Source: Diospyros lotus (lineage: Eukaryota; Streptophyta; Magnoliopsida; Ericales; Ebenaceae). Taken from it: 64,000 bases of DNA. Below are positions 1 through 64,000 of this stretch, in pieces. Under the pieces are notes generated by a model. It did not search any database. It was not told the origin of the DNA and saw nothing but the letters and a program-made list of their open reading frames with translations. Within the stretch, counting starts at the first letter, position 1. Each line of letters opens with the position of its first letter. Made by a program: the position numbers and the translations under genes. The stretch is taken from assembly GCF_014633365.1 (NCBI RefSeq), contig NC_068344.1, forward strand, positions 35,648,670-35,712,669, in the 5' to 3' direction.

Positions 1-559
1 AGTATGGTGTTGGAGAAGATATGCCTTTGAACTGGACTTTCTAACACTAGGGAGGGCAATGGTTAAGTAGCATTAACTGCACATCATTTTTAGACAATGT
101 GTATTTATTATATCTCATTTTATGACTTAAAATTTTTTGTTAGTGTTAAACAAATGCATTTATTACTATAAAATCAACCAATAGAAAATGTTCTCTGGCC
201 TAAAAATGATGAGGTGTAATAAATATAAATTGTCTGAAAACTGTGTATTTAATACTCAATCATTGCCACATTATCCTTCATAACATAATTATTTGGGTCA
301 AATTTTGGTAAAATAAGTCCACCAAATCTTATCCAGCCATCTGTCAATTAAATCTTGTGGACCCTGTTCGTCTTGAGTTTTGAAAGCTGAGCTTTAGTTG
401 CTTTTTTATACAATTAATACTATTGTCTGATTCTTGATGCCATGTTTCATTTCTGCGTTTCATAATGTATCAATTCTGATAATTGCAAATTATCACACCT
501 TTTTTGCTGAGCCCTGTTAAAATGTCATTCACCTTCTAACATACACTTACCACTGCCAG

Positions 560-1804
560 GTATCTGGCTCCGGAATATGCTTCTTCTGGTAAACTTACAG
601 AGAAGTCCGATGTTTTCTCATTTGGAGTCATGCTTCTGGAGTTGATTACTGGACGCCGACCTGTGGACTCATCCCATTCTTTCGTGGAAGATAGCTTGGT
701 AGATTGGGTGAGCAAATTGCTGCATATCTTTCCAAGCAATTGCTATATATATTGACATTTTAGAGCCGAGATTATATGAAAAACCTTTTCGTAATGTTCC
801 TTAGTATCCCAGGCTCTGATGAAAGCTTTTTATTTTTTATTTTTGGATAGGTGAAAGCTTTTTATTTCATTATATTTTGTTTTTGTCCTTTTCTTTTTTC
901 TTTTTTTTTTTAATTTCCACTTTCGAGATAACAAAATCACCTTCCTGCAGGCGAGGCCCTTGCTTACACGAGCTTTGGAAGACGGTAACTTTGATACCCT
1001 TGTTGACGCACGATTGCAAAGGAATTACAACCACAATGAGATGACTCGCATGGTTGCTTGTGCTGCTGCTTGCGTGCGTCATTCAGCACGACATCGACCA
1101 CGAATGAGCCAGGTAATTTTTCAATCAAATTGATGGTTTGTCTGCAGAAGCCAAGTTAAAACAATTTCAGCATCTCATGCACAATGATTGATCTGAATAC
1201 TGAATGGATCCAACACCCCTCCTCCCTCACCACCAATATAAACAAAGCAAAGAGAATAATGGTAGCCGATAAGCTCTGAATCATTGAGGCATTGTCATGA
1301 TGTCTGTTTTTGCATCGTGAAATGGTTCTTCAGTAGTAGATTTTTCCGTCACCTACTACAGAGGTCGCTGCAAGAGACGTTGGACTCGGGGTTTAATGTT
1401 TTCACGGTCATTTAGCGTCTTGAGGCTTCAGGGAAGGTGCTCACCCCTGAATGTGTACCCATCTTTAGGCTAGTTGATAACCATCAACATAAATTGTGCA
1501 GGTAGTACGGGCCTTAGAAGGGGATGTATCGTTGGCCGATCTTAATGAAGGAATCACACCTGGACACAGCACAGTCTTCAGTTCTTTCGAAAGCTCAGAC
1601 TATGACACTAACCAATACAAAGAGGGCATGAAGAAATTCAGGAAAATGGCCCTTGGCTCCCAGGAGTATGGCAGCAGTGGGCAGAGTGTTCCGACCAGTG
1701 AATATGGTTTATACCCATCTGGCTCAAGTAGCGAACACAACACCCGGGAGATGGAGATGAGAAAGATGAAGAAAGACAGTAGTGGGTTCAGTGGAAGCTC
1801 ATGA
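560..1804 (+). CDS. PERK-type receptor-like kinase, 3' end (partial)
   Basis: Last three exons of a proline-rich extensin-like receptor kinase (PERK), a plasma-membrane Ser/Thr kinase of the cell-wall sensing group. Exons: 560-707, 951-1112, 1502-1804 (stop 1802-1804), joined at GT-AG introns. The first exon starts inside the activation segment and encodes [20 protein letters not shown], then [14 protein letters not shown], i.e. kinase subdomains VIII-IX. The second holds [15 protein letters not shown] and ends with the RHRPRMSQ motif of subdomain XI. The last exon carries [17 protein letters not shown] and the PERK-specific tail with [14 protein letters not shown] and [11 protein letters not shown], which closely resembles PERK1. 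The proline-rich ectodomain, transmembrane helix and catalytic lobe lie left of the window. Positions 1-559 read as intron. Confidence 0.93.
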
Positions 1805-3288
1805 CAACCTCAAAATTCTCATAATCAATCAATTTGATTGCAGACAAGGCATGTCTAGTATGAGCTAACAACAAACACATTGTTTTTTTTTTTTTTCTTT
1901 CATTTTTCATAATTTATATTTTCCCTCTTGTATCTATTAATTAGGCTTATACATCTAAACAATTCAGGTACTGGGCCAATTCTTCTGTCTGGTGCTTGAG
2001 TGTTAGCTTGTTCATATCTGTTGGAAGGGTGCTTTAACTTGTGAATGAAAACTGTGACAGTTGGAGAGTAGCTGAGAAACTATTGTAAATTTTATGTGGA
2101 ATTATAATTGTATATACACACGTGTGTGTTCTGAAAGAGATTATGAGATCTGAAATTTATGTAATTGATTTCGCCTATTGGATGTAATTGATCCGTCTAG
2201 TAGAATTAATTGTAATTGTCGTCATTGTATATATATTTTGAATTTTTTTTTTATCTATATTTGCCTTAAACTGGGTTATGAATTAATTTTTAAATTTCAA
2301 ATTAAATCATTCTAACAAATGTGCTTTTATAAATTTGATTTTTATGAGAATAAAAATTAAAAAAATTTAAAATGAGAGGAAAACAAAAAAAAATGAAATT
2401 TAGCTGAGCTTACAAAAAAAATGAAAATTTTCAAGTTGAAAAATGAGGAAAGTGTTGAAATTCATTTTCAACCCACCTCTTTTATCTGTTTTGTCACTCT
2501 CCAGAGCTTTAAATGGCTTAAGAGCTGAACTGAAATTTGCTCTCTATTGCATTTTGTATATATTTTATATGTATTCAAGTATTTGGTGAATTATATTTTA
2601 AATATTTAATTAATAATTTTTATATCCGTGTATTTGATTATTTTGTATATTTGATTATATATTTTGTGTATCCATCTATTTAATTATTTTATGTATTTAA
2701 TTGTTGATTTGGTGTATGTGTGTTTCTAATTATTTTAATGTAATATGTATGTGTGTATCGTTTATATGTATATGTGTGTATTTGATTGTTGATTAAGTGT
2801 ATTTGATCAATTTTGTGTATCAGATATTTTTTCTAATGTAATGTTTTGAAGCTAATCCTAAAAATGAATGTCAAAATTATTTAATTAAATTATTTAATGT
2901 TGTATTTAAGATAATAATTATTATATCACAAGGAGAGTATTTATTTTTGTGATTTTTTATATAATTTGACCAATTAAATTTTGAATTATAAAAATATTTC
3001 AAATAATTTTGTTAAATAATCTTTTTAAAAAAATATTAGTAAATTTATTTACAAATATATTAGATATTATAAAAATTTAATATCGTTATATTTATTATTA
3101 AATTATCAAATAAATAATAAATTTTTAAATATAATTATTAAATAGAATTAAAATTTATTAATAAATAAGTGAGATAGAGAGTGAAATAAAAAAGAAAATA
3201 TGAATTGTGGTTGGAACATGTATAATTTTTGGATAAAATTAAAATAAAAATAAATTAAAAAAAAGAAAAAGAAAATGAGATAGGGAAG
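1805..3288. other. 3' UTR then AT-rich intergenic spacer
   Basis: The first few hundred bases are probably the kinase 3' UTR and downstream sequence. From about 2560 to 2830 there is a degenerate short repeat built on GTATTTGATT/TGTGTATTT units, and 2870-3270 is almost pure A/T. I see no gene, RNA or intact transposon here. Confidence 0.6.
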
Positions 3289-3459
3289 ATGGTTGGGGAT
3301 GTCCTTAAAACAAAACAAAAAGAAAAGGCTTTCTTTCACTTTGTTTTGCGTTCATCCACTTTCCAAACGCGGCCTCAGGCTTCCGCTCGGTGCATGCTAT
3401 CTTCGTCGACGGCTCCGAATGCTACACTGCGCCAGGTGCGCAGATTACGCAGCCTCCAT

Positions 3460-6400
3460 ATGGCGCGAGGCCTGGTCGTCTCTTCACAGTCCAAAACCAC
3501 TTCGAATCTCATACTAACCTCCATTTCTGGGGTTTCTTTACCAATCCGTTTCATAAAAATCCCTTTCTCGTCAAATCGCCGCCGCCGTGTCTCTCCCGTC
3601 AATTCTTTTTGTTCCGTTGCTTGCTCCCTTAGCAGTTGCTCCAGTGGACGAGATGATGCGCCAATTGACATTTCGAAGTACCGAGAAGCTTTCGCCAAGA
3701 GGATGGCCATGGCTGGCCTCAAACCTCATCATCGTATTGGTCAGTTACTGCACACTCTCTTTTCTATGTGTATACATTGCTCAGTTACACTCCGTTCTTT
3801 CAGTTGTAGTTTTTGGCTGAACTTTTGAAATTACAATGCTTGGAAAACTGAAAAAGCATTAATATGGTTTTGTTGAGTTTATTTGCTGGCGTTGTTTACT
3901 TTACTTTCTTTTTTTTTTTTAAATGGAAAATAGGCTATTGAGCCTATTGGTTATGGTTTTGATAAATTTGAGTTCAAGTTCTGTTTTTCCCTCAAATATT
4001 GGACTTGTAAGGAATGAAGAAGTTGAAAACGCAAATTTGCCCCTTTACTTTGGCTTTCGTTTCAGAACTTAAATGAAAACGATTTTTGGGAATTCTATGA
4101 GATGTTCGAAATCGTCCCGATTGGGTTTCACCTCTTATTGTCTCTTCTATGCGCTGCTTTTGGAAATCGGTTTTCTCTTTTCCTTTGGGAGAGGGGGGGC
4201 TGGATGAACCAAAGACCTTGAAGGGAAACCAATGAATATACAGTAATGTTAACCAAATATTCAAAACTGTTCTTGTTTGCTTTCCTCTGTTTCATCCATA
4301 GTAAGTGAAGGAGAAATAATTTTTAGTTTTTCTTACTTTTCAGCTCTTGGAGTTTCTGGTGGCCCTGATAGCATGGCTCTATGCATATTGGCTGCCAGTT
4401 GGAAAACCAATGGCCCTAATGCTGCTGGAGGCCAGGGAAGGGGGTTCATTGATGGGCTTTTGGCAATAATAGTTGATCATGGATTGCGCGCTGAAAGTAA
4501 AGAAGAGGCCAACACTGTGTGTTGTCGAGTTTTGGATTTGGGTATATAGACTTGCCCTTTTGTTTATGGGTTTGGATATCCACTGGTGCAATAGAAAGTT
4601 AATACAGGATTCATGTAGGAATCAGATGTGAGATCGTGCACTGTGTATGGTCCGATGGTAGACCAAAGAAAGGCCACTTGCAAGAAGCAGCTCGTGACAG
4701 GAGGTAGTTTCTCAAAATATTAATGTATCTGCTACTGGGGATGTTTTTGTTCCCTTGATGATATGTTTGTTTTCATTTTTAATGTGTAGATGCTTCAGAC
4801 TCTTTCTTTTGCTCCAATGATAGCTTTTCCACTGACGTGTCATTCTTTTGCCTGACAATAATATCATTTTTATGGGCCGCTTAAAAAATATGCAGGTATC
4901 AAAGTTTTCAAAATGTCTGTATGCAATATCAAATAGGCGTGTTACTAACTGCTCACCATGCAGATGACCAGGTTTGTTACAGCATAATTTTGATGTGTTT
5001 GGTGATGTCTTCATTGAAAAAAGAAACAAGTTACACGTTTGTCATGCATGTAGGTAAATTTTGGTAGAAGAATGCACTGCCCTTTCTTTCTTTCACTTTT
5101 TGGTTATTTTTTATTTGTAATTGATAATGGAAAATAATGCAAAATATCTTGATTGCCTAAAAAAGCATTGAGTTGAAGGCTTCGCAAAGATGATAGATGT
5201 ATAGTGATTGTAAAGTGCATCTGCAGGCCGAGTTGTTCATTCTTAGACTATCTCGCAACAGTGGTGTGCTTGGACTTGCTGGGATGCCATTTGTCTCTGA
5301 ATTGTACCCTAGAGATCCAAATTCAAATGGTGAAACTCTGAATAATCATGGTATTTTACTAGTGCGACCGCTCCTGGAGTTCTCAAAAGGGGATATGTAC
5401 AAGGTGTGTCATGTTCAATTGTATGGCTAGTAATATTAGAAATTTCTTTCTAGCATATTATCTCTGAAGTAGTTAGCAAAAGAGAGCTCTGATTTGGATT
5501 CCTAGTTTCTTGTAGTAAATGGGGAAAATTAGTCTAACTTTTTTCATTACTCCACTTCCATTGTATGTAAACCTATACGACTGGAATTGGAAATCAAGTC
5601 CTATAAATTACATCTGGAGTTGTTTTTCATTTTCATTGAAAAGTTTAAATTGAGGCAACTTGAAGTGAACTTTTAAATATATATGCTATTTTCCACTTTT
5701 ATTTTGAGTTGAATGAGTATTTTTACTATTGCAGATTTGTCAAGGGGCTAAGCAAGAATGGGTGGAGGATCCAACAAATCAAAGTCCACTATTTGCTCGA
5801 AATAGGATCCGGATGGCACTGAAAAAATTATCATCATGTAAGTGGTGGCAGATATACAGCTTGGACAAATGGACATTTTTTTACTTATATAAACATTGCT
5901 GTAGAAATTCAAGTAGTCTGCTTTAAGATATTATGTTTGCATGCAAAATCTTCTTTTCCATGACTTCTTCTGTCAAGGCTCTGGCTGACTTGGCTTTGAG
6001 CTAATTATTTCTTATACCAATTTTGGTACCTTTTTTTCTTTTGCTTATGTGGTTGTCCACTGACTTCATATCATCGAGCAGAAGTGTGCAAGTGTCTTAA
6101 TACATGTCTTTCTTATTTTGCAGCTGCTTTCAATTCTGATTTACAGGCTGTTATTTCTTCATGTCGAAGGACACGCTTGTATGTTGATCATATTTGTTGT
6201 AATTTGATAAATCAGTCTGTGACCGTCATGGCTGTAAGTATGTTGTTTTTATTTTTATTTTTGGAATACATTGGCTGACCTATGTGTGGCAATTTACTTC
6301 TGATGTTCCTATTACATGGTTTCCTATTGTTCATACACTAATTCATTTTAATAATAAAAAATTATTTGAATAGGAAACTTTTAAGCAATTTACTTTATCT

Positions 6401-9238
6401 TTATCCGTTTTCAAAATCTAACAAAATGGAATAAGAATTTTCTGCAATTAAGCTATGTGCTACCTCAAGAAATGGTGTTATTTTTAACTGAGTGAATATA
6501 TATAATCCTTTGTCCTACCAGATAAAAAATATAAGGAAATATGAAAGCTTCCAAAGAAAATTAAGAAATCTGATTCACTGATCTCTTGCTTTCTCTTGGT
6601 GCCAGCAAGGATACGCTGTTATTAGCCTGGATAGCCTCAACCCATCAAAGCTTGAGGACATATATCTCTCAAGGTTCATTGCCTTGATACTGCAGGTAGT
6701 CTGATTCTTAAATTACTTGATATTTCTTACAAAATTTAAATAGTCATACCAAAACTAGTAGTCTGAATGAATTTTTTTGAATGCAACTGCCAATGCTATT
6801 GTTCATCGTTTCTCAGTTCATTTCACAAAGGCACAGACCTGTCCGTGGTAGTGCTTTAAAGTTGCTTTTGGATTATTTTTGCAGTTTCCCATGCAAGGTA
6901 ATTCTGATTCATTACTGGTTTATTAATTCTCTATTTACTTTGTGATCCAAATGTTAAATAGAGCAAACCCTGAAAGTAAGTTGAAACATAGATATTCACT
7001 ATATTGCACAAAGTTTGTTAACAAAAAAATGGTCAACCTGAAAATTTTCTGCATAATTGAGAACTATGCACAAGGACAATCCTCTGTTATAGGTTACAAC
7101 CATGGACAATGACCGTGCCGAAGTAGTTTTAGTCCTGGTGTTGCATCATTTTGTGTTAGCAGGCTATTCACTGTTAGTATCAACTTGTAGTTAGTTGCAT
7201 CATTTTGTATTAGTAGGCTATAGTATAAACTTGTAGTTAATATTACATTGCATTTTGGTCACATAGGGGTTCTGGAGCAACCTGTTCCTTAAAATTAGTT
7301 TGTCTCAATTGTCAAATACCAAAAACTGGCAGAAAGGCAACTTGTTCCTGCTGTTCATGAAGTTTTAGGCAGTAGGATAAAGCAACCTTAGAGAATATAC
7401 ATTAAATGTACTTTTCTGGTGATTTTGAATTGAATATGGAAGCTATTCTGAAGTACAGAACTGAATTATCAGTTTTTTTATGTGGCTGGCATCTTGCTTT
7501 TTTTATTTAAGTTTTATGCACAAATTTTACCTTTTACAATATTGATTATTATATATTTTTTTAATTCACATTTTTTATCATTCTCATGTTGCAGACTTCT
7601 TTTACTGCAGCTGGGTGTTACCTTTGTCCAGCTCCTGGTTCTAAAGGCACAAAGGTCCTGGTTTGTTGTTCTGTTGATTCTTCTTTGCCTTTGAAGATGG
7701 AGGTGTTCCACAAACTTTCTTATGAAGGACACGTGCATGATTTTCTGTGTGAGGTATCACAGATAATATCAGATGGAAAATCATCTGGCGATACCTTGAT
7801 TATGGATGCCTCAGATATCCATTTTTTGGATGTAAGATCTTATGAATCTGTTTTAGTTGAAGCAAGAAGACTCAAAATTCTCAGTGAGTCTACCTTTAGG
7901 AACATTCTTTCATTGCAGATAGATGAAACCAAACATTTCAGGTCCAAAACTGAGGAGATGTCTGATTATGAGTTAAAAAATAATGGGGAACCGGCAAGTA
8001 CTTCGATGAGCAAAGAACTTAAGCCTGGATACATTGGTTATTTTATGAATAGATTCTGGGTTAGTTGGGAACCAATTGAGAGAATTGCCTTGGACAGTTA
8101 CTCCCTAGATGAGGCTAGTGGAGACCTAGATTTGGGAGGGGGAAGCCAGCATTACTATTGCAGGTCTTGTCTAGTTGGTCACGACAAGGGAGTTAAGGTG
8201 CGCCACATGATCGATGCTGATTGGTTGTATCTTGCCAAGTTGTCAGAGTATCATCTAGATGAGTCTAAAAAACAGAGAATTCTCTACACTGATAAAAGAG
8301 AGCAAATGGTGGAAAAGAAGAAATTATGTTCAGATTATGCACAGTTAAATGCAGTAAGGGCCCTCAAGTTATTGAAGTCTGTATCAGTTGCTGCAAGAAG
8401 AGGCCTGCCTGTACTAGTCAATTCTCAAGGACAATTACTAAGTATTCCGGTATGTATACAGTACATGACTTTTCCTGTTTTCTTTCGTTTTGGCAAACTG
8501 GTTATTTCTGCAACCTGGCTATATTGATGGCATCTGACTTGCCATGTGTCAACCTACTCCCATTACTTGTTCTCATTACATGGCATACATCAAAACCAAA
8601 ATTCAAAACCTATCTTCTGGGAAGAGAGCTTGCCTAGGAACAAATAGATGCTCCATTGAAGCATTTTGGCTGGGATTTTTTAGCATAGGTGGTACACATG
8701 CTATAGAACATGGCATACACCTGTAACCGTCACAAAATAATGAATTTAGCTATCCTAATGTTATTTTCATATTTGTTCTCCTAAGATTGTTATCTTTGAA
8801 GGGGAAAAAACTAAATATATTAAACTAAGTTATAGATGGTAAGAGTTTTTATCCTTGACAAATTGTAAAAATTGGTCCTTATGTTTTGAGAACTGTGTTT
8901 TTATTTTATTAATTTGAAGAAATAATCATTTTGTTAAATATATAATTGTCAATAAGAAAATAGGTTAAGAGGTATCCAGGAAACTCATTATATATGAGTT
9001 TACCCAAGTTGTAGATGTGCACCTATATATATGTGTATATTTTTTCTCTAAATTCTTCTTGAATTGCTTTGTGAATGATTCAGAATTATTAAAGTTGTCA
9101 TTTGAGACTTAATGGGTTTCTCTCTTTTTCCTTTCTCTTCTTCAGAGTGTTGGTTTCAAGCACTGCCCCTGCTTGACAGTGTCTGCTACCTTTAAGCCAA
9201 GAGTGCCGCTTGGTGGGGGCTATAGTTCCTTTATCTAG
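3460..9238 (+). CDS. tRNA(Ile)-lysidine synthase, plastid-type (TilS)
   Basis: ATP-dependent enzyme that converts the wobble C34 of a CAU-anticodon isoleucine tRNA to lysidine; in plants it is nuclear encoded and expected in the chloroplast. Exons: 3460-3739, 4344-4541, 4619-4703, 4896-4971, 5227-5403, 5735-5837, 6124-6233, 6606-6695, 6817-6897, 7595-8449, 9146-9238; 2148 nt, 715 aa, every junction in frame. The N-terminus is rich in Ser/Arg and acidic-poor, fitting a transit peptide. The N-type ATP-pyrophosphatase P-loop SGGPDS is at residues 98-103, followed by IIVDHGLRAES and LLTAHHADDQAELFILRLSR, the core family motifs; WVEDPTNQSPLFARNRIR follows. The large exon 10 (285 codons) is a plant-type C-terminal extension I cannot assign a fold to. 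Start chosen at 3460 (cATGGCG, good context); in-frame ATGs also exist at 3394 and 3289. Confidence 0.93.
7120..7245 (+). repeat. Intronic tandem duplication in the TilS gene
   Basis: Two adjacent, slightly diverged copies of a unit containing GTTGCATCATTTTGT, TTAGNAGGCTAT and AACTTGTAGTTA, lying in intron 9 of the lysidine synthase gene. No function is suggested. Confidence 0.6.
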
Positions 9239-9742
9239 CCTAGGGAAGACTGTAGAGGGGGATTTTGACATATCTTGAGCCACATAAATGGCATGTGGTA
9301 GAAGAAACGAATCTTCAAGCACATCCAGAAAGTTTTGATAGGTAATTTCCGAAGTATCCATCTTTGTATCCTCTTATTTCATGTTTGATGTTCTATTCAT
9401 CCACGTCTGCACGCTGATCGAGCTGAGCTCTACTGGTTGAAAACAGTTATGTAATCTTAGGGTCAATAAAATCTAAATTCTTAGGATTCTTATTGCTAGA
9501 TATGACCTTTCTTTCAGCTCTAAAAATGCTCTTTCCTTTGTCTCTGTACACTAGCAAGTCTTGAGGAATCCTAGGGTCAAAACGAGAAAACTCATCTTTC
9601 AACTCAATTGAAATTTATGGAATTTGAGTTGCTCTTGTCATATTTCCTTTCTGGGAATTTTGCAAGATTGTTCTGATCCCTGAAGAAGAACAAGAATACA
9701 GAAAAACAACTGCAATCTGAAGAAGAATACAGAAAACAACTG
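9239..9742. other. Convergent 3' region between TilS and Mpv17 genes
   Basis: Both flanking genes end here, tail to tail, so this 504-bp stretch is probably their two 3' UTRs. No independent gene is seen. Confidence 0.6.
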
Positions 9743-10815
9743 TTATGTGCCCGGGTTTTCTCGTTGCTTCATAGGCATGAGTGTCGCGAACCATTGCTTC
9801 CAAGCTGCATCTTTCTGTTGCTCCATCCACGACAAGAAAGCACTGTCGAGCAAGCAGAAGATGTTGACGTACAGAAGCTGGTACCTCACAGGAACATACC
9901 GGAAGTTGGCAACCTGAGCGATAGGCCACACGCCGCCCTCCAGAACCAGGGCCGGAAGGAGATCCCTTTTCACATCTTCCTTCACTTGACCGGCACTCTT
10001 GCCGGCGGCGAATCCGATGTATGTGAAGAACACAAGCAGATTAAAAGGGCCAAAAATAAGGCTATCCATTGCCACTTTGGCTCCTACAAACCGGAGAGAC
10101 TTTGGCTGGAGTTGAAGCTTTAGCTTAATGAATCTGTCCAAGCCTTCATACCTATAGCGCCCAAACCTTAGCTTAGGGGTTTTGATTTGAATGATAGACA
10201 GTGGAATGAAACAATTGAACAAGTATCTAATAAAAGAGGTAAGAGGAAAACTAGTTCATAGACATGACCAGTGAACTAACCAGAAGTGGCCAGCTGGTCC
10301 GATGAAGCCGAACCCGAACATGCTTGTGATGGCTACCCGTTTCCAGTCGATCTTGAACTCTTCATTTTCACACTGGTCCAATGAAGCCAAATTCCGTGAA
10401 CCCAGAAAAAAGCTTAAAACAAACATTTCAATGTCTCAACCGCAGAAGCAGAATCACACAGCTGAAGCAGAAAGATGCAGAAACTTCCACCAAGACAAAA
10501 CCCCATCCCAGAAATTAGTGGGTACATTCAAACAGATACCCATGAAAGAACAGCAAAATCCCAAATCAAAAATCGAATTACATACACTAAATATGTAGAA
10601 AAATAGGTTGGGGAAGCAATAATTTTGGGGTATATGAATGGTGCTTGGTGCAGAGCACTTACAGAGATTTGAAGGTGCTTTCTGGCCGTGGAGTGAGTGA
10701 TGGATTGGGCAACAATATTGCCGACGCTCCATAGAATGCCGGAGCTGAGGGCCTGGGTTTTGAGTGGGTGAACGGACAAGCAATTCTGATACCAATTCCA
10801 TAGCTTCAACATCAT
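9743..10815 (-). CDS. Mpv17/PMP22 family membrane protein
   Basis: Small integral membrane protein of the Mpv17/PMP22 family, whose members sit in peroxisomal, mitochondrial inner or plastid membranes. Exons on the minus strand: 10815-10663, 10372-10281, 10151-9743; 654 nt, 217 aa. The N-terminus MMLKLWNWYQNCLSVHPLKT is the usual short family start. Exon 2 ends in GFGFIGPAGHFW and exon 3 continues with YEGLDRFI, the conserved GPxxHxWYxxLD block. The C-terminal signature is present as FRYVPVRYQLLYVNIFCLLD then SAFLSW. Hydrophobic stretches around VAMDSLIFGPFNLLVFFTYI fit membrane helices. ATG at 10815 is the first in frame; another is the next codon. The exact organelle cannot be told from the sequence. 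Confidence 0.9.
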
Positions 10816-10849
10816 TTTTCCCACCTCGGAATGACGGCGGCGGCAATGG

Positions 10850-13600
10850 CTAAGGTGGTAGAATTAGAATGAGATGAGAGGGAGATGGTGTTTGTTAGGA
10901 CCACCGTGTCAGGTGGCCTGAGGCCATGCATCAATCTATCTATCTATCTATGGGCATAATTTTCAATTTTTGAATGTAAAGAATTTAAATAATACATTGA
11001 AATAAAGCTAAGTTAGTTGATGACTGTTCAAATTATTTTATTGTCTCCAAAATGATTTTTTTTTAACAAGGAAATCGAGAGATTTTTTTCACATAATAAC
11101 TTTTGGTTCAGACTGTCACATCTTCTTTCTATAAATCGTGGTCCATCTGCCCGGGCTAACTGACTAAACAGGTAAGTTCGGATCAAAATCTGGGCCTTGA
11201 CCCTTTGGATAGAAACAAATAATATATTGTGTAATAATTTAGATTAAAATTTATAATTTTACGGTTGCTCAAGTTTTTAAATGTATGTGGAGAATCAAGT
11301 TTTTAAATGTATGTGGAGAATCATTTATGCGGGATTGTCTTCAAAATGTTAGGTGATAAATTATAAAGTATATACTAATGTATATATTATAATACACTAA
11401 AATATGGACACTGATAGAATACCAAAAACACATAGGGACACATCCTTTTGTTTAAATATTTTATAATTTATATAAATTTTTTATTTATATTTAGCATTCC
11501 ATTCGAGCCCATCTGAATTTGAGAATTAAATGGGCCTTGGGCCTTGGTGTGAAGCCCAACTATAACCTGACAATTTGACCCAGCAGGGGATTGCACTAAT
11601 CAACCACTCATTGATAATTTCAACTTTACTACATTTTGACCCAAAGCAAAAAAATAATTGTAAAATGTCAAGTCCATTTACTTTTTTGGGGTCAATTTGT
11701 ATAATTTAAATACATTTATAATTTAAAAATTTAAAATTTTGTATATTTATTTGAATCTGTCATTTAATTGCCCCTAATAGAAAAGTATTTTGCATTTGAT
11801 GATAATTCCAAACAATAAAAAATCAACCAATAAAAGTTTCAGAAATTCGAAATATGAATTTTTTTTGTTTGGAAGTATCCCCAAAAGGTCGTGTGGTAGG
11901 GCAAGCCCCGCGTCCACCAAAGGCTTGTGGTAGCCAGCCAGCATACCCTACAGAAGGTCAAAAAGGTAATTATTCGGATGCCCTTGGCCTATGGTTACTT
12001 ATCATTTGAACCCTCCATGCCACATGGAGTGGCACTTACACCCTTGGAATGCCATGCCAGCAATTTATCCTTAAAAAGTTTCACTACTTGTACAATATCT
12101 CTACCTACAAACTCTTTTTAGGAATGATACATTAAGAAATTGAATCGAGTAAGATATATATTTAAATAGTATTTGTTAATTAAGATATAGGTTAAAAAAA
12201 ATAAAATATGAAAACTATTTCAGATAAAAGTATTTTTATCTTAAAAATATCTTAAAATGTGTTTGTTAAATTTATCTAATAATCTTTAAAAAAAATTACG
12301 TGATTTCTTATCTAGAATTGTTTGTATAAATTTATCTCTCATTTCATTTATATAAATTTATTTTGAATCTTATAAAAAAAAAAAAAAAGACCTAGAGTCC
12401 TCTAATGCATTCTAAAAAATTTAACAAATAATTTGATAAAAAAATTTAAAATTTTTTTCAGTCTTATTTTGATAATTTCATATCTTGATTTGAAAAATAT
12501 TTCAATTTTATTTTACTCATTTTAACAAATGCTACACTAAAATCTTCTTAATAGTATCATAGTTTCTTTTCTATTAAACTAGCGATTTAATGTTCACACA
12601 ACAAATTAGACTACAAGGTGTAATAGAAATATAGTGAAAGCACTCTTTTGGAATACTTGAACTTGAAATGGGTAGGTCAAGCAGGCTAGGTTAGATTAGG
12701 CCTATTGTTTAGCGTTTCTTTAACGAGCTAGGGTGCCTGATTTGTTGTGGAATGGACTAAAATTAGACTCAACCTAGTAATTATACCAAAAACTTGATTT
12801 ATTTTCGTGAACATATCTAAAATAAGTTATGTCGAGCTTGGGTTCGAGAGCAAGGAGTCCAACTCATTACAACAAAATATTTATTTTCTATACAAAAAGC
12901 CATGAGCACGGCAAAAGTCTGGCAAGCTAACCCAATTTTAAAGTAATTTGAGAATAATTTTTAAAAATATAAGTATTTAATTAATATATAAGATATAAAA
13001 TATTTTTAAAAATATAAATTCTACTTGTAGAATAAAAATTTAGAACTTAAAAGTAAAAAGTTTGAAAATTGAAACTTTTAATTTTAAAAGTAGTCTTAAG
13101 TTTTATAAATATTTAAATTATAAAAGTTACCTCATATTTTGAATTCAACTCCAACTATTGTGTATGACATATATATTTATTTATATATTTAGATTTTTTT
13201 AAAGTAATAATGATATTTTGTAAAAGATATACATTTTCTTGTAAAAAAATTATTTGAAATTTATTGATTATCATTGTAAATTTATGACATTGATATAAAA
13301 ATTTTAAAATATTAGAATTAAATTAAATGGTGAACCAAGTTGAGCCCGACCAGTTTCAATAATAAGTTGGGTTAGGAACTGCAAGTCATTTGACATCTCT
13401 AATTTAAGATTTTTTTAAGTATATTAATACTTTTACTATTTAAGCTACCACTATAATAATAGTAAGATGACAATGTAGCAATTTTCTTATGCAACTTTAT
13501 AATCTGTAAATATGAACAGTTTATTTTTCTTTTTTTGCTTTTAGGGTTTCTTATAAACTTTATTATGTACAAGTCCATCCCTAATTTCAATTAATTTATG
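10850..13600. other. AT-rich intergenic region, no gene seen
   Basis: Upstream of the Mpv17 gene is an ATCT microsatellite (about 10931-10951). A perfect 26-bp duplication containing AAGTTTTTAAATGTATGTGG occurs near 11270-11325. The segment 11880-12070 has more balanced base composition, and 12650-12900 also stands out from the surrounding A/T, so both may be old transposon pieces, but I recognise no coding or terminal motif in either. The rest is low-complexity A/T. Confidence 0.5.
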
Positions 13601-15000
13601 CAGAAAGTGAGGGGTGCTGGTGAAGTTTGAGCAATCTACAGGGGGTTAAACCGCAAAAGAAAGAAAGACCATCACCAGGCATAGAGGCAACGTGGCAGAA
13701 TATGCTCCGGGAAAAATCAACTCAGCCCAATCCCCTCAGCTTGGAGCCTCAGCCAATTGAAATTCTCTCACCCATTCTGATTTCTGATAATATTTGTGGA
13801 TAAGATTTGCTGATGGATGCCACTACAAAACAACTGTGTCTTTCATTTTATGCACTTCCAACCTGCAACTATGCCACTTCTCTCTTCCTCTCTCCCTGGA
13901 AACTACTGAGCTCAAAGAGGTAGAAATTGAGACTTTTTTTTAAAAAAAAAAAAAAATTCCTTTCACTAATAGTTCAGTCCAGTTCATGGTTCTATTCAAC
14001 TATGAATTTCTTTGGGTCTGGCTTCTCATGTAACTGAATTTTGTTGAATTTTGTGAAATTTGGTGATTGTATATTATGATGGAAAAGTTGGAATACCCTT
14101 GTGGGGGTTTGATCTATATTTCCCACATTATGCATGCCCAGTTCCACATTTGTCAGTGTTGGAATTAATTGGCTGTGCCTCTGTGTTTGAAGAATTGCAC
14201 AGGAGAAGTCTTTTGTGAAGATTGTGATCTCTTTTGACTGTTCTTGTTTTCACAAAATCAGTATGCTTCTAGGAGGCCACTTCCTTTCTTCCAGCTCCTA
14301 TTTATGTAACAGCATATTTGCTTGCTGGATATAACTGAGTAATATGCTAGGGAAGGCACTGCAATCTTCTTTTCCCCTACTTGCTTCAGAGATGAAACAT
14401 CCTGGCTCAGATTTTGAGTTTTTAACAAATTGGTCTCTTTTATAAGATTATATGCTGAAAAGAAATTGCATTAAGTTACTAACATCCGATTCATGAGGCT
14501 TAGAATATGGTTTCCCCAGCTTGTTTTTCTGGGAATCACCTCCATATTTGTTCAATCCATCAAATGAAGTGTAAATCTCTGTGATCAAGAAGATTGCTAT
14601 TGGCTATGGCATCAAGCCATCAAAATCTGATGTTTGATCAACTCCTGCTTTATAGGCAGTTCTTCTCACCATTTACAAGAGATCTTCTTGTTCAACTTGT
14701 GAATTTCCCCTAAAGGCATGGTTTTCTTGCCAGTGGGTATAATTGAATAGTAGCATCTGCTGGAATTCAATGTTCAATGTTCACTTCCCACTAGTTCTTG
14801 AGCCCTTCTCACTACTAACATAAATTTAGCTGTGGCATAGTGTCACCAAAGCCGATGTTGTCTTCTTTATTTATTTATTTGTTTGGTCCAACTGATTTTG
14901 AAAGTTTCTATGGTACCTTCCATCTCAGGTACACATGTCAAACTTTTCTCCCACTATGTGTTAAGGCAGGTGGGGAAAAATGGGAGAGTATGGTAAAGAG
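13601..15000 (+). promoter_or_regulatory. Promoter and probable spliced 5' leader of the PPR gene
   Basis: This 1.4-kb stretch lies directly upstream of the PPR start codon. A pyrimidine-rich segment (13870-13900) followed by CAAAGAGGTAGAAATTG near 13914 could be a leader exon with a donor site, which would make most of 13920-14990 a leader intron. No coding signal is evident. Exact TSS and leader exons cannot be fixed from sequence alone. Confidence 0.35.
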
Positions 15001-17181
15001 ATGGCACGTTCTGTTGTCAGGGGAAAGGGCCAAAATGGAGCAGTTACGAGCAAGAAATGTATCCATGCTTCTTCACCCACCATGGTATCATGACTCTTAA
15101 CTCAATCAGTTCTTGCAGAGATTTGAAGATCTTAGCTGTATTACTTTGTGTTGCATTTTCTTTGAAACTATACTAAGATCTGTTCAAGTTTATTTTTCTG
15201 TTGGCCAAAGTTTTGATGGTTGAATCTGGCAGGAACCTCAACTGCACGAGAAGGACTTGCCACGCCCAGTTCTAACTAATATAAGTTCTTCAAGTCAATC
15301 CCACTGCCTCGTATGTTTGGGAAACAGTACTTGTTCAACAGTTAGATCAAGAACAAAACTGATGAACATTTTGATCGAGAAGGGAAAGCTGCGAGAAGTG
15401 AACTCCATTTTCAAAGGCTTAACAGAGGACGGGCACAGGCCAACCCTTGTAACTTACACAACCCTTTTGGCTGCCTTGACCCTCCAGAAGAATTTCAAGG
15501 CCATTCCCTCACTCCTCACTAAGGTGGAAGAGAATGGCCTGAAGCCTGACTCAATTTTCTTCAATGCCATGATCAATGCTTTCTCTGAGTCCGGGAACAT
15601 TGAAGAGGCCATGAAAGTGTTCCAGAAAATGAAGGAGAGTGGATGTAGGCCCACAACCAGCACATTTAACACACTGATTAAAGGGTTTGGTATCGTTGGA
15701 AAACCTCAAGAATCGATGAAATTGTTAGAGCTAATGTCACTCGAAGAAAAGGTGAAACCCAACGACAGGACCTACAATATTCTTGTCCGAGCATGGTGCA
15801 ACAAGAACAACATTAAGGAGGCCTGGAACGTGGTGTATAGAATGGTTGGATCTGGTTTAAAACCTGATGTTGTCACGTACAACACACTAGCACAGGCTTA
15901 TGCTCGGAATGGGGAAACAACTAGAGCTGAAGGAATGATATCCGAGATGCAGAACAACGGGGTGTTGCCCAATCAACGAACTTGTGGAATCATCGTTAAC
16001 GGGTTCTGTAAGGAAGGTAATATGACAGATGCATTGAGATTTGTTTACAGGATGAAGGATCTTGGAGTGCAGCCAAATCTTGTTATTTTCAATTCCCTTA
16101 TCAAAGGATTTCTTGATATCACAGACACTGATGGAGTTGATGAGGTGAGTTCTACCTTGTCAAAAGCTTAGGAATTCTGATCAAAACACTGTTTTATTGT
16201 CTCAGATGATCAGTTACAATGCCATGTTCTTATAACTCATTTACTTTTTCTCCTATAAAAGAAATCAGTAGTGATTGAGCATCGCTGTTTCAGGCACTGA
16301 CACTGATGGAAGAATTTGGGGTTAAACCGGATGTGATAACGTTTAGCACCATCATGAACGCGTGGAGTTCAGCCGGGCTCATGGACAAATGTCGAGACAT
16401 ATTTGATGACATGGTGAAGGCCGGCATAGAACTGGATATACATGCATTCAGCATTCTAGCGAAAGGATATGTGCGGGCTGGAGACCCGGAAAAGGCTGAG
16501 TCAGTGCTGAGAACTATGGAAAAATATGGAGTTCACCCAAATGTTGTAATTTTCACTACAATTATAAGTGGATGGTGCAGCGCAGGCAAGATGGAGAAGG
16601 CCCTGAAGGTTTATGGGAACATGTGTGAATTTGGCATCTCCCCCAATTTGAAAACTTTTGACACCCTTATATGGGGATATGGAGAAGCAAAACAGCCATG
16701 GAAAGGAGAAGAGTTGCTCCAAATTATGGAAGAGAAAGGTGTGCAGCCAGAGGCAAACACTTTTCAGCTCGTTGCAGATGCGTGGCGTGCCATTGGATTG
16801 GTGAGCAAAGCCAAGAGGATTATGCACGAGGAAGAAGAAGATCAGAGTATCACTCATAATACTAACAAGAATGAAATGCCAGCAGAGAGCCCGGAGAGAG
16901 TTCATCAGAAAGAAAATCTCGGTGCTGCCTATTCAAACCTCTTGGAAGTACGTGGTGCGCTGATAGCCAATCAAAATGGATCGCTGGCTGGCAAAGCAAG
17001 AAGCCGGATGGTGCTAAAATGTTCCAAGTTCCCGTCCAAGAGGCTGAGTACCGGAACTAAATTGACAATTCTCTCAGGTAGATGTGGAGCTGCTGCCAAG
17101 CCAGTAGCATGGCAAAGATTGTGCAAAGTGCATGTGGGATTTTATGGGCCATATGTAACTTCTTGTCGACTGGTGCTTTGA
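15001..17181 (+). CDS. Pentatricopeptide repeat (PPR) protein, P-class
   Basis: Sequence-specific organellar RNA-binding protein. Exons: 15001-15084, 15233-16144, 16294-17181; 1884 nt, 627 aa, all junctions in phase 0. Exon 1 is inferred: ATGGCA at 15001 opens a 28-codon basic leader that splices in frame to exon 2; exon 2 has no suitable upstream ATG and its first internal ATG (15362) would lose the leader. About 12 P-type 35-residue repeats run without a break, with typical blocks such as [20 protein letters not shown] and [20 protein letters not shown]. There is no E, DYW or PLS pattern, so editing activity is not suggested. The repeats are followed by a ~130-residue tail of unknown fold. 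Overall similarity is to the Arabidopsis At5g25630/At5g21222-type PPRs. Exons 2 and 3 are secure; exon 1 is a proposal. Confidence 0.88.
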
Positions 17182-17964
17182 AACTGATGGGAGGCACAAA
17201 TCTGCTGCATTGTGGCTGGGGTTAACCTCTGGTGGAATGCTGCCATTCTGGTTCAGGCCAGAATGAATTTCTGATTGAGGATTTCTTGCCATTCACAGTT
17301 GTACATACTAATGGCAGCTTCTCCAACTTCAGGTACTTGAAGCTCTACCATATAATCCTCCATTCTGTTGGCAAAACTCATTTGGCTGTTCTCTTTAGTC
17401 AATCTGCCTTAAAATGTACTTATACAGTTGCCAATTCTGGGCAGACAAAGATACTGCTAAATTCTTTGGTAAAGTAATGAAAATGCAATGCTTCTAATTG
17501 GAAAAATGAGGATTTGTGAACCTGATATAATCTAAATAAAAGATTCAAACAGCTGGGCCTGAACTTATAATATGTTTATGGAGGAACAATAGTAATGAAT
17601 TATGGGTGGTAATCAAATTACATCTTCATCAACCAAAAACAAACCTTCAGAGTCCAATGTCTACAACCTGATACATGGATGAAGTGGAAAGAGAACTAAA
17701 GATTCAGGGGAGTGAACTAATAAATTCTTATAATACTTGCAACATTGAAGAAAATCACTTACAGGTAATCATGATCATTTACAAATTACTGTAAGCTCCT
17801 GGAGAAAAGAAGCAGAAATGATCAAAATTTATCCCTGAGGAGGAAGAAACAAGAAATCAAAGTAGAGCAATTTGAACTAGGAGAATGCCTGGTGGAAAGC
17901 ACATTATTTTCTACCTCAATGTTTGAACATGAAGATGGACATTTGTCAGGAAATCCAATACAAA
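17182..17964. other. Convergent 3' region between PPR and LEA_2 genes
   Basis: Contains the 3' UTR of the PPR gene on the left and that of the minus-strand LEA_2 gene on the right. No additional gene is supported. Confidence 0.55.
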
Positions 17965-20072
17965 TCATAAATATGCACAAGAATTGTCCTTGACGTCAAT
18001 GGCTTTGGAGAGTCTGGAGTCTGTTACTAGTTTACAAGATATATGCCTTTGATTCTTTGTCTTCACCAACGTCCCCACTAGATTTCTTTGGTATTGGACA
18101 CCAAATTCTAGCTTCAGTGGAACTCTTCCACTTCTGTCTGACACTGCTAAATTTGGCCCAGCTCCATAAAGAGGAACCCTACTACCTTCAAGGCTCACGG
18201 ACACAATCCGCCGGCTCTTTCTAGGCTGGTAATATGTCTTCAACTGGAACAACAAATGTTTCATCAAGATACTTTTAGCTGCAATCCCTTCTAAGTTCTG
18301 ATACAAGAGAGTATGAAATATTGTGTGTCTAGTGGAAAAAAGTTTGAATGCAAATTAGTGAATTGCTTTAATTCAACACCTCAAATAAGCAGATTTTCAA
18401 TTTTTAATTAAGGTGTTTAAATGTCCTTTTTTGAGGGTTTCACAATTGATATTGAAAAATTATCATCTGAACTAGGGATGTTAATGTTTACAAACATCTC
18501 TACAAAATGATGAGATAGTTTTCTCTTCTTCAACTAAATCGGAAGGCATGTCAAAAACCTCACCTGACCAGTTGCAATTTTGATCTCCGAGTAAAATAGA
18601 TCAACAGGAGTGAATCTCACATGAATGCCAAAATACGTAGAAGGGTTGTATATCACCATCTTCATGGAACAATTTACTGTCAACAACTTAGTAGGGACTC
18701 CTGTGTAGTCCAATCCTTGTCCAAAGTAAAAATTATTTACTGTGAAGGTCTGAAAGAAAAGGTTCTTTATCAGGGGATGAACAAATATTCAGATATACAT
18801 AAAGAAAAGGAACATTCCAAATGAAGCATTTTAAGACGGGTAAACTCCACAATAGTGGAGGGACAGGAAAAGAATCGTTACTGACTTACTGTCAGATCTT
18901 TCCAACTATAAAGGACACATAGTTTAAATGACAAACACAGGTTTCACTCGTAAATTTATAATCATCAAGTTGAAGTGTTCACGTGAGAATTTTTTTTTTC
19001 TGTAACTCATTCACATGAGATTATCTGGTACTGAAAATGTTGATATGACTATTAGGGCCATAAATAACCCCTTGAAGCAAAAAGTAAGTTAGATTGCTGT
19101 CACAGAAAATAATCTTTCCCTTTGCACCAAGTACTGATATAATAATCTTTGATGTTCTCACCCCTAAAACAACCACCAACCAAGTTATTTCTCTGTACAA
19201 ACATGTGTGTGTGTGCAATGACATGCATGCTTAAAGCTTACAATAGGGAAAGCTTTAGAAAGTTATTATGCAATGCCCTTTAAAGCAAACAAGTTCACAG
19301 ACGTCAGTGAAGATTTATTACTTAGAGCACATACCTTAACGGCAGCCTGAGGTCTATACGGCCTACTGGCGCCCAAAATGATCAAACACAGCGCGGCAAA
19401 TAGCAATATGAATCCGAAAAGCCAAATCAAACACTGGCCATGCCTGGTAGTGAGTTCTTCCTTGGTGTAGATATCGTCATTATAGTCTTCCTCCTCCTCC
19501 TCCCCCTCGCCCTCCTCTTGAATCACACTGAATTCAGACCAACGCTTCTTGTTCAACTTCCATGACCTGAGCGTGCTTGAGACCCTACTTGCGGATGACG
19601 AGCACGAACTTGTAGATGAGCTGACCGAATGTGGACTTGCGGATGAAGACACCGTAGAAGGACTTGAAGGGGAGCCCAGGGCACTCTTATCACCGTTTGG
19701 GGAGGAATAAGAGAGGGGCCACTGCACTAATGGAAACTCATCACTGTTTTGGTAACAATCAGAGAGGAGGCATTCCTCCAAGGGACTCTTTTCATCACTG
19801 ACTGGGGAAGAATCAGAGGGGGGGCTCTGCTCTAGGGGATTTTCATCACTGAATGGGGAAGAGTCGGAGGGGGGGCTTTGCACAAAGGGACTCTTTTCAT
19901 CACTGACTGGGGAAGAATCGGAGGGGGGGCTTTGCACAAAGGGATTCTTTTCATCACTGAATGGGGAAGAATCAGAGGGGGGGCTCTGCACAAAGTCTTC
20001 TGCCTCTGGGGGAGATGTTGGTGATGATGAGTCTGGGCTTCTCGAATCTGAATCAAACTTTTCGTCATCCAT
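17965..20072 (-). CDS. LEA_2 / NDR1-HIN1-like membrane protein with Ser/Pro repeats
   Basis: Single-pass membrane protein of the LEA_2 (NHL) group, linked in other plants to defence and stress. Exons on the minus strand: 20072-19335, 18749-18564, 18243-17965; 1203 nt, 400 aa. The N-terminal ~100 residues are six in-frame 18-residue repeats of the form FVQSPPSDSSPFSDEKNP, decaying downstream. A serine-rich linker, an acidic run (EEGEGEEEEEDYNDD) and a single helix CLIWLFGFILLFAALCLIIL near residue 220 follow. Exons 2-3 encode the LEA_2 beta-sandwich: YTGVPTKLLTVNCSMKMVIY, NPSTYFGIHV, then the C-terminal part ending DNSCAYL. ATG at 20072 follows an acceptor (cag before 20081), so the 5' UTR is probably spliced. 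The long repetitive cytosolic head is unusual for this family. Confidence 0.87.
19680..20010 (-). repeat. Coding 54-bp minisatellite in the LEA_2 gene
   Basis: About six head-to-tail 54-bp units (18 codons), most regular at the amino-terminal end (higher coordinates). Each unit contains a GA-rich block seen on the plus strand as TCAGAGGGGGGGCT. The length in multiples of three keeps the frame open. Confidence 0.85.
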
Positions 20073-21060
20073 CTTGAAAACCTGTGGTTGTGGATTATAG
20101 ATACATACAATGTGGATTAGCCATTTTTTGCGTGTCAAGTTCAGTTCACCTTCCCAGCTTTAGAGATTCAATGCCCAAAACTAATTCTGTGCTTGCGTCA
20201 ATTGTGTACATAGAGATTAGAATGATCAAAATTTGAGGATTTCAAGTTTGTTTGGTTACCTAAAAGTGAAAAATAAGCTCCAATGGATCTCTATTTTTTG
20301 TCTAACAAGACCACAATTCTCCTCTCTGTAACTGTAAGATCAAACTATTTAGAAAATCTCTCGTCTTTGTCAAAATAGGATGTATTTGAAGCATCACTTG
20401 ATCAACTCAAACATAGGAGGAGGACCTACTTTTATGTCCACATATAGATGAATTTACCATATAAGTTACCTAAAATAGATTGATTCAAGCAAGCTTCAAT
20501 CACTCTGTTTTCCGCCTAGACACTAGAGACTGATGGCGGTTCTTCTTCTTCCTTCTTAAGATCGTATTACTACAAAATCCTCTCCTCTCCTCTCCATCCG
20601 TGCCCAACTTTCCGACGAATTCCTCACAAATTCGTGCCGTCCTTGATATTCGAAACATAACTTGATCAAACGGAAGGCAGGACAATGAAAAGCTCGCATT
20701 TGAGTCTTCGCATTTGAAAAAACAAATACACTTTTGACTTTCAGCGTGCGAGTAACCAACGCCTAAGAAGGCAACCCAAACAGAGAGAGCGAGCGAGCGA
20801 GAGAGAGAGAGAGAGAGAGAGATTTGCGATTTAACAATTCCAATTTCGAAGCTGATTTTAACGAGGTTGAGAGGCCTCGTTGCTCTCTCTCTCTCTCTCT
20901 ATGAGAACCGAGAAAGGTGAAAGCAGTTACCGGCGACGGCGACGGGATCGACGGTGAATCCGTTTCGGCGCCAAAACGGCGAGGCAGAAAATGTAGGGGA
21001 AGACTGGACTGAGCTCACTTGTCTTGGTCACGTGACCGTTTCTTTTTGTCGTTTTTGTTT
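20073..21060 (-). promoter_or_regulatory. Promoter and 5' leader of the LEA_2 gene
   Basis: Contains GA/CT microsatellites at about 20786-20821 and 20884-20901 (the usual position for plant 5' UTR repeats) and a perfect 12-bp palindrome GGTCACGTGACC at 21026-21037 with a G-box core CACGTG. The leader is probably spliced, with its acceptor just before 20081. Confidence 0.5.
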
Positions 21061-22929
21061 TTAAATATATTGAAAGTTGAAACGTCTTATTTAATTTCAT
21101 AATTATTTTATATTATGATAATTATTACACCAAGTGTTAGCAGTTATAACTTATATATAAGTGATTACTAATTAGATTATTTTGGGGTGAACTATGAAAA
21201 AACTGACATTTTCATTATTTAATTTCAGTTTTTTTACAGTTAACTATTTTTAATATAATCTCATCAAACTTTATTATTTATTTCAATTATACAATGCTAC
21301 CATCCTCCATTAAAAGCATGAAATAAACAATTAGCAATCTCTTGGGGGTAGCGCAAATGATTTGTCGACTTATTCAGTTGAGATAGCGCAATATCGTAGA
21401 TTCGATTCTACTTTCATGTTAAAGTAGCATAGGCCACTAAGACTTATGTTTAGGGCTCTAAAAAAATGAAAATATATAAGAAGAGAGGCAAACAGCAGGA
21501 GATGTTAGAGAAAGAGAGATACTGGAGAAGTTGTCAAAAGAGACGCTAGAGAGAGAGGGAGAGCGACATTGCTACCAGGATATGTTGACGGCAAAGAAAT
21601 GAGACACCAATTGGAGCCAGGAGAAGACTAGGAGACACCGACCATTAGTCCATTGGAGACTAGGAGGCAATTACCGTTTATGACAGACAATCAGATGATT
21701 TGGTCAGCATTTTTAAAGACGATGTAGAGAGTGATGGCATCGTAGGAGACCAGGAGTGATGACACTATTGGAGACCAAGAGCGATGGCGTCTTTAAAAAC
21801 AGTCACAAGTCAAGACAAATGACAGACGTAGTCTTGTCGACGGTCACGTGAGATGGTGAGAAAGAAAGAAAATGAGTTGTTTTGTCTCCTAAAATCATAC
21901 CAACTCTTAAGAGATCAAACCTCAAACTTTTAGCTCAGGACAAATTTATTCATGCACCTAAATCAAGTCTAGACAGACTGTGGAATAATCTAGGCGAGAG
22001 ACCATCTATGTATTAGAGTTCCTTCAAGTATTTCACATTATGTAAAAAAGAAAACAAAAATTCAAGTATTTCACATTATGTAAAAAAAAAACAAAAATTA
22101 ACAGTAATGTGCACTTTTATCATCTACCATGTTATCTGTATTAAAAGAAATATTAAATTTTAGTAAATCATTTTAATAGTTCTTGAAGTCTTTTTTTTTT
22201 TTAATCTATACATATTTTGTGTATTAAAATAATAATATTTTTATATTAACAGTCAGACGCATACCATTTTAAATGCTAATTATTTAATTTTTCGTAAAGT
22301 AATTTTGAGAGATTAATTGGTTTTTTTATTTTTTAATGTATGAATCTAGAAATTTTGCCTGACAACGCTTTTGGTGCGAGCATTACTTTCCCTATAACTT
22401 AAGGACAATCAATCGTGCGGGCTCACAACCAGTCGAGTAAATCCAAGTTAAAGACCCATGACCTCTCGTATAATACAGTGATACAGTGTCGTACTACTTG
22501 GATCGAACACAACCTAGTAATATCTAACACCCAAATCTCATGCGGATGATTGCTCAAACTATCCTGAGAGATTAAACCATCATGACTCGAACCCTCTTTA
22601 GATATTGGTTCTTTTATATATATAATTTTTTTTATAAAACAGAAACATTTTAAGCACTCTTGGAATTCAAAAACATTTTTTACGTATACTTCTAGCCAAA
22701 AAAAAAAAATATTTAAGTGATTGGATGCAAAATTAATAATTTATTATTAGTAAAATTGATAAATAAAATAACCAAATAATTTTGAGAATACAATTTAAAT
22801 TTCAAGACTGAAAAAATGTAAACTACCAACATGATTAGAATTTTTTAAAAAAAATTTGTAAACAAATATAAAATACTTATAAAATATATTTTCTTATCTG
22901 ACCCAAACCATGCATTACTTCTTTATCAA
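21061..22929. other. Intergenic region with old repeat fragments
   Basis: Mostly A/T-rich. Segment 21340-21480 resembles a tRNA-derived SINE head (separate entry). A 40-bp duplication containing TTCAAGTATTTCACATTATG occurs at 22023-22095. Segment 22355-22600 is more balanced in composition and may be another transposon relic. No gene recognised. Confidence 0.5.
21345..21480 (+). mobile_element. Possible tRNA-derived SINE fragment
   Basis: Starts GGGGGTAGCGCAAATGATTTG, an A-box-like string, followed about 50 bp later by TAGATTCGATTCTAC, a B-box-like string, in the spacing expected of a tRNA-related head. A tail or target duplication was not seen, so this is tentative. Confidence 0.35.
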
Positions 22930-23639
22930 GGGTCTAAAGTGCATCTCCAATGTATAACACCAAACTTTAACACCATTTTGATATCAAAAAGGAATTTATG
23001 TCAAAATTTTCAATACCAAATCTCTTTTCACTCCAATGTGCTCCACACCAAATTCGTGTAAAAAGCATATTTAAAGAATATTTTATAAATAATTATTTAA
23101 TCAATATAATTAATTTCTTTTGATATAAAATATTATTATTAAAAATAATTAATCACATTTTATAAAAAAAAATAATTACTCTCATAATTTTTTAATTTTT
23201 TACAAAATATGTTATTCTAATTAATTTTTCAACTAATTTTTTAATTAATTTTTTTCACCTAATTTTAATCAAACTAATTGTTTATCCATCTCATTTTTTC
23301 AACTAATATTTTTAATCAAACTAACTATTTATCCCATAAATTTTTTTCACTTAATATTTCAACTAATTTTCTCACCTTCTTTTATCCACATATTTTTTCC
23401 CACTTATTTCACAACTAACTTTACTATCTAACTTTTATCCAATGTATGACAATCTACATTTCATTTAATTTTTTTCTATTATAAAAGGTAACATACTATT
23501 TCGTCATCAACCTTTCACGAAAGTAAAAAAAATCTATTTTACATTTATCTTTAAAATAAGTTTCAAAGTTGGTCCATCTCATATGTTCTCTTCTTCTTCT
23601 TCTTCACCTTCATCCTCAAATCCTGAAGATAAACTTGAT

Positions 23640-24905
23640 CTCATTGCAGCAATTGACGCATAAAGCCAAGCATTTAATGTACAACAAACAACATTAATGA
23701 ATGTGTATGCTAACAACAACCTCATCATGGCTTATCTCAATTAAAGACAACAACCAAGCAAGTCATGGAGGCTCGATTCCTAGTCATAGAGTGATCTATC
23801 GTGGGCGACCAGATGCTAAACATAATCTCTAGATTGACTATTTTTAGGAGAACCCACGGAACAATGAATCAATGTTTCGCAAATGATTTCGAATGGATCA
23901 AAGTTTATTCCTTTGTATTGTCAACATCGTCAAAAGTCATGATAACTACTTCGTACAATGGCATAATGGATTCGGTAGACTTGGATTGTCTAGTTTGCAA
24001 AAAATAGCAGTTGTGTTCTAAATGCTGGTATATTGTGCACCGACTAATTCTACTGACGAGTACACTAAAATCAGAGAGTATACAACAATTGAAAGCATGA
24101 AGAGATTTTGTCAAGCTATTGTGGAGGTCTTTAGAGGGTGTTACCTAAGATCACCAAACGCTAATGATGTTGCAAGGTTGCTCCAAATAAGTGAGAAATA
24201 TAGTTTTCCAAAAATGCTAGGTAGTTTAGATTGTATGCATTGGACTTAGAAAAATTGTCCAACAGCTTGGTTAGGACAATATAGTGGACGTATTAGATCT
24301 CCAACTATTATTCTTAAGGCTGTAACTGATTATGATATTTAGATATGACATGCATATTTTGGTTTGCCTGGTTTCAATGGTGACATTAATGTGTTGGAGA
24401 CATCTCATTTATTCGCAAACCTTGTTGAAGGTATAGCTCATTCGGTTTATTATGTCATTCAAGGAAAATAGTGCAACATAGGTTATTACTTAACTGATGG
24501 TATATACCTTAGACGATCTACTCTTGTATAAACTATTCACTATCCTTGAGGTCCCAAAAAAAAAATCATTTGCGATGAAACAAGAAGCATGCAAAAAGGA
24601 CATAGAACACGTATGTAGAGTTCTTTAGTCACGATTTGCAATAGTCAAGGGACCAACACGTTATTGGAATAAACATGTACTGCATGATATAATGCCTATG
24701 TGCATCATAATGCATAATATGACCATTGATGATGAACATGATTGCATGCAAACATCTCAAATTGGATGGAACCATTGACCCTTAAAGTAGATATAGTGGT
24801 AGGTGAAATGACCCGGTTTCAACAATTTCTTACTTGGTATAGGTAAATCAAAGACAAGGAAGCTCACATCACACTCCGTAATGCATTAATTGAATATTTG
24901 TGAAA
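23640..24905 (+). pseudogene. Harbinger transposase / ALP1-like nuclease, pseudogene
   Basis: Reading through stops gives a recognisable Harbinger DDE nuclease: RPDAKHNL, FRMDQSLFLCIV, then SPNANDVARLLQISEKYSFP and MLGSLDCMHW, KNCPTAWLGQYSGR, HAYFGLPGFNGDINVLE, and finally DIEHVCRVL with SRFAIVKGPTRYW and CIIMHNM. The three acidic positions of the DDE triad (D in GSLDCMHW, D in NGDINVL, E in DIEH) are still visible. At least seven in-frame stops and some frame slips make it non-functional. Confidence 0.88.
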
Positions 24906-25079
24906 GGTACATGGTAACGAAGAATGATCATAAAATTAGATGGTGAAAATGTTTAATAATATTAGTGAATAATTATTATTCACCTATTATTTATGATGTA
25001 ATATTGGGGACATTTTATCCACTTTTCTTTATGTAATTTACTTCTCATCAATAAAATATATTTATTTTACCAAAAAGAA

Positions 25080-25640
25080 GATAATAGTTTCTTCCTAACC
25101 GTTAATCTAACATTATCATATCTCTGCAAAATCTATCCAATATATGAGACAAAAATCTAACAAAATCTCATCTCAATTGTTGGATAAAAAGTGTTTTAAT
25201 CTCAATTGTTAAATGGTATTCATTTCTCTACTATACTTTATCCAAGGTATGACACAAAAAACTACCAAAATCTTATCTCAACTGTTGGATGAAAAATATT
25301 TTAATTTCAACCATTAAATGATATTCATATCTCTATCACACTCTGTTCAGGGTATGACACAAATCTACTAAAATCTTATCTCAACCATTGGATGTAAAGT
25401 GCTTTAATCTCAACCATTAAATGATAGTTTTATCTCTTCCACACTCTATCCAAGGTATGACACAAAAATTTACAAAAATCCCATCTCAACCATAAGATGA
25501 AAAGTGCTTTAATCTTAACCGTTAAATTGTATTTTTATCTTTTCTACACTCTAGACACAAAAATCTACTAAAATTTCATCTCAACCGTTGAATGAAAAAT
25601 GCTTTAATACTAATCGTTAAATGGTATTCTTATCTTTTCT
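25080..25640 (+). repeat. ~105-bp tandem array inside the Harbinger element
   Basis: Five or so diverged copies; landmark GGTATGACACAAA recurs at about 25246, 25351 and 25454, and a degenerate version at 25553. Each copy also has AAAATCTCATCTCAA, TTGGATGAAAA, CTTTAATCTCAACC and TTAAATGGTATTC. It separates the two relict genes. Confidence 0.8.
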
Positions 25641-25929
25641 AAAATTGATCTATAAATAATGACTCATCCTTTATCAAAATGTCAAAAAACATCTTTCTCT
25701 TTCAATTCCTACCACTAGATATATATTTCCAAAAAAATGTCTTCAAGTAATAATTTAAGTGATAAGTCTAAAAACACTTTATAAAGTGCTTCATAATCAA
25801 ATGAGAAAGACGAACTCTTATGCTATATATGTATATTTTGATGTTTCTCAAACTCTAATTATAAGTACAAACCAATCTGGTCTTCAATTTTGATCTCACA
25901 TAAAGGCTGAATATCATAAGACGTTCAGG

Positions 25930-26830
25930 TTCAACTTAAAAGATTTCTACCATCATGAATGTAGGTAATCAATGCAACAATTAGCAAGTTAAGAGGATAA
26001 GTTCGACAAATTAAAAATTTGAATCTAAGTGGCACTTCAAAATAAGATAATGTAAGTATTTTCTAAATTTGAGTTATACATGTTTTATGAAATTCATTTT
26101 ACTCTTATTTCGATCTCATTTTTTACAACTTAAATTTTTGGTTGCAATGTGTAGTTAAATCAAGTCAAAGCTTTACTAACACAAGATCCAAATTATAGTA
26201 AAGGATTCAAATTTGACCACGTATGGCCCGAATCAAATTAAAGATACTAAGAAATATTCTAATATGTTTAGCACACAAACTCCAAGCCATTTAAAGAGAA
26301 ATGAAGGTGAAGAAATGTCACAATCAAATTCCATAACATCACACTTTGAAGGAGTATTGTCATTTTGTTTTGGTTTAAATGCGAACTTTGAAAGTTAAAA
26401 GCAAATTAATGATATTAATGACAATAATAATTCAATTGAGCGACCTTTATGAGAAAGAAAGAAAAAAAGAAAAAGAAGCAAGGTGATGGGATGATACAAT
26501 TTTTTAAATCTATGAAACAAAAAGATTAACAAATTACGGGTATGTTTAAAGAAAGCCAAGCACTAATGCAAGAGACTCAATCTCTAATGCAAAGGAATTG
26601 TGAAATTTAACTGTTACGAACTTAAAATGAAGCCAAAAAAAATAGAGTTGTGAGAATGGCGTGAAGAGAATAAAATTTTTACAAAGGGATGTGGATTCCA
26701 TAAAAAAATTCAATGCTATGTGATACTCTTCGAAGTAAACAAATGAGAATTTATGAAAAAAAAACCTGTGAACAACAATTTCAAAGAGGAAGTGAATTAT
26801 CAAATTCATTTGGCCAGCATTTTAATGGTT
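25930..26830 (+). pseudogene. Second Harbinger gene relic (NAM-associated-domain like)
   Basis: Fragments in several frames resemble the companion protein of plant Harbinger elements: KFESKWHF-type start, FKFDHVWP-like segment at 26207-26225 (read as FDHVWPESN), a Lys/Arg-rich stretch (RKKEKKKKKQGD), and FFKSMKQKD followed by SQALMQETQSLMQRN. Such SMKQK...ALMQES strings are typical of the PF14303-like tail. Interrupted by many stops; identification is from pattern memory only. Confidence 0.6.
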
Positions 26831-27339
26831 ATGAAAGAAGTGTAGATGACTTTTCGAATTTTTAAATAGTAATTTAAAATTAAGTATATCAAGTATTTTA
26901 TTTTTAAGCCATGTTATTTCTTTCAAACTTTTTTTTTTCTATTTTCATCATATATTTTTAATTTAAGTTAATGAGAATTTTATTATTTTTTATTATATTA
27001 TTGAGTATTTCTTTAAAAATATTATCTTTCTATCAAGTAATTATTGAAATAATAATTTTCAATATACATAAACAAAGTTAATTCATTTTATATTAACATG
27101 TTTTTTTATAATATATATTAAAAAATTTAAAATATATTCAATATTATACTCATTTTATAGATACCAATAAAATATTTCCAACAGTATATATTCTTTATAA
27201 TGATTTAATTTATATTTTTAATTTTTAATCAAAATATACAAATATAATAAAAGTAAGAATTTGTTTTGAAATTATATCAAGAGAAACAAAATGGGAAATA
27301 AAAAAAAAAAACAATTTTAATGTTCATGAACAATATTGT

Positions 27340-27734
27340 TATATTATTCATGCAACCCCAAAATTTGTGCTTGAGATTCGTGTCATACACCAATTTGGTG
27401 TGTTCATTGTAGATGCTCGTGTAACACACCAAAAAACATCAATTTGGTGTCAAAACAAGCTCCAATGAATACACCATCTTGGTGTATGGCACGAACTTCT
27501 AGCACTAAATTTAGAGTTGTGTGAACAGTATAACACCAGATTTTGGGAGTGGCATGAATCTCATGTACCAAATTTGGTATTGCATGAACACTATAACATC
27601 AAATTTGAGGTTTGGTGTTATATTGTTCACGTAGCACCAAATTTAGTGTTTGAGATTCGTGCTATACACCAAGATGGTGTATTCATGTTATATACACCAA
27701 TTTGGTGTCTTCATCGGAAATGCTCTTAAGGACC
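27340..27734. repeat. Subterminal palindrome cluster of the Harbinger element
   Basis: At least eight copies of short inverted motifs such as ACACCAATTTGGTGT, TACCAAATTTGGTA and ACACCAAGATGGTGT in under 400 bp, leading to the right terminus. Subterminal repeats of this kind are usual transposase-binding arrays. Confidence 0.7.
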
Positions 27735-27773
27735 ATGTCTGACACGCTCCTTCTAATATGACACAAGGCAGGC

Positions 27774-28455
27774 TATTGTAGCAAAATACTGATGTGGAGA
27801 AAAAAATAAAGTGAGAAAAATAAAAGACATTCAAATTTAACGTGGTTCAATAATTTTGTCTACATTCACAATTAGAGAGTAGCGGAAAAATTTTCACTAT
27901 AAGACTGAAGAATCACTACAAGCTAACTCAAAATATTATTTAATACCCAAAACCCAATTACACCTTAATATACTCTCACTTGTATCTTTCTAGTGTGTTT
28001 TGTACTCTAGGAGAGGGGTATTTATAGAGACCCAATGATCGAGTTCTACTACAAGGCCATAAAGTCTCATAGGGAGGCTTACAGAATATGATCAAAAATA
28101 CCAAAATACCCTCAAAATACAAATTCTCAACAACCGTCGCGCCTCACCTCGTCACCTATCGTTGGATGCAGCGACGAGCGAAGAAGCGAGGCGCGACAGT
28201 CGTGCAACCATGGGAGAAGAGAGAAATGAGAGAGGTGAGGGTTGGGCGTGTGACCATGGGAGAAGGGAGAGAGCAAAGAGGCGAAGATTAGGCGGGAGCA
28301 ATTTCATATTTTTACCCTCTTTCGATAACTCCATCGGTCATCCTCTTTGACTCTCCAAACTTATCCGTGCATATGGGCATTAGAAAGAACAAGTGACATA
28401 ATTTTAGCCGGTTGAAATTGAGCTACAGAATTTTAGCAAATTTGGAGCCACACGT
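27774..28455 (-). repeat. Copia-type LTR copy A
   Basis: Carries the family landmarks on the minus strand: CTATAAATACCC promoter box, TGTAATGATTCTTC, GTGAAAATTTT, and CCACATCAGTATTTTGCTAC at its end. About 330 bp of unrelated, GC-richer sequence (about 28043-28371) interrupts it. The start is approximate. Confidence 0.7.
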
Positions 28456-28670
28456 TTCAAATCTTCACTTTGCTTGAAATTATGTATAGTATTTTTTTTT
28501 TTTTCAGAAACTTCTTGAGAGACCTTATCTCCCAAGCACAACAAAACTGCACTGTGTATTTTTTTCATAATCGCATCATTTTCAACATTTGACAAAGTTT
28601 ATGGCAATACATCTTTACCTTTCAAGGCCTTCACCCAACCTTGATGAACCAGTAGAGCTCGCAATTTTAC
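28456..28670 (-). pseudogene. Copia gag fragment A
   Basis: Minus-strand translation gives GSSRLGEGLE then, with interruptions, HSAVLLCLGDKVSQEVSEKK, the gag segment just before the usual LYMTKSL motif. It runs directly into LTR copy A, so the rest of gag-pol has been lost. Confidence 0.72.
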
Positions 28671-28779
28671 TCTCCACATACTAAAATCATTTTCTCCATT
28701 AAAAATTTTCACATTAAATTTAGCAGTAATCATAACTTTCAATGGTAATGTACAAATAACTAGTATCATATATTAAAAT

Positions 28780-28913
28780 AGTATCGTCGCTCGTGGATAG
28801 TATAACAAGTAAATTTTTAAGAAAAATAGATGAGTCACCAAAAAACACACTTAAATATCAATTTTTTTCTAACCAGAATCTCCCTAGACATTTTATACTA
28901 CCATGATTCTAAC
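28780..28913 (-). repeat. Leader segment shared with the LTR retrotransposon at 37-47 kb
   Basis: This ~115-bp block (CTCGTGGATAGTATAACAAG ... CTAGACATT on the plus strand) aligns without gaps with 44415-44530 and partly with 30830-30915. Each copy sits between a primer-binding site and the body of its element. Confidence 0.7.
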
Positions 28914-29211
28914 GAGCCCAGATCTGTTGTCCCAATTTGGTATCCCTTTTCCTGATCAGCCAATCAAAAATAGCCACATCACCTATCACCAAATAGTCAT
29001 TTTTGTAAAAATATTATAAAAGCAAACAAAAAAATTATAAAATCAAACAATAATATATATATATATAACCAACATATATATCATTTATAATTTTTTTGTT
29101 TGCTTTTATAATATTTTTACAAAAATGACTATTTGATGATGGGTGATGTGGCTGTTTTTTATTGACTGGACAGGGAAAGGGACACTAAATTGGGACAACA
29201 GGTCTGGGCTC
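28914..29211. mobile_element. 298-bp foldback MITE
   Basis: Near-complete inverted repeat: begins GAGCCCAGATCTGTTGTCCC and ends GGGACAACAGGTCTGGGCTC, with pairing that continues inward through TATTATAAAAGCAAACAAAA to an AT-rich loop. Flanked by ATTCTAAC at 28906-28913 and 29213-29220; with one more base each side it is a 9-bp duplication with one mismatch, suggesting a Mutator- or hAT-type origin. Confidence 0.85.
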
Positions 29212-29366
29212 AATTCTAACATACACAATACAATACAAGAAAGATGTTTTTAGGCAAAAAAAAAAAATCAAAAACAATTCTTTTTTGATGTGAAAGATCA
29301 AGTAATGTTGTAACCACAAAGCATATTAAGAAATTCTTGAAAAAATTGACATCTTCGTAGTCAAGA

Positions 29367-29379
29367 GCTCTAATACCAA
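29367..29379 (-). other. Primer-binding site after LTR copy B
   Basis: Minus strand reads TTGGTATTAGAGC immediately after the LTR end; the canonical plant initiator-Met tRNA site is TGGTATCAGAGC. One substitution. Confidence 0.8.
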
Positions 29380-29381
29380 TT

Positions 29382-29826
29382 TGTTACAGCAGAACATTAA
29401 TGTGGAAAAAATAATGGAGTGAGAAAAATAAATGACACCGAAATTTAACGACACCGAAATTCAACGCGGTTCGATAATTTTGCTTGCATCCACAACTGAA
29501 AGAGCAAGAGAAAATTTTCACTGAGATTGAAGAATCATTACAAGCACACTTTGACTACCACTCAATACTCAAAACTCAATTACACCTAGATATGGAACTC
29601 ATTTAGAACCTCCCTATTTTAATAAACATTTCCTTTCTTAAAATACAAAAGAAATGAAAAACTAGGGAGGAAGAGATATTTTTGGTGTGTTTTGGACTCT
29701 AGGAGATGGTGGGTATTTATAGAGACCCAATGACCAACCATGTGATCATTAGAGATGACAAATGACATAATTTTAGTCACAAATGTAGTTAAAATTGAGC
29801 CATACAATTTCAGCAAATTTGGAGCC
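29382..29826 (-). repeat. Copia-type LTR copy B
   Basis: Least disturbed LTR of the chain. Minus strand: begins near TGGCTCCAAATTTGCTGAAA, has CTCTATAAATACCC (TATA box), TGTAATGATTCTTC, and ends GTTCTGCTGTAACA followed by the primer-binding site. It serves as 3' end of one unit and 5' end of the next. Confidence 0.75.
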
Positions 29827-30010
29827 ATGTGTTTCAAATCTATCTTAACTGAAATGATGCATAATATTTTTCTTCACAAACTTCTCGCAAGACCTCATCT
29901 CCTAAGCATAACAAAATTGCATTGTGTGCTTTTTCCATAATTGCATCCTTTTGGACATCTGACCCTTCAAGGCTTTCACCCAACCTTGATGAACCAGGAA
30001 AAAGTAATAA
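29827..30010 (-). pseudogene. Copia gag fragment B
   Basis: Minus-strand frame ending near 29840: GSSRLGESLEGS then AHNAILLCLGDEVLREVCEE, a near-intact match to the Copia gag motif. Then it degenerates and joins LTR copy B. Confidence 0.78.
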
Positions 30011-31068
30011 TAAAATGATGACGAAAAATAATTTAGGCTTGAGACATGATATTACTGTTTTAAAAGGTAAATTTTGCCACACAATAATAATTATATCAAA
30101 AACAAGTACCCCACACATATACAAAATAATAATAATAATAATACAAAGTAACATGAACAACAAAAAAAATAAAACTCAATAAATGTTGATATAAAAAAGG
30201 AAGTAATATAAAGTATTAGAGAGCAAAATAATGAATTAAAAATATTCCAAAGGTTGAACAAGATATTATATTTGTACAGGAAAAGTGAACAAATTTAACT
30301 TGACAATCTTCTAAACGAAATTTCAATAATAATGAAATTACATTTGTCATTAAGCAATTTTAACTTATCAATTTCTAATCAAAATTTTAATAGAAATCAC
30401 AAAATTTAATTAATAAAAGAAAATGTCGAAAAAAAGTGGAAGAGGGAAAGTAAAGACTTCCAAAGAAAGGCTTTGAATTCTTTCACCTTTTTCAGAAGCC
30501 CTCCATTTTCATCTTCAACTTCACCAACTCATTTTTTTACGAAATAAACTTTGTGATTACTATTAAAATTTTAATTGAAAACTGACAAATTCAATTTCTT
30601 TTACTATTAAAATTATTATATCATCGTAAATCATTATCATGTCTGATAAAATCTATTATTTAAAACAATAATATCACACTCCAAGCTCAATTATTTTTTT
30701 ATCATTGTATTGTTACTTTCCTGTAAAGTTCGCATTTTTACTCAAAACACATACTACAATTATTTTCTCCATTAAAATAATTGAATGACTGATACTATAT
30801 ATATTAAAATAGTATCATAACTCTTCTTAAGAAAGAGAAGTGGGTCACCAAATAACACACTTAAATACCAATTTTTTCCTAATCAAACCCTTCCTAAACA
30901 TGCACCACCACACTGCTATAATTCTAACATACACAATCAATCCAACGTACAAGAATAACGTCTTTAGTTAAAAAAAAAAAAATCAAAAACAATTATTTTT
31001 TGATACAAAAGATGAGCAATATTACAACCACAAAATTCTCAAAAACATTACTATTTTTGCAACTAAGA

Positions 31069-31081
31069 GCTCTTAAATCAA
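31069..31081 (-). other. Degenerate primer-binding site after LTR copy C
   Basis: Minus strand TTGATTTAAGAGC directly after the LTR end GTTGCAACA; three changes from TTGGTATCAGAGC. Confidence 0.6.
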
Positions 31082-31083
31082 TT

Positions 31084-31480
31084 TGTTGCAACAAGATATC
31101 GATGTGAAAAAAATAATATAGTGAAAAAAATAAAAGACACCAAAATTTATCATGATTATCAATTAGTTGGAGGGCAGTGAAAACATTTTCACTATATGAT
31201 TGAAGAATCATTAGAAGCACACCACACCCAAAACTCAATTACACCCAGATACACTCTCACTTCGATCGCTCTCATAATCACTCTTTAAGAAATATTTCAT
31301 TTTTAGAACACAAAAGGGATGAAAAAGTAGGAATAAAAGATTTCTCCAGTGTGTATTGAACTCTTGGGGAAGGGATATTTATAAAAATCAAATAACTAAA
31401 CATGTGATAATTAAAGATAAGTAGCATAAGTTTAACCACAAAAACTAGGAATGAAAAAGAGAAATAGTTCAGGAAAAAAA
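31084..31480 (-). repeat. Copia-type LTR copy C
   Basis: Shares ACACCAAAATTTATC, GATTGAAGAATCATTAGAAG, CAATTACACCCAGATACA and TTTATAAAAATCAAA blocks with copies A and B. Its left boundary with inverted copy D is approximate. Confidence 0.65.
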
Positions 31481-32651
31481 TATCATGCATAATTTTAGCC
31501 AAGACTCTAAATTTGCTAAAATTGCATAACCCAAATTCAATCACAGTAGCGACTAAAATTATGCCCCTTATCTTCTCTAATGACCACATGCTTAGTTATT
31601 GAATCTTTATAAATACTCCAAATCTTCAAAACACACAAAAAGAAATCTCTTCCTCCCTGGTCTCACATTTCCTTTGTATTCTAAAAGGTAATTTTCTTAA
31701 AATAGAGGTTCTAAAAGAAATCCGTGTGTATCTAGATGTAATGAATTTTGAGTATTAAGTGGTGCTGAGTGGACTTGTAATGATTCTTCCCTCTCATAAA
31801 ATCTCATAAGTGGAAATTTTCTGCTCTCTAACCATGAACGCAGGCAAAATTACCAAACCACATTAATTCTCAGTATAGGTGTCAAAAGGGCCGGGCCCGG
31901 GCCCTTTTATCATTGATAGGGCCCGGCCAGGCCCACGGCCCCCCTACAAAGGGGCCGGGCCGGGCCCTTAGCCCACAGGGCCTAACGGGCCGGGCCCGAC
32001 CCTTTTTTTTTCTTTTTTTTTAAATATTTTTTTTAAAAATAATACATATAATATATACATATATAAAAATTAATTTGTTTCTTTTTAAAATATTTTCTAT
32101 CTTAATTCTTAAGTTTTAAATATTATTTCATTAATTTATATGCCTTATAATTTTTCTTGTGAATTGATATGAAAAATAATGTGCATATAAAAAGGAGAAC
32201 GTTTATTTATAATTTAAATATATAAAAAATTTAACTTAAAAATTTTAAATAAATTAATTGATGGTTATTATTTATATATATTGCGAAATTAAATTTTTTA
32301 ATATCTAATATCAATAATTACTAAATAATAACAAAATTTAAAAAAAAATGAGTAAGAGCCTTCCTGGCCCATAAGGGCCTCATGGGCCTGGCCCATAAGG
32401 GCCCAACGGACCACGGGCCGGGCCCTTAGACAGGCCGGGCCGGGAGCCTATTTTCTTTGGCCCAGCCCGGCCCCCATGGGGCTGGGCCGGACCCGGCCCA
32501 TATGAACAGTAACGGGCCGGGCCAAAGCCCGGCCCGTCACGGGCTGGGCCGGGCGGCCCGCGGGCCACCCGGCCCTTTTGACACCTCTAATTCTCAGCGT
32601 CTTATTTGTCTGTCTATTATTTTCTCCACATCGGTATTCTGCTGCATCACA
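31480..32651 (+). repeat. Copia-type LTR copy D, inverted and split by a hAT element
   Basis: Plus-orientation LTR: TTTATAAATACTCC, TGTAATGATTCTTCC, GCAGGCAAAATTACC before the inserted element (31874-32589) and TATTATTTTCTCCACATCGG, TATTCTGCTGCATCACA after it. Facing copy C head to head. Confidence 0.68.
31874..32589. mobile_element. GC-rich non-autonomous hAT element (716 bp)
   Basis: Terminal inverted repeats TATAGGTGTCAAAAGGGCCG (left) and TAGAGGTGTCAAAAGGGCCG (right, reverse complement), flanked by a perfect 8-bp target duplication ATTCTCAG at 31866-31873 and 32590-32597, the hAT hallmark. Ends are long G/C-rich blocks of GGGCCGGG-type repeats, the centre (about 32008-32345) is very A/T-rich. 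No transposase. Confidence 0.9.
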
Positions 32652-32822
32652 GGCCATCAAGGCCATTCTCAAAAGGAGCTAAACTCAACCCAGCCCACAA
32701 ACTGAAGGCCAGACAGGAGACGGCCCAGCCCACCCACCCATTTGACGCCTGAACCCAAAGAACCAAAAGACAGTCTCCCCTGGTGCAAATTTATCAATTG
32801 AAATAAAAATTTCCGGTAACAA

Positions 32823-32914
32823 AACAGAGTCATCAGATAGGAGCGAAAGACTTTCAAATGTATAATCACTAGTTATCATCTGAACTATGCATAAATTCAT
32901 CATCTGACCCTGTT
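32823..32914 (-). ncRNA. Box C/D snoRNA candidate 4 (25S rRNA guide)
   Basis: 92 nt. Terminal stem AACAGGGTCA / TGACTCTGTT pairs over 10 bp with one G-U. C box ATGATGA at 32903-32897 and D box CTGA at 32836-32833, both next to the stem. The 16 nt directly upstream of the D box, AGTCTTTCGCTCCTAT, pair with the conserved 25S string AUAGGGGCGAAAGACU with one G-U wobble. By the D+5 rule the predicted 2'-O-methyl target is the second G of AUAGGGG. An internal GATGATA could be a C' box. Confidence 0.85.
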
Positions 32915-32992
32915 TTCCCATCTACATGTCCAATTAAATTAAACACATACAACTAGGGAAGACCCGAAAACAAAAGCAAATGTAAAAATGAA

Positions 32993-33081
32993 CAAAACCC
33001 TCAGAAGGAAGGCAGTAGTATGGTTGTAATCACTTTGTTTGTCATACATCACACGAACTAACCTTTCATCATTGGTACTTG
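32993..33081 (-). ncRNA. Box C/D snoRNA candidate 3 (18S rRNA guide, U83/snR52-like)
   Basis: 89 nt. C box ATGATGA at 33072-33066, D box CTGA at 33004-33001, terminal stem CAAGTACC / GGGTTTTG (six of eight pairs). Immediately upstream of the D box, CTGCCTTCCTT is perfectly complementary to 18S AAGGAAGGCAG. The D+5 rule points to the third A of that string, which by its distance from the U14 target corresponds to human A468 / yeast A420 (sites of U83 and snR52). Confidence 0.82.
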
Positions 33082-33297
33082 CAGACCTCAAGAAAAAATC
33101 AGATCCAACAATGTAAAAGATCAAAAGAAACGAAAAAAAAATAGAAATCTCGAAGGTGCAGATCGTGATTTGTCGTTGTTCAAAGCCTACCAATGCTTTC
33201 ATCCTAAAGAAGCCTCAAAAGAGGCAGATCCAAACGGAAATTAAAATCCTAAAAAAGCCAACTAAAAAAAAAAAAGAAAAAAAAAAGATCTTGTAGG

Positions 33298-33407
33298 TTA
33301 AGAGTCAGGTTCGGCCTCATAGAGAAGATTAGTGTATCAACAGAGGTGATTCAGACATATGCTTGTCAATGAAATTGTTTAATCATCGGCCGACATAAAA
33401 CTCTTAA
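33298..33407 (-). ncRNA. Box C/D-like snoRNA candidate 2 (18S A28 guide, U27-like)
   Basis: About 110 nt closed by TTAAGAGT / ACTCTTAA, with a second inner pairing GTCGGCC / GGCCGAAC. A CTGA box (33354-33351) is preceded by GACAAGCATATG, perfectly complementary over 12 nt to the 5' end of 18S (CATATGCTTGTC); D+5 predicts methylation of A28, the U27/snR74 site. A second CTGA lies at 33308-33305. The C box is weak (CCGATGA), so exact ends and box assignment are uncertain. Confidence 0.6.
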
Positions 33408-33498
33408 GATCAAATAACAGAAACTCATGATCATGCAGAGAAACAAAAATAAAATACACGGAAACCACAGAAGAATTCAGTTTCTACCGTTTTGATGG

Positions 33499-33597
33499 AG
33501 GACTCAGTTTATGGGTGGTGATATATCAGGATGGTCGGCAAGGCATGAATATGCCATTACGACGAACGAGACCAATCACATCAATCATCACAGTCCC
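33499..33597 (-). ncRNA. Box C/D snoRNA candidate 1 (18S rRNA guide, U33-like)
   Basis: 99 nt. C box GTGATGA at 33591-33585, D box CTGA at 33507-33504, terminal stem GGGAC / GTCCT. Near the D box CACCACCCATA (two bases before CTGA) pairs over 11 nt with 18S UAUGGGUGGUG; D+5 falls on the U just before GGG, the U33/snR55 site. A second antisense element, GGTCTCGTTCGT, is complementary over 12 nt to 18S ACGAACGAGACC, but its D' box is not canonical. Confidence 0.82.
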
Positions 33598-33686
33598 TCA
33601 GTGATCGTGATCAACCACAACAAAACACACATATAATCAATCTATCCTTTACAGAAACAAAAAATCGAAATCTAGAAATATGCATC

Positions 33687-33687
<1 letters not shown>

Positions 33688-33717
<30 letters not shown>
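33688..33717. repeat. (GA)n microsatellite
   Basis: About 15 GA units (CT on the transcribed strand) in the presumed 5' leader of the snoRNA unit. Confidence 0.95.
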
Positions 33718-33724
<7 letters not shown>

Positions 33725-33799
33725 GAGAGTCCGTGCCGTGAGATTGAGCTCGCCTCTAACTGAGGAAATCGGAAGGCATTGCAATTGGGGATTCGTTCG

Positions 33800-33905
33800 G
33801 TTGTATTTATAGAGATAGAGAGGCGTGCGGCGGGCTGGAGCTAGGGTTTCCCGAACTGTGTAGGGTTTTGCTACACTGCGCTCCTGGGGGCGCACTGCGC
33901 AGCGT
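33800..33905 (-). promoter_or_regulatory. Telo-box and TATA promoter of the snoRNA cluster
   Basis: Minus strand: AAAACCCTA (33869-33861), AAACCCTAG (33849-33841), then TATAAATA (33811-33804). Telo-boxes (AAACCCTA) with a TATA box mark promoters of plant ribosomal-protein and snoRNA genes. A GC-rich inverted stretch (GCGCAGTGCGCCCCCAGGAG, 33901-33882) lies just upstream. Confidence 0.75.
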
Positions 33906-33911
33906 ACATAC

Positions 33912-34561
33912 AAATGACATTACTGCTTTCTCCGGTTGTACATTTTAGACATAGCTGCCATTCCGCTTAATAATAATTATTTCGTGACATGTTGTAACAC
34001 TCTATTAAATTATAATACATATTTTAAAAAAATTAAAAATATAAAACCTAAAATTTGGAATTTTTTAAATAACTTTCTGCCGGATTCTTTGTGTTTTTGA
34101 TCAAATTTTAAATTTTCATAACATTTTAATCAAAACTTTTAAACTTTTTTGAAAATAATTCAGTCTCTAAAAGTTAAAACCAGTCACACAACTTTTATTT
34201 TTTAGCAAATGAGTTTAATAACGATTATAATTTCAAATTAAAAAAAAATAGTTTCTTTACAATCTATATGACTTATAAAACCACTTGGCTATTTCACTAT
34301 TTGAGAATCCAAGGTACAAAAAGTACAATTTTAAGGGTGAAACAATAAAAAACCATACAGCCCAACAATGCTTCCAAATTCCAAGCAAGCAACAGCACCT
34401 TTCTACAATGAACATGACATAGAGAACATGTATTACACGTGCTATCATAATTTCACACTAAATTCAGATGATTCCTGAGCGGTAATCCCAAGTGACACAA
34501 CCTAAGATTCAAGCCACAACTACACAGCTCTCTCACTGCATCTATCGTCTTCGTTCTCATC
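33912..34561. other. Spacer between snoRNA promoter and LIKE-COV 3' end
   Basis: A/T-rich; the right part is likely the LIKE-COV 3' UTR. No gene seen. Confidence 0.5.
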
Positions 34562-37500
34562 TCAGCTTCTGTTAGGCCTACTTCGATCCACTTGAATTGT
34601 TCCTGGGTCCAGTGTTGACAAGATCTGTGGCATTGACATGCCCCCAGAAACTACAATTTCTGCAGAAACAAAGGATGGCATTGAGATATATTTGCATGCA
34701 AAGGTAAAGATGTGTATAAGAATGATCCTTCCTCGACCATCTTGAAGCATAGAGTCTCATGGACCGGGATATTCATATTACAACTAGCGGGGACAATGAT
34801 TCTTTAGGAAACAGCATCGACTTGTATGTGTGTTTATACTACATGCTGGGTAGGGTTCGGGCTCTCCCTTCTTTTTGTCCTCATATTTCCTCACAAACGA
34901 TGGTTATAGAAAAACAAGTAGAGATCCTTACCAATTCCTTCCCGAACGGATAAATTTGGTCTAATTACGTCTTGGGAGTTGATCAAGAATATGTCACCAA
35001 TATAAAGATGGTTGGTGGGAACACACACGCAGCATAGCTCCTCCTCACCTGAATAATTCTGTAAATCAAATTATGGAAGTTAGAGATTCGAAAGTAGGGA
35101 AATTCCATAATCAGACACAATAAACATTAAGCAATTTCTTGGCTGCTTAATTTTCAATTTGCAATTGCTTGGAATCAACAGTAAGCTTCAGGTTGGAAAG
35201 CAGAAAACGTAAGAAACAGTGCATCAACAATGACAGCAAACATATTGCGTGATGATAAAACTGGACAACACATCCATACAAACACTCAGGAAAAAAATGG
35301 AACAAATGGAGATTTGAAATTAGTAATGACAATACAGGTGTGTTTGATTGCATTACCTAGAATTTAATTCTAGGTAACAATTGCCTAGAAAACAAAAGCC
35401 ACCCCACCCAAATGAATTCTATGGAAAGAAGATTTAAATGCTTGTACCATACACATATTTTTCATAGAAAAGTTAGGGTGTTTGACTGTTTCTATAGAAA
35501 ATATGTGTAATAATTACAAATAATTAGACATTTTCTATGGCAAATGTGTGCTATCAAACACGCCATACCAGATTGGAAAAGTTAGTTGCAAACCTGAAGG
35601 ACTACAGATGAAGTGATGAACCCAAATGCATATTCACCAATACGTGGATGCCTTATGATAGCCACCTCTTTGAATGCCTGTGTGTTTTGATCTGCAAAAA
35701 GAATTAACAACAAAATTAAAACTTTAACCATCCCAAAATATGGAAAGAATAATGAGCAAAAGAATTAATGGAAATCAATACCTGGAGATATGGCAGCACT
35801 AATTTGCTTTGAGGCACTGTAAATATGTCGGACAAATGGCATTCGTTTGATGAACCACTCCCCAAGACTCAAAACTGATGCCCCCAACCATGATGACATG
35901 AACACTCCAACCAAGAAGATGAATGTGATTGACGTTATAAAACCAAGACCTAACCAAGAATATCAGAAAATACAAAGTCGATTAGACATGGATAAGAATT
36001 GTTCACCAAGAAACCTATCGTGTTAACCAATAAAACCACACAAATTATAACCCCACGTGAACTTAAAGAAGAGTTTCAATACCAGTTGTTTGGATATGAC
36101 TTAACTGCAAAAATTCAAATATAGGCAATAAGGAAACTTCTATTTCAGAAATGCATAATTCTAGCAGTTTGAAACAATTTGAGCTTCTGGTATACCTACT
36201 GTTTCTAAGAAACATGCAGTTTTATAGTATTAAACAGAAGAAACATTCTACTTCAGGGATGTGAAACTCTAGCTCCTTCTAAATCATAATAACAAAAATC
36301 ATTACAGAATCACTTCTATTATAATGAATATTGCTCAAGCTTCAGCGTAACTAGTGGCTGCAATTTTCAGAACCCATTCTGCAAAGCATGACTAACATAC
36401 TATGTGGCTGGATCCATACCCAATCAAGCACACCTCCCAAGCACCCGGGATTAACATGGAGCAAATCGGCTAATTACCAATTTTGCTTGAACTTTAAGAA
36501 ATTTGTTAGGGATTATATTGTGTTGGCAATTTTGTACCCATATCTAAGTTGTAATTCATTAACTCTGAGTTCAGATACACCTTGGTACACACTTCCAAGA
36601 ATATGGCACCTTTAAACATGCCTTTGCTTCTTAGGCACCTTTAAAAATGTGTTTGCCTCTTAGCACACTGCCGGTGATAAAAGATAGAAGAGCAGAATTG
36701 GGGTTATCTCCCCAACCTTAAGTACATGTGCTGTTAGGACCAACTTCCATCGAATTCATAATTTCATAGTGATTATTTTTAAGGAAATTTGTAAAATCAA
36801 TGTGAATATGGACATTTAAGAAAGTTCATAGTGGTATTAAGGTTTGTGATTGTTGCAGTGTTATTATCCTTCATAAAAAGTCCAGGACCAATTCATAACT
36901 CAATTCTGGGAAATGAACCGAGGGTCTCACAAAGCAAGCTAATGAAGTCACTTTTTACAGAAAGACTTGCCCCAACAACACCACTTCAAAGATGATAATT
37001 AGATTTTACAACTTGTACCAGCAAAGATACAAGTGAAAAGGGGATCCATTAAGGGTAGGATGGGATATGCTTACCAAATATATCAATGCCCAGCTGAGCA
37101 TAAATTGGAGAGAAAAACCCGTCCACTAAATGAATAAACCACCATGTTATATAAAAAGTGACTGCTATCGGAAATAGGATGACACTGCAAAAAAGCTAAG
37201 AGTAAGCAATAATATAACAGTAAGAAGCATCCAAAACTCTCCAGAAGTATGAATGGTCAATGTAAAATTTGAAAGATAAGAAAGTAGTTTGTATAGTTTC
37301 ATAAAAATGCAGTGGTGTTCAATGTAAGTTAAGCTTCTATGCATTGTATCAAAGTTTTCCTAGCTCCATACATAACTCTTCACTTAAGTTTGTTGAGTGC
37401 ATATCCAACTGGACAGAATCAGACACATCCTATATGTAACGCCCCGCTTTTCCGAGCGTTAAATAACTTAGAAATTTTAGGAATATTTTTTTCTTTTTAT

Positions 37501-40500
37501 AAACCATTCCCGACAATCCCGTTTTACCTTCCCGACAATCATCATAAATGCGGAAGCTAAAATTGAAACCTGATATGGTACAGAATCTGAATCCACTTTA
37601 ATCATGAAATAAGAATTCGTACCATTACATCTTTAAATACTTAATTACATGGAGACTCATCATCAAGAGATAATAACTAAGTACTTCAATTGATACAATC
37701 TAAAGATACCTCAAAAATACATTAAACTATAACAATTATACATGATCATCAATACAATAATATATCATGACTCCTCATGAAGAAATAAATACAGGGACAA
37801 CTCGCCAAACTCATCAGCCACGTCATCACGTGCCGTTACGTCTCAATCATCTCCCTGCCATATCTGCAACTCCTAACTGGAACGTGGAATGTTCTAGGGG
37901 CATCACCCATTAAAAGATGAAACTTCTAGTGAGGGTTTAAAAACATGATACGTGAATGCAATATGCAAATACATGAACAAACATTTGCCCTAGTGTAACT
38001 TCTCAGGCCCAGCCCGGCACGGAATCCTAGGCAAATCCCGAATCTCTGCAAGACAAGCCTAACGTTATTCCATCATTGCCCTAAGGGAATTACGGCTACA
38101 CTCTAGGGCGACATCCCGTTCCCATGCACAAATAACAATGTGACAATAATATCGTGCCATGCAATTATCACGACTTTCCATGTAACATGGCAAAATAAAT
38201 CATATCTTTCGTAAATATTATGCATATATAAGCAATCATATCTTTCATAAATATCATGCATAATAAACAATCATATCATGTAGGATAGGAAAAACTCACA
38301 AAACCATGTTTTGGATAAAATTACTCACCTTTAGCACAAGTTCGAACTTCCTCGAAAAATGTGCATCGCCTCGATTTTCGTGCCAACTCTCAAAAGTTAT
38401 ACCAATCACATCATCTCGATTACCTCAACATAAAAATGACATTTACTACTAAATATCCTCAATATTCCATTTATTTCCTATTTTCCTTCATTTTCTTTCA
38501 TTTTTCCTTCTGAAAATCCCAATAAATACATCAAGACTATTTTCTCAAATCTATCTTCACAACAATTCATAATAGATTTTAAAATTCAAGGAAAAAATAC
38601 TGGACTTACCCGGATGGCGCGTTTTCACGCAAAACGAGGCACTTTGATGCTAGAATCGAGACCTATAGAACTCCAAATTCAAATCTTTTTTTACAGGACC
38701 TAGATCTCTATTTTAGAGAAACTTAGAAAAAAATTTCAGAATTTTTGGAGCCCGGACGGGCCCGCACTCGCCCAAACAAGGTGCTCCACGCGCCCCCACT
38801 CGCGGGGCCCAGCTGGCGCGTGTGCCCCACGCGCCAGTCTTCTTCAACATCCAGCTCGTTGGACTGGTGCGCTGCCTTCGGTTTAATGGCCATATCTCCT
38901 TCATCCGACCTCCGATTGACCCCCCGTTTGAACCTATGGCTTCTTTTTTTCATCCTCTACAAGATGATACCAAAAAATCCCACAAACAGAACCATTTTCA
39001 GACTGCTCGAAGCTATTTTCCGACGAAGCTCCATATCTCCTTCATCTCTCAACGAAAATTGTTCAAAATTCACAGGAATGATCCTCTGGACATGGGGAAC
39101 AAAAGCCCCTTATCCGTTGCTTTCAATTTTTGCCCAAACTCTCGGATCTAAGAGTTTTATTTTTCACTCCATTCGGCTAATTCAAAAACCTCTATTTATA
39201 GGCAACCCCGACCCTCCAAATGCTCATGGTTGGTCGATCCAACCGAGGCTTCTACCTGCCCCAGATTAGTCCAAAAACGCCACCAAACACGGATTCAACA
39301 TATTGAAATTTCATCCACAAAACGGCCGAAAATCATGCAAAATTGGTCATCATCTTGGCCAATGTCGGCCTAAGCTCGACCCAAGAGCATCCTAGGCCAC
39401 TTTCCTTGAGTCTCTCACCACCGAATTCGGTGATGGGAGGTGGTAGAGAAAGTTTGGTCGGCCATGACAGATTTGCTCCATCTTCAACTATTGAAAATTA
39501 CACTTTGACCCCTATCTTTTCTCATTTGAACTTTCGGTCCTTTTCTTGAAGCCCCTAACCTTCCCAATACTGCCATTGCGACCTATAAGTTCTATACTTT
39601 TCATTGCATCCCGAAGATTCCGAAAAAATATCATTTCGACCTCCTTCCGGCAAAATTAAGAAATAACACTTAGGCCCGAATCTTCGTTTTGGCCCTAAAC
39701 CTCTTCGTTTCTTCTTGAAACCACTGAAGGGTTGTTCCTTATAAAAAACCGAAGCCTCTTCAAGCTTCCGTTGACTTCTCGGAAGTCGTCTATAACAATT
39801 CGGTATTGCAGCCTAATTGGCAGTTGCCATTTTGCTGTACCGAAAACTGTTCCCGATCCGATTTCTTTTGGCACCATGAATCCTATCTCGGGGTGCTTGT
39901 TAATGTCACATCATTTTTCTTTGGCATCTTGACTGCAGGACACTCCCTCCAGTCGATTCGGTCATTCATACGGTAATAAATTACCATTATACCCTTCATT
40001 TATCCTAAAATTTCATTTTTGCTCCTAAGATAATTTACCCTTGAGTCTTTTAGAATTTCTCGGGTATTACATTCACCCCTCCTTAAAGAAATTTCGGCCT
40101 CGAAATTTTCATCTGACCATTCAGATAACTAAGACAATACACAGCTTATTACCCGAATACTTCAAATCAAACGTCCATTGGTCCTTGACAAATACTTCAG
40201 TTTGCATTTCTTACACGTCCGATGCTTACAAGCATGCCGTGTCATTTACATAATTTCCTGTTGTGTCTCTTTACAGACGACCACTTATCTTCCCACATCC
40301 TAGGCACACACATCTTACCCTGAAACTTTTAAGAATGCCATCTTGCATATCAAAAATCATAATCCTTGGGCTGACCACAATCATCGATTATAGACAAAAA
40401 CACCTACCAATCACACATGCTTTCTGTATCTCAATCACTAGATCCAACTAAATCGTTAGGCTAGCGATAGAGACAAACGATCCATTTGGCACTATGATCA

Positions 40501-43500
40501 TAGTCAGCAGGCCAACAAGCCTCTAACATCTAACACTCATAGCTATCCACCCATGTCATGCGTCGGCACCTCACGGCCATGCCCCGGGTGATATGAAATA
40601 GTGCAGTCGTAGTCTTCAAGGAACTCTATCTACCATCGCTACCACTCATTTAGCTCTTTCTGCGAGAACCCGTACCTCAGGCTCCTCGTGGTTTGTGGCA
40701 CATCAACTGTCCCATCATTTTGGTAATGTCTCCATAACCTTAAGAGTACATGTCCTAGCTGTCAGCTCTAAGTCATACATTGGGTAGTTCTCTTAGTGTC
40801 TTGGTGTAATCCACACGTAATCATTAGGTCATGTTGCATTAACACACAACCCGATCCTTTGAGTTATCATAAACTCTTACTGCACCCGGCAGGGTATTCT
40901 TATTAAACTCTTCTCATGAGTCTTATTGTGGACATAATTATTTCAGGGTGTCCTACCAGTATCTTCTGACAACAGCTTTGTCAAAACATCTTAACATTTT
41001 ATTTCGAAATCTGGTTCGTAAAAATTTCATTTCAAACCTCACGTTGCTCCATGTTTCGAAATATAGGGTCGGAACTATAAATACCCAAAAAGCCCTGAAC
41101 TCAACTTTCGCGTATCCGGATAATTTTTTTTTTTTTTTTTGCCAAAATCTCCGAAATAATAAAACACGTTTTTCCCATAAAGAAGATAAGATTATTTTTC
41201 CTTTCCCATTTTTTTTTTCTTTTCTTTTCTTTTTTTCTTTTCTTCTTTTTCTTTTCTTTCTTCTTCCTTCTCCTTCTTCTTCTTCTTCTTCTTCTTTCCT
41301 CTGCAAATCCGGTGTGCGAACAGCCACCACCTGCGCACAGCCCGGTCGCCCTCGGCCTCCGCCGCGTTCGCCTCCGATCGACTCAATCAGCCCCGCGATC
41401 GCCACCGCCGACGCCTCCGCAGCCTCAGCCGTGACCTCCTGCGCGTACAGCGCCCTCGCTGCAACCGGCTGCCTTCCGTTGCCGATCGCCCTCCATTGAC
41501 TGGATCCAGCCGCCGCCGCCGTTGCCAGCCCCTTTGCGCAGCCACCGGCCCTCGCTCGGCACCCCTCGACCGTCACCGCGCCCGCCGTCATCCTTGTCGT
41601 TGCTGTCAGATCCGGGTCAATCTGACCCGACCCGACCCGACTCGGCCCGTTTCAGGTTCGACCCATTAGATCTGACTCATATCTATTTTGACCCATTCAT
41701 TTAGATCCGACTCACATCTGATTTATTTAGATTTTGCCAGATCCAAATCTATCATGTCAAGGCGCAACATACCAAGACCCCGTCGTCGGTGTGGTGCCTG
41801 CATAGTCTTGCATGCCCAATGCCCTCCACGATGCTTCTTTGCCCCGTACTTCAGTCACGAGGAAAGAGTTATTGACTTTTCTGCCATCAATAGAGTTTTT
41901 GATGTCAGTAATGCTTCTCTCCTTCTGTACCGACTTCCGGCAAGAGACCGGTCTGAGGCAGCCGTTTCACTTACCATTGAGGCTTTAGCTCGGCTCCAAG
42001 ATCCTATCTATGGTTGTGTCTCTCACATTCTTGCCCTACAGCAGCAGGTTAGTGAGTTGCAAACTTATCGAGCTTACTTGCAAGATTTACTATTTGCATA
42101 TTATTCTTCACATCCCCAGCCTACTCCTCAACCTGATCAAAACCCGAGCTAGAATTTCGATCTTCCTATCGTTCCAGAGGATGTCCCTCATCCCAGTTTC
42201 TCAGAGGCTGCTCTTCCGCCTTACCCTTGTGAAGCTAGCAATAGCCAGATGCCACCCCCAGATGACATCGATGAGCTGGGAGCTATTGTGTTTGGCAACC
42301 GTCGTCCTCACTGAGCATTGGCATCATCATTAGTTTTTTTGCCTTTTTCCTTTTAAGTAATTGTACGGCTTGATTTCCTGTAACCGTTTGAACATATGGA
42401 ATGAATATTTTGCTTTGAATACTTTAACGTCTCATTCCCTTATTCTCGGTTGCATGTTGATCACAAAACATCTCAGCCTCTTGCAACTGTTTTAATAATT
42501 CATCAAATCGAGATAAAAACATCGGTTCCTAATTATCACCTGATAATTCACATCCTTAATTAAGTCACACATAGCTAAGCATCCAATAACATCAAGCTAT
42601 CATAGTTTCATGATCCCGTTAAATATATCTTGGTCATTTTTCATTTCTCTTACCACTTCCACTAATCGCAAGTGCTTATACCTCCTATCCATAGGCTCAT
42701 TTATTTCCATAACTTACTGACATCACTCAGCAATACATCACCTAATTTGCCCATCAAGGCTACCTAGAGTAATCATCTAGCCATACGAGAGTTTCAATCG
42801 AAAATCTCGGATCCTCAATTAATTTGGTCCTGCAACTTCTTCGATTGCGACCCGTCATCTTTGCACATCTGCCATCATCTTGATTCTCTTAATCACGTCA
42901 AAGATTCGCACAAATTTCAAGACCTTAATTCACAGCTATACTTCCAACTAGAGCAGATAGGTACTTGTGTTACCCACGGTACTCCAATCCTCACTGGATT
43001 TCTTTCTAAATCTCTAAAGTTCCATCACGACTCCCTAGATCCTCAATCAATTCTTTCAAAGGATTTCCTCAAAAATCTCGAATCGATTTATCTTCGAAGA
43101 TCCCAAATTAGATCACAATATTTGGTTTCAATTATCTTACAAGAACTCGATTTCCTTTGCCATCACGAGTTTCTATCCATCGTTCATTACGGTGCTTTTA
43201 AGCTCTCTTCGTCGGGTCTGACTATCGACAATTTTACCTGATTCTACAAGTTCATTTGGCACACTGAAACGTAGTCACAACCTTTGTCGTCTAGACTTCC
43301 TTATCATTCCTTTACGGTCGACACGACCGTCAAACACCTCTTTTATTTTTAGTGCCCGAACTCTACTTTGAGTCAAGACTATCATTTCAGAACTCATCGG
43401 TCAAGCCTTTGGACCAGTCATGCTCCACTACCTGAAATCTCATATCGAGAATCCATTGACTCTCACATTTCGTTCTTCAAATCCAGTTGACTATCGGCAC

Positions 43501-46500
43501 TCGACCATTAAATTAGTTCTTTGCAGGCACTACACTTATTGTTAGCCAGCACACAAGCTGTCATAATCACTCCGATCACATAGTAGACTTACTCCTACAT
43601 CATACGTCAAGCCTCACATGGGTACGTTATGGGTGAAAACTACACGATCTCGTCGTAGTCCTTCAAGAACTATCATCCATTGTCGCTGCAACTGAGTCTA
43701 AATCATTCTGTAAGAATATTCATTCTAGGCCCTCGAGCCTCCCATTGCTTGTCGTGTCATCATTCCCAAAGGTGACCATGAACCTCGATGTAATCCCTTA
43801 AATAGGACACTCGGTCCATATTCAACTCATCTTACCTTAGGTTAATTTCCTAGGCTTCCGGCCTCGGTCAACAATAACTAGTGGTATACCTCGCATCTTA
43901 GACCTTTGGAAGTTGGAATTCTCCACAAGGTACAAACCCTACCGTGTTACTCCAGATTTGATCGTCTCCTCGGCAGTTCACTAAGCAACTTAGACCCTGG
44001 ATCCCAAACCCATACCACGAGACAGTTTACAAGTTTCCCCGGTACGTTGATCATAAGCTCTTTACAAGCCTTCTGCCTTGGTCCCTAGATCAAGATCTGT
44101 CACTATGAACACCCAACCAGCTGTGTCGCCACGCTGCTAGGGTTTCTTTATCTCGTCTTTGCGAGTCACATCGGTTGCACTACTTTCAGCTTATCAATTG
44201 ACGCGCTCACACGCCATCATTTGGCCATATTTGGCCTCTTGTTCAATCCAATCCGATGGATCCCTTATCTTTACATCATATTTTCGAGATGCTAAATGAT
44301 CCTCGAAAATCCTTATCTTGACAACTTAGGCCATCAGACTAATCTTGCGCTAGCTTTTATCAGGCATTCTACTATTCATCGGGAATAGTAGTCGTCTACT
44401 GAAATAATGTCTGCTCGTGAATAGTATACCAGGTAAGTTCCCAGGAAAGAGAGGTGGCTCACAAACGGACACATTTAAGTACCAAGTCTTTCCTTAGTCA
44501 GAACTTTCCTAGACATGCACTTCCACTACACATCACTTATCCAGTAACCGTCAATACCCAAATCTTACCGTGGCTTTGCTTATCTAGCCACGTGCGACCT
44601 TTTCCTTAGGTTCGCTCTAATATCGACCATACTAGAGTCACTCAAGGCTCAGACATTTCCTATGTCTTTAACAATTATTCTCTGATACCAACTGTAACGC
44701 CCCGCTTTTCCGAGCGTTAAATAACTTAGGAATTTCAGGAATATTTCTTTTTTTTATAAACCATTCCCGACAATCCCGTTTTACCTTCCCGACATACTAA
44801 ACAAGAACCGATAAGCCAAGACACGTAATCATCATAAATGCGGAAGCTAAAATCGAAACCTGATATGGCACAAAATCGTAATCCACTTTAATCATGAAAT
44901 AAGAATTCGTACCATTACATCTTTAAATACTTAATTACATGGAGACTCATCATCAAGAGATAATAACTAAGTACCTCAATTGATACAATCTAAAGATACC
45001 TAAAAATATATTAAACCATAACAATTATACATGATCATCAATACAATAATATATCATGACTCCTCATGAAGAAATAAATACAGGGACAACTCGTCAAACT
45101 CATCAGCCACGTCATCACGTGCCGTTACGTCTCAATCATCTCCCTGCCATATCTGCAACTCCTAACTGGAACGTGGAATGTTCCAGGGGCATCACCCATT
45201 AAAAGATAAAACTTCTAGTGAGGGTTTAAAAACATGATACGTGAATGCAATATGCAAATACATGAACAAACATTTGCCCTAGTGTAACTTCCCAGGCCCA
45301 GCCCGGCACGAAATCCTAGGCAAATCCCGAATCTCTGCAGGACAAGCCTAACGTTATTCCATCATTGCCCTAAGGGAATTACGGCTACACTCTAGGGCGA
45401 CATCCCATTCCCATACACAAATAACAATGTGACAATAATATCGTGCCATGCAATTATCACGACTTTCCATGTAATATGGCAAAATAAATCATATCTTTCA
45501 TAAATATTATGCATATATAAGCAATCATATCTTTCATAAATATCATGCATAATAAACAATCATATCATGTAGGATAGGAAAAACTCACAAAACCATGTTT
45601 TGGATAAAATTACTCACCTTTAGCACAAGTTCGAACTTCCTCGAAAAATGTGCATCGCCTCGATTTTCGTGCCAACTCTCAAAAGTTATACCAATCACAT
45701 CATCTCGATTACCTCAACATAAAAATGACATTTATTACTAAATATCCTCAATATTCCATTTATTTCTTATTTTCCTTCATTTTCTTTCATTTTTCCTTCT
45801 GAAAATCCCAATAAATACATCGAGACTATTTTCTCAAATCTATCTTCACAACAATTCATAATAGACTTTAAAATTCAAGGGAAAAATACTGGACTTACCC
45901 GGATGGTGCGTTTTCATGCAAAACGAGGCACTTTGATGCTAGAATCGAGACCTATAGAACTCCAAATTCAAATCTTTTTTTACAGGACCTAGATCTCGAT
46001 TTCAGAGGAATTTAGAAATTTTTTTCAAAATTTTTGGAGCCCAGACGTGCCCGCACTCGCCCAAACAAGGTGCTCTACGCACCCCCACTCACGAGGACCA
46101 ACTAGCGCATATGCCCCACGCACCGGTCTTCTTCAACATCCAGCTCGCCGGACTGGTGCGCTACCTTCGGTTTAATGGCCATATCTGCTTCATCCGACCT
46201 CTGATTGACCCCCCGTTTGAACCTATGACTTCCTCTTTTCATCCTCTACAAGATGATACCAAAAAATCCCACAAACAGAACAATTTTCAGACTACTCAAA
46301 GCTATTTTCCGGCGAAGCTCGTTTTTCCGACGAAACTCCATATCTCCTTCATCTCTCAACGAAAATTGCTCAAAATTCACAGGAATGATCCTCTGGACAT
46401 GGGGAACAAAAGCCCCTTATCCGTTGCTCTCAATTTTTGCCCAAACTCTCGGATCTGAGAGTTTAATTTTTCACTCCATTCGGCTAATTCAAAAACCTCT

Positions 46501-49499
46501 ATTTATAGGCAACCCCGACCCTCCAAATGCTCATGGTTGGTCGATCCAACCGAGGCTTCTACCTGCCCCAGATTAGTCCAAAAACGCCACCAAACACGGA
46601 TTCAACGTATTGAAATTTCATCCACAAAACGGCCGAAAATCATGCAAAATTGGTCATCATCTTGGCCAATGTCAGCCTAAGCTCGACCCAAGAGCATCCT
46701 AGGCCACTTTCCTCGAGTCTCTCACCACCGAATTCGGTGATGGGAGGTGGTAGAGAAAGCTTGGTCGGCCATGGCAGATTTGCTCCATCTTCAACTATTG
46801 AAAATTGCACTTTGACCCCTATCTTTTCTCATTTGAACTTTCGGTCCTTTCCTTGAAGCCCCTAACCTTCCCAATACTGCCATTGCGACCTATAAGTTCT
46901 ATACTTTTCATTGCATCCCCGAAAATTCCGAAAAAATATCATTTCGACCTCCCTCCGACAAAATTAAGAAATAACACTTAGGCCCGAATCTTCGTTTTGG
47001 CCTTAAATCTCTTCGTTTCTTCTTGAAACCACTGAAGGGTTGTTCCTTATGAAAAACCGAATCCTCTTCAAGCTTCCGTTGACTTCTCAGAAGTCGTCTA
47101 TAACAATTCGGTATTGCAGCCTAATTAGCAGTTGTCATTTTGCTGTACCAAAAACTGTTCCCGATCCGATTTCTTTTGGCACCATAAATCCTATCTCGGG
47201 GTGCTTGTTAATGTCATATCATTTTTCTTTGGCATCTCGATTGCAAGACACTCTCTCCAGTCGATTCGGTCATTCATACGGTAATAAATTACCATTATAC
47301 CCTTCATTTATCCTAAAATTTCATTTTTGCTCCTAAAATAATTTACCCTTGAGTCTTTTAGAATTTATCGGGTATTACACTATATTATATTACAAGTGTC
47401 AAACATATGGTACAGTTTTCCCAAATATTTAGAAGAGACCATGTACGGTAGCAAGAGATTGAAGTGCAATCTAATTGAACATTCTAGGAATTAGATCTCT
47501 CCTCATAAATAACTTCCTACATCTTTGCACCATGTTAGCAAAGCAGGTCAAGATTGAAGAATATCATGACAGAAATCAAAAGTTGGGCATGACAGATGAG
47601 TAAGATGATAGTCATGCTACATATCATAAAATCGCATGCATAAGAAGATAACAGGACATATTTAGGATTGAAGGGAAATAAAAGAGAGCGGGGAACAAAT
47701 GAACACACCATCCTGTCATAAACTTTTTTGAGGCCCAGCTCCTGACAACTTTGAAGAACGTCTGCACAGAGACATGTCATCCAGGATTTATCAGACAAAT
47801 AAGAAACATATAGACAGATAAACACTTAAAAAGGAAAACTTCTATATTGAGGTTTCTTTGGGAATTCCATGCAAGATGATTTTAGCTTAAACAGATGTAA
47901 ACTCAAAATGTGTGGTGCCTAGTGCAATAATTAACAGAAGGAGCCTAGTGCAATAATTAACAGAAGGAATAATGTCAGCATGTCCTCAAGAATATGGTAG
48001 TGTGTGTGGATGGTTTGTCATGCTTGCCTTGCTCTACTCACATGTCATGTCTAACTGGAATCAATAAAGTGGCCACATAGTTGTTCAGCACTTGAAATTT
48101 AAAACTGTATATTTACTCATGCTAAGAGTTCCTTCAAGTTATTGTAACCCACGTTTCCCCTCGTGTTGGGCTTTGCCAAGGTTGCTGTTGCAGCCCAGAG
48201 GGTGCCTTGTCTTAACAAGTAACGGTCCATGGAAACTGGAAAGTAACAAGCAGTTTATTCAAAAAGTTTCATTTTCCTTTTGTTTTCATTTTGAAAAGAT
48301 TCCAAAAGTTTCAAATTGAGACAAGGTTCCCTCATGTCAGCCAACTTTACAAAATTATACACACCAAAAAACCAAATTTCTAGAAAAAGCTTCCAGTTGA
48401 GCAAGCATATATCTTGCAAAAAGTTCTGGATCCAAACAAACTACACGTGCATTGGGAAAATCAACAGAAAATAATGACAACATGATTTGAAATTACCATA
48501 GATTGGAAAGATCAATGCCCTCACCATCTGTGGTGCATCAACCAAGACCTAAAAACTGACAGACTAGGAAGCATATTTGTTGGGAATTGGTTTATCCTAT
48601 CAAATTTAAGGATGGAAATCTCTGGGACTCAAGCTCTATGTTTGTAACTTGCAATGGATACCACTGCTTACAGTCAACAGATAGTGGGTAACTGATTATT
48701 CATCAATCCTTTAATGGATCAAAGTACACATTAACTACCAGCATACATAAAGTAAACTAAATTATCACGAAGCATTCCAGAAAGTGACCAAATAAACCGA
48801 TACACAAAGGATTCATCTACATTTGGAATAAATGATGGAAATGAATAAACACGAGGGAAAATGGCTGTTACTCCTAAAGCCATATGAACAATTTTCGCTC
48901 CTTCCACATCAATCACCCCAAGAACCAACCGGACTTTAAGAGGCGGATCGCAAAAAACCCGAATAAGAACAATGGTTTCCCCAATTAAAACTGAATTCAA
49001 TCACCAAAAACTAGCTCACTGAAAATGAGAGAGAGAAAGAGAGAACAAAAAATCAAACGAGTAAACGGTGCGGAGTTCAAATCAACTACAGTAGTTAAAA
49101 TTGCTTCTAAACCCTAAATCACGTCCAAAATTAGAAAGTAGTCAACAGACAATCAAACGAGTAAACGGTGCAGGGTTCAAATCAACTACAGTAGTTAAAA
49201 TTGCTTCTAAACCCTAAATCACGTCCAAAATTATAAAGTAGTCAACAGTTACACCACCAATATATGTACATATATATATTATATGTATAGAGAGAGAGAG
49301 GGGGGAGAGAGAGAGAGAGAGAGGAGAAGGCAGGGACCTCGCGGCCGGAGATATGAGAAGAGGAAGAAGCGGCGGCAGCAGCGGCGGAGGAGGAGGGCTT
49401 GGGGGAAGGCGGTCCGGCAGCGACATCATCGTGAGCGACGGGTAAGAGGAGCTCTCGATCTCTACTTTCTCTGTTCGCCATCATCGTCTTCTCATCCAT
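34562..49499 (-). CDS. LIKE-COV (COV1-like, DUF502) membrane protein
   Basis: Integral membrane protein of the COV/LIKE-COV family; COV1 restrains vascular differentiation and family members act at the Golgi. Minus-strand exons: 49499-49338, 47761-47709, 37184-37075, 35949-35782, 35691-35594, 35058-34932, 34659-34562; 816 nt, 271 aa, all junctions consistent. The N-terminus is Ser/Ala-rich and variable (MDEKTMMANRESRDRELLLP). Then FFKVVRSWASKKFMTG, the first membrane helix VILFPIAVTFYITWWFIHLV, the second GLGFITSITFIFLVGVFMSS, and the conserved cytosolic part SASKQISAAISPDQNTQAFK, HPRIGEYAFGF, EEELCCVCVPTNHLYIGDIF, IRPNLSVREGIEIVVSGGMS. Length is normal. The gene is stretched to 15 kb by a 9.9-kb retrotransposon in intron 2; splice sites on both sides look intact, so it may still be expressed. 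ATG at 49499 is the first in frame; a short uORF (49512-49492) overlaps it. Confidence 0.92.
35337..35564. mobile_element. Small MITE in LIKE-COV intron 5
   Basis: Ends GGTGTGTTTGATTGCA and, inverted, GGCGTGTTTGATAGCA; internal inverted motifs CCTAGAATTTAATTCTAGG and TTCTATAGAAA. Flanks share ATAC. About 228 bp, superfamily not determined. Confidence 0.6.
37435..40071 (-). repeat. 3' LTR of the retrotransposon (2637 bp)
   Basis: Starts on the plus strand with TGTAACGCCCCGCTTTTCCG and ends TCGGGTATTACA. Contains a GC-rich block (38750-38830) and a long Pro/Phe-rich open stretch shared with the other LTR, which I do not regard as a gene. Confidence 0.93.
40072..40090 (-). other. Polypurine tract
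   Basis: Minus strand TTTAAGGAGGGGTGAA abuts the LTR start TGTAATACCCG, the normal plus-strand primer site. Confidence 0.85.
40575..40680 (-). pseudogene. Ty3/gypsy RNase H relic 1
   Basis: Minus strand reads YGFSQKELNEW, then, past stops, LEDYDCTISYHPG; family consensus is FTQKELN...RRWLELLKDYDCTIxYHPGK. Too short and broken to function. Confidence 0.75.
41100..41753 (+). other. Low-complexity leader ahead of the LBD frame
   Basis: T-run (about 41127-41143), long pyrimidine tract (41200-41300), GC-rich Ala/Pro-type sequence (41310-41590), then GACCCGACCCGA-like repeats (about 41620-41690). It could be the captured gene's leader or promoter. The long frames on both strands here (including a Lys/Glu-rich one on the minus strand) follow from base composition. 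Confidence 0.45.
41754..42152 (+). CDS. LOB-domain (LBD/AS2-like) protein frame captured in a retrotransposon
   Basis: 132-aa frame encoding a plant-specific LOB-domain DNA-binding protein. The zinc-finger-like block CX2CX6CX3C is intact (C13, C16, C23, C27: CGACIVLHAQCPPRC), followed by FAPYF, a GAS-type block (FSAINRVFDVSNASLLLY, residues 42-59), RLQDPIYGCVSHILALQQQV with the invariant DPxYGC, and heptad-spaced leucines L95, L102, L109. No intron interrupts the domain. A TAG stops the frame at 42150, but the same frame continues open to a TGA at 42312-42314 (186 aa in all) with ending ELGAIVFGNRRPH. It lies antisense to the host LTR element and inside LIKE-COV intron 2 (also antisense to that gene). 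Whether it is expressed is unknown. The class within the LBD family is not resolved; it looks class I. Confidence 0.85.
   Translation: MSRRNIPRPRRRCGACIVLHAQCPPRCFFAPYFSHEERVIDFSAINRVFDVSNASLLLYRLPARDRSEAAVSLTIEALARLQDPIYGCVSHILALQQQVSELQTYRAYLQDLLFAYYSSHPQPTPQPDQNPS
43630..43735 (-). pseudogene. Ty3/gypsy RNase H relic 2
   Basis: Minus strand, with stops and a frame slip: FLQND, then RLSCSDNG and FLKDYDEIV, FSP; corresponds to the same FTQKDLN...FLKDYDxEIVYHP region as relic 1. Plus-strand neighbourhoods of both relics also align (GTAGTCYTTCAAG...). Confidence 0.6.
44400..44530 (-). repeat. Leader segment shared with the Copia chain
   Basis: Plus strand CTCGTGAATAGTATACCAGG through CCTAGACATGCACTTCCAC; aligns gap-free with 28790-28905 at roughly 70% identity by eye. 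Located about 150-290 bp from the primer-binding site. Confidence 0.75.
44680..44690 (-). other. Primer-binding site (initiator-Met tRNA)
   Basis: Minus strand: LTR end TTACA, two bases, then TGGTATCAGAG, an exact match to the plant iMet site. Confidence 0.9.
44693..47379 (-). repeat. 5' LTR of the retrotransposon (2687 bp)
   Basis: Same termini as the left LTR; carries an extra ~35 bp near 44802-44836 and ~26 bp near 46316-46341 relative to it. Confidence 0.93.
47915..47968 (-). repeat. 27-bp tandem duplication in LIKE-COV intron 1
   Basis: GCCTAGTGCAATAATTAACA followed by GAAGGA occurs twice in a row. Confidence 0.85.
49051..49250 (-). repeat. 100-bp tandem duplication in LIKE-COV intron 1
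   Basis: Two copies with exact 100-bp period (landmarks AATCAAACGAGTAAACGGTG and CTTCTAAACCCTAAATCACG), only a few differences. Each copy contains a telo-box-like AAACCCTAAA. Confidence 0.92.
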
Positions 49500-49566
49500 C
49501 TTCACCTGCCATCGCTTCTGCTTTCCCTGATTTCTTCACCGGCTTGGCTTTGCTTCGATCGCCCTG

Positions 49567-49597
<31 letters not shown>

Positions 49598-49620
49598 CCC
49601 TCCGTTTTAATTTAAATTTA
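49500..49620 (-). promoter_or_regulatory. 5' leader of LIKE-COV with CT repeat and uORF
   Basis: A (TC)n run at about 49573-49597 lies in the presumed 5' UTR. A 6-codon uORF (49512-49492) begins ATGGCAGGTGAAG and its TGA overlaps the main ATG (ATGGATGA), which could reduce initiation. Confidence 0.55.
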
Positions 49621-52082
49621 AATTCTGCGCACAGTGTCGACGCAAGCTAAGAAGCTGACTCTTGCTACTAATTAATGCTTAGCCATAAGCATTTAGCAAA
49701 GCGTTACTATTCGGCACAGCAGATCAGTAATATCAGTTGCGGACGTTGTTTTCCTGGGCACCACTTTTACTAAATTATCACTAGAGATTGTGTCATTAGT
49801 GTAATAAAAATTCATTTTACAATATAATTTGTAACATAATATAATAAAAAGAATATAATTTATATACGAGACATTTATATTTACACAAAGAGTTAATCAA
49901 GCCTCACAAATCTATTATGTTGTCCGCACCCGGCACAAACTTGTGAGGGAGGGGGTGGTGTGTGGGCCTCCCATGAGATCCACGTCCCTTCTCAATTTGC
50001 TCACGTCAATCAAATATTATGTTATTCATATCAAAGTGTTTAAAACCCATCATATTAACTTATATCAAATATTATTTATAACTCATAAGTTTATTCCTAT
50101 ATTTTTACATTTTTTTTCATACATTTAATTAAATATTTTGTTATTTTAATCATACCCTTAAATTTATATTTTTAAATTAATTAAATCTATATATTTTAAC
50201 ATTTTTTTATGTGTCAAATCATACTTTTATTTACTTTGTTATATTCTTTATCTACATTTTCGAGTCAATTTAACCTTAATACTTGAATGTGTAAAAACAA
50301 AAGTTAAAATGAGATAATTAACACTCGTTTGATCATGTTTAAATGATAACAATATATTTGATAAATAAAGTGAAAGAGTGGGAGAATAAAAAAAAAATTA
50401 CAGACAATATTTCTAATTTGATAAATTAGTCAAAATTCTCACCTAAAATACTGATTTATCTTACTTTACTTTTTTTTATATATTAAAATAAATTGATTAA
50501 AAATACAGATATAATAATATAATTGAAATAATAAAAATTTTAAATTATTATATAAAAATTAAATTAAGTCAAAAATATAAAAGTAATGGTGTAATCAAAA
50601 TATCAAAAAATTTAAATAAACAAAAAAAATATAAAAATAAAAATATAAGACAGTATGATTTTCCCTTTTTTGTATAGTGGTAGAGATAATATGATGAATG
50701 ATGCATATAAGATGAGATTGCGTAGACATTTGTTACGGTGACTCATTGGATTTGCGAATTTGGTGACGTGGGGTTCTCTAATTGGTTCAAGATATATTAA
50801 ATATTAAATTTAAGAAAAATTCACTAAATACACGTACCGACAAAATTTTTATGAAACGGAATAGTCAACAGCGTGCCCACTTTGACTTGAGGCTATGAGC
50901 TGTCAGCTTGTGAGCCAATCGTGGCATGCCACCGTTCAATTATATAAAATACCTTATTTGGTAAAATACATATTTTAATTTTTATATTTATATTTTTATT
51001 TAAATTTTTATTATTTTAAAAATATCTTTAAAATTATAATTTCAAGTCAATTATATCTATAAACTTTTTATTATTTTAAATTTATTATTCTTAATAAATT
51101 TATTAAAATATATAATTAACTCAACATTATATAATTTAAATGTATAATTAAAATAATAAAAATTTTAAAAATGGAATTGAGTCCAACCCTACGTGCTTTC
51201 ACAAGTGCCTGAGTCGGGATTGACTCATAGTGATTGATATATACTTGAGACTAGATAATTTATTTTATATATTTGTGAGAAAGGTTGGGACAAAAAATAA
51301 TTACAACTGGATTCAAGTCATAATATGAAAATTGGGGGTTTATTAATTTAACCCAAGTTGAATACGACCACGCCTAAATGCGTTTCGAGCTTTGATGATG
51401 CAATTCGATCCGACTCTCTTTTACTTGATATATGAGAAATGTAATCAAATTGTGTGCGACGTTAACCAATAAAAAATTATAAACTAATTAAAAGATAAAT
51501 TCAGGTGACAGAAAATCATCCACGACGACTTATCAATGCAATTTTTGAAGGCATGCCTTTTTCAGGCTATTTTTAATGAAATAAAAAAAAATTAATAGTT
51601 AATAAGAGAATAATGAATAATTTCATATCAAAAGAAGCCTTTAATTACTTAAATGGTTATCCATCATAAGTTAATTCCTAAATTTGTTAGGTTCAATAAT
51701 AATATTTTAAATACTTGACATATTAGAATTCTTATATTATAAGATTAAAGTGTGAACAAACTTACAAAAAAATGTATTTGTTAGATGTGTGGACCTAATT
51801 AGACCCGTTAACCTTTTAGTTTGAAAAAAAGGATAAAAAGAAGATGGAGTAATTGGGTGGCTAATTTCAATCTGGTTCAGATTTAGGGGGTATCGTTAAT
51901 TCCGGCCGGTGAAGGACAAGCTTTCTGGGGCCAATATAAAAGGAGTCCTCCTCCATTGATGGCAAGAAACTGTGAGGAATTGGAGAAGCCTCTGGTTCCA
52001 TTTTCGATGTATAATTGAAACCTGCTGGTTTCTCTATTAATACAACAAATTCAAGCAGAGAGAGAGAGAGAGAGAGAGAGAG
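49621..52082. other. AT-rich spacer and promoter of the dynein light chain gene
   Basis: Divergent promoters at both ends. The middle is low-complexity A/T. A (GA)n run at 52056-52082 abuts the dynein ATG and lies in its leader. No other gene is recognised. Confidence 0.5.
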
Positions 52083-52289
52083 ATGTTGGAAGGGAAAGGG
52101 GTGGTGAAAGAAACAGACATGGAAGAGAAGGTGCAGGTGGAAGCCATGGCAGCTGCTTCTGAAGCTCTTGATCTCTATGATGTCTTTGACTGCATCTCCA
52201 TTGCAGCCCACATCAAGAAGGTACGTACGTACTGCATGCTCCTCTGTATTGATATCAAACCTAGCTAGCTAGTAGCTAGTAGCTAGTTA

Positions 52290-52349
<60 letters not shown>

Positions 52350-52533
52350 ATTAATCTGCTCTTATAATTTCAAGCATGGAAATTAACAGGAATTTGACAG
52401 AAAATATGGGTGCGGGTGGCAATGTGTGGTGGGTTCCAACTTTGGCTGTTTCTTCTCTCATTCACATGGAACTTTCATCTACTTTGCGCTTGAGAACCTC
52501 AAATTTCTCATCTTCAAGGCTGCCTTTAGCTAA
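52083..52533 (+). CDS. LC8-type dynein light chain
   Basis: Small dimeric hub protein of the LC8/DLC family. Flowering plants lack axonemal and cytoplasmic dynein heavy chains, so in plants it acts outside the motor, for example at nuclear pores. Exons 52083-52220 and 52390-52533; 282 nt, 93 aa, phase-0 junction. Exon 1 has MLEGKGVV... and ALDLYDVFDCISIAAHIKK, the helical half; exon 2 has EFDRKYGCGWQCVVGSNFGC, FFSHSHGTFIYFALENLKFL, IFKAAFS, the beta-strand half with the family W-x-C-hydrophobic-V-G-x-N-F-G signature. Normal length. ATG directly follows a (GA)n tract. Confidence 0.9.
52288..52348 (+). repeat. (CT)n(TA)n compound microsatellite in dynein intron
   Basis: About 20 CT units then about 9 TA units inside the only intron; another (GA)n run lies downstream of the stop at 52567-52592. 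Confidence 0.95.
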
Positions 52534-52564
52534 TTCATGAATATCAGTCATGATTGCATTCCAC

Positions 52565-52595
<31 letters not shown>

Positions 52596-53169
52596 GAGGG
52601 GCACTGATCTAAAATTGTTCGATTTTCTTTGTGATGGATCTTGCAGGTGGTGAGAGTGATGAATTGTAGACTGTAGCTATAATGTTATTATTTAGGGATA
52701 TTCACATAAATCTATCTAATATTATTTGTTATAATATTACTTTTTATTAAGCTCGCTGTAAGACAATACAAATCTATTGCCAAAGAGAGGGAGGGAGGGA
52801 GTGTAATTCAAAGTTGAATGACAGCTGAGTTACTGTATAGTCAAAACAACAAATTGCCAGCTTTTGAAAGCTCATTCATCTTAAATTCAGCCTTGCATAT
52901 TGAAGGAAATCCAACTTGCGAACATAGTTAACCTCTCTGCAATGGATGCATTGTACCAGAGAGAAAAGAAATCCATTCTCAGAGAAATAAGACACATAAA
53001 CAGGTAATTCAACACTTATGGTTGATATATAGTTGAGGAAACCCTGGAGATCTAAAGCAAACATATATAGTGTCACTCTGCCTTTGCACTAATCACAGTG
53101 ACCTTATTTACAGAAAATATAGAGTATTATGAGCTTCCAAAGCCTATATGTTGAGACATGTATGAAGTG
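52534..53169. other. Convergent 3' region, dynein / TRM genes
   Basis: 3' sequences of the two flanking genes; no further gene seen. Confidence 0.55.
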
Positions 53170-56100
53170 CTAAAGCAGAAAATCTGTAAGCAAATTCTCT
53201 ATCAGTACATTGAAAACTAGCTTCTCTATGTCACCTACAACTTGCTCGACTTCTTGCACTGTAAATTCATGCCTCCAGCCCCAGTCCCATCCCCCGCTCA
53301 CCGCCCCCTCCGACTTCAGGTCTTTCTCCAGAACTGCATTAACATTGTCAGAGGGAAGTTTCTCGGCATCATTCTTACTGTAGCTTCTCAAATTCTCAAT
53401 TCCATTGTACACTTCATCCACCAGGTGGGAAAGCGATATGGAGATGTTGAAATTCCTCGCCAGAGCTGTTAAGGATGGACGTTTGGTTTCTGTACATTGA
53501 CGCCTTTTACGTTGCAGAAGTTCGTTTGCACAGTCCAACAAGAGTCTGGTATCGTCTACACAATCATATTGACTACTTGTCTGTAAAAGTATGGCCTGGT
53601 TAGTATCGACATTAAAGAGCTCCTGTGCAGTACTAAGGAATGATGGACTGCTCAAAAACAGATCTTTTTCGTTGGCTTCAGTTCTGAACCATTTCTCCTT
53701 GGTACTATTGTGACTGCTGCAGTAATTAGTTTCTTCAGCCAATTTGACATCGCTTTTGGGTTGCTCAGTCTCTGGTGTCACATTGCACATAGCATTCTGG
53801 CTGCAATCAAATTGGTCTGCAAATGAAAAGGGAAAAAAAAAAAAAAAAGATCCATGCAGTCAACCCCATTGCAAATGCAAGTAGCTACGCACCATAAAAT
53901 CCACTATGAAAACATTAAGATGACAGTTATACATCAATAAGCCGCTCTACTGTGTACATGTAGTTCTCTGTATGATTCTATGTATTCTTCCACAAGACTG
54001 ATAATATAATTTCTCTTTATGGTTGTGAAAATGGTAGATAGAATAATGGTTACAGATTTCACGCAACAGGTAATGAGTTGAATCTTCTTTTGATGCTGAA
54101 CAAGTATGACAGGCATAGTTGGTGTCTAAGTATCTTTTAGAAGAAGTGAAGAACTGTGAACCATAATGGCATAACGGTTCTCTTGCCAGGGGACACTAAG
54201 CTGAAGCTATTCTTAGATTAATAAGCACGCTTTCTAAATGCTATCACAGAATGCAGTGTGTTGAATATATGGACAGTAGCTCCCTCATTCCCAGTTGTAG
54301 CATCACTTAATGATGTTCACTTATTGAAACCCGTGTAACTTGGTATTGAAGAGTGTGTCATACCTTTAATCTGAAGATCAGAAGGATCTGTCCCTTCTTC
54401 AGTAAAGAGTTGATCTTGATCTTCAGTTGTGATAGTACTTGTCATATCACATTCCTCTTCACAGCTATGGTTAAACCCTTCATTACCATGCTTGCCTCCA
54501 ACATCTTCAACCTGCGTTGGCAATTTAGCGCATAACTTGTCAGTCATTGGTGATGATTCTAGGCGCTAACTCTAGTTTATACTTCGCATTAGGGAAATAC
54601 TCATAGATAGCAGTATCTATAAAAAGCCAGGGAACAAATAGAAGTGTCTAAAATAAAGATCTCTTAAGATTATAAAGATGGAATTTAGGAGCACTCACAA
54701 CTAAAGTTACGGCCAAAGGCTCCTTGACTTGTTTCTCAACCTTCACACTCTTTTTCACACCACCATAGTCATGAGATATGGCTGTTGTTTTGTGTTTTGA
54801 AATGACACTTGCTGATATAGTTTTTCTTTGGGTTATACGATTCTTTGTGATGTTCAACCCAATCTCAGGTTTTCTTTCTTTTGTGGAGGCCACTTTGGCT
54901 TGATCGTGAGATTTAGGAGCAACTTTAGATTTCACATGCTCCACTTCTGATGGTTTCTTTCTGTGAGCGGTCTCTTTTTGTGTCCTATCTACTTTCTTCT
55001 CAACTGCTTTCTTTCTCTGTTGCTGATTTGCAGGTACACAATCTTTCAACTTACTAGAAGACAGCTTCTCATTTCTCTTGACTAATTCTGCTTTTTCTTC
55101 TCCTTTAAGGTTTTTATACCTTTTATGGGTAACCCTTTTGATTGGCGTACCTGTCTCTTCTCCTTCGAGTCTTCCAGACATCTCACTGGAATTCAATGCT
55201 CCTTCCCTCTGGTCTGTGGTCCTGGGTTGAGGTTCTTTTATTTTGAATTTTCTGACTTGAAGAGCGCCCGCATCATGCATAAACTTTTGCAGGTGATTGT
55301 CTTCAACTTCACCACGTGAAACACGCAGAGGTTTTATAAGTACGATAGGTGGGGAATCTTCAGTGAACTGCTTTCTTGATTTGGAGGCATTAGAATGACG
55401 AAAAGCTTCAGGAGAACTGCATTTTAGAAGCCCCTTAAAGTGCATAGTTTCAACTATTTCTTTCAGCTTCCTCTGTTCTGTATACACCTTATAAGAGGCA
55501 GAATGAGGCTTCCTTGCCTTGGGCATATCAACTTCAAACATGGGTCTTTTTTGACTTGAAATTTTCTCGCTTTCTAACTGTTTACAGGGGCCAGTCTGCG
55601 CTTCTTGCAAGGGAAATTCTTCAAGACCCATAAGCTTGGCAATCAAATTTGAGCCTTTTGACTTGTGTGGAGCCTTTGATGATAGAGAACTGTCAGATGA
55701 GAAAAGGCTGTGGAAGTTAACCATCGAGGACTGGCTTGAGCTAGTGGAGGCAATGTCTGAAGCTGAGTCCAGGGTTCGTCTATCAGAACAAGCATTCTTT
55801 TCAGTGAAATTAGGCGGTAGAAGATTTTGCTTTGCAAGGCCGTCTCTGATTGCTGTCCTAAGCTCCTCAAAGCAATCCCTTGAAGAACCATCAGCAGAGA
55901 GTCTTGACTTCTGAAATTCCACTTGGTAATTTTGATCTACCAAGGAACGGGAGTTTGTTCTCTGGAACCCTAACCCATCAATTCTTTCTTGGTTGAATTT
56001 CTCCTTCTGTTTTTTCTTCAACTTGGTCATATATTGAGAAGCTTTTTGTAGCTTCCCAAGCATGATCAAAGAGTCTTGCAAGTCAAGAGCTCCTTTCAAC

Positions 56101-56441
56101 AAATCTTTCGCTAGTTCTTCAGAATGCCCATCACTCCCCTTTGACCATGAATCTATCATCCGGTTCAGCTTGTGAGCCCCTTTTGATACCTCCATAAGCT
56201 GAAAGGAAGATGGGATATGCAAGCCTTCAGAGATGCTCTTAGAGGCCTTCTCCTTTCTTTCTTCCTTGTATTCAGAAGATGACTCAGAATTCTTAGGCAT
56301 TTTTTGGCTTTCGACTTTATTCTCCAATCTCTTAGGTTTGCTCTTGGATTTTCTGATTGTCCCACATTCAACCACACCTTTCGGATCGTCGCATGTAACA
56401 AAGGATCTGTACACAGCTGATCTGAGACTGTCTTGAGGCAT
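53170..56441 (-). CDS. TRM-like protein with DUF4378
   Basis: Large, basic, mostly disordered protein of the TON1-recruiting-motif / LONGIFOLIA-like superfamily, whose members bind microtubules and shape cells. Minus-strand exons: 56441-54699, 54511-54364, 53816-53170; 2538 nt, 845 aa. The hallmark SNLIAKLMGLEEFP lies near residue 265. The N-terminal part has helical segments (LDLQDSLIMLGKLQKASQYM), the middle is Lys/Arg/Ser rich. The C-terminus is a DUF4378 domain: RLLLDCANELLQRKR, SLSHLVDEVYNGIENL, then GWDWGWRHEFTVQEVEQVVG and DIEKLVFNVLIENLLTDFLL. Start at 56441 is in frame and first; an overlapping out-of-frame uORF begins at 56463. Which TRM member it matches is not resolved. Confidence 0.88.
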
Positions 56442-56772
56442 ATTCTTCGAAAGAAAAATCCATTGAAAAAGTCAGATGCTACTACTGTTGCAGAAGCCAA
56501 TTCCAAATCCCACACTAAATTTGCATAAAATACTTACATGATTGCATATATTCTAATGAAAAAATTCACACATTGACTGTTAACAGACAAATACAACTCT
56601 TGTTCGGCTGTGCCTCTGAAAGCATAACTAAAAGAAAGAATCAGTTGCCGCCAATAAACAAATCCCTGTGAATGTTGAGATACAAAAAAGATCATTCTCC
56701 TGTTGAAAATTCAAACAATCTAAATCTATTTTCTACTAATCTCTGTAAAATTTTCAAGAACTCGACAAAATT

Positions 56773-56806
<34 letters not shown>

Positions 56807-57480
56807 ACAATGCTGTGATTTTTGGAAGTGATGGATCTGAACAAACTGCAAAACATTCACAAGAAACAGTCGAAATGGATGTAACTCAAGAAATCAACAA
56901 AGTCAAATTCCATCACAATTTCAAGCATCTTACCGGAATTCCGGGGCAGTTTCTCTGCTACCAAACGCTCCCTCCACACCGATCACCCCAATTCTCCTTC
57001 TTTAGCCGCCGCGGAGCCCTAAATCAAAGAAAACAACGGAAAACCAGGAAAAATCAAGGAACCAGATGAGAAACGAAGGCCTAATTAACAAGCTCAAAAC
57101 CAAGAAACAGGGAATTAATTTGACTTGCTGACCACATGAGAGCTCGGAGGGGGACTCAGATCCAGCGAGAAAAGAGCAAAGAAGCGGCCGGAATCTGAGT
57201 TTCCCTTGCAATCTGCATCTACGTCTTCAAGAAGCGAAGAAGATGGGGTGGAAGGCTCATCTGGGGTTCAATGGGTTGAATAATGGGGACATTGGTGGGG
57301 GGTGATTAATGGCGAAGTTGAATCTTGTCGTGCTTGTGTTGCAGAGAAGCAAACAGAGAAAATCTAGTCAGAAGATTACAAAGGGAGGGAAGGCGGAATG
57401 GGATCTCAGTCTGAAAAGGGAATGCTGTGAGCAGCAGTTGTGGTGGAAACTGCCATGAAAAAGCCCATGAAGATAAGTAA
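56442..57480 (-). promoter_or_regulatory. 5' leader region and promoter of the TRM-like gene
   Basis: Contains a (GA)n run at about 56774-56806. A leader exon and intron are likely in 56500-57420 but cannot be placed exactly. No other gene recognised. Confidence 0.45.
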
Positions 57481-60400
57481 TTCTTTAATTAAACCAAAAT
57501 GCTCATTGTTTTAATTTGCCTACTTTTTAAACAGAAATGCATGTGATGGCCCTTGCGTTACCACTACTACCACTTTTTTTAGTTTTCTGCTTTTTAATTT
57601 CTTTTTAAGGTTTGAATCTTAAATTTAATTTTTCTTTTATGTTTCGGATCAAAAATTTTATGTTGCTCGGATGTGAACAAATTGAGAGGAGAGCGTGACC
57701 CCATGGAGGGCAACCCACACACCGCACATCCATCAAGCCTGCATTGAACAATATACTATTGTCTGATGCGAATAAAATAATAATCATGTATTTTGAATTT
57801 ATGATGTCAAAATAAATTATATGGAATTGAGTTAGTGCCTTATAGTGGAATTAAGGGTGGTCAACTCTATTGTTATTGTAATAAAATAATTAAAATTTGT
57901 TTGTTTCAGGAAAGATCAATGGAACATTAGTAAGACCAAGCAGAAGAATAATGTCTACTCGAAATGGGTCATCCGAAATGGGGTCTCACGGAAGGGTAGG
58001 TCTAGAAAGAAGAGGCTATTCGAGTGTGAGAAGTTGTGGAAGGCTCTAGGAAAAGCTATGCGGAAGGGTCTTTCGAAGAAGTCTTCGGGTCTTCCGATTT
58101 GCAAGACAGGAGATGATTAGAAGGCATGTAGGGATTTCTCATGTGCGGGCCTTTCGATGCCTAAGTTAGACACGATCATACTACAAAAGGATGCAAATGC
58201 AATGTAAATGAGTGTTATATGGTGTTTTCTGAAAAGTTGAAAGTCTTCAAAAGAATATGTGCCGAATAGTAGAAGATAGGTCTTTGGATTAGGGTGAAGG
58301 ATATGGTAAATGAAATGTTAGGAGGTATTTATACCCTTCAAATGACTAGAACACATGGCATGTCTAGACATGTGGCACATGTGCACGAGAGCACATGGTA
58401 TGACCCTTCGAGTAAGGGTGTTCGACTATCTTTGGATTAGGCTTCGAAAGGACCTAGTGAGTCAAGCCTTCAAGGAAGTTAATTTTCGAAGGGTCTTTAA
58501 AAAACTACCTAGGCTTTCAGAAAAACTAGTTTTCAAAGAATTTTTAGAAAATCACTCAAGTATTCGAGGAAACGAGGCTTTTGAAGACCTTTTTGGGAGA
58601 AGACATTCTTCTAAGGTCGAACTGATCTATCAGGAAAAACTCTCTCGAAAGTCTTTAAGAGGAAATCTCGATAAGGGTAAGTTTAAGTAGACTCGCCTTC
58701 TTTACAATAGTTATGGCTTAGATTAAATATTTCTTCGCTAAAAAAATAAAAAACAAAACACATATAGTTTTATGCATAGAGTTATTACGCTAGCAGCGCC
58801 ACTTTACTATTTTACAAAGCAAAAATGAAAATTAGTTATTTCACACAATTAGAGGTATAAATCATTAATATTTTTATTTATAATATACACGTGCGAGTAA
58901 AAAAAATACATTTAATGATTGACGATTGATGTTTGATCTAAAGAAAAATTTAAATCAAAATAAATTTTGATACAGTGATAAAATTAATTTCTAATTATTA
59001 ATTCATATTTAATTTTTAAAAAGTCTTGAATTCGAAAGTTGCTCTTATAATTTTTATTTTTAAAGTAAAATATACAAAAAAATGTATTTTCAAAAATTAT
59101 TTAATAATAAAATTTAAATAAATTACTTAATAATTTAAATAAATAAACGGGCACCTAATCCATTATGAATTTGGCAGGTTCTGTTTATTTGTTTTTTGAA
59201 TTATGAGAGGAGGTTGAATTTAATAATAATATTTTTTGGGGGAGGGGTGGAGGGGGGTGGGCCCCACTTAGAGGACATTTAATATGTTTCCTTCCATGGC
59301 ACAATCAAAATCCTGTTAGGTGGCCAATTTGATTTAATCTGCCTTTATTGACTTATTGTGGCTTAAGAAAATTGAGAAAGCTATTTAAAAGGAGTGGATC
59401 CAAACAAACAGTTGAGTTGGATGAGACATCCCAGGAGGAGGGGGTCACAAGGCTCTTGCCTTTGGCAGCTCAGTTTTCTCTGTTGGTGCTTGCAATAAAT
59501 GGCAAATGTCACACCCTTCCATTAATAAACTTTAACTCTTTTCCTGATGCTGGTAAACAAATTAGTTATTGTTGTCTTGCCAACCATTCTGATTCTTTCC
59601 AAATCCCATCCCCAGGTGGGCTTTCAAATCCACTCACTGTGGGTTAGACTTCCCTTGTGTTTGTTTGTGTTTGGATGATGGGTTTGGTGAAAGCGTTTTA
59701 AATTGAAAAATTGAATATTAGAGGTTTTTTTAATAGACTATCAATGTGACAACTTATAATGAATTGTCACACATGTTCCATGGGAAGTACTAAAGTACCT
59801 ATTAGCCAAGTCTAATCAACACCCTCCAAGTTCTAACATCATTAAATAGCTTGAAAATACATTTTTCTTATTAATGAAAATCTGCAATCATAACATAACT
59901 ATAATTTAATCCAAAAATTTAAATTTTAGGTGGTACCATCTAACCTCCTTATATAATTAAATATTTATTTCTTTTATAAAAATATTATTTTGAAATTTAT
60001 AAGTGACACTTGTAACACTTATGCATTAATGTATTATTCAATTATATTGATTAAACACAAGTATAATATATTAATACAAGAGCATCATATAAAGTGTTAT
60101 TTTTAAGTATTTAAATAATACTTTTATTTTTTTTTTAAATTCAATATAAAATATGTGACAATTAATAGGGACATACATTAAATGTGTGACTATACAAGTT
60201 GCTATTCATTTTCTTGGATCTCTCTCAAATTCGCTCTCTCTCTCTCTCTCTCCTCTTCTTTCTTCTTCTCTAGCAATCACCTCTTGCCTCTCACTACCTC
60301 GCCACCTGGTGCCTCTCCACCCCATCTCACAGCCTGGTGTCTCGTTGCCTTTTCACGACAAGAAAGGATGCAATCAATACTAACTGGAACAAAATCCCAC

Positions 60401-60540
60401 TCCTCTCATTTGAAACCTCTTTAAGTTCTTGAAATTTTAATAATATTCTTTGATATTTCATTTAAAAAATAAAAATTTATTATGAGAATAAGTTACTCAT
60501 AATCTCTCAATCTAACATAAAAGCAATCAATTATATTAAC

Positions 60541-60800
60541 CCCTAGAGGTAGCGTAGACCGTCTATCATATACATTCAAGAGCTTGGAATATGATAAAGT
60601 TATAGGTTTAAATTTGTCTCCGTTTAATCGCATGTATCTATTCGAGAGGTCAAATCCTCGAGTTTCAATTCGCTACGAAATTGTTAGTTCACCTATAACT
60701 GTGGAGTAGACGAACTGTGAATTTTAAAAAATGTGAAATAGGTTCGAGTCAAAAGATATCCGTGGTCAAGAAATCCTTAATTTTCTCACATCACAAAGAA
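60541..60800 (+). mobile_element. Possible tRNA-derived SINE fragment
   Basis: CCCCTAGAGGTAGCGTAGAC resembles the start of the candidate at 21345, and ATAGGTTTAAATTTGTCTCC is a weak B-box. No tail or target duplication seen. Confidence 0.3.
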
Positions 60801-61061
60801 AAATAAAATCAATTATATCACTATAGTATAAAAAAATTTAAATTGTAATCGTCAAATATAGAACGCATCATAATTAATTATAAGAATATGAGATGGCTTA
60901 GTTTGACTCTCACATCACCGCCCACACCTATCAATACTAAATACAAGTACCAAGCACATCGTATCTCAAGCTTCATTCAATGGAAAATCAAATTGTTGGC
61001 AATGAAGCACTCAACGACACCGTTTCTTACTTAAAGACCTGGGCAGGAGGGTCAGCTGCAA

Positions 61062-61079
61062 TAGTGCCACGTGGCACTA
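61062..61079. promoter_or_regulatory. Palindromic G-box in the RopGEF promoter
   Basis: Perfect 18-bp palindrome TAGTGCCACGTGGCACTA, centred on GCCACGTGGC, a high-affinity type of G-box for bZIP/bHLH factors. It lies about 190 bp upstream of the GA run (61255) and probable leader. Confidence 0.65.
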
Positions 61080-61249
61080 GAGGGTAGCTTGGCAACTGCC
61101 CAGGCGCCCTTCATCTCGATCGTGCCCCCTGTCTCGTCCTTCTGCAATCTGAATCGTCGATACTGTCTTTTATCTGGTGCAATCCAAGTCTTTTAATTTC
61201 ATCGTGCGACCCCTATTTATTTACTGTGCATCGGGATGTGTAGTGTGAC

Positions 61250-62481
61250 AGACGAGAGAGAGAGAGGGGGTTGTCGTTAGGGCTTGAGGGAGTCTTTCTC
61301 ATTTCATGAATCAGGCTCTCTTCAGCTCCTTCTGGTTTTCTCTCTGGTTCGAATAGGGTATGCCTCTGATCTATTTCTTGTTATGATTTTGAGGTGTTTT
61401 TGATAGAGAAATTGTCTCTGTAAATACGAATGATTGTGAGGCTTGTATTCAGTGTGCTTGTAAATCCTATTTTTAACTTCGATAGTGCAGTGAGCTCTCT
61501 GTTACCGGAGCTCAACGTGGACATAGCCCTTTCGGGTGAACCACGATAAATCTCTCATGTTATTTCTGCTTTCCATTTTATTCATACTTGTTTATGGTGT
61601 ATGTTGATTTCCGATTTTGACTCTGTTGTATGTTAGAAAGGGTTTTTATGTCAAAGATTCAGATTGTGTGTATGTCTGGGTTGCTTTCTGTTTGCGCAAC
61701 ACAAATTATTAATATCCTTTATTAGCTTATATTATCTTATTTACCCAACCTATTTCCTTAAGTTGTATTGGGTTTATTGGTCCGGGTTTTATATGAATTT
61801 AATTTAATTTATTTAATTATTATTGAATTTAAATTTATAATTTTATATTTATATATGATCAGTGATAGTCAAAAAATAATAATAATAATAATAAATTATT
61901 GAAAAAAAAATTGACAAAAGGGTTTATGTATACAATACTAGTCGTTCAAAGTAATTTTTGTAATTGTAAATGCTGGAAAAAGGGTAATTTTGTTTAAAAA
62001 TAACATTTTTTGGGGTCATGTTTGATTTTGGCTCTAGGTATCAAAGCAAGAAGGAAGAGGAGACAAGACAACAAAGGCAAAGGGAAAGTTGGTTAATTGG
62101 GGAAGAGAGTTAGTTATTTATAGAGAATAATAGAGAGTTGTGATTGCATGCATTTCCCTGACTTTTTGGCAAAGCATTCAAAAACCCAACCATTCATTCC
62201 TGTCTCAAAACAACATCCATTTCCACCCCACATTCCATCCATTTCTTCTCAATCCTCTCAATTTTGGAACCAAAATTTTCCTTCATTTTCCAGTTTTTTT
62301 CACTGTTAGGGACATTTGATTCAGATTTTCTTGTTGCAGAGGCTGCCTATCCTGCCCCTGTTCGGCCGTTTGTTCTTTGATGTCAAAAGGTAGTTATCAA
62401 CTACCTTGAGGATTGGCAGGCTTATGATAGTTTCAGAAGATCGTTGCAGTCAGAATTGGACAAGTTTTTTGGTTTACAAGG
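61250..62481 (+). promoter_or_regulatory. 5' leader of the RopGEF gene, probably spliced, with uORFs
   Basis: A GA run and GGGCTTGAGGG sequence (61255-61290) suggest the leader start; a donor AGGGTATGCC near 61357 and acceptor TTGTTGCAG at 62331-62339 would define a ~980-bp leader intron. The second leader exon has uORF1 (62380-62409, 9 aa) and uORF2 (62424-62489, 21 aa), the latter overlapping the main ATG. The intron holds an LTR-like piece (61490-61550). Confidence 0.55.
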
Positions 62482-64000
62482 ATGTTTGAGAGTCCAGGAA
62501 GACAGGCACAGAGTGTGGTAACCGATGGCCTGAACTCTGGAGAAGCCATCGACGAGAAGCAAGATTGCTATCAAGGTGAGAGGAATGCAGCAGTAGAAGC
62601 GGTAGGAACTGCACTGAATGGATCGAGTGATAAATCGCACATCAGCAAGGAGGGGGGCCGGGGAGGAAGCTCCGGCAACAAGGACAGGAATTCAGGTACA
62701 CACAAACCATATACAGGTTCTTACTATACACATTTTCTCGTTTCATGCAATCTTCTCATATACAGGAAAGTGGCGGAGGACACATTTTCTTGTCCTGACA
62801 TCTACATATGTATCTGTTGGCAATTTTTTGTTCTTGGCACAGATATGGAGCTAATGAAGGAAAGGTTTTCTAAGTTGCTCTTGGGAGAAGATAATTCAGG
62901 AGGTGGGAAGGGTGTTTCATCAGCTTTGGCTCTGTCAAATGCAATCACAAATCTAGCTGGTAAGCCCATTTCACAGCAATGCCAAATGGACCCTAAATCA
63001 TGTTAGGTCTCATGCATTCTTCCTTGCTTTTCTGATATGTTACAGCTTCTGTATTTGGAGAACAACGAAAGCTAGAGCCTATGGCTGCTGATAGGAAAGC
63101 AAGGTGGAAAAAGGAAATAGATTGGCTTTTATCTGTCACAGATTACATTGTTGAACTTGTTCCTTCTCAGCAGAAATCCAAGGATGGAACAAATATGGAG
63201 GTGATCTCTCTCTCTCTCTCTCTCAATTTTATCTAACATCATTGCAGTGTCATATTCCCTAATACTAGTTCCTGATTCAACAGATTATGACAACACAACA
63301 AAGAAAAGATCTGTTCATGAACATCCCAGCTTTACGTAAGCTTGACACTATGCTAATTGTAAGAACATTAACACCCGTTGCGTATATTTTCGTTTTGAGG
63401 GTATTTTGTTCTTCATGAGGTAAAATTTATATATTTCTGATCAAAAGATAATGAACAGGATTGCCTAGATAACTTCAAAGACCAGAATGAATTCTGGTAT
63501 GTCTCAAGGGATGCTGATGATGAGAAAGGCAGCCAGAGAGATGGCAAATGGTGGCTGCCTACAGTTAAAGTTCCCCCAAATGGGCTGTCAGATGCATCCA
63601 GAAAATGCCTGCAATTTCAGAAAGATTGTGTGAACCAAGTTCTGAAAGCATCAATGGCGATAAATGCCCAGATACTATCAGAAATGGAGATCCCTGAGAA
63701 CTACATCGAATCCCTCCCGAAGGTATGGGACAAAGCTATCCACTATTTAAGTTGAAGAGACTGCTAAGAAAGTTGTAGTTCATTTTCTCAATTTGTTCTA
63801 TACTTGGCAGAACGGTAGATCAAGCCTTGGTGATTCAATATATAGGAGCATTACAGTTGAATTTTTTGATCCTGAGGAATTCCTTTCGAACATGGATTTG
63901 TCTACAGAGCACAAAGTCCTTGACCTAAAGAACAGAATCGAGGCTTCTATTGTGATTTGGAAGAGGAAGATGCACCAAAAGGATGGAAAGTCTTCTTGGG
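62482..64000 (+). CDS. RopGEF (PRONE domain), 5' part, cut by window edge
   Basis: Guanine nucleotide exchange factor for plant Rho GTPases (ROPs), a plasma-membrane polarity switch. Exons: 62482-62695, 62843-62959, 63046-63200, 63284-63358, 63459-63722, 63811 to beyond 64000, with consistent phases. The N-terminal ~72 residues (MFESPGRQAQSVV...) are variable and probably regulatory. The PRONE domain starts at DMELMKERFSKLLLGEDNSG and continues through ALALSNAITNLAASVFGE, WKKEIDWLLSVTDYIVELVP, IPALRKLDTMLIDCLDNFKD, FWYVSRD, KWWLPTVKVPPNGLS and SIYRSITVEFFDPEEFLSNM. The rest of PRONE and the C-terminus are outside. uORFs in the leader suggest translational control. Confidence 0.93.

Follow-up and report, generated by a model that had tools for sequence, protein, structure and literature searches.

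The window analysed here, a 64-kb stretch of the Diospyros lotus genome, contains a whole LTR retrotransposon, inserted on the minus strand (37435-47379), with a LOB-domain (LBD) frame in its interior. The neighbouring coding sequences and the parts of the element are as follows.

9746-10255: Mpv17/PMP22-like host gene, flanking the element
15224-17178: PPR protein in two frames, flanking the element
37430-37434: target-site duplication CTATA, left flank
37435-40071, minus strand: 3' LTR, 2637 bp, 96.5% identical to the 5' LTR, TG..CA ends
39193-39201, minus strand: match to the motif CTATAAATA in the 3' LTR
40072-40110, minus strand: purine-rich tract AGGAGGGG, adjoining the 3' LTR and preceded by KFRGRNFFKEG*
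44680-44690, minus strand: PBS-like site TGGTATCAGAG, two bases inside of the 5' LTR
44693-47379, minus strand: 5' LTR, 2687 bp, TG..CA ends, with extra stretches of 33 and 18 bp
46500-46508, minus strand: match to CTATAAATA in the 5' LTR
47380-47384: target-site duplication CTATA, right flank
53173-56471: DUF4378 gene LOC127806500, with a minus-strand frame at 54648-56471 (100% identical over 96% of the frame)
62431-63003: PRONE (RopGEF) exon, flanking the element

Imperfect, MITE-like inverted repeats were also present at 28914-29211 (128-nt arms, 91%) and 27465-27686 (74-nt arms, 85% complementary), and at 25146-25650 a unit of about 100 bp occurred in five diverged tandem copies, 74-79% identical to the reference copy.

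The two LTRs were identical at 2543 of 2635 aligned sites and differed by 78 transitions and 14 transversions (K2P 0.036). The insertion age computed from this divergence is 1.4-4.5 My under assumed and uncalibrated rates of 4e-9 to 1.3e-8 per site per year. That the element is oriented along the minus strand follows from the PBS-like site, the purine tract and the copies of CTATAAATA in both LTRs, which all lie on that strand; we take TGGTATCAGAG to be of the initiator-tRNA-Met type. The interior (40072-44692) has a length of 4621 bp, and stops make up 6.0-7.6% of its three minus-strand frames. We compared all 21 minus-strand stop-to-stop pieces of at least 35 aa in this interior with Pfam, and none of them matched gag or pol. 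An earlier note on this DNA had described a non-autonomous element with broken pol relics. The complete element and the 4.6-kb interior agree with that description, but the Pfam result lends little support to the relics. Their one trace is KFRGRNFFKEG* before the purine tract, which presumably resembles the end of a Ty3/Gypsy polyprotein and may be a polyprotein terminus. LARD-type non-autonomous elements have long LTRs and an interior of several kb, and keep PBS and PPT without gag/pol. The D. lotus element is like them in these features, having paired LTRs, a target-site duplication, a PBS and a PPT but no gag/pol match, and differs by its recognisable host-derived interior frame. A complete autonomous partner of the element was not seen. 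Among viral contigs, seven pattern matches to possible DNA relatives were obtained and none was confirmed.

The LOB-domain frame and the sequence around it run in the opposite direction to the element.

41076-41083, plus strand: TATAAATA, candidate promoter box of the antisense unit
41084-41753, plus strand: leader, pyrimidine-rich and then GC- and CpG-rich, without ATG, from composition and shuffles
41754-42152, plus strand: LOB-domain frame of 132 codons and an in-frame stop, antisense to the element, with Pfam and PDB matches
42039-42053, plus strand: probable host LBD intron site, read straight through, by comparison with the proteins P0030 and P0032
42153-42314, plus strand: the same frame past the stop, resembling the C-terminal tails of intact relatives in D. 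lotus

The position of the frame, antisense within an LTR-element interior, had been proposed before and is confirmed by the paired LTRs, the CTATA duplication and the opposite strands of TGGTATCAGAG and CTATAAATA (minus) and of the frame (plus). The frame matched the LOB domain PF03195 over profile positions 1-96 of 99 (Pfam E 1.6e-25, 90 bits with a cut-off of 24.2), and its sole PDB relative by sequence was 5ly0, the LOB domain of Ramosa2 (E 8.9e-22). A chance ORF is rejected by these two values. An AlphaFold model of the frame (mean pLDDT 74.8, pTM 0.36) added little; a structure search with it returned only two 5ly0 chains at E <= 0.001, with TM 0.31-0.37.

The domain had been called intact, which proved to be partly true. 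In addition to the Pfam match, the zinc-finger motif CX2CX6CX3C is exact and DPIYGC is present. However, a TAG at 42150-42152 interrupts the frame 41754-42314 after 132 codons, and beyond it the frame is open as far as the TGA at 42312-42314. The GAS block reads FDVSN, compared to FGASN in the consensus of 30 hand-picked host LBDs; it is still recognisable and has lost the conserved glycine, which passages of a cassava survey call critical for function (PMC10118128). The LX6LX3LX6L zipper of class I LBDs is incomplete, with L95 and L102 kept and host L106 replaced by Arg, and the last zipper leucine (113) is missing from the 30-protein host consensus too. The relatives read through at the position of the in-frame stop and have the tail in common. 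The window copy is a damaged member of its family, and its stop and its changed GAS glycine lend no support to a working copy.

P0030 and P0032 match the family through ALQQQVS and then diverge, as if reading into an intron. The window frame is continuous from 42039 onward and remains alignable to host LBDs past this site. According to passages of a rice survey (PMC12694493), LBD genes of several subclasses, IB among them, regularly have two exons, and two exceptions are named. The fusion of the frame at a probable host intron site supports the capture of a spliced LBD mRNA, in line with what the earlier note had deduced from the missing intron. The antisense placement could have come about if the LBD mRNA was used as a template during plus-strand DNA synthesis. 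LINE-type retroposition into the element was considered and rejected, as no A-run of 8 or more follows the frame and no flanking repeat exceeds chance (the longest around the unit was 10, matched in 79 of 200 shuffles). An ordinary host locus nested in the element is disfavoured because the probable intron is missing, related frames are numerous and a single pair of target-site duplications brackets the whole element. The frame was 43-52% identical to eight host-type LBDs in the alignment, and reached 64% identity in the best local match among named species outside Diospyros; at such low identity long perfect RNA matches are unlikely.

Weak signals upstream of the frame hint that the antisense unit may have its own promoter. 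The candidate box TATAAATA occurs 21 times in the window, compared to 7.0 occurrences expected, and when 41052-41753 was shuffled with its dinucleotides kept, ATG was absent from 9 of 1000 sequences. The ATG-free leader loses weight as proof of a 5' UTR because a longer ATG-free run exists on the same strand: the longest on the plus strand of the window (42610-43420, 810 nt) lies downstream of the LOB frame in the same element. A 157-codon open frame at 42768-43241, without a Pfam match, overlaps that run.

Searching with the single sequence yielded 106 candidates, 94 of them accepted as proteins of this kind, and a profile built from 26 of these proteins gave 968 matches, the best 120 of which were considered. 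The element-like relatives in D. lotus amount to at least 37 non-redundant protein clusters on at least 15 chromosome-scale contigs, told apart by length. At the protein level the LBD frame thus extends beyond this copy, and the refuting case set in the earlier note, a frame in this copy only, does not hold. Judging from their protein similarity, these relatives are probably carried by the same LTR family. We placed the LOB region in a FastTree phylogeny of 71 of 75 sequences (70% coverage required), including the 30 hand-picked host LBDs, all from sources other than D. lotus. The element-like proteins formed one clade without any of the 30 host LBDs (support 0.992), which sits beside hosts of the LBD29/CRL1 type; the clade with P0226 as sister had a support of 0.959. 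P0226, from an 840-nt contig, combines a host-like zinc finger with an element-like tail and is possibly a relative of the parental gene. The class IB proteins of the LBD29/CRL1 type have in common with the family the LOB domain, the adjoining tree position and a similar end of the tail. In contrast to them, the D. lotus frame is intron-free and lies in an element, the basic residues of the zinc finger and the GAS block are altered, and the N-half has been diversified and recombined.

Some members deserve separate mention. The P0017 cluster consists of 14 member sequences, a size that suggests a recently amplified B-type subfamily. Two D. lotus models join LOB sequence to foreign stretches, which we take to be gag-like in P0085 and integrase-like in P0005; these are perhaps nested elements or annotation fusions. 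Several other D. lotus models are without inner stretches of the family. Prunus avium contributed five LBD29/LBD14-like proteins on separate contigs (P0238, P0241, P0245, P0254 and P0272) among the matches listed, possibly another lineage-specific expansion.

The N-halves of the element-like proteins fall into types A (which includes the window copy), B and C. Of 67 sites in the N-half, 35 differ between the consensuses of A and B1; of the 35 sites that follow, 2 do. Among 19 models compared, P0002 (A) and P0017 (B) had an identity of 40% in the N-part but of 97% in the C-part, and for P0001 and P0002 (both A) the values were 87% and 71%. In all six examined pairs of unlike types, the switch occurred near residues 65-75. 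Template switching between co-packaged RNAs would be a natural source of such mosaics. Across types, conservation is highest in the second LOB half and in the tail. The host CKFLRRKC has become CIVLHAQC in A, CVVLNRGC in B1 and CRVLRRQC in C, and the GAS block reads FGVSN in the A consensus and FTVKN in B1. Because CKFLRRKC is changed across types and the fourth zinc-finger cysteine is missing from two of four C-type sequences, the DNA contacts were probably changed or weakened. Moreover, the large loss of CKFLRRKC in type A and the absence of the GAS glycine in type B make an ordinary LBD function unlikely. From these substitutions, a dominant-negative or retargeted regulator appears likelier than an ordinary LBD.

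As a yardstick of selection we used the conservation of columns in the 30 host LBDs, a measure at the protein level. Private changes were counted in 35 sequences, out of 38 made up of the window copy and 37 models (P0005, P0085 and P0227 were left out), and were flat, at 94 of 1713 residues in the 52 host-conserved columns and 105 of 1580 in the 50 variable ones (rho 0.16, p=0.11). Between the consensuses of seven element-like groups, all 21 pairs, which are not independent, differed more at host-variable columns, 12 of them with p<0.05; A and B1 differ at 11 of 52 conserved and 26 of 50 variable columns (p=0.0018). A tree of the N-half was made from 35 of 44 element-like sequences, with P0005, P0024, P0085 and P0091 dropped as odd models and the others for coverage below 85%. 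On its terminal branches, 90 changes fell in conserved columns and 81 in variable ones, compared to 44 and 73 on the internal branches (p=0.016). Such counts are rough, as parsimony was applied to recombining sequences, and annotated proteins favour open frames. The other three branch settings gave p=0.010, 0.0125 and 0.09, so that three of four settings were significant in all, and the terminal-branch ratios in the longer region (12-113) were also below 1 (0.76 and 0.69). The 8-11 changes on the stem did not avoid conserved columns, and some internal branches may predate the capture. The picture from these protein comparisons would be one of constraint in the source lineages, with drift and decay after insertion.

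The findings suggest a captured host gene that was multiplied, kept for a time and then left to decay. Our explanation is that a spliced LBD mRNA was captured and kept as an antisense accessory gene of the element, with a putative function, and we give this explanation an even chance of being correct. The main rival holds that the LBD cDNA is a passive passenger, copied along with a successful non-autonomous element to which its protein is useless, and that the open frames are explained by a recent spread, by recombination that homogenised the copies and by a bias of annotation. Such a passenger would be consistent with the evenness of private changes across column classes, the in-frame stop of the window copy and the one branch test of four that was not significant, and annotated proteins are open frames by nature. 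It is less easily reconciled, however, with the avoidance of host-conserved columns in every one of the non-independent subtype comparisons, or with the persistence of the zinc-finger cysteines and the C-terminal tail across deep types. We regard the passenger as a possibility to be taken seriously, though an unlikely one.

It is rather improbable that the frame belongs to an independent mobile or duplicated intron-free LBD retrogene unit, one copy of which came to lie in the LTR element by chance. The relatives would then not be cargo of this element, and would have spread by a mobile unit of their own or by segmental copies. Neither the A-run nor the flanking repeat of such a unit was seen, and tandem or segmental duplication would account less well than retrotransposon copying for the recombined halves and for the spread over at least 15 contigs, although only a single copy is known in its DNA context and the relatives are known here as proteins alone. 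We consider it very improbable that the value of the insert lies not in a protein but in an antisense transcript, which would act as dsRNA or small RNA on the element or on a parental LBD. Constraint at the amino-acid level on internal branches is not expected of an RNA role, and with so low an identity to host LBDs there would be few perfectly complementary stretches to pair with a parental gene, even if the antisense placement agrees with it and passages of PMC7264820 discuss antisense transcripts and dsRNA in a possible regulatory role. The low identity also speaks against antisense regulation of the parental LBD, which the earlier note had raised. The duplication of a working host gene, another route raised there, found no support either.

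For capture and retention as an accessory gene, the course of events may have been as follows. An element of Ty3/Gypsy type would have taken up, in antisense, the spliced mRNA of a class IB LBD (LBD29/CRL1 type); this element is now without gag and pol and would be mobilised in trans in the manner of a LARD. We assume a single capture, and a loss of gag/pol after it rather than before. The captured unit, with its candidate TATA box, leader and LOB frame, would travel with the element and become its antisense accessory gene. In the source lineages the protein would have been kept under selection and reshaped: the second LOB half and the tail stayed similar, types A, B and C arose in the zinc-finger and GAS half, and the halves may have been recombined through template switching. 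The most likely function would be that of a nuclear regulator in trans, which dimerises and acts on element or host transcription, with the DNA contacts of the LOB protein changed or weakened. After insertion every copy would decay, and the one in the window already has. A more far-reaching proposal, which we make tentatively, is that a Diospyros retrotransposon lineage domesticated a developmental transcription factor of the host as an antisense-encoded trans-regulator and goes on evolving it, exchanging a conserved dimerisation half and tail between elements and renewing the DNA-contact half again and again.

Antisense ORFs (aORF-3R) of plant LTR retrotransposons include gene23 of Grande, RIRE2, ORF4/TRP28 of Retand and ORF2 of PvRetro13, in passages of PMC7264820 and PMC11963269. 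In the parts of PMC7264820 covered, they are described as conserved and of unknown function and origin, Grande gene23 is reported with its own promoter, and no clear protein similarity is given beyond an SMC domain in PvRetro13 and the TRP28 domain in Retand. Antisense TRP28 ORFs occur in 97% of Retand clusters and are probably DNA-binding, according to passages of PMC11963269. The D. lotus frame resembles this class in its antisense position in the interior, its many related frames per genome and its candidate nuclear or DNA-binding protein. Frames of the class lie between pol and the 3' LTR; in the D. lotus interior, with no pol match among the 21 pieces, this landmark is missing. It differs from Grande, RIRE2, Retand and PvRetro13 in having a recognisable host LBD relative, and those elements carry gag-pol, whereas the D. 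lotus element does not. Host genes have also been captured by LTR retrotransposons, as in Bs1 and the sorghum and rice cases (passages of PMC7264820 and of PMC13317346, a 2026 review of gene capture); according to the former source, they mostly have the same direction as the element and a copy number of one or a few. In orchids, Gypsy elements carry a 2-ODD RNA-demethylase ORF that was amplified through subfamilies, as stated in part of PMC9289625. These cases likewise have host-derived coding sequence inside an LTR element; in contrast to them, the D. lotus frame is antisense, encodes a transcription-factor domain and has numerous relatives.

We recognised no report of an LBD inside a retrotransposon in the open-access literature searched, and no word beginning with LOB occurs in the main text of the D. 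lotus genome paper (PMC11524226). If the domestication proposal is true, then by the open-access literature searched no antisense accessory gene of a retrotransposon would have been traced to a host ancestor before this one. Because the ancestor is legible and a structure of the family has been solved (5ly0), both its origin by spliced-mRNA capture and its function in dimerisation, DNA binding and control of the LTR are testable. Under the domestication proposal, the repeated renewal of the DNA-contact half would resemble an arms race with host silencing, or a retargeted control of the element. The case is also a caution for the annotation of D. lotus, in which dozens of gene models with the name 'LOB domain-containing protein 16/18/29/30-like' may be cargo of retrotransposons instead of regulators of the host.
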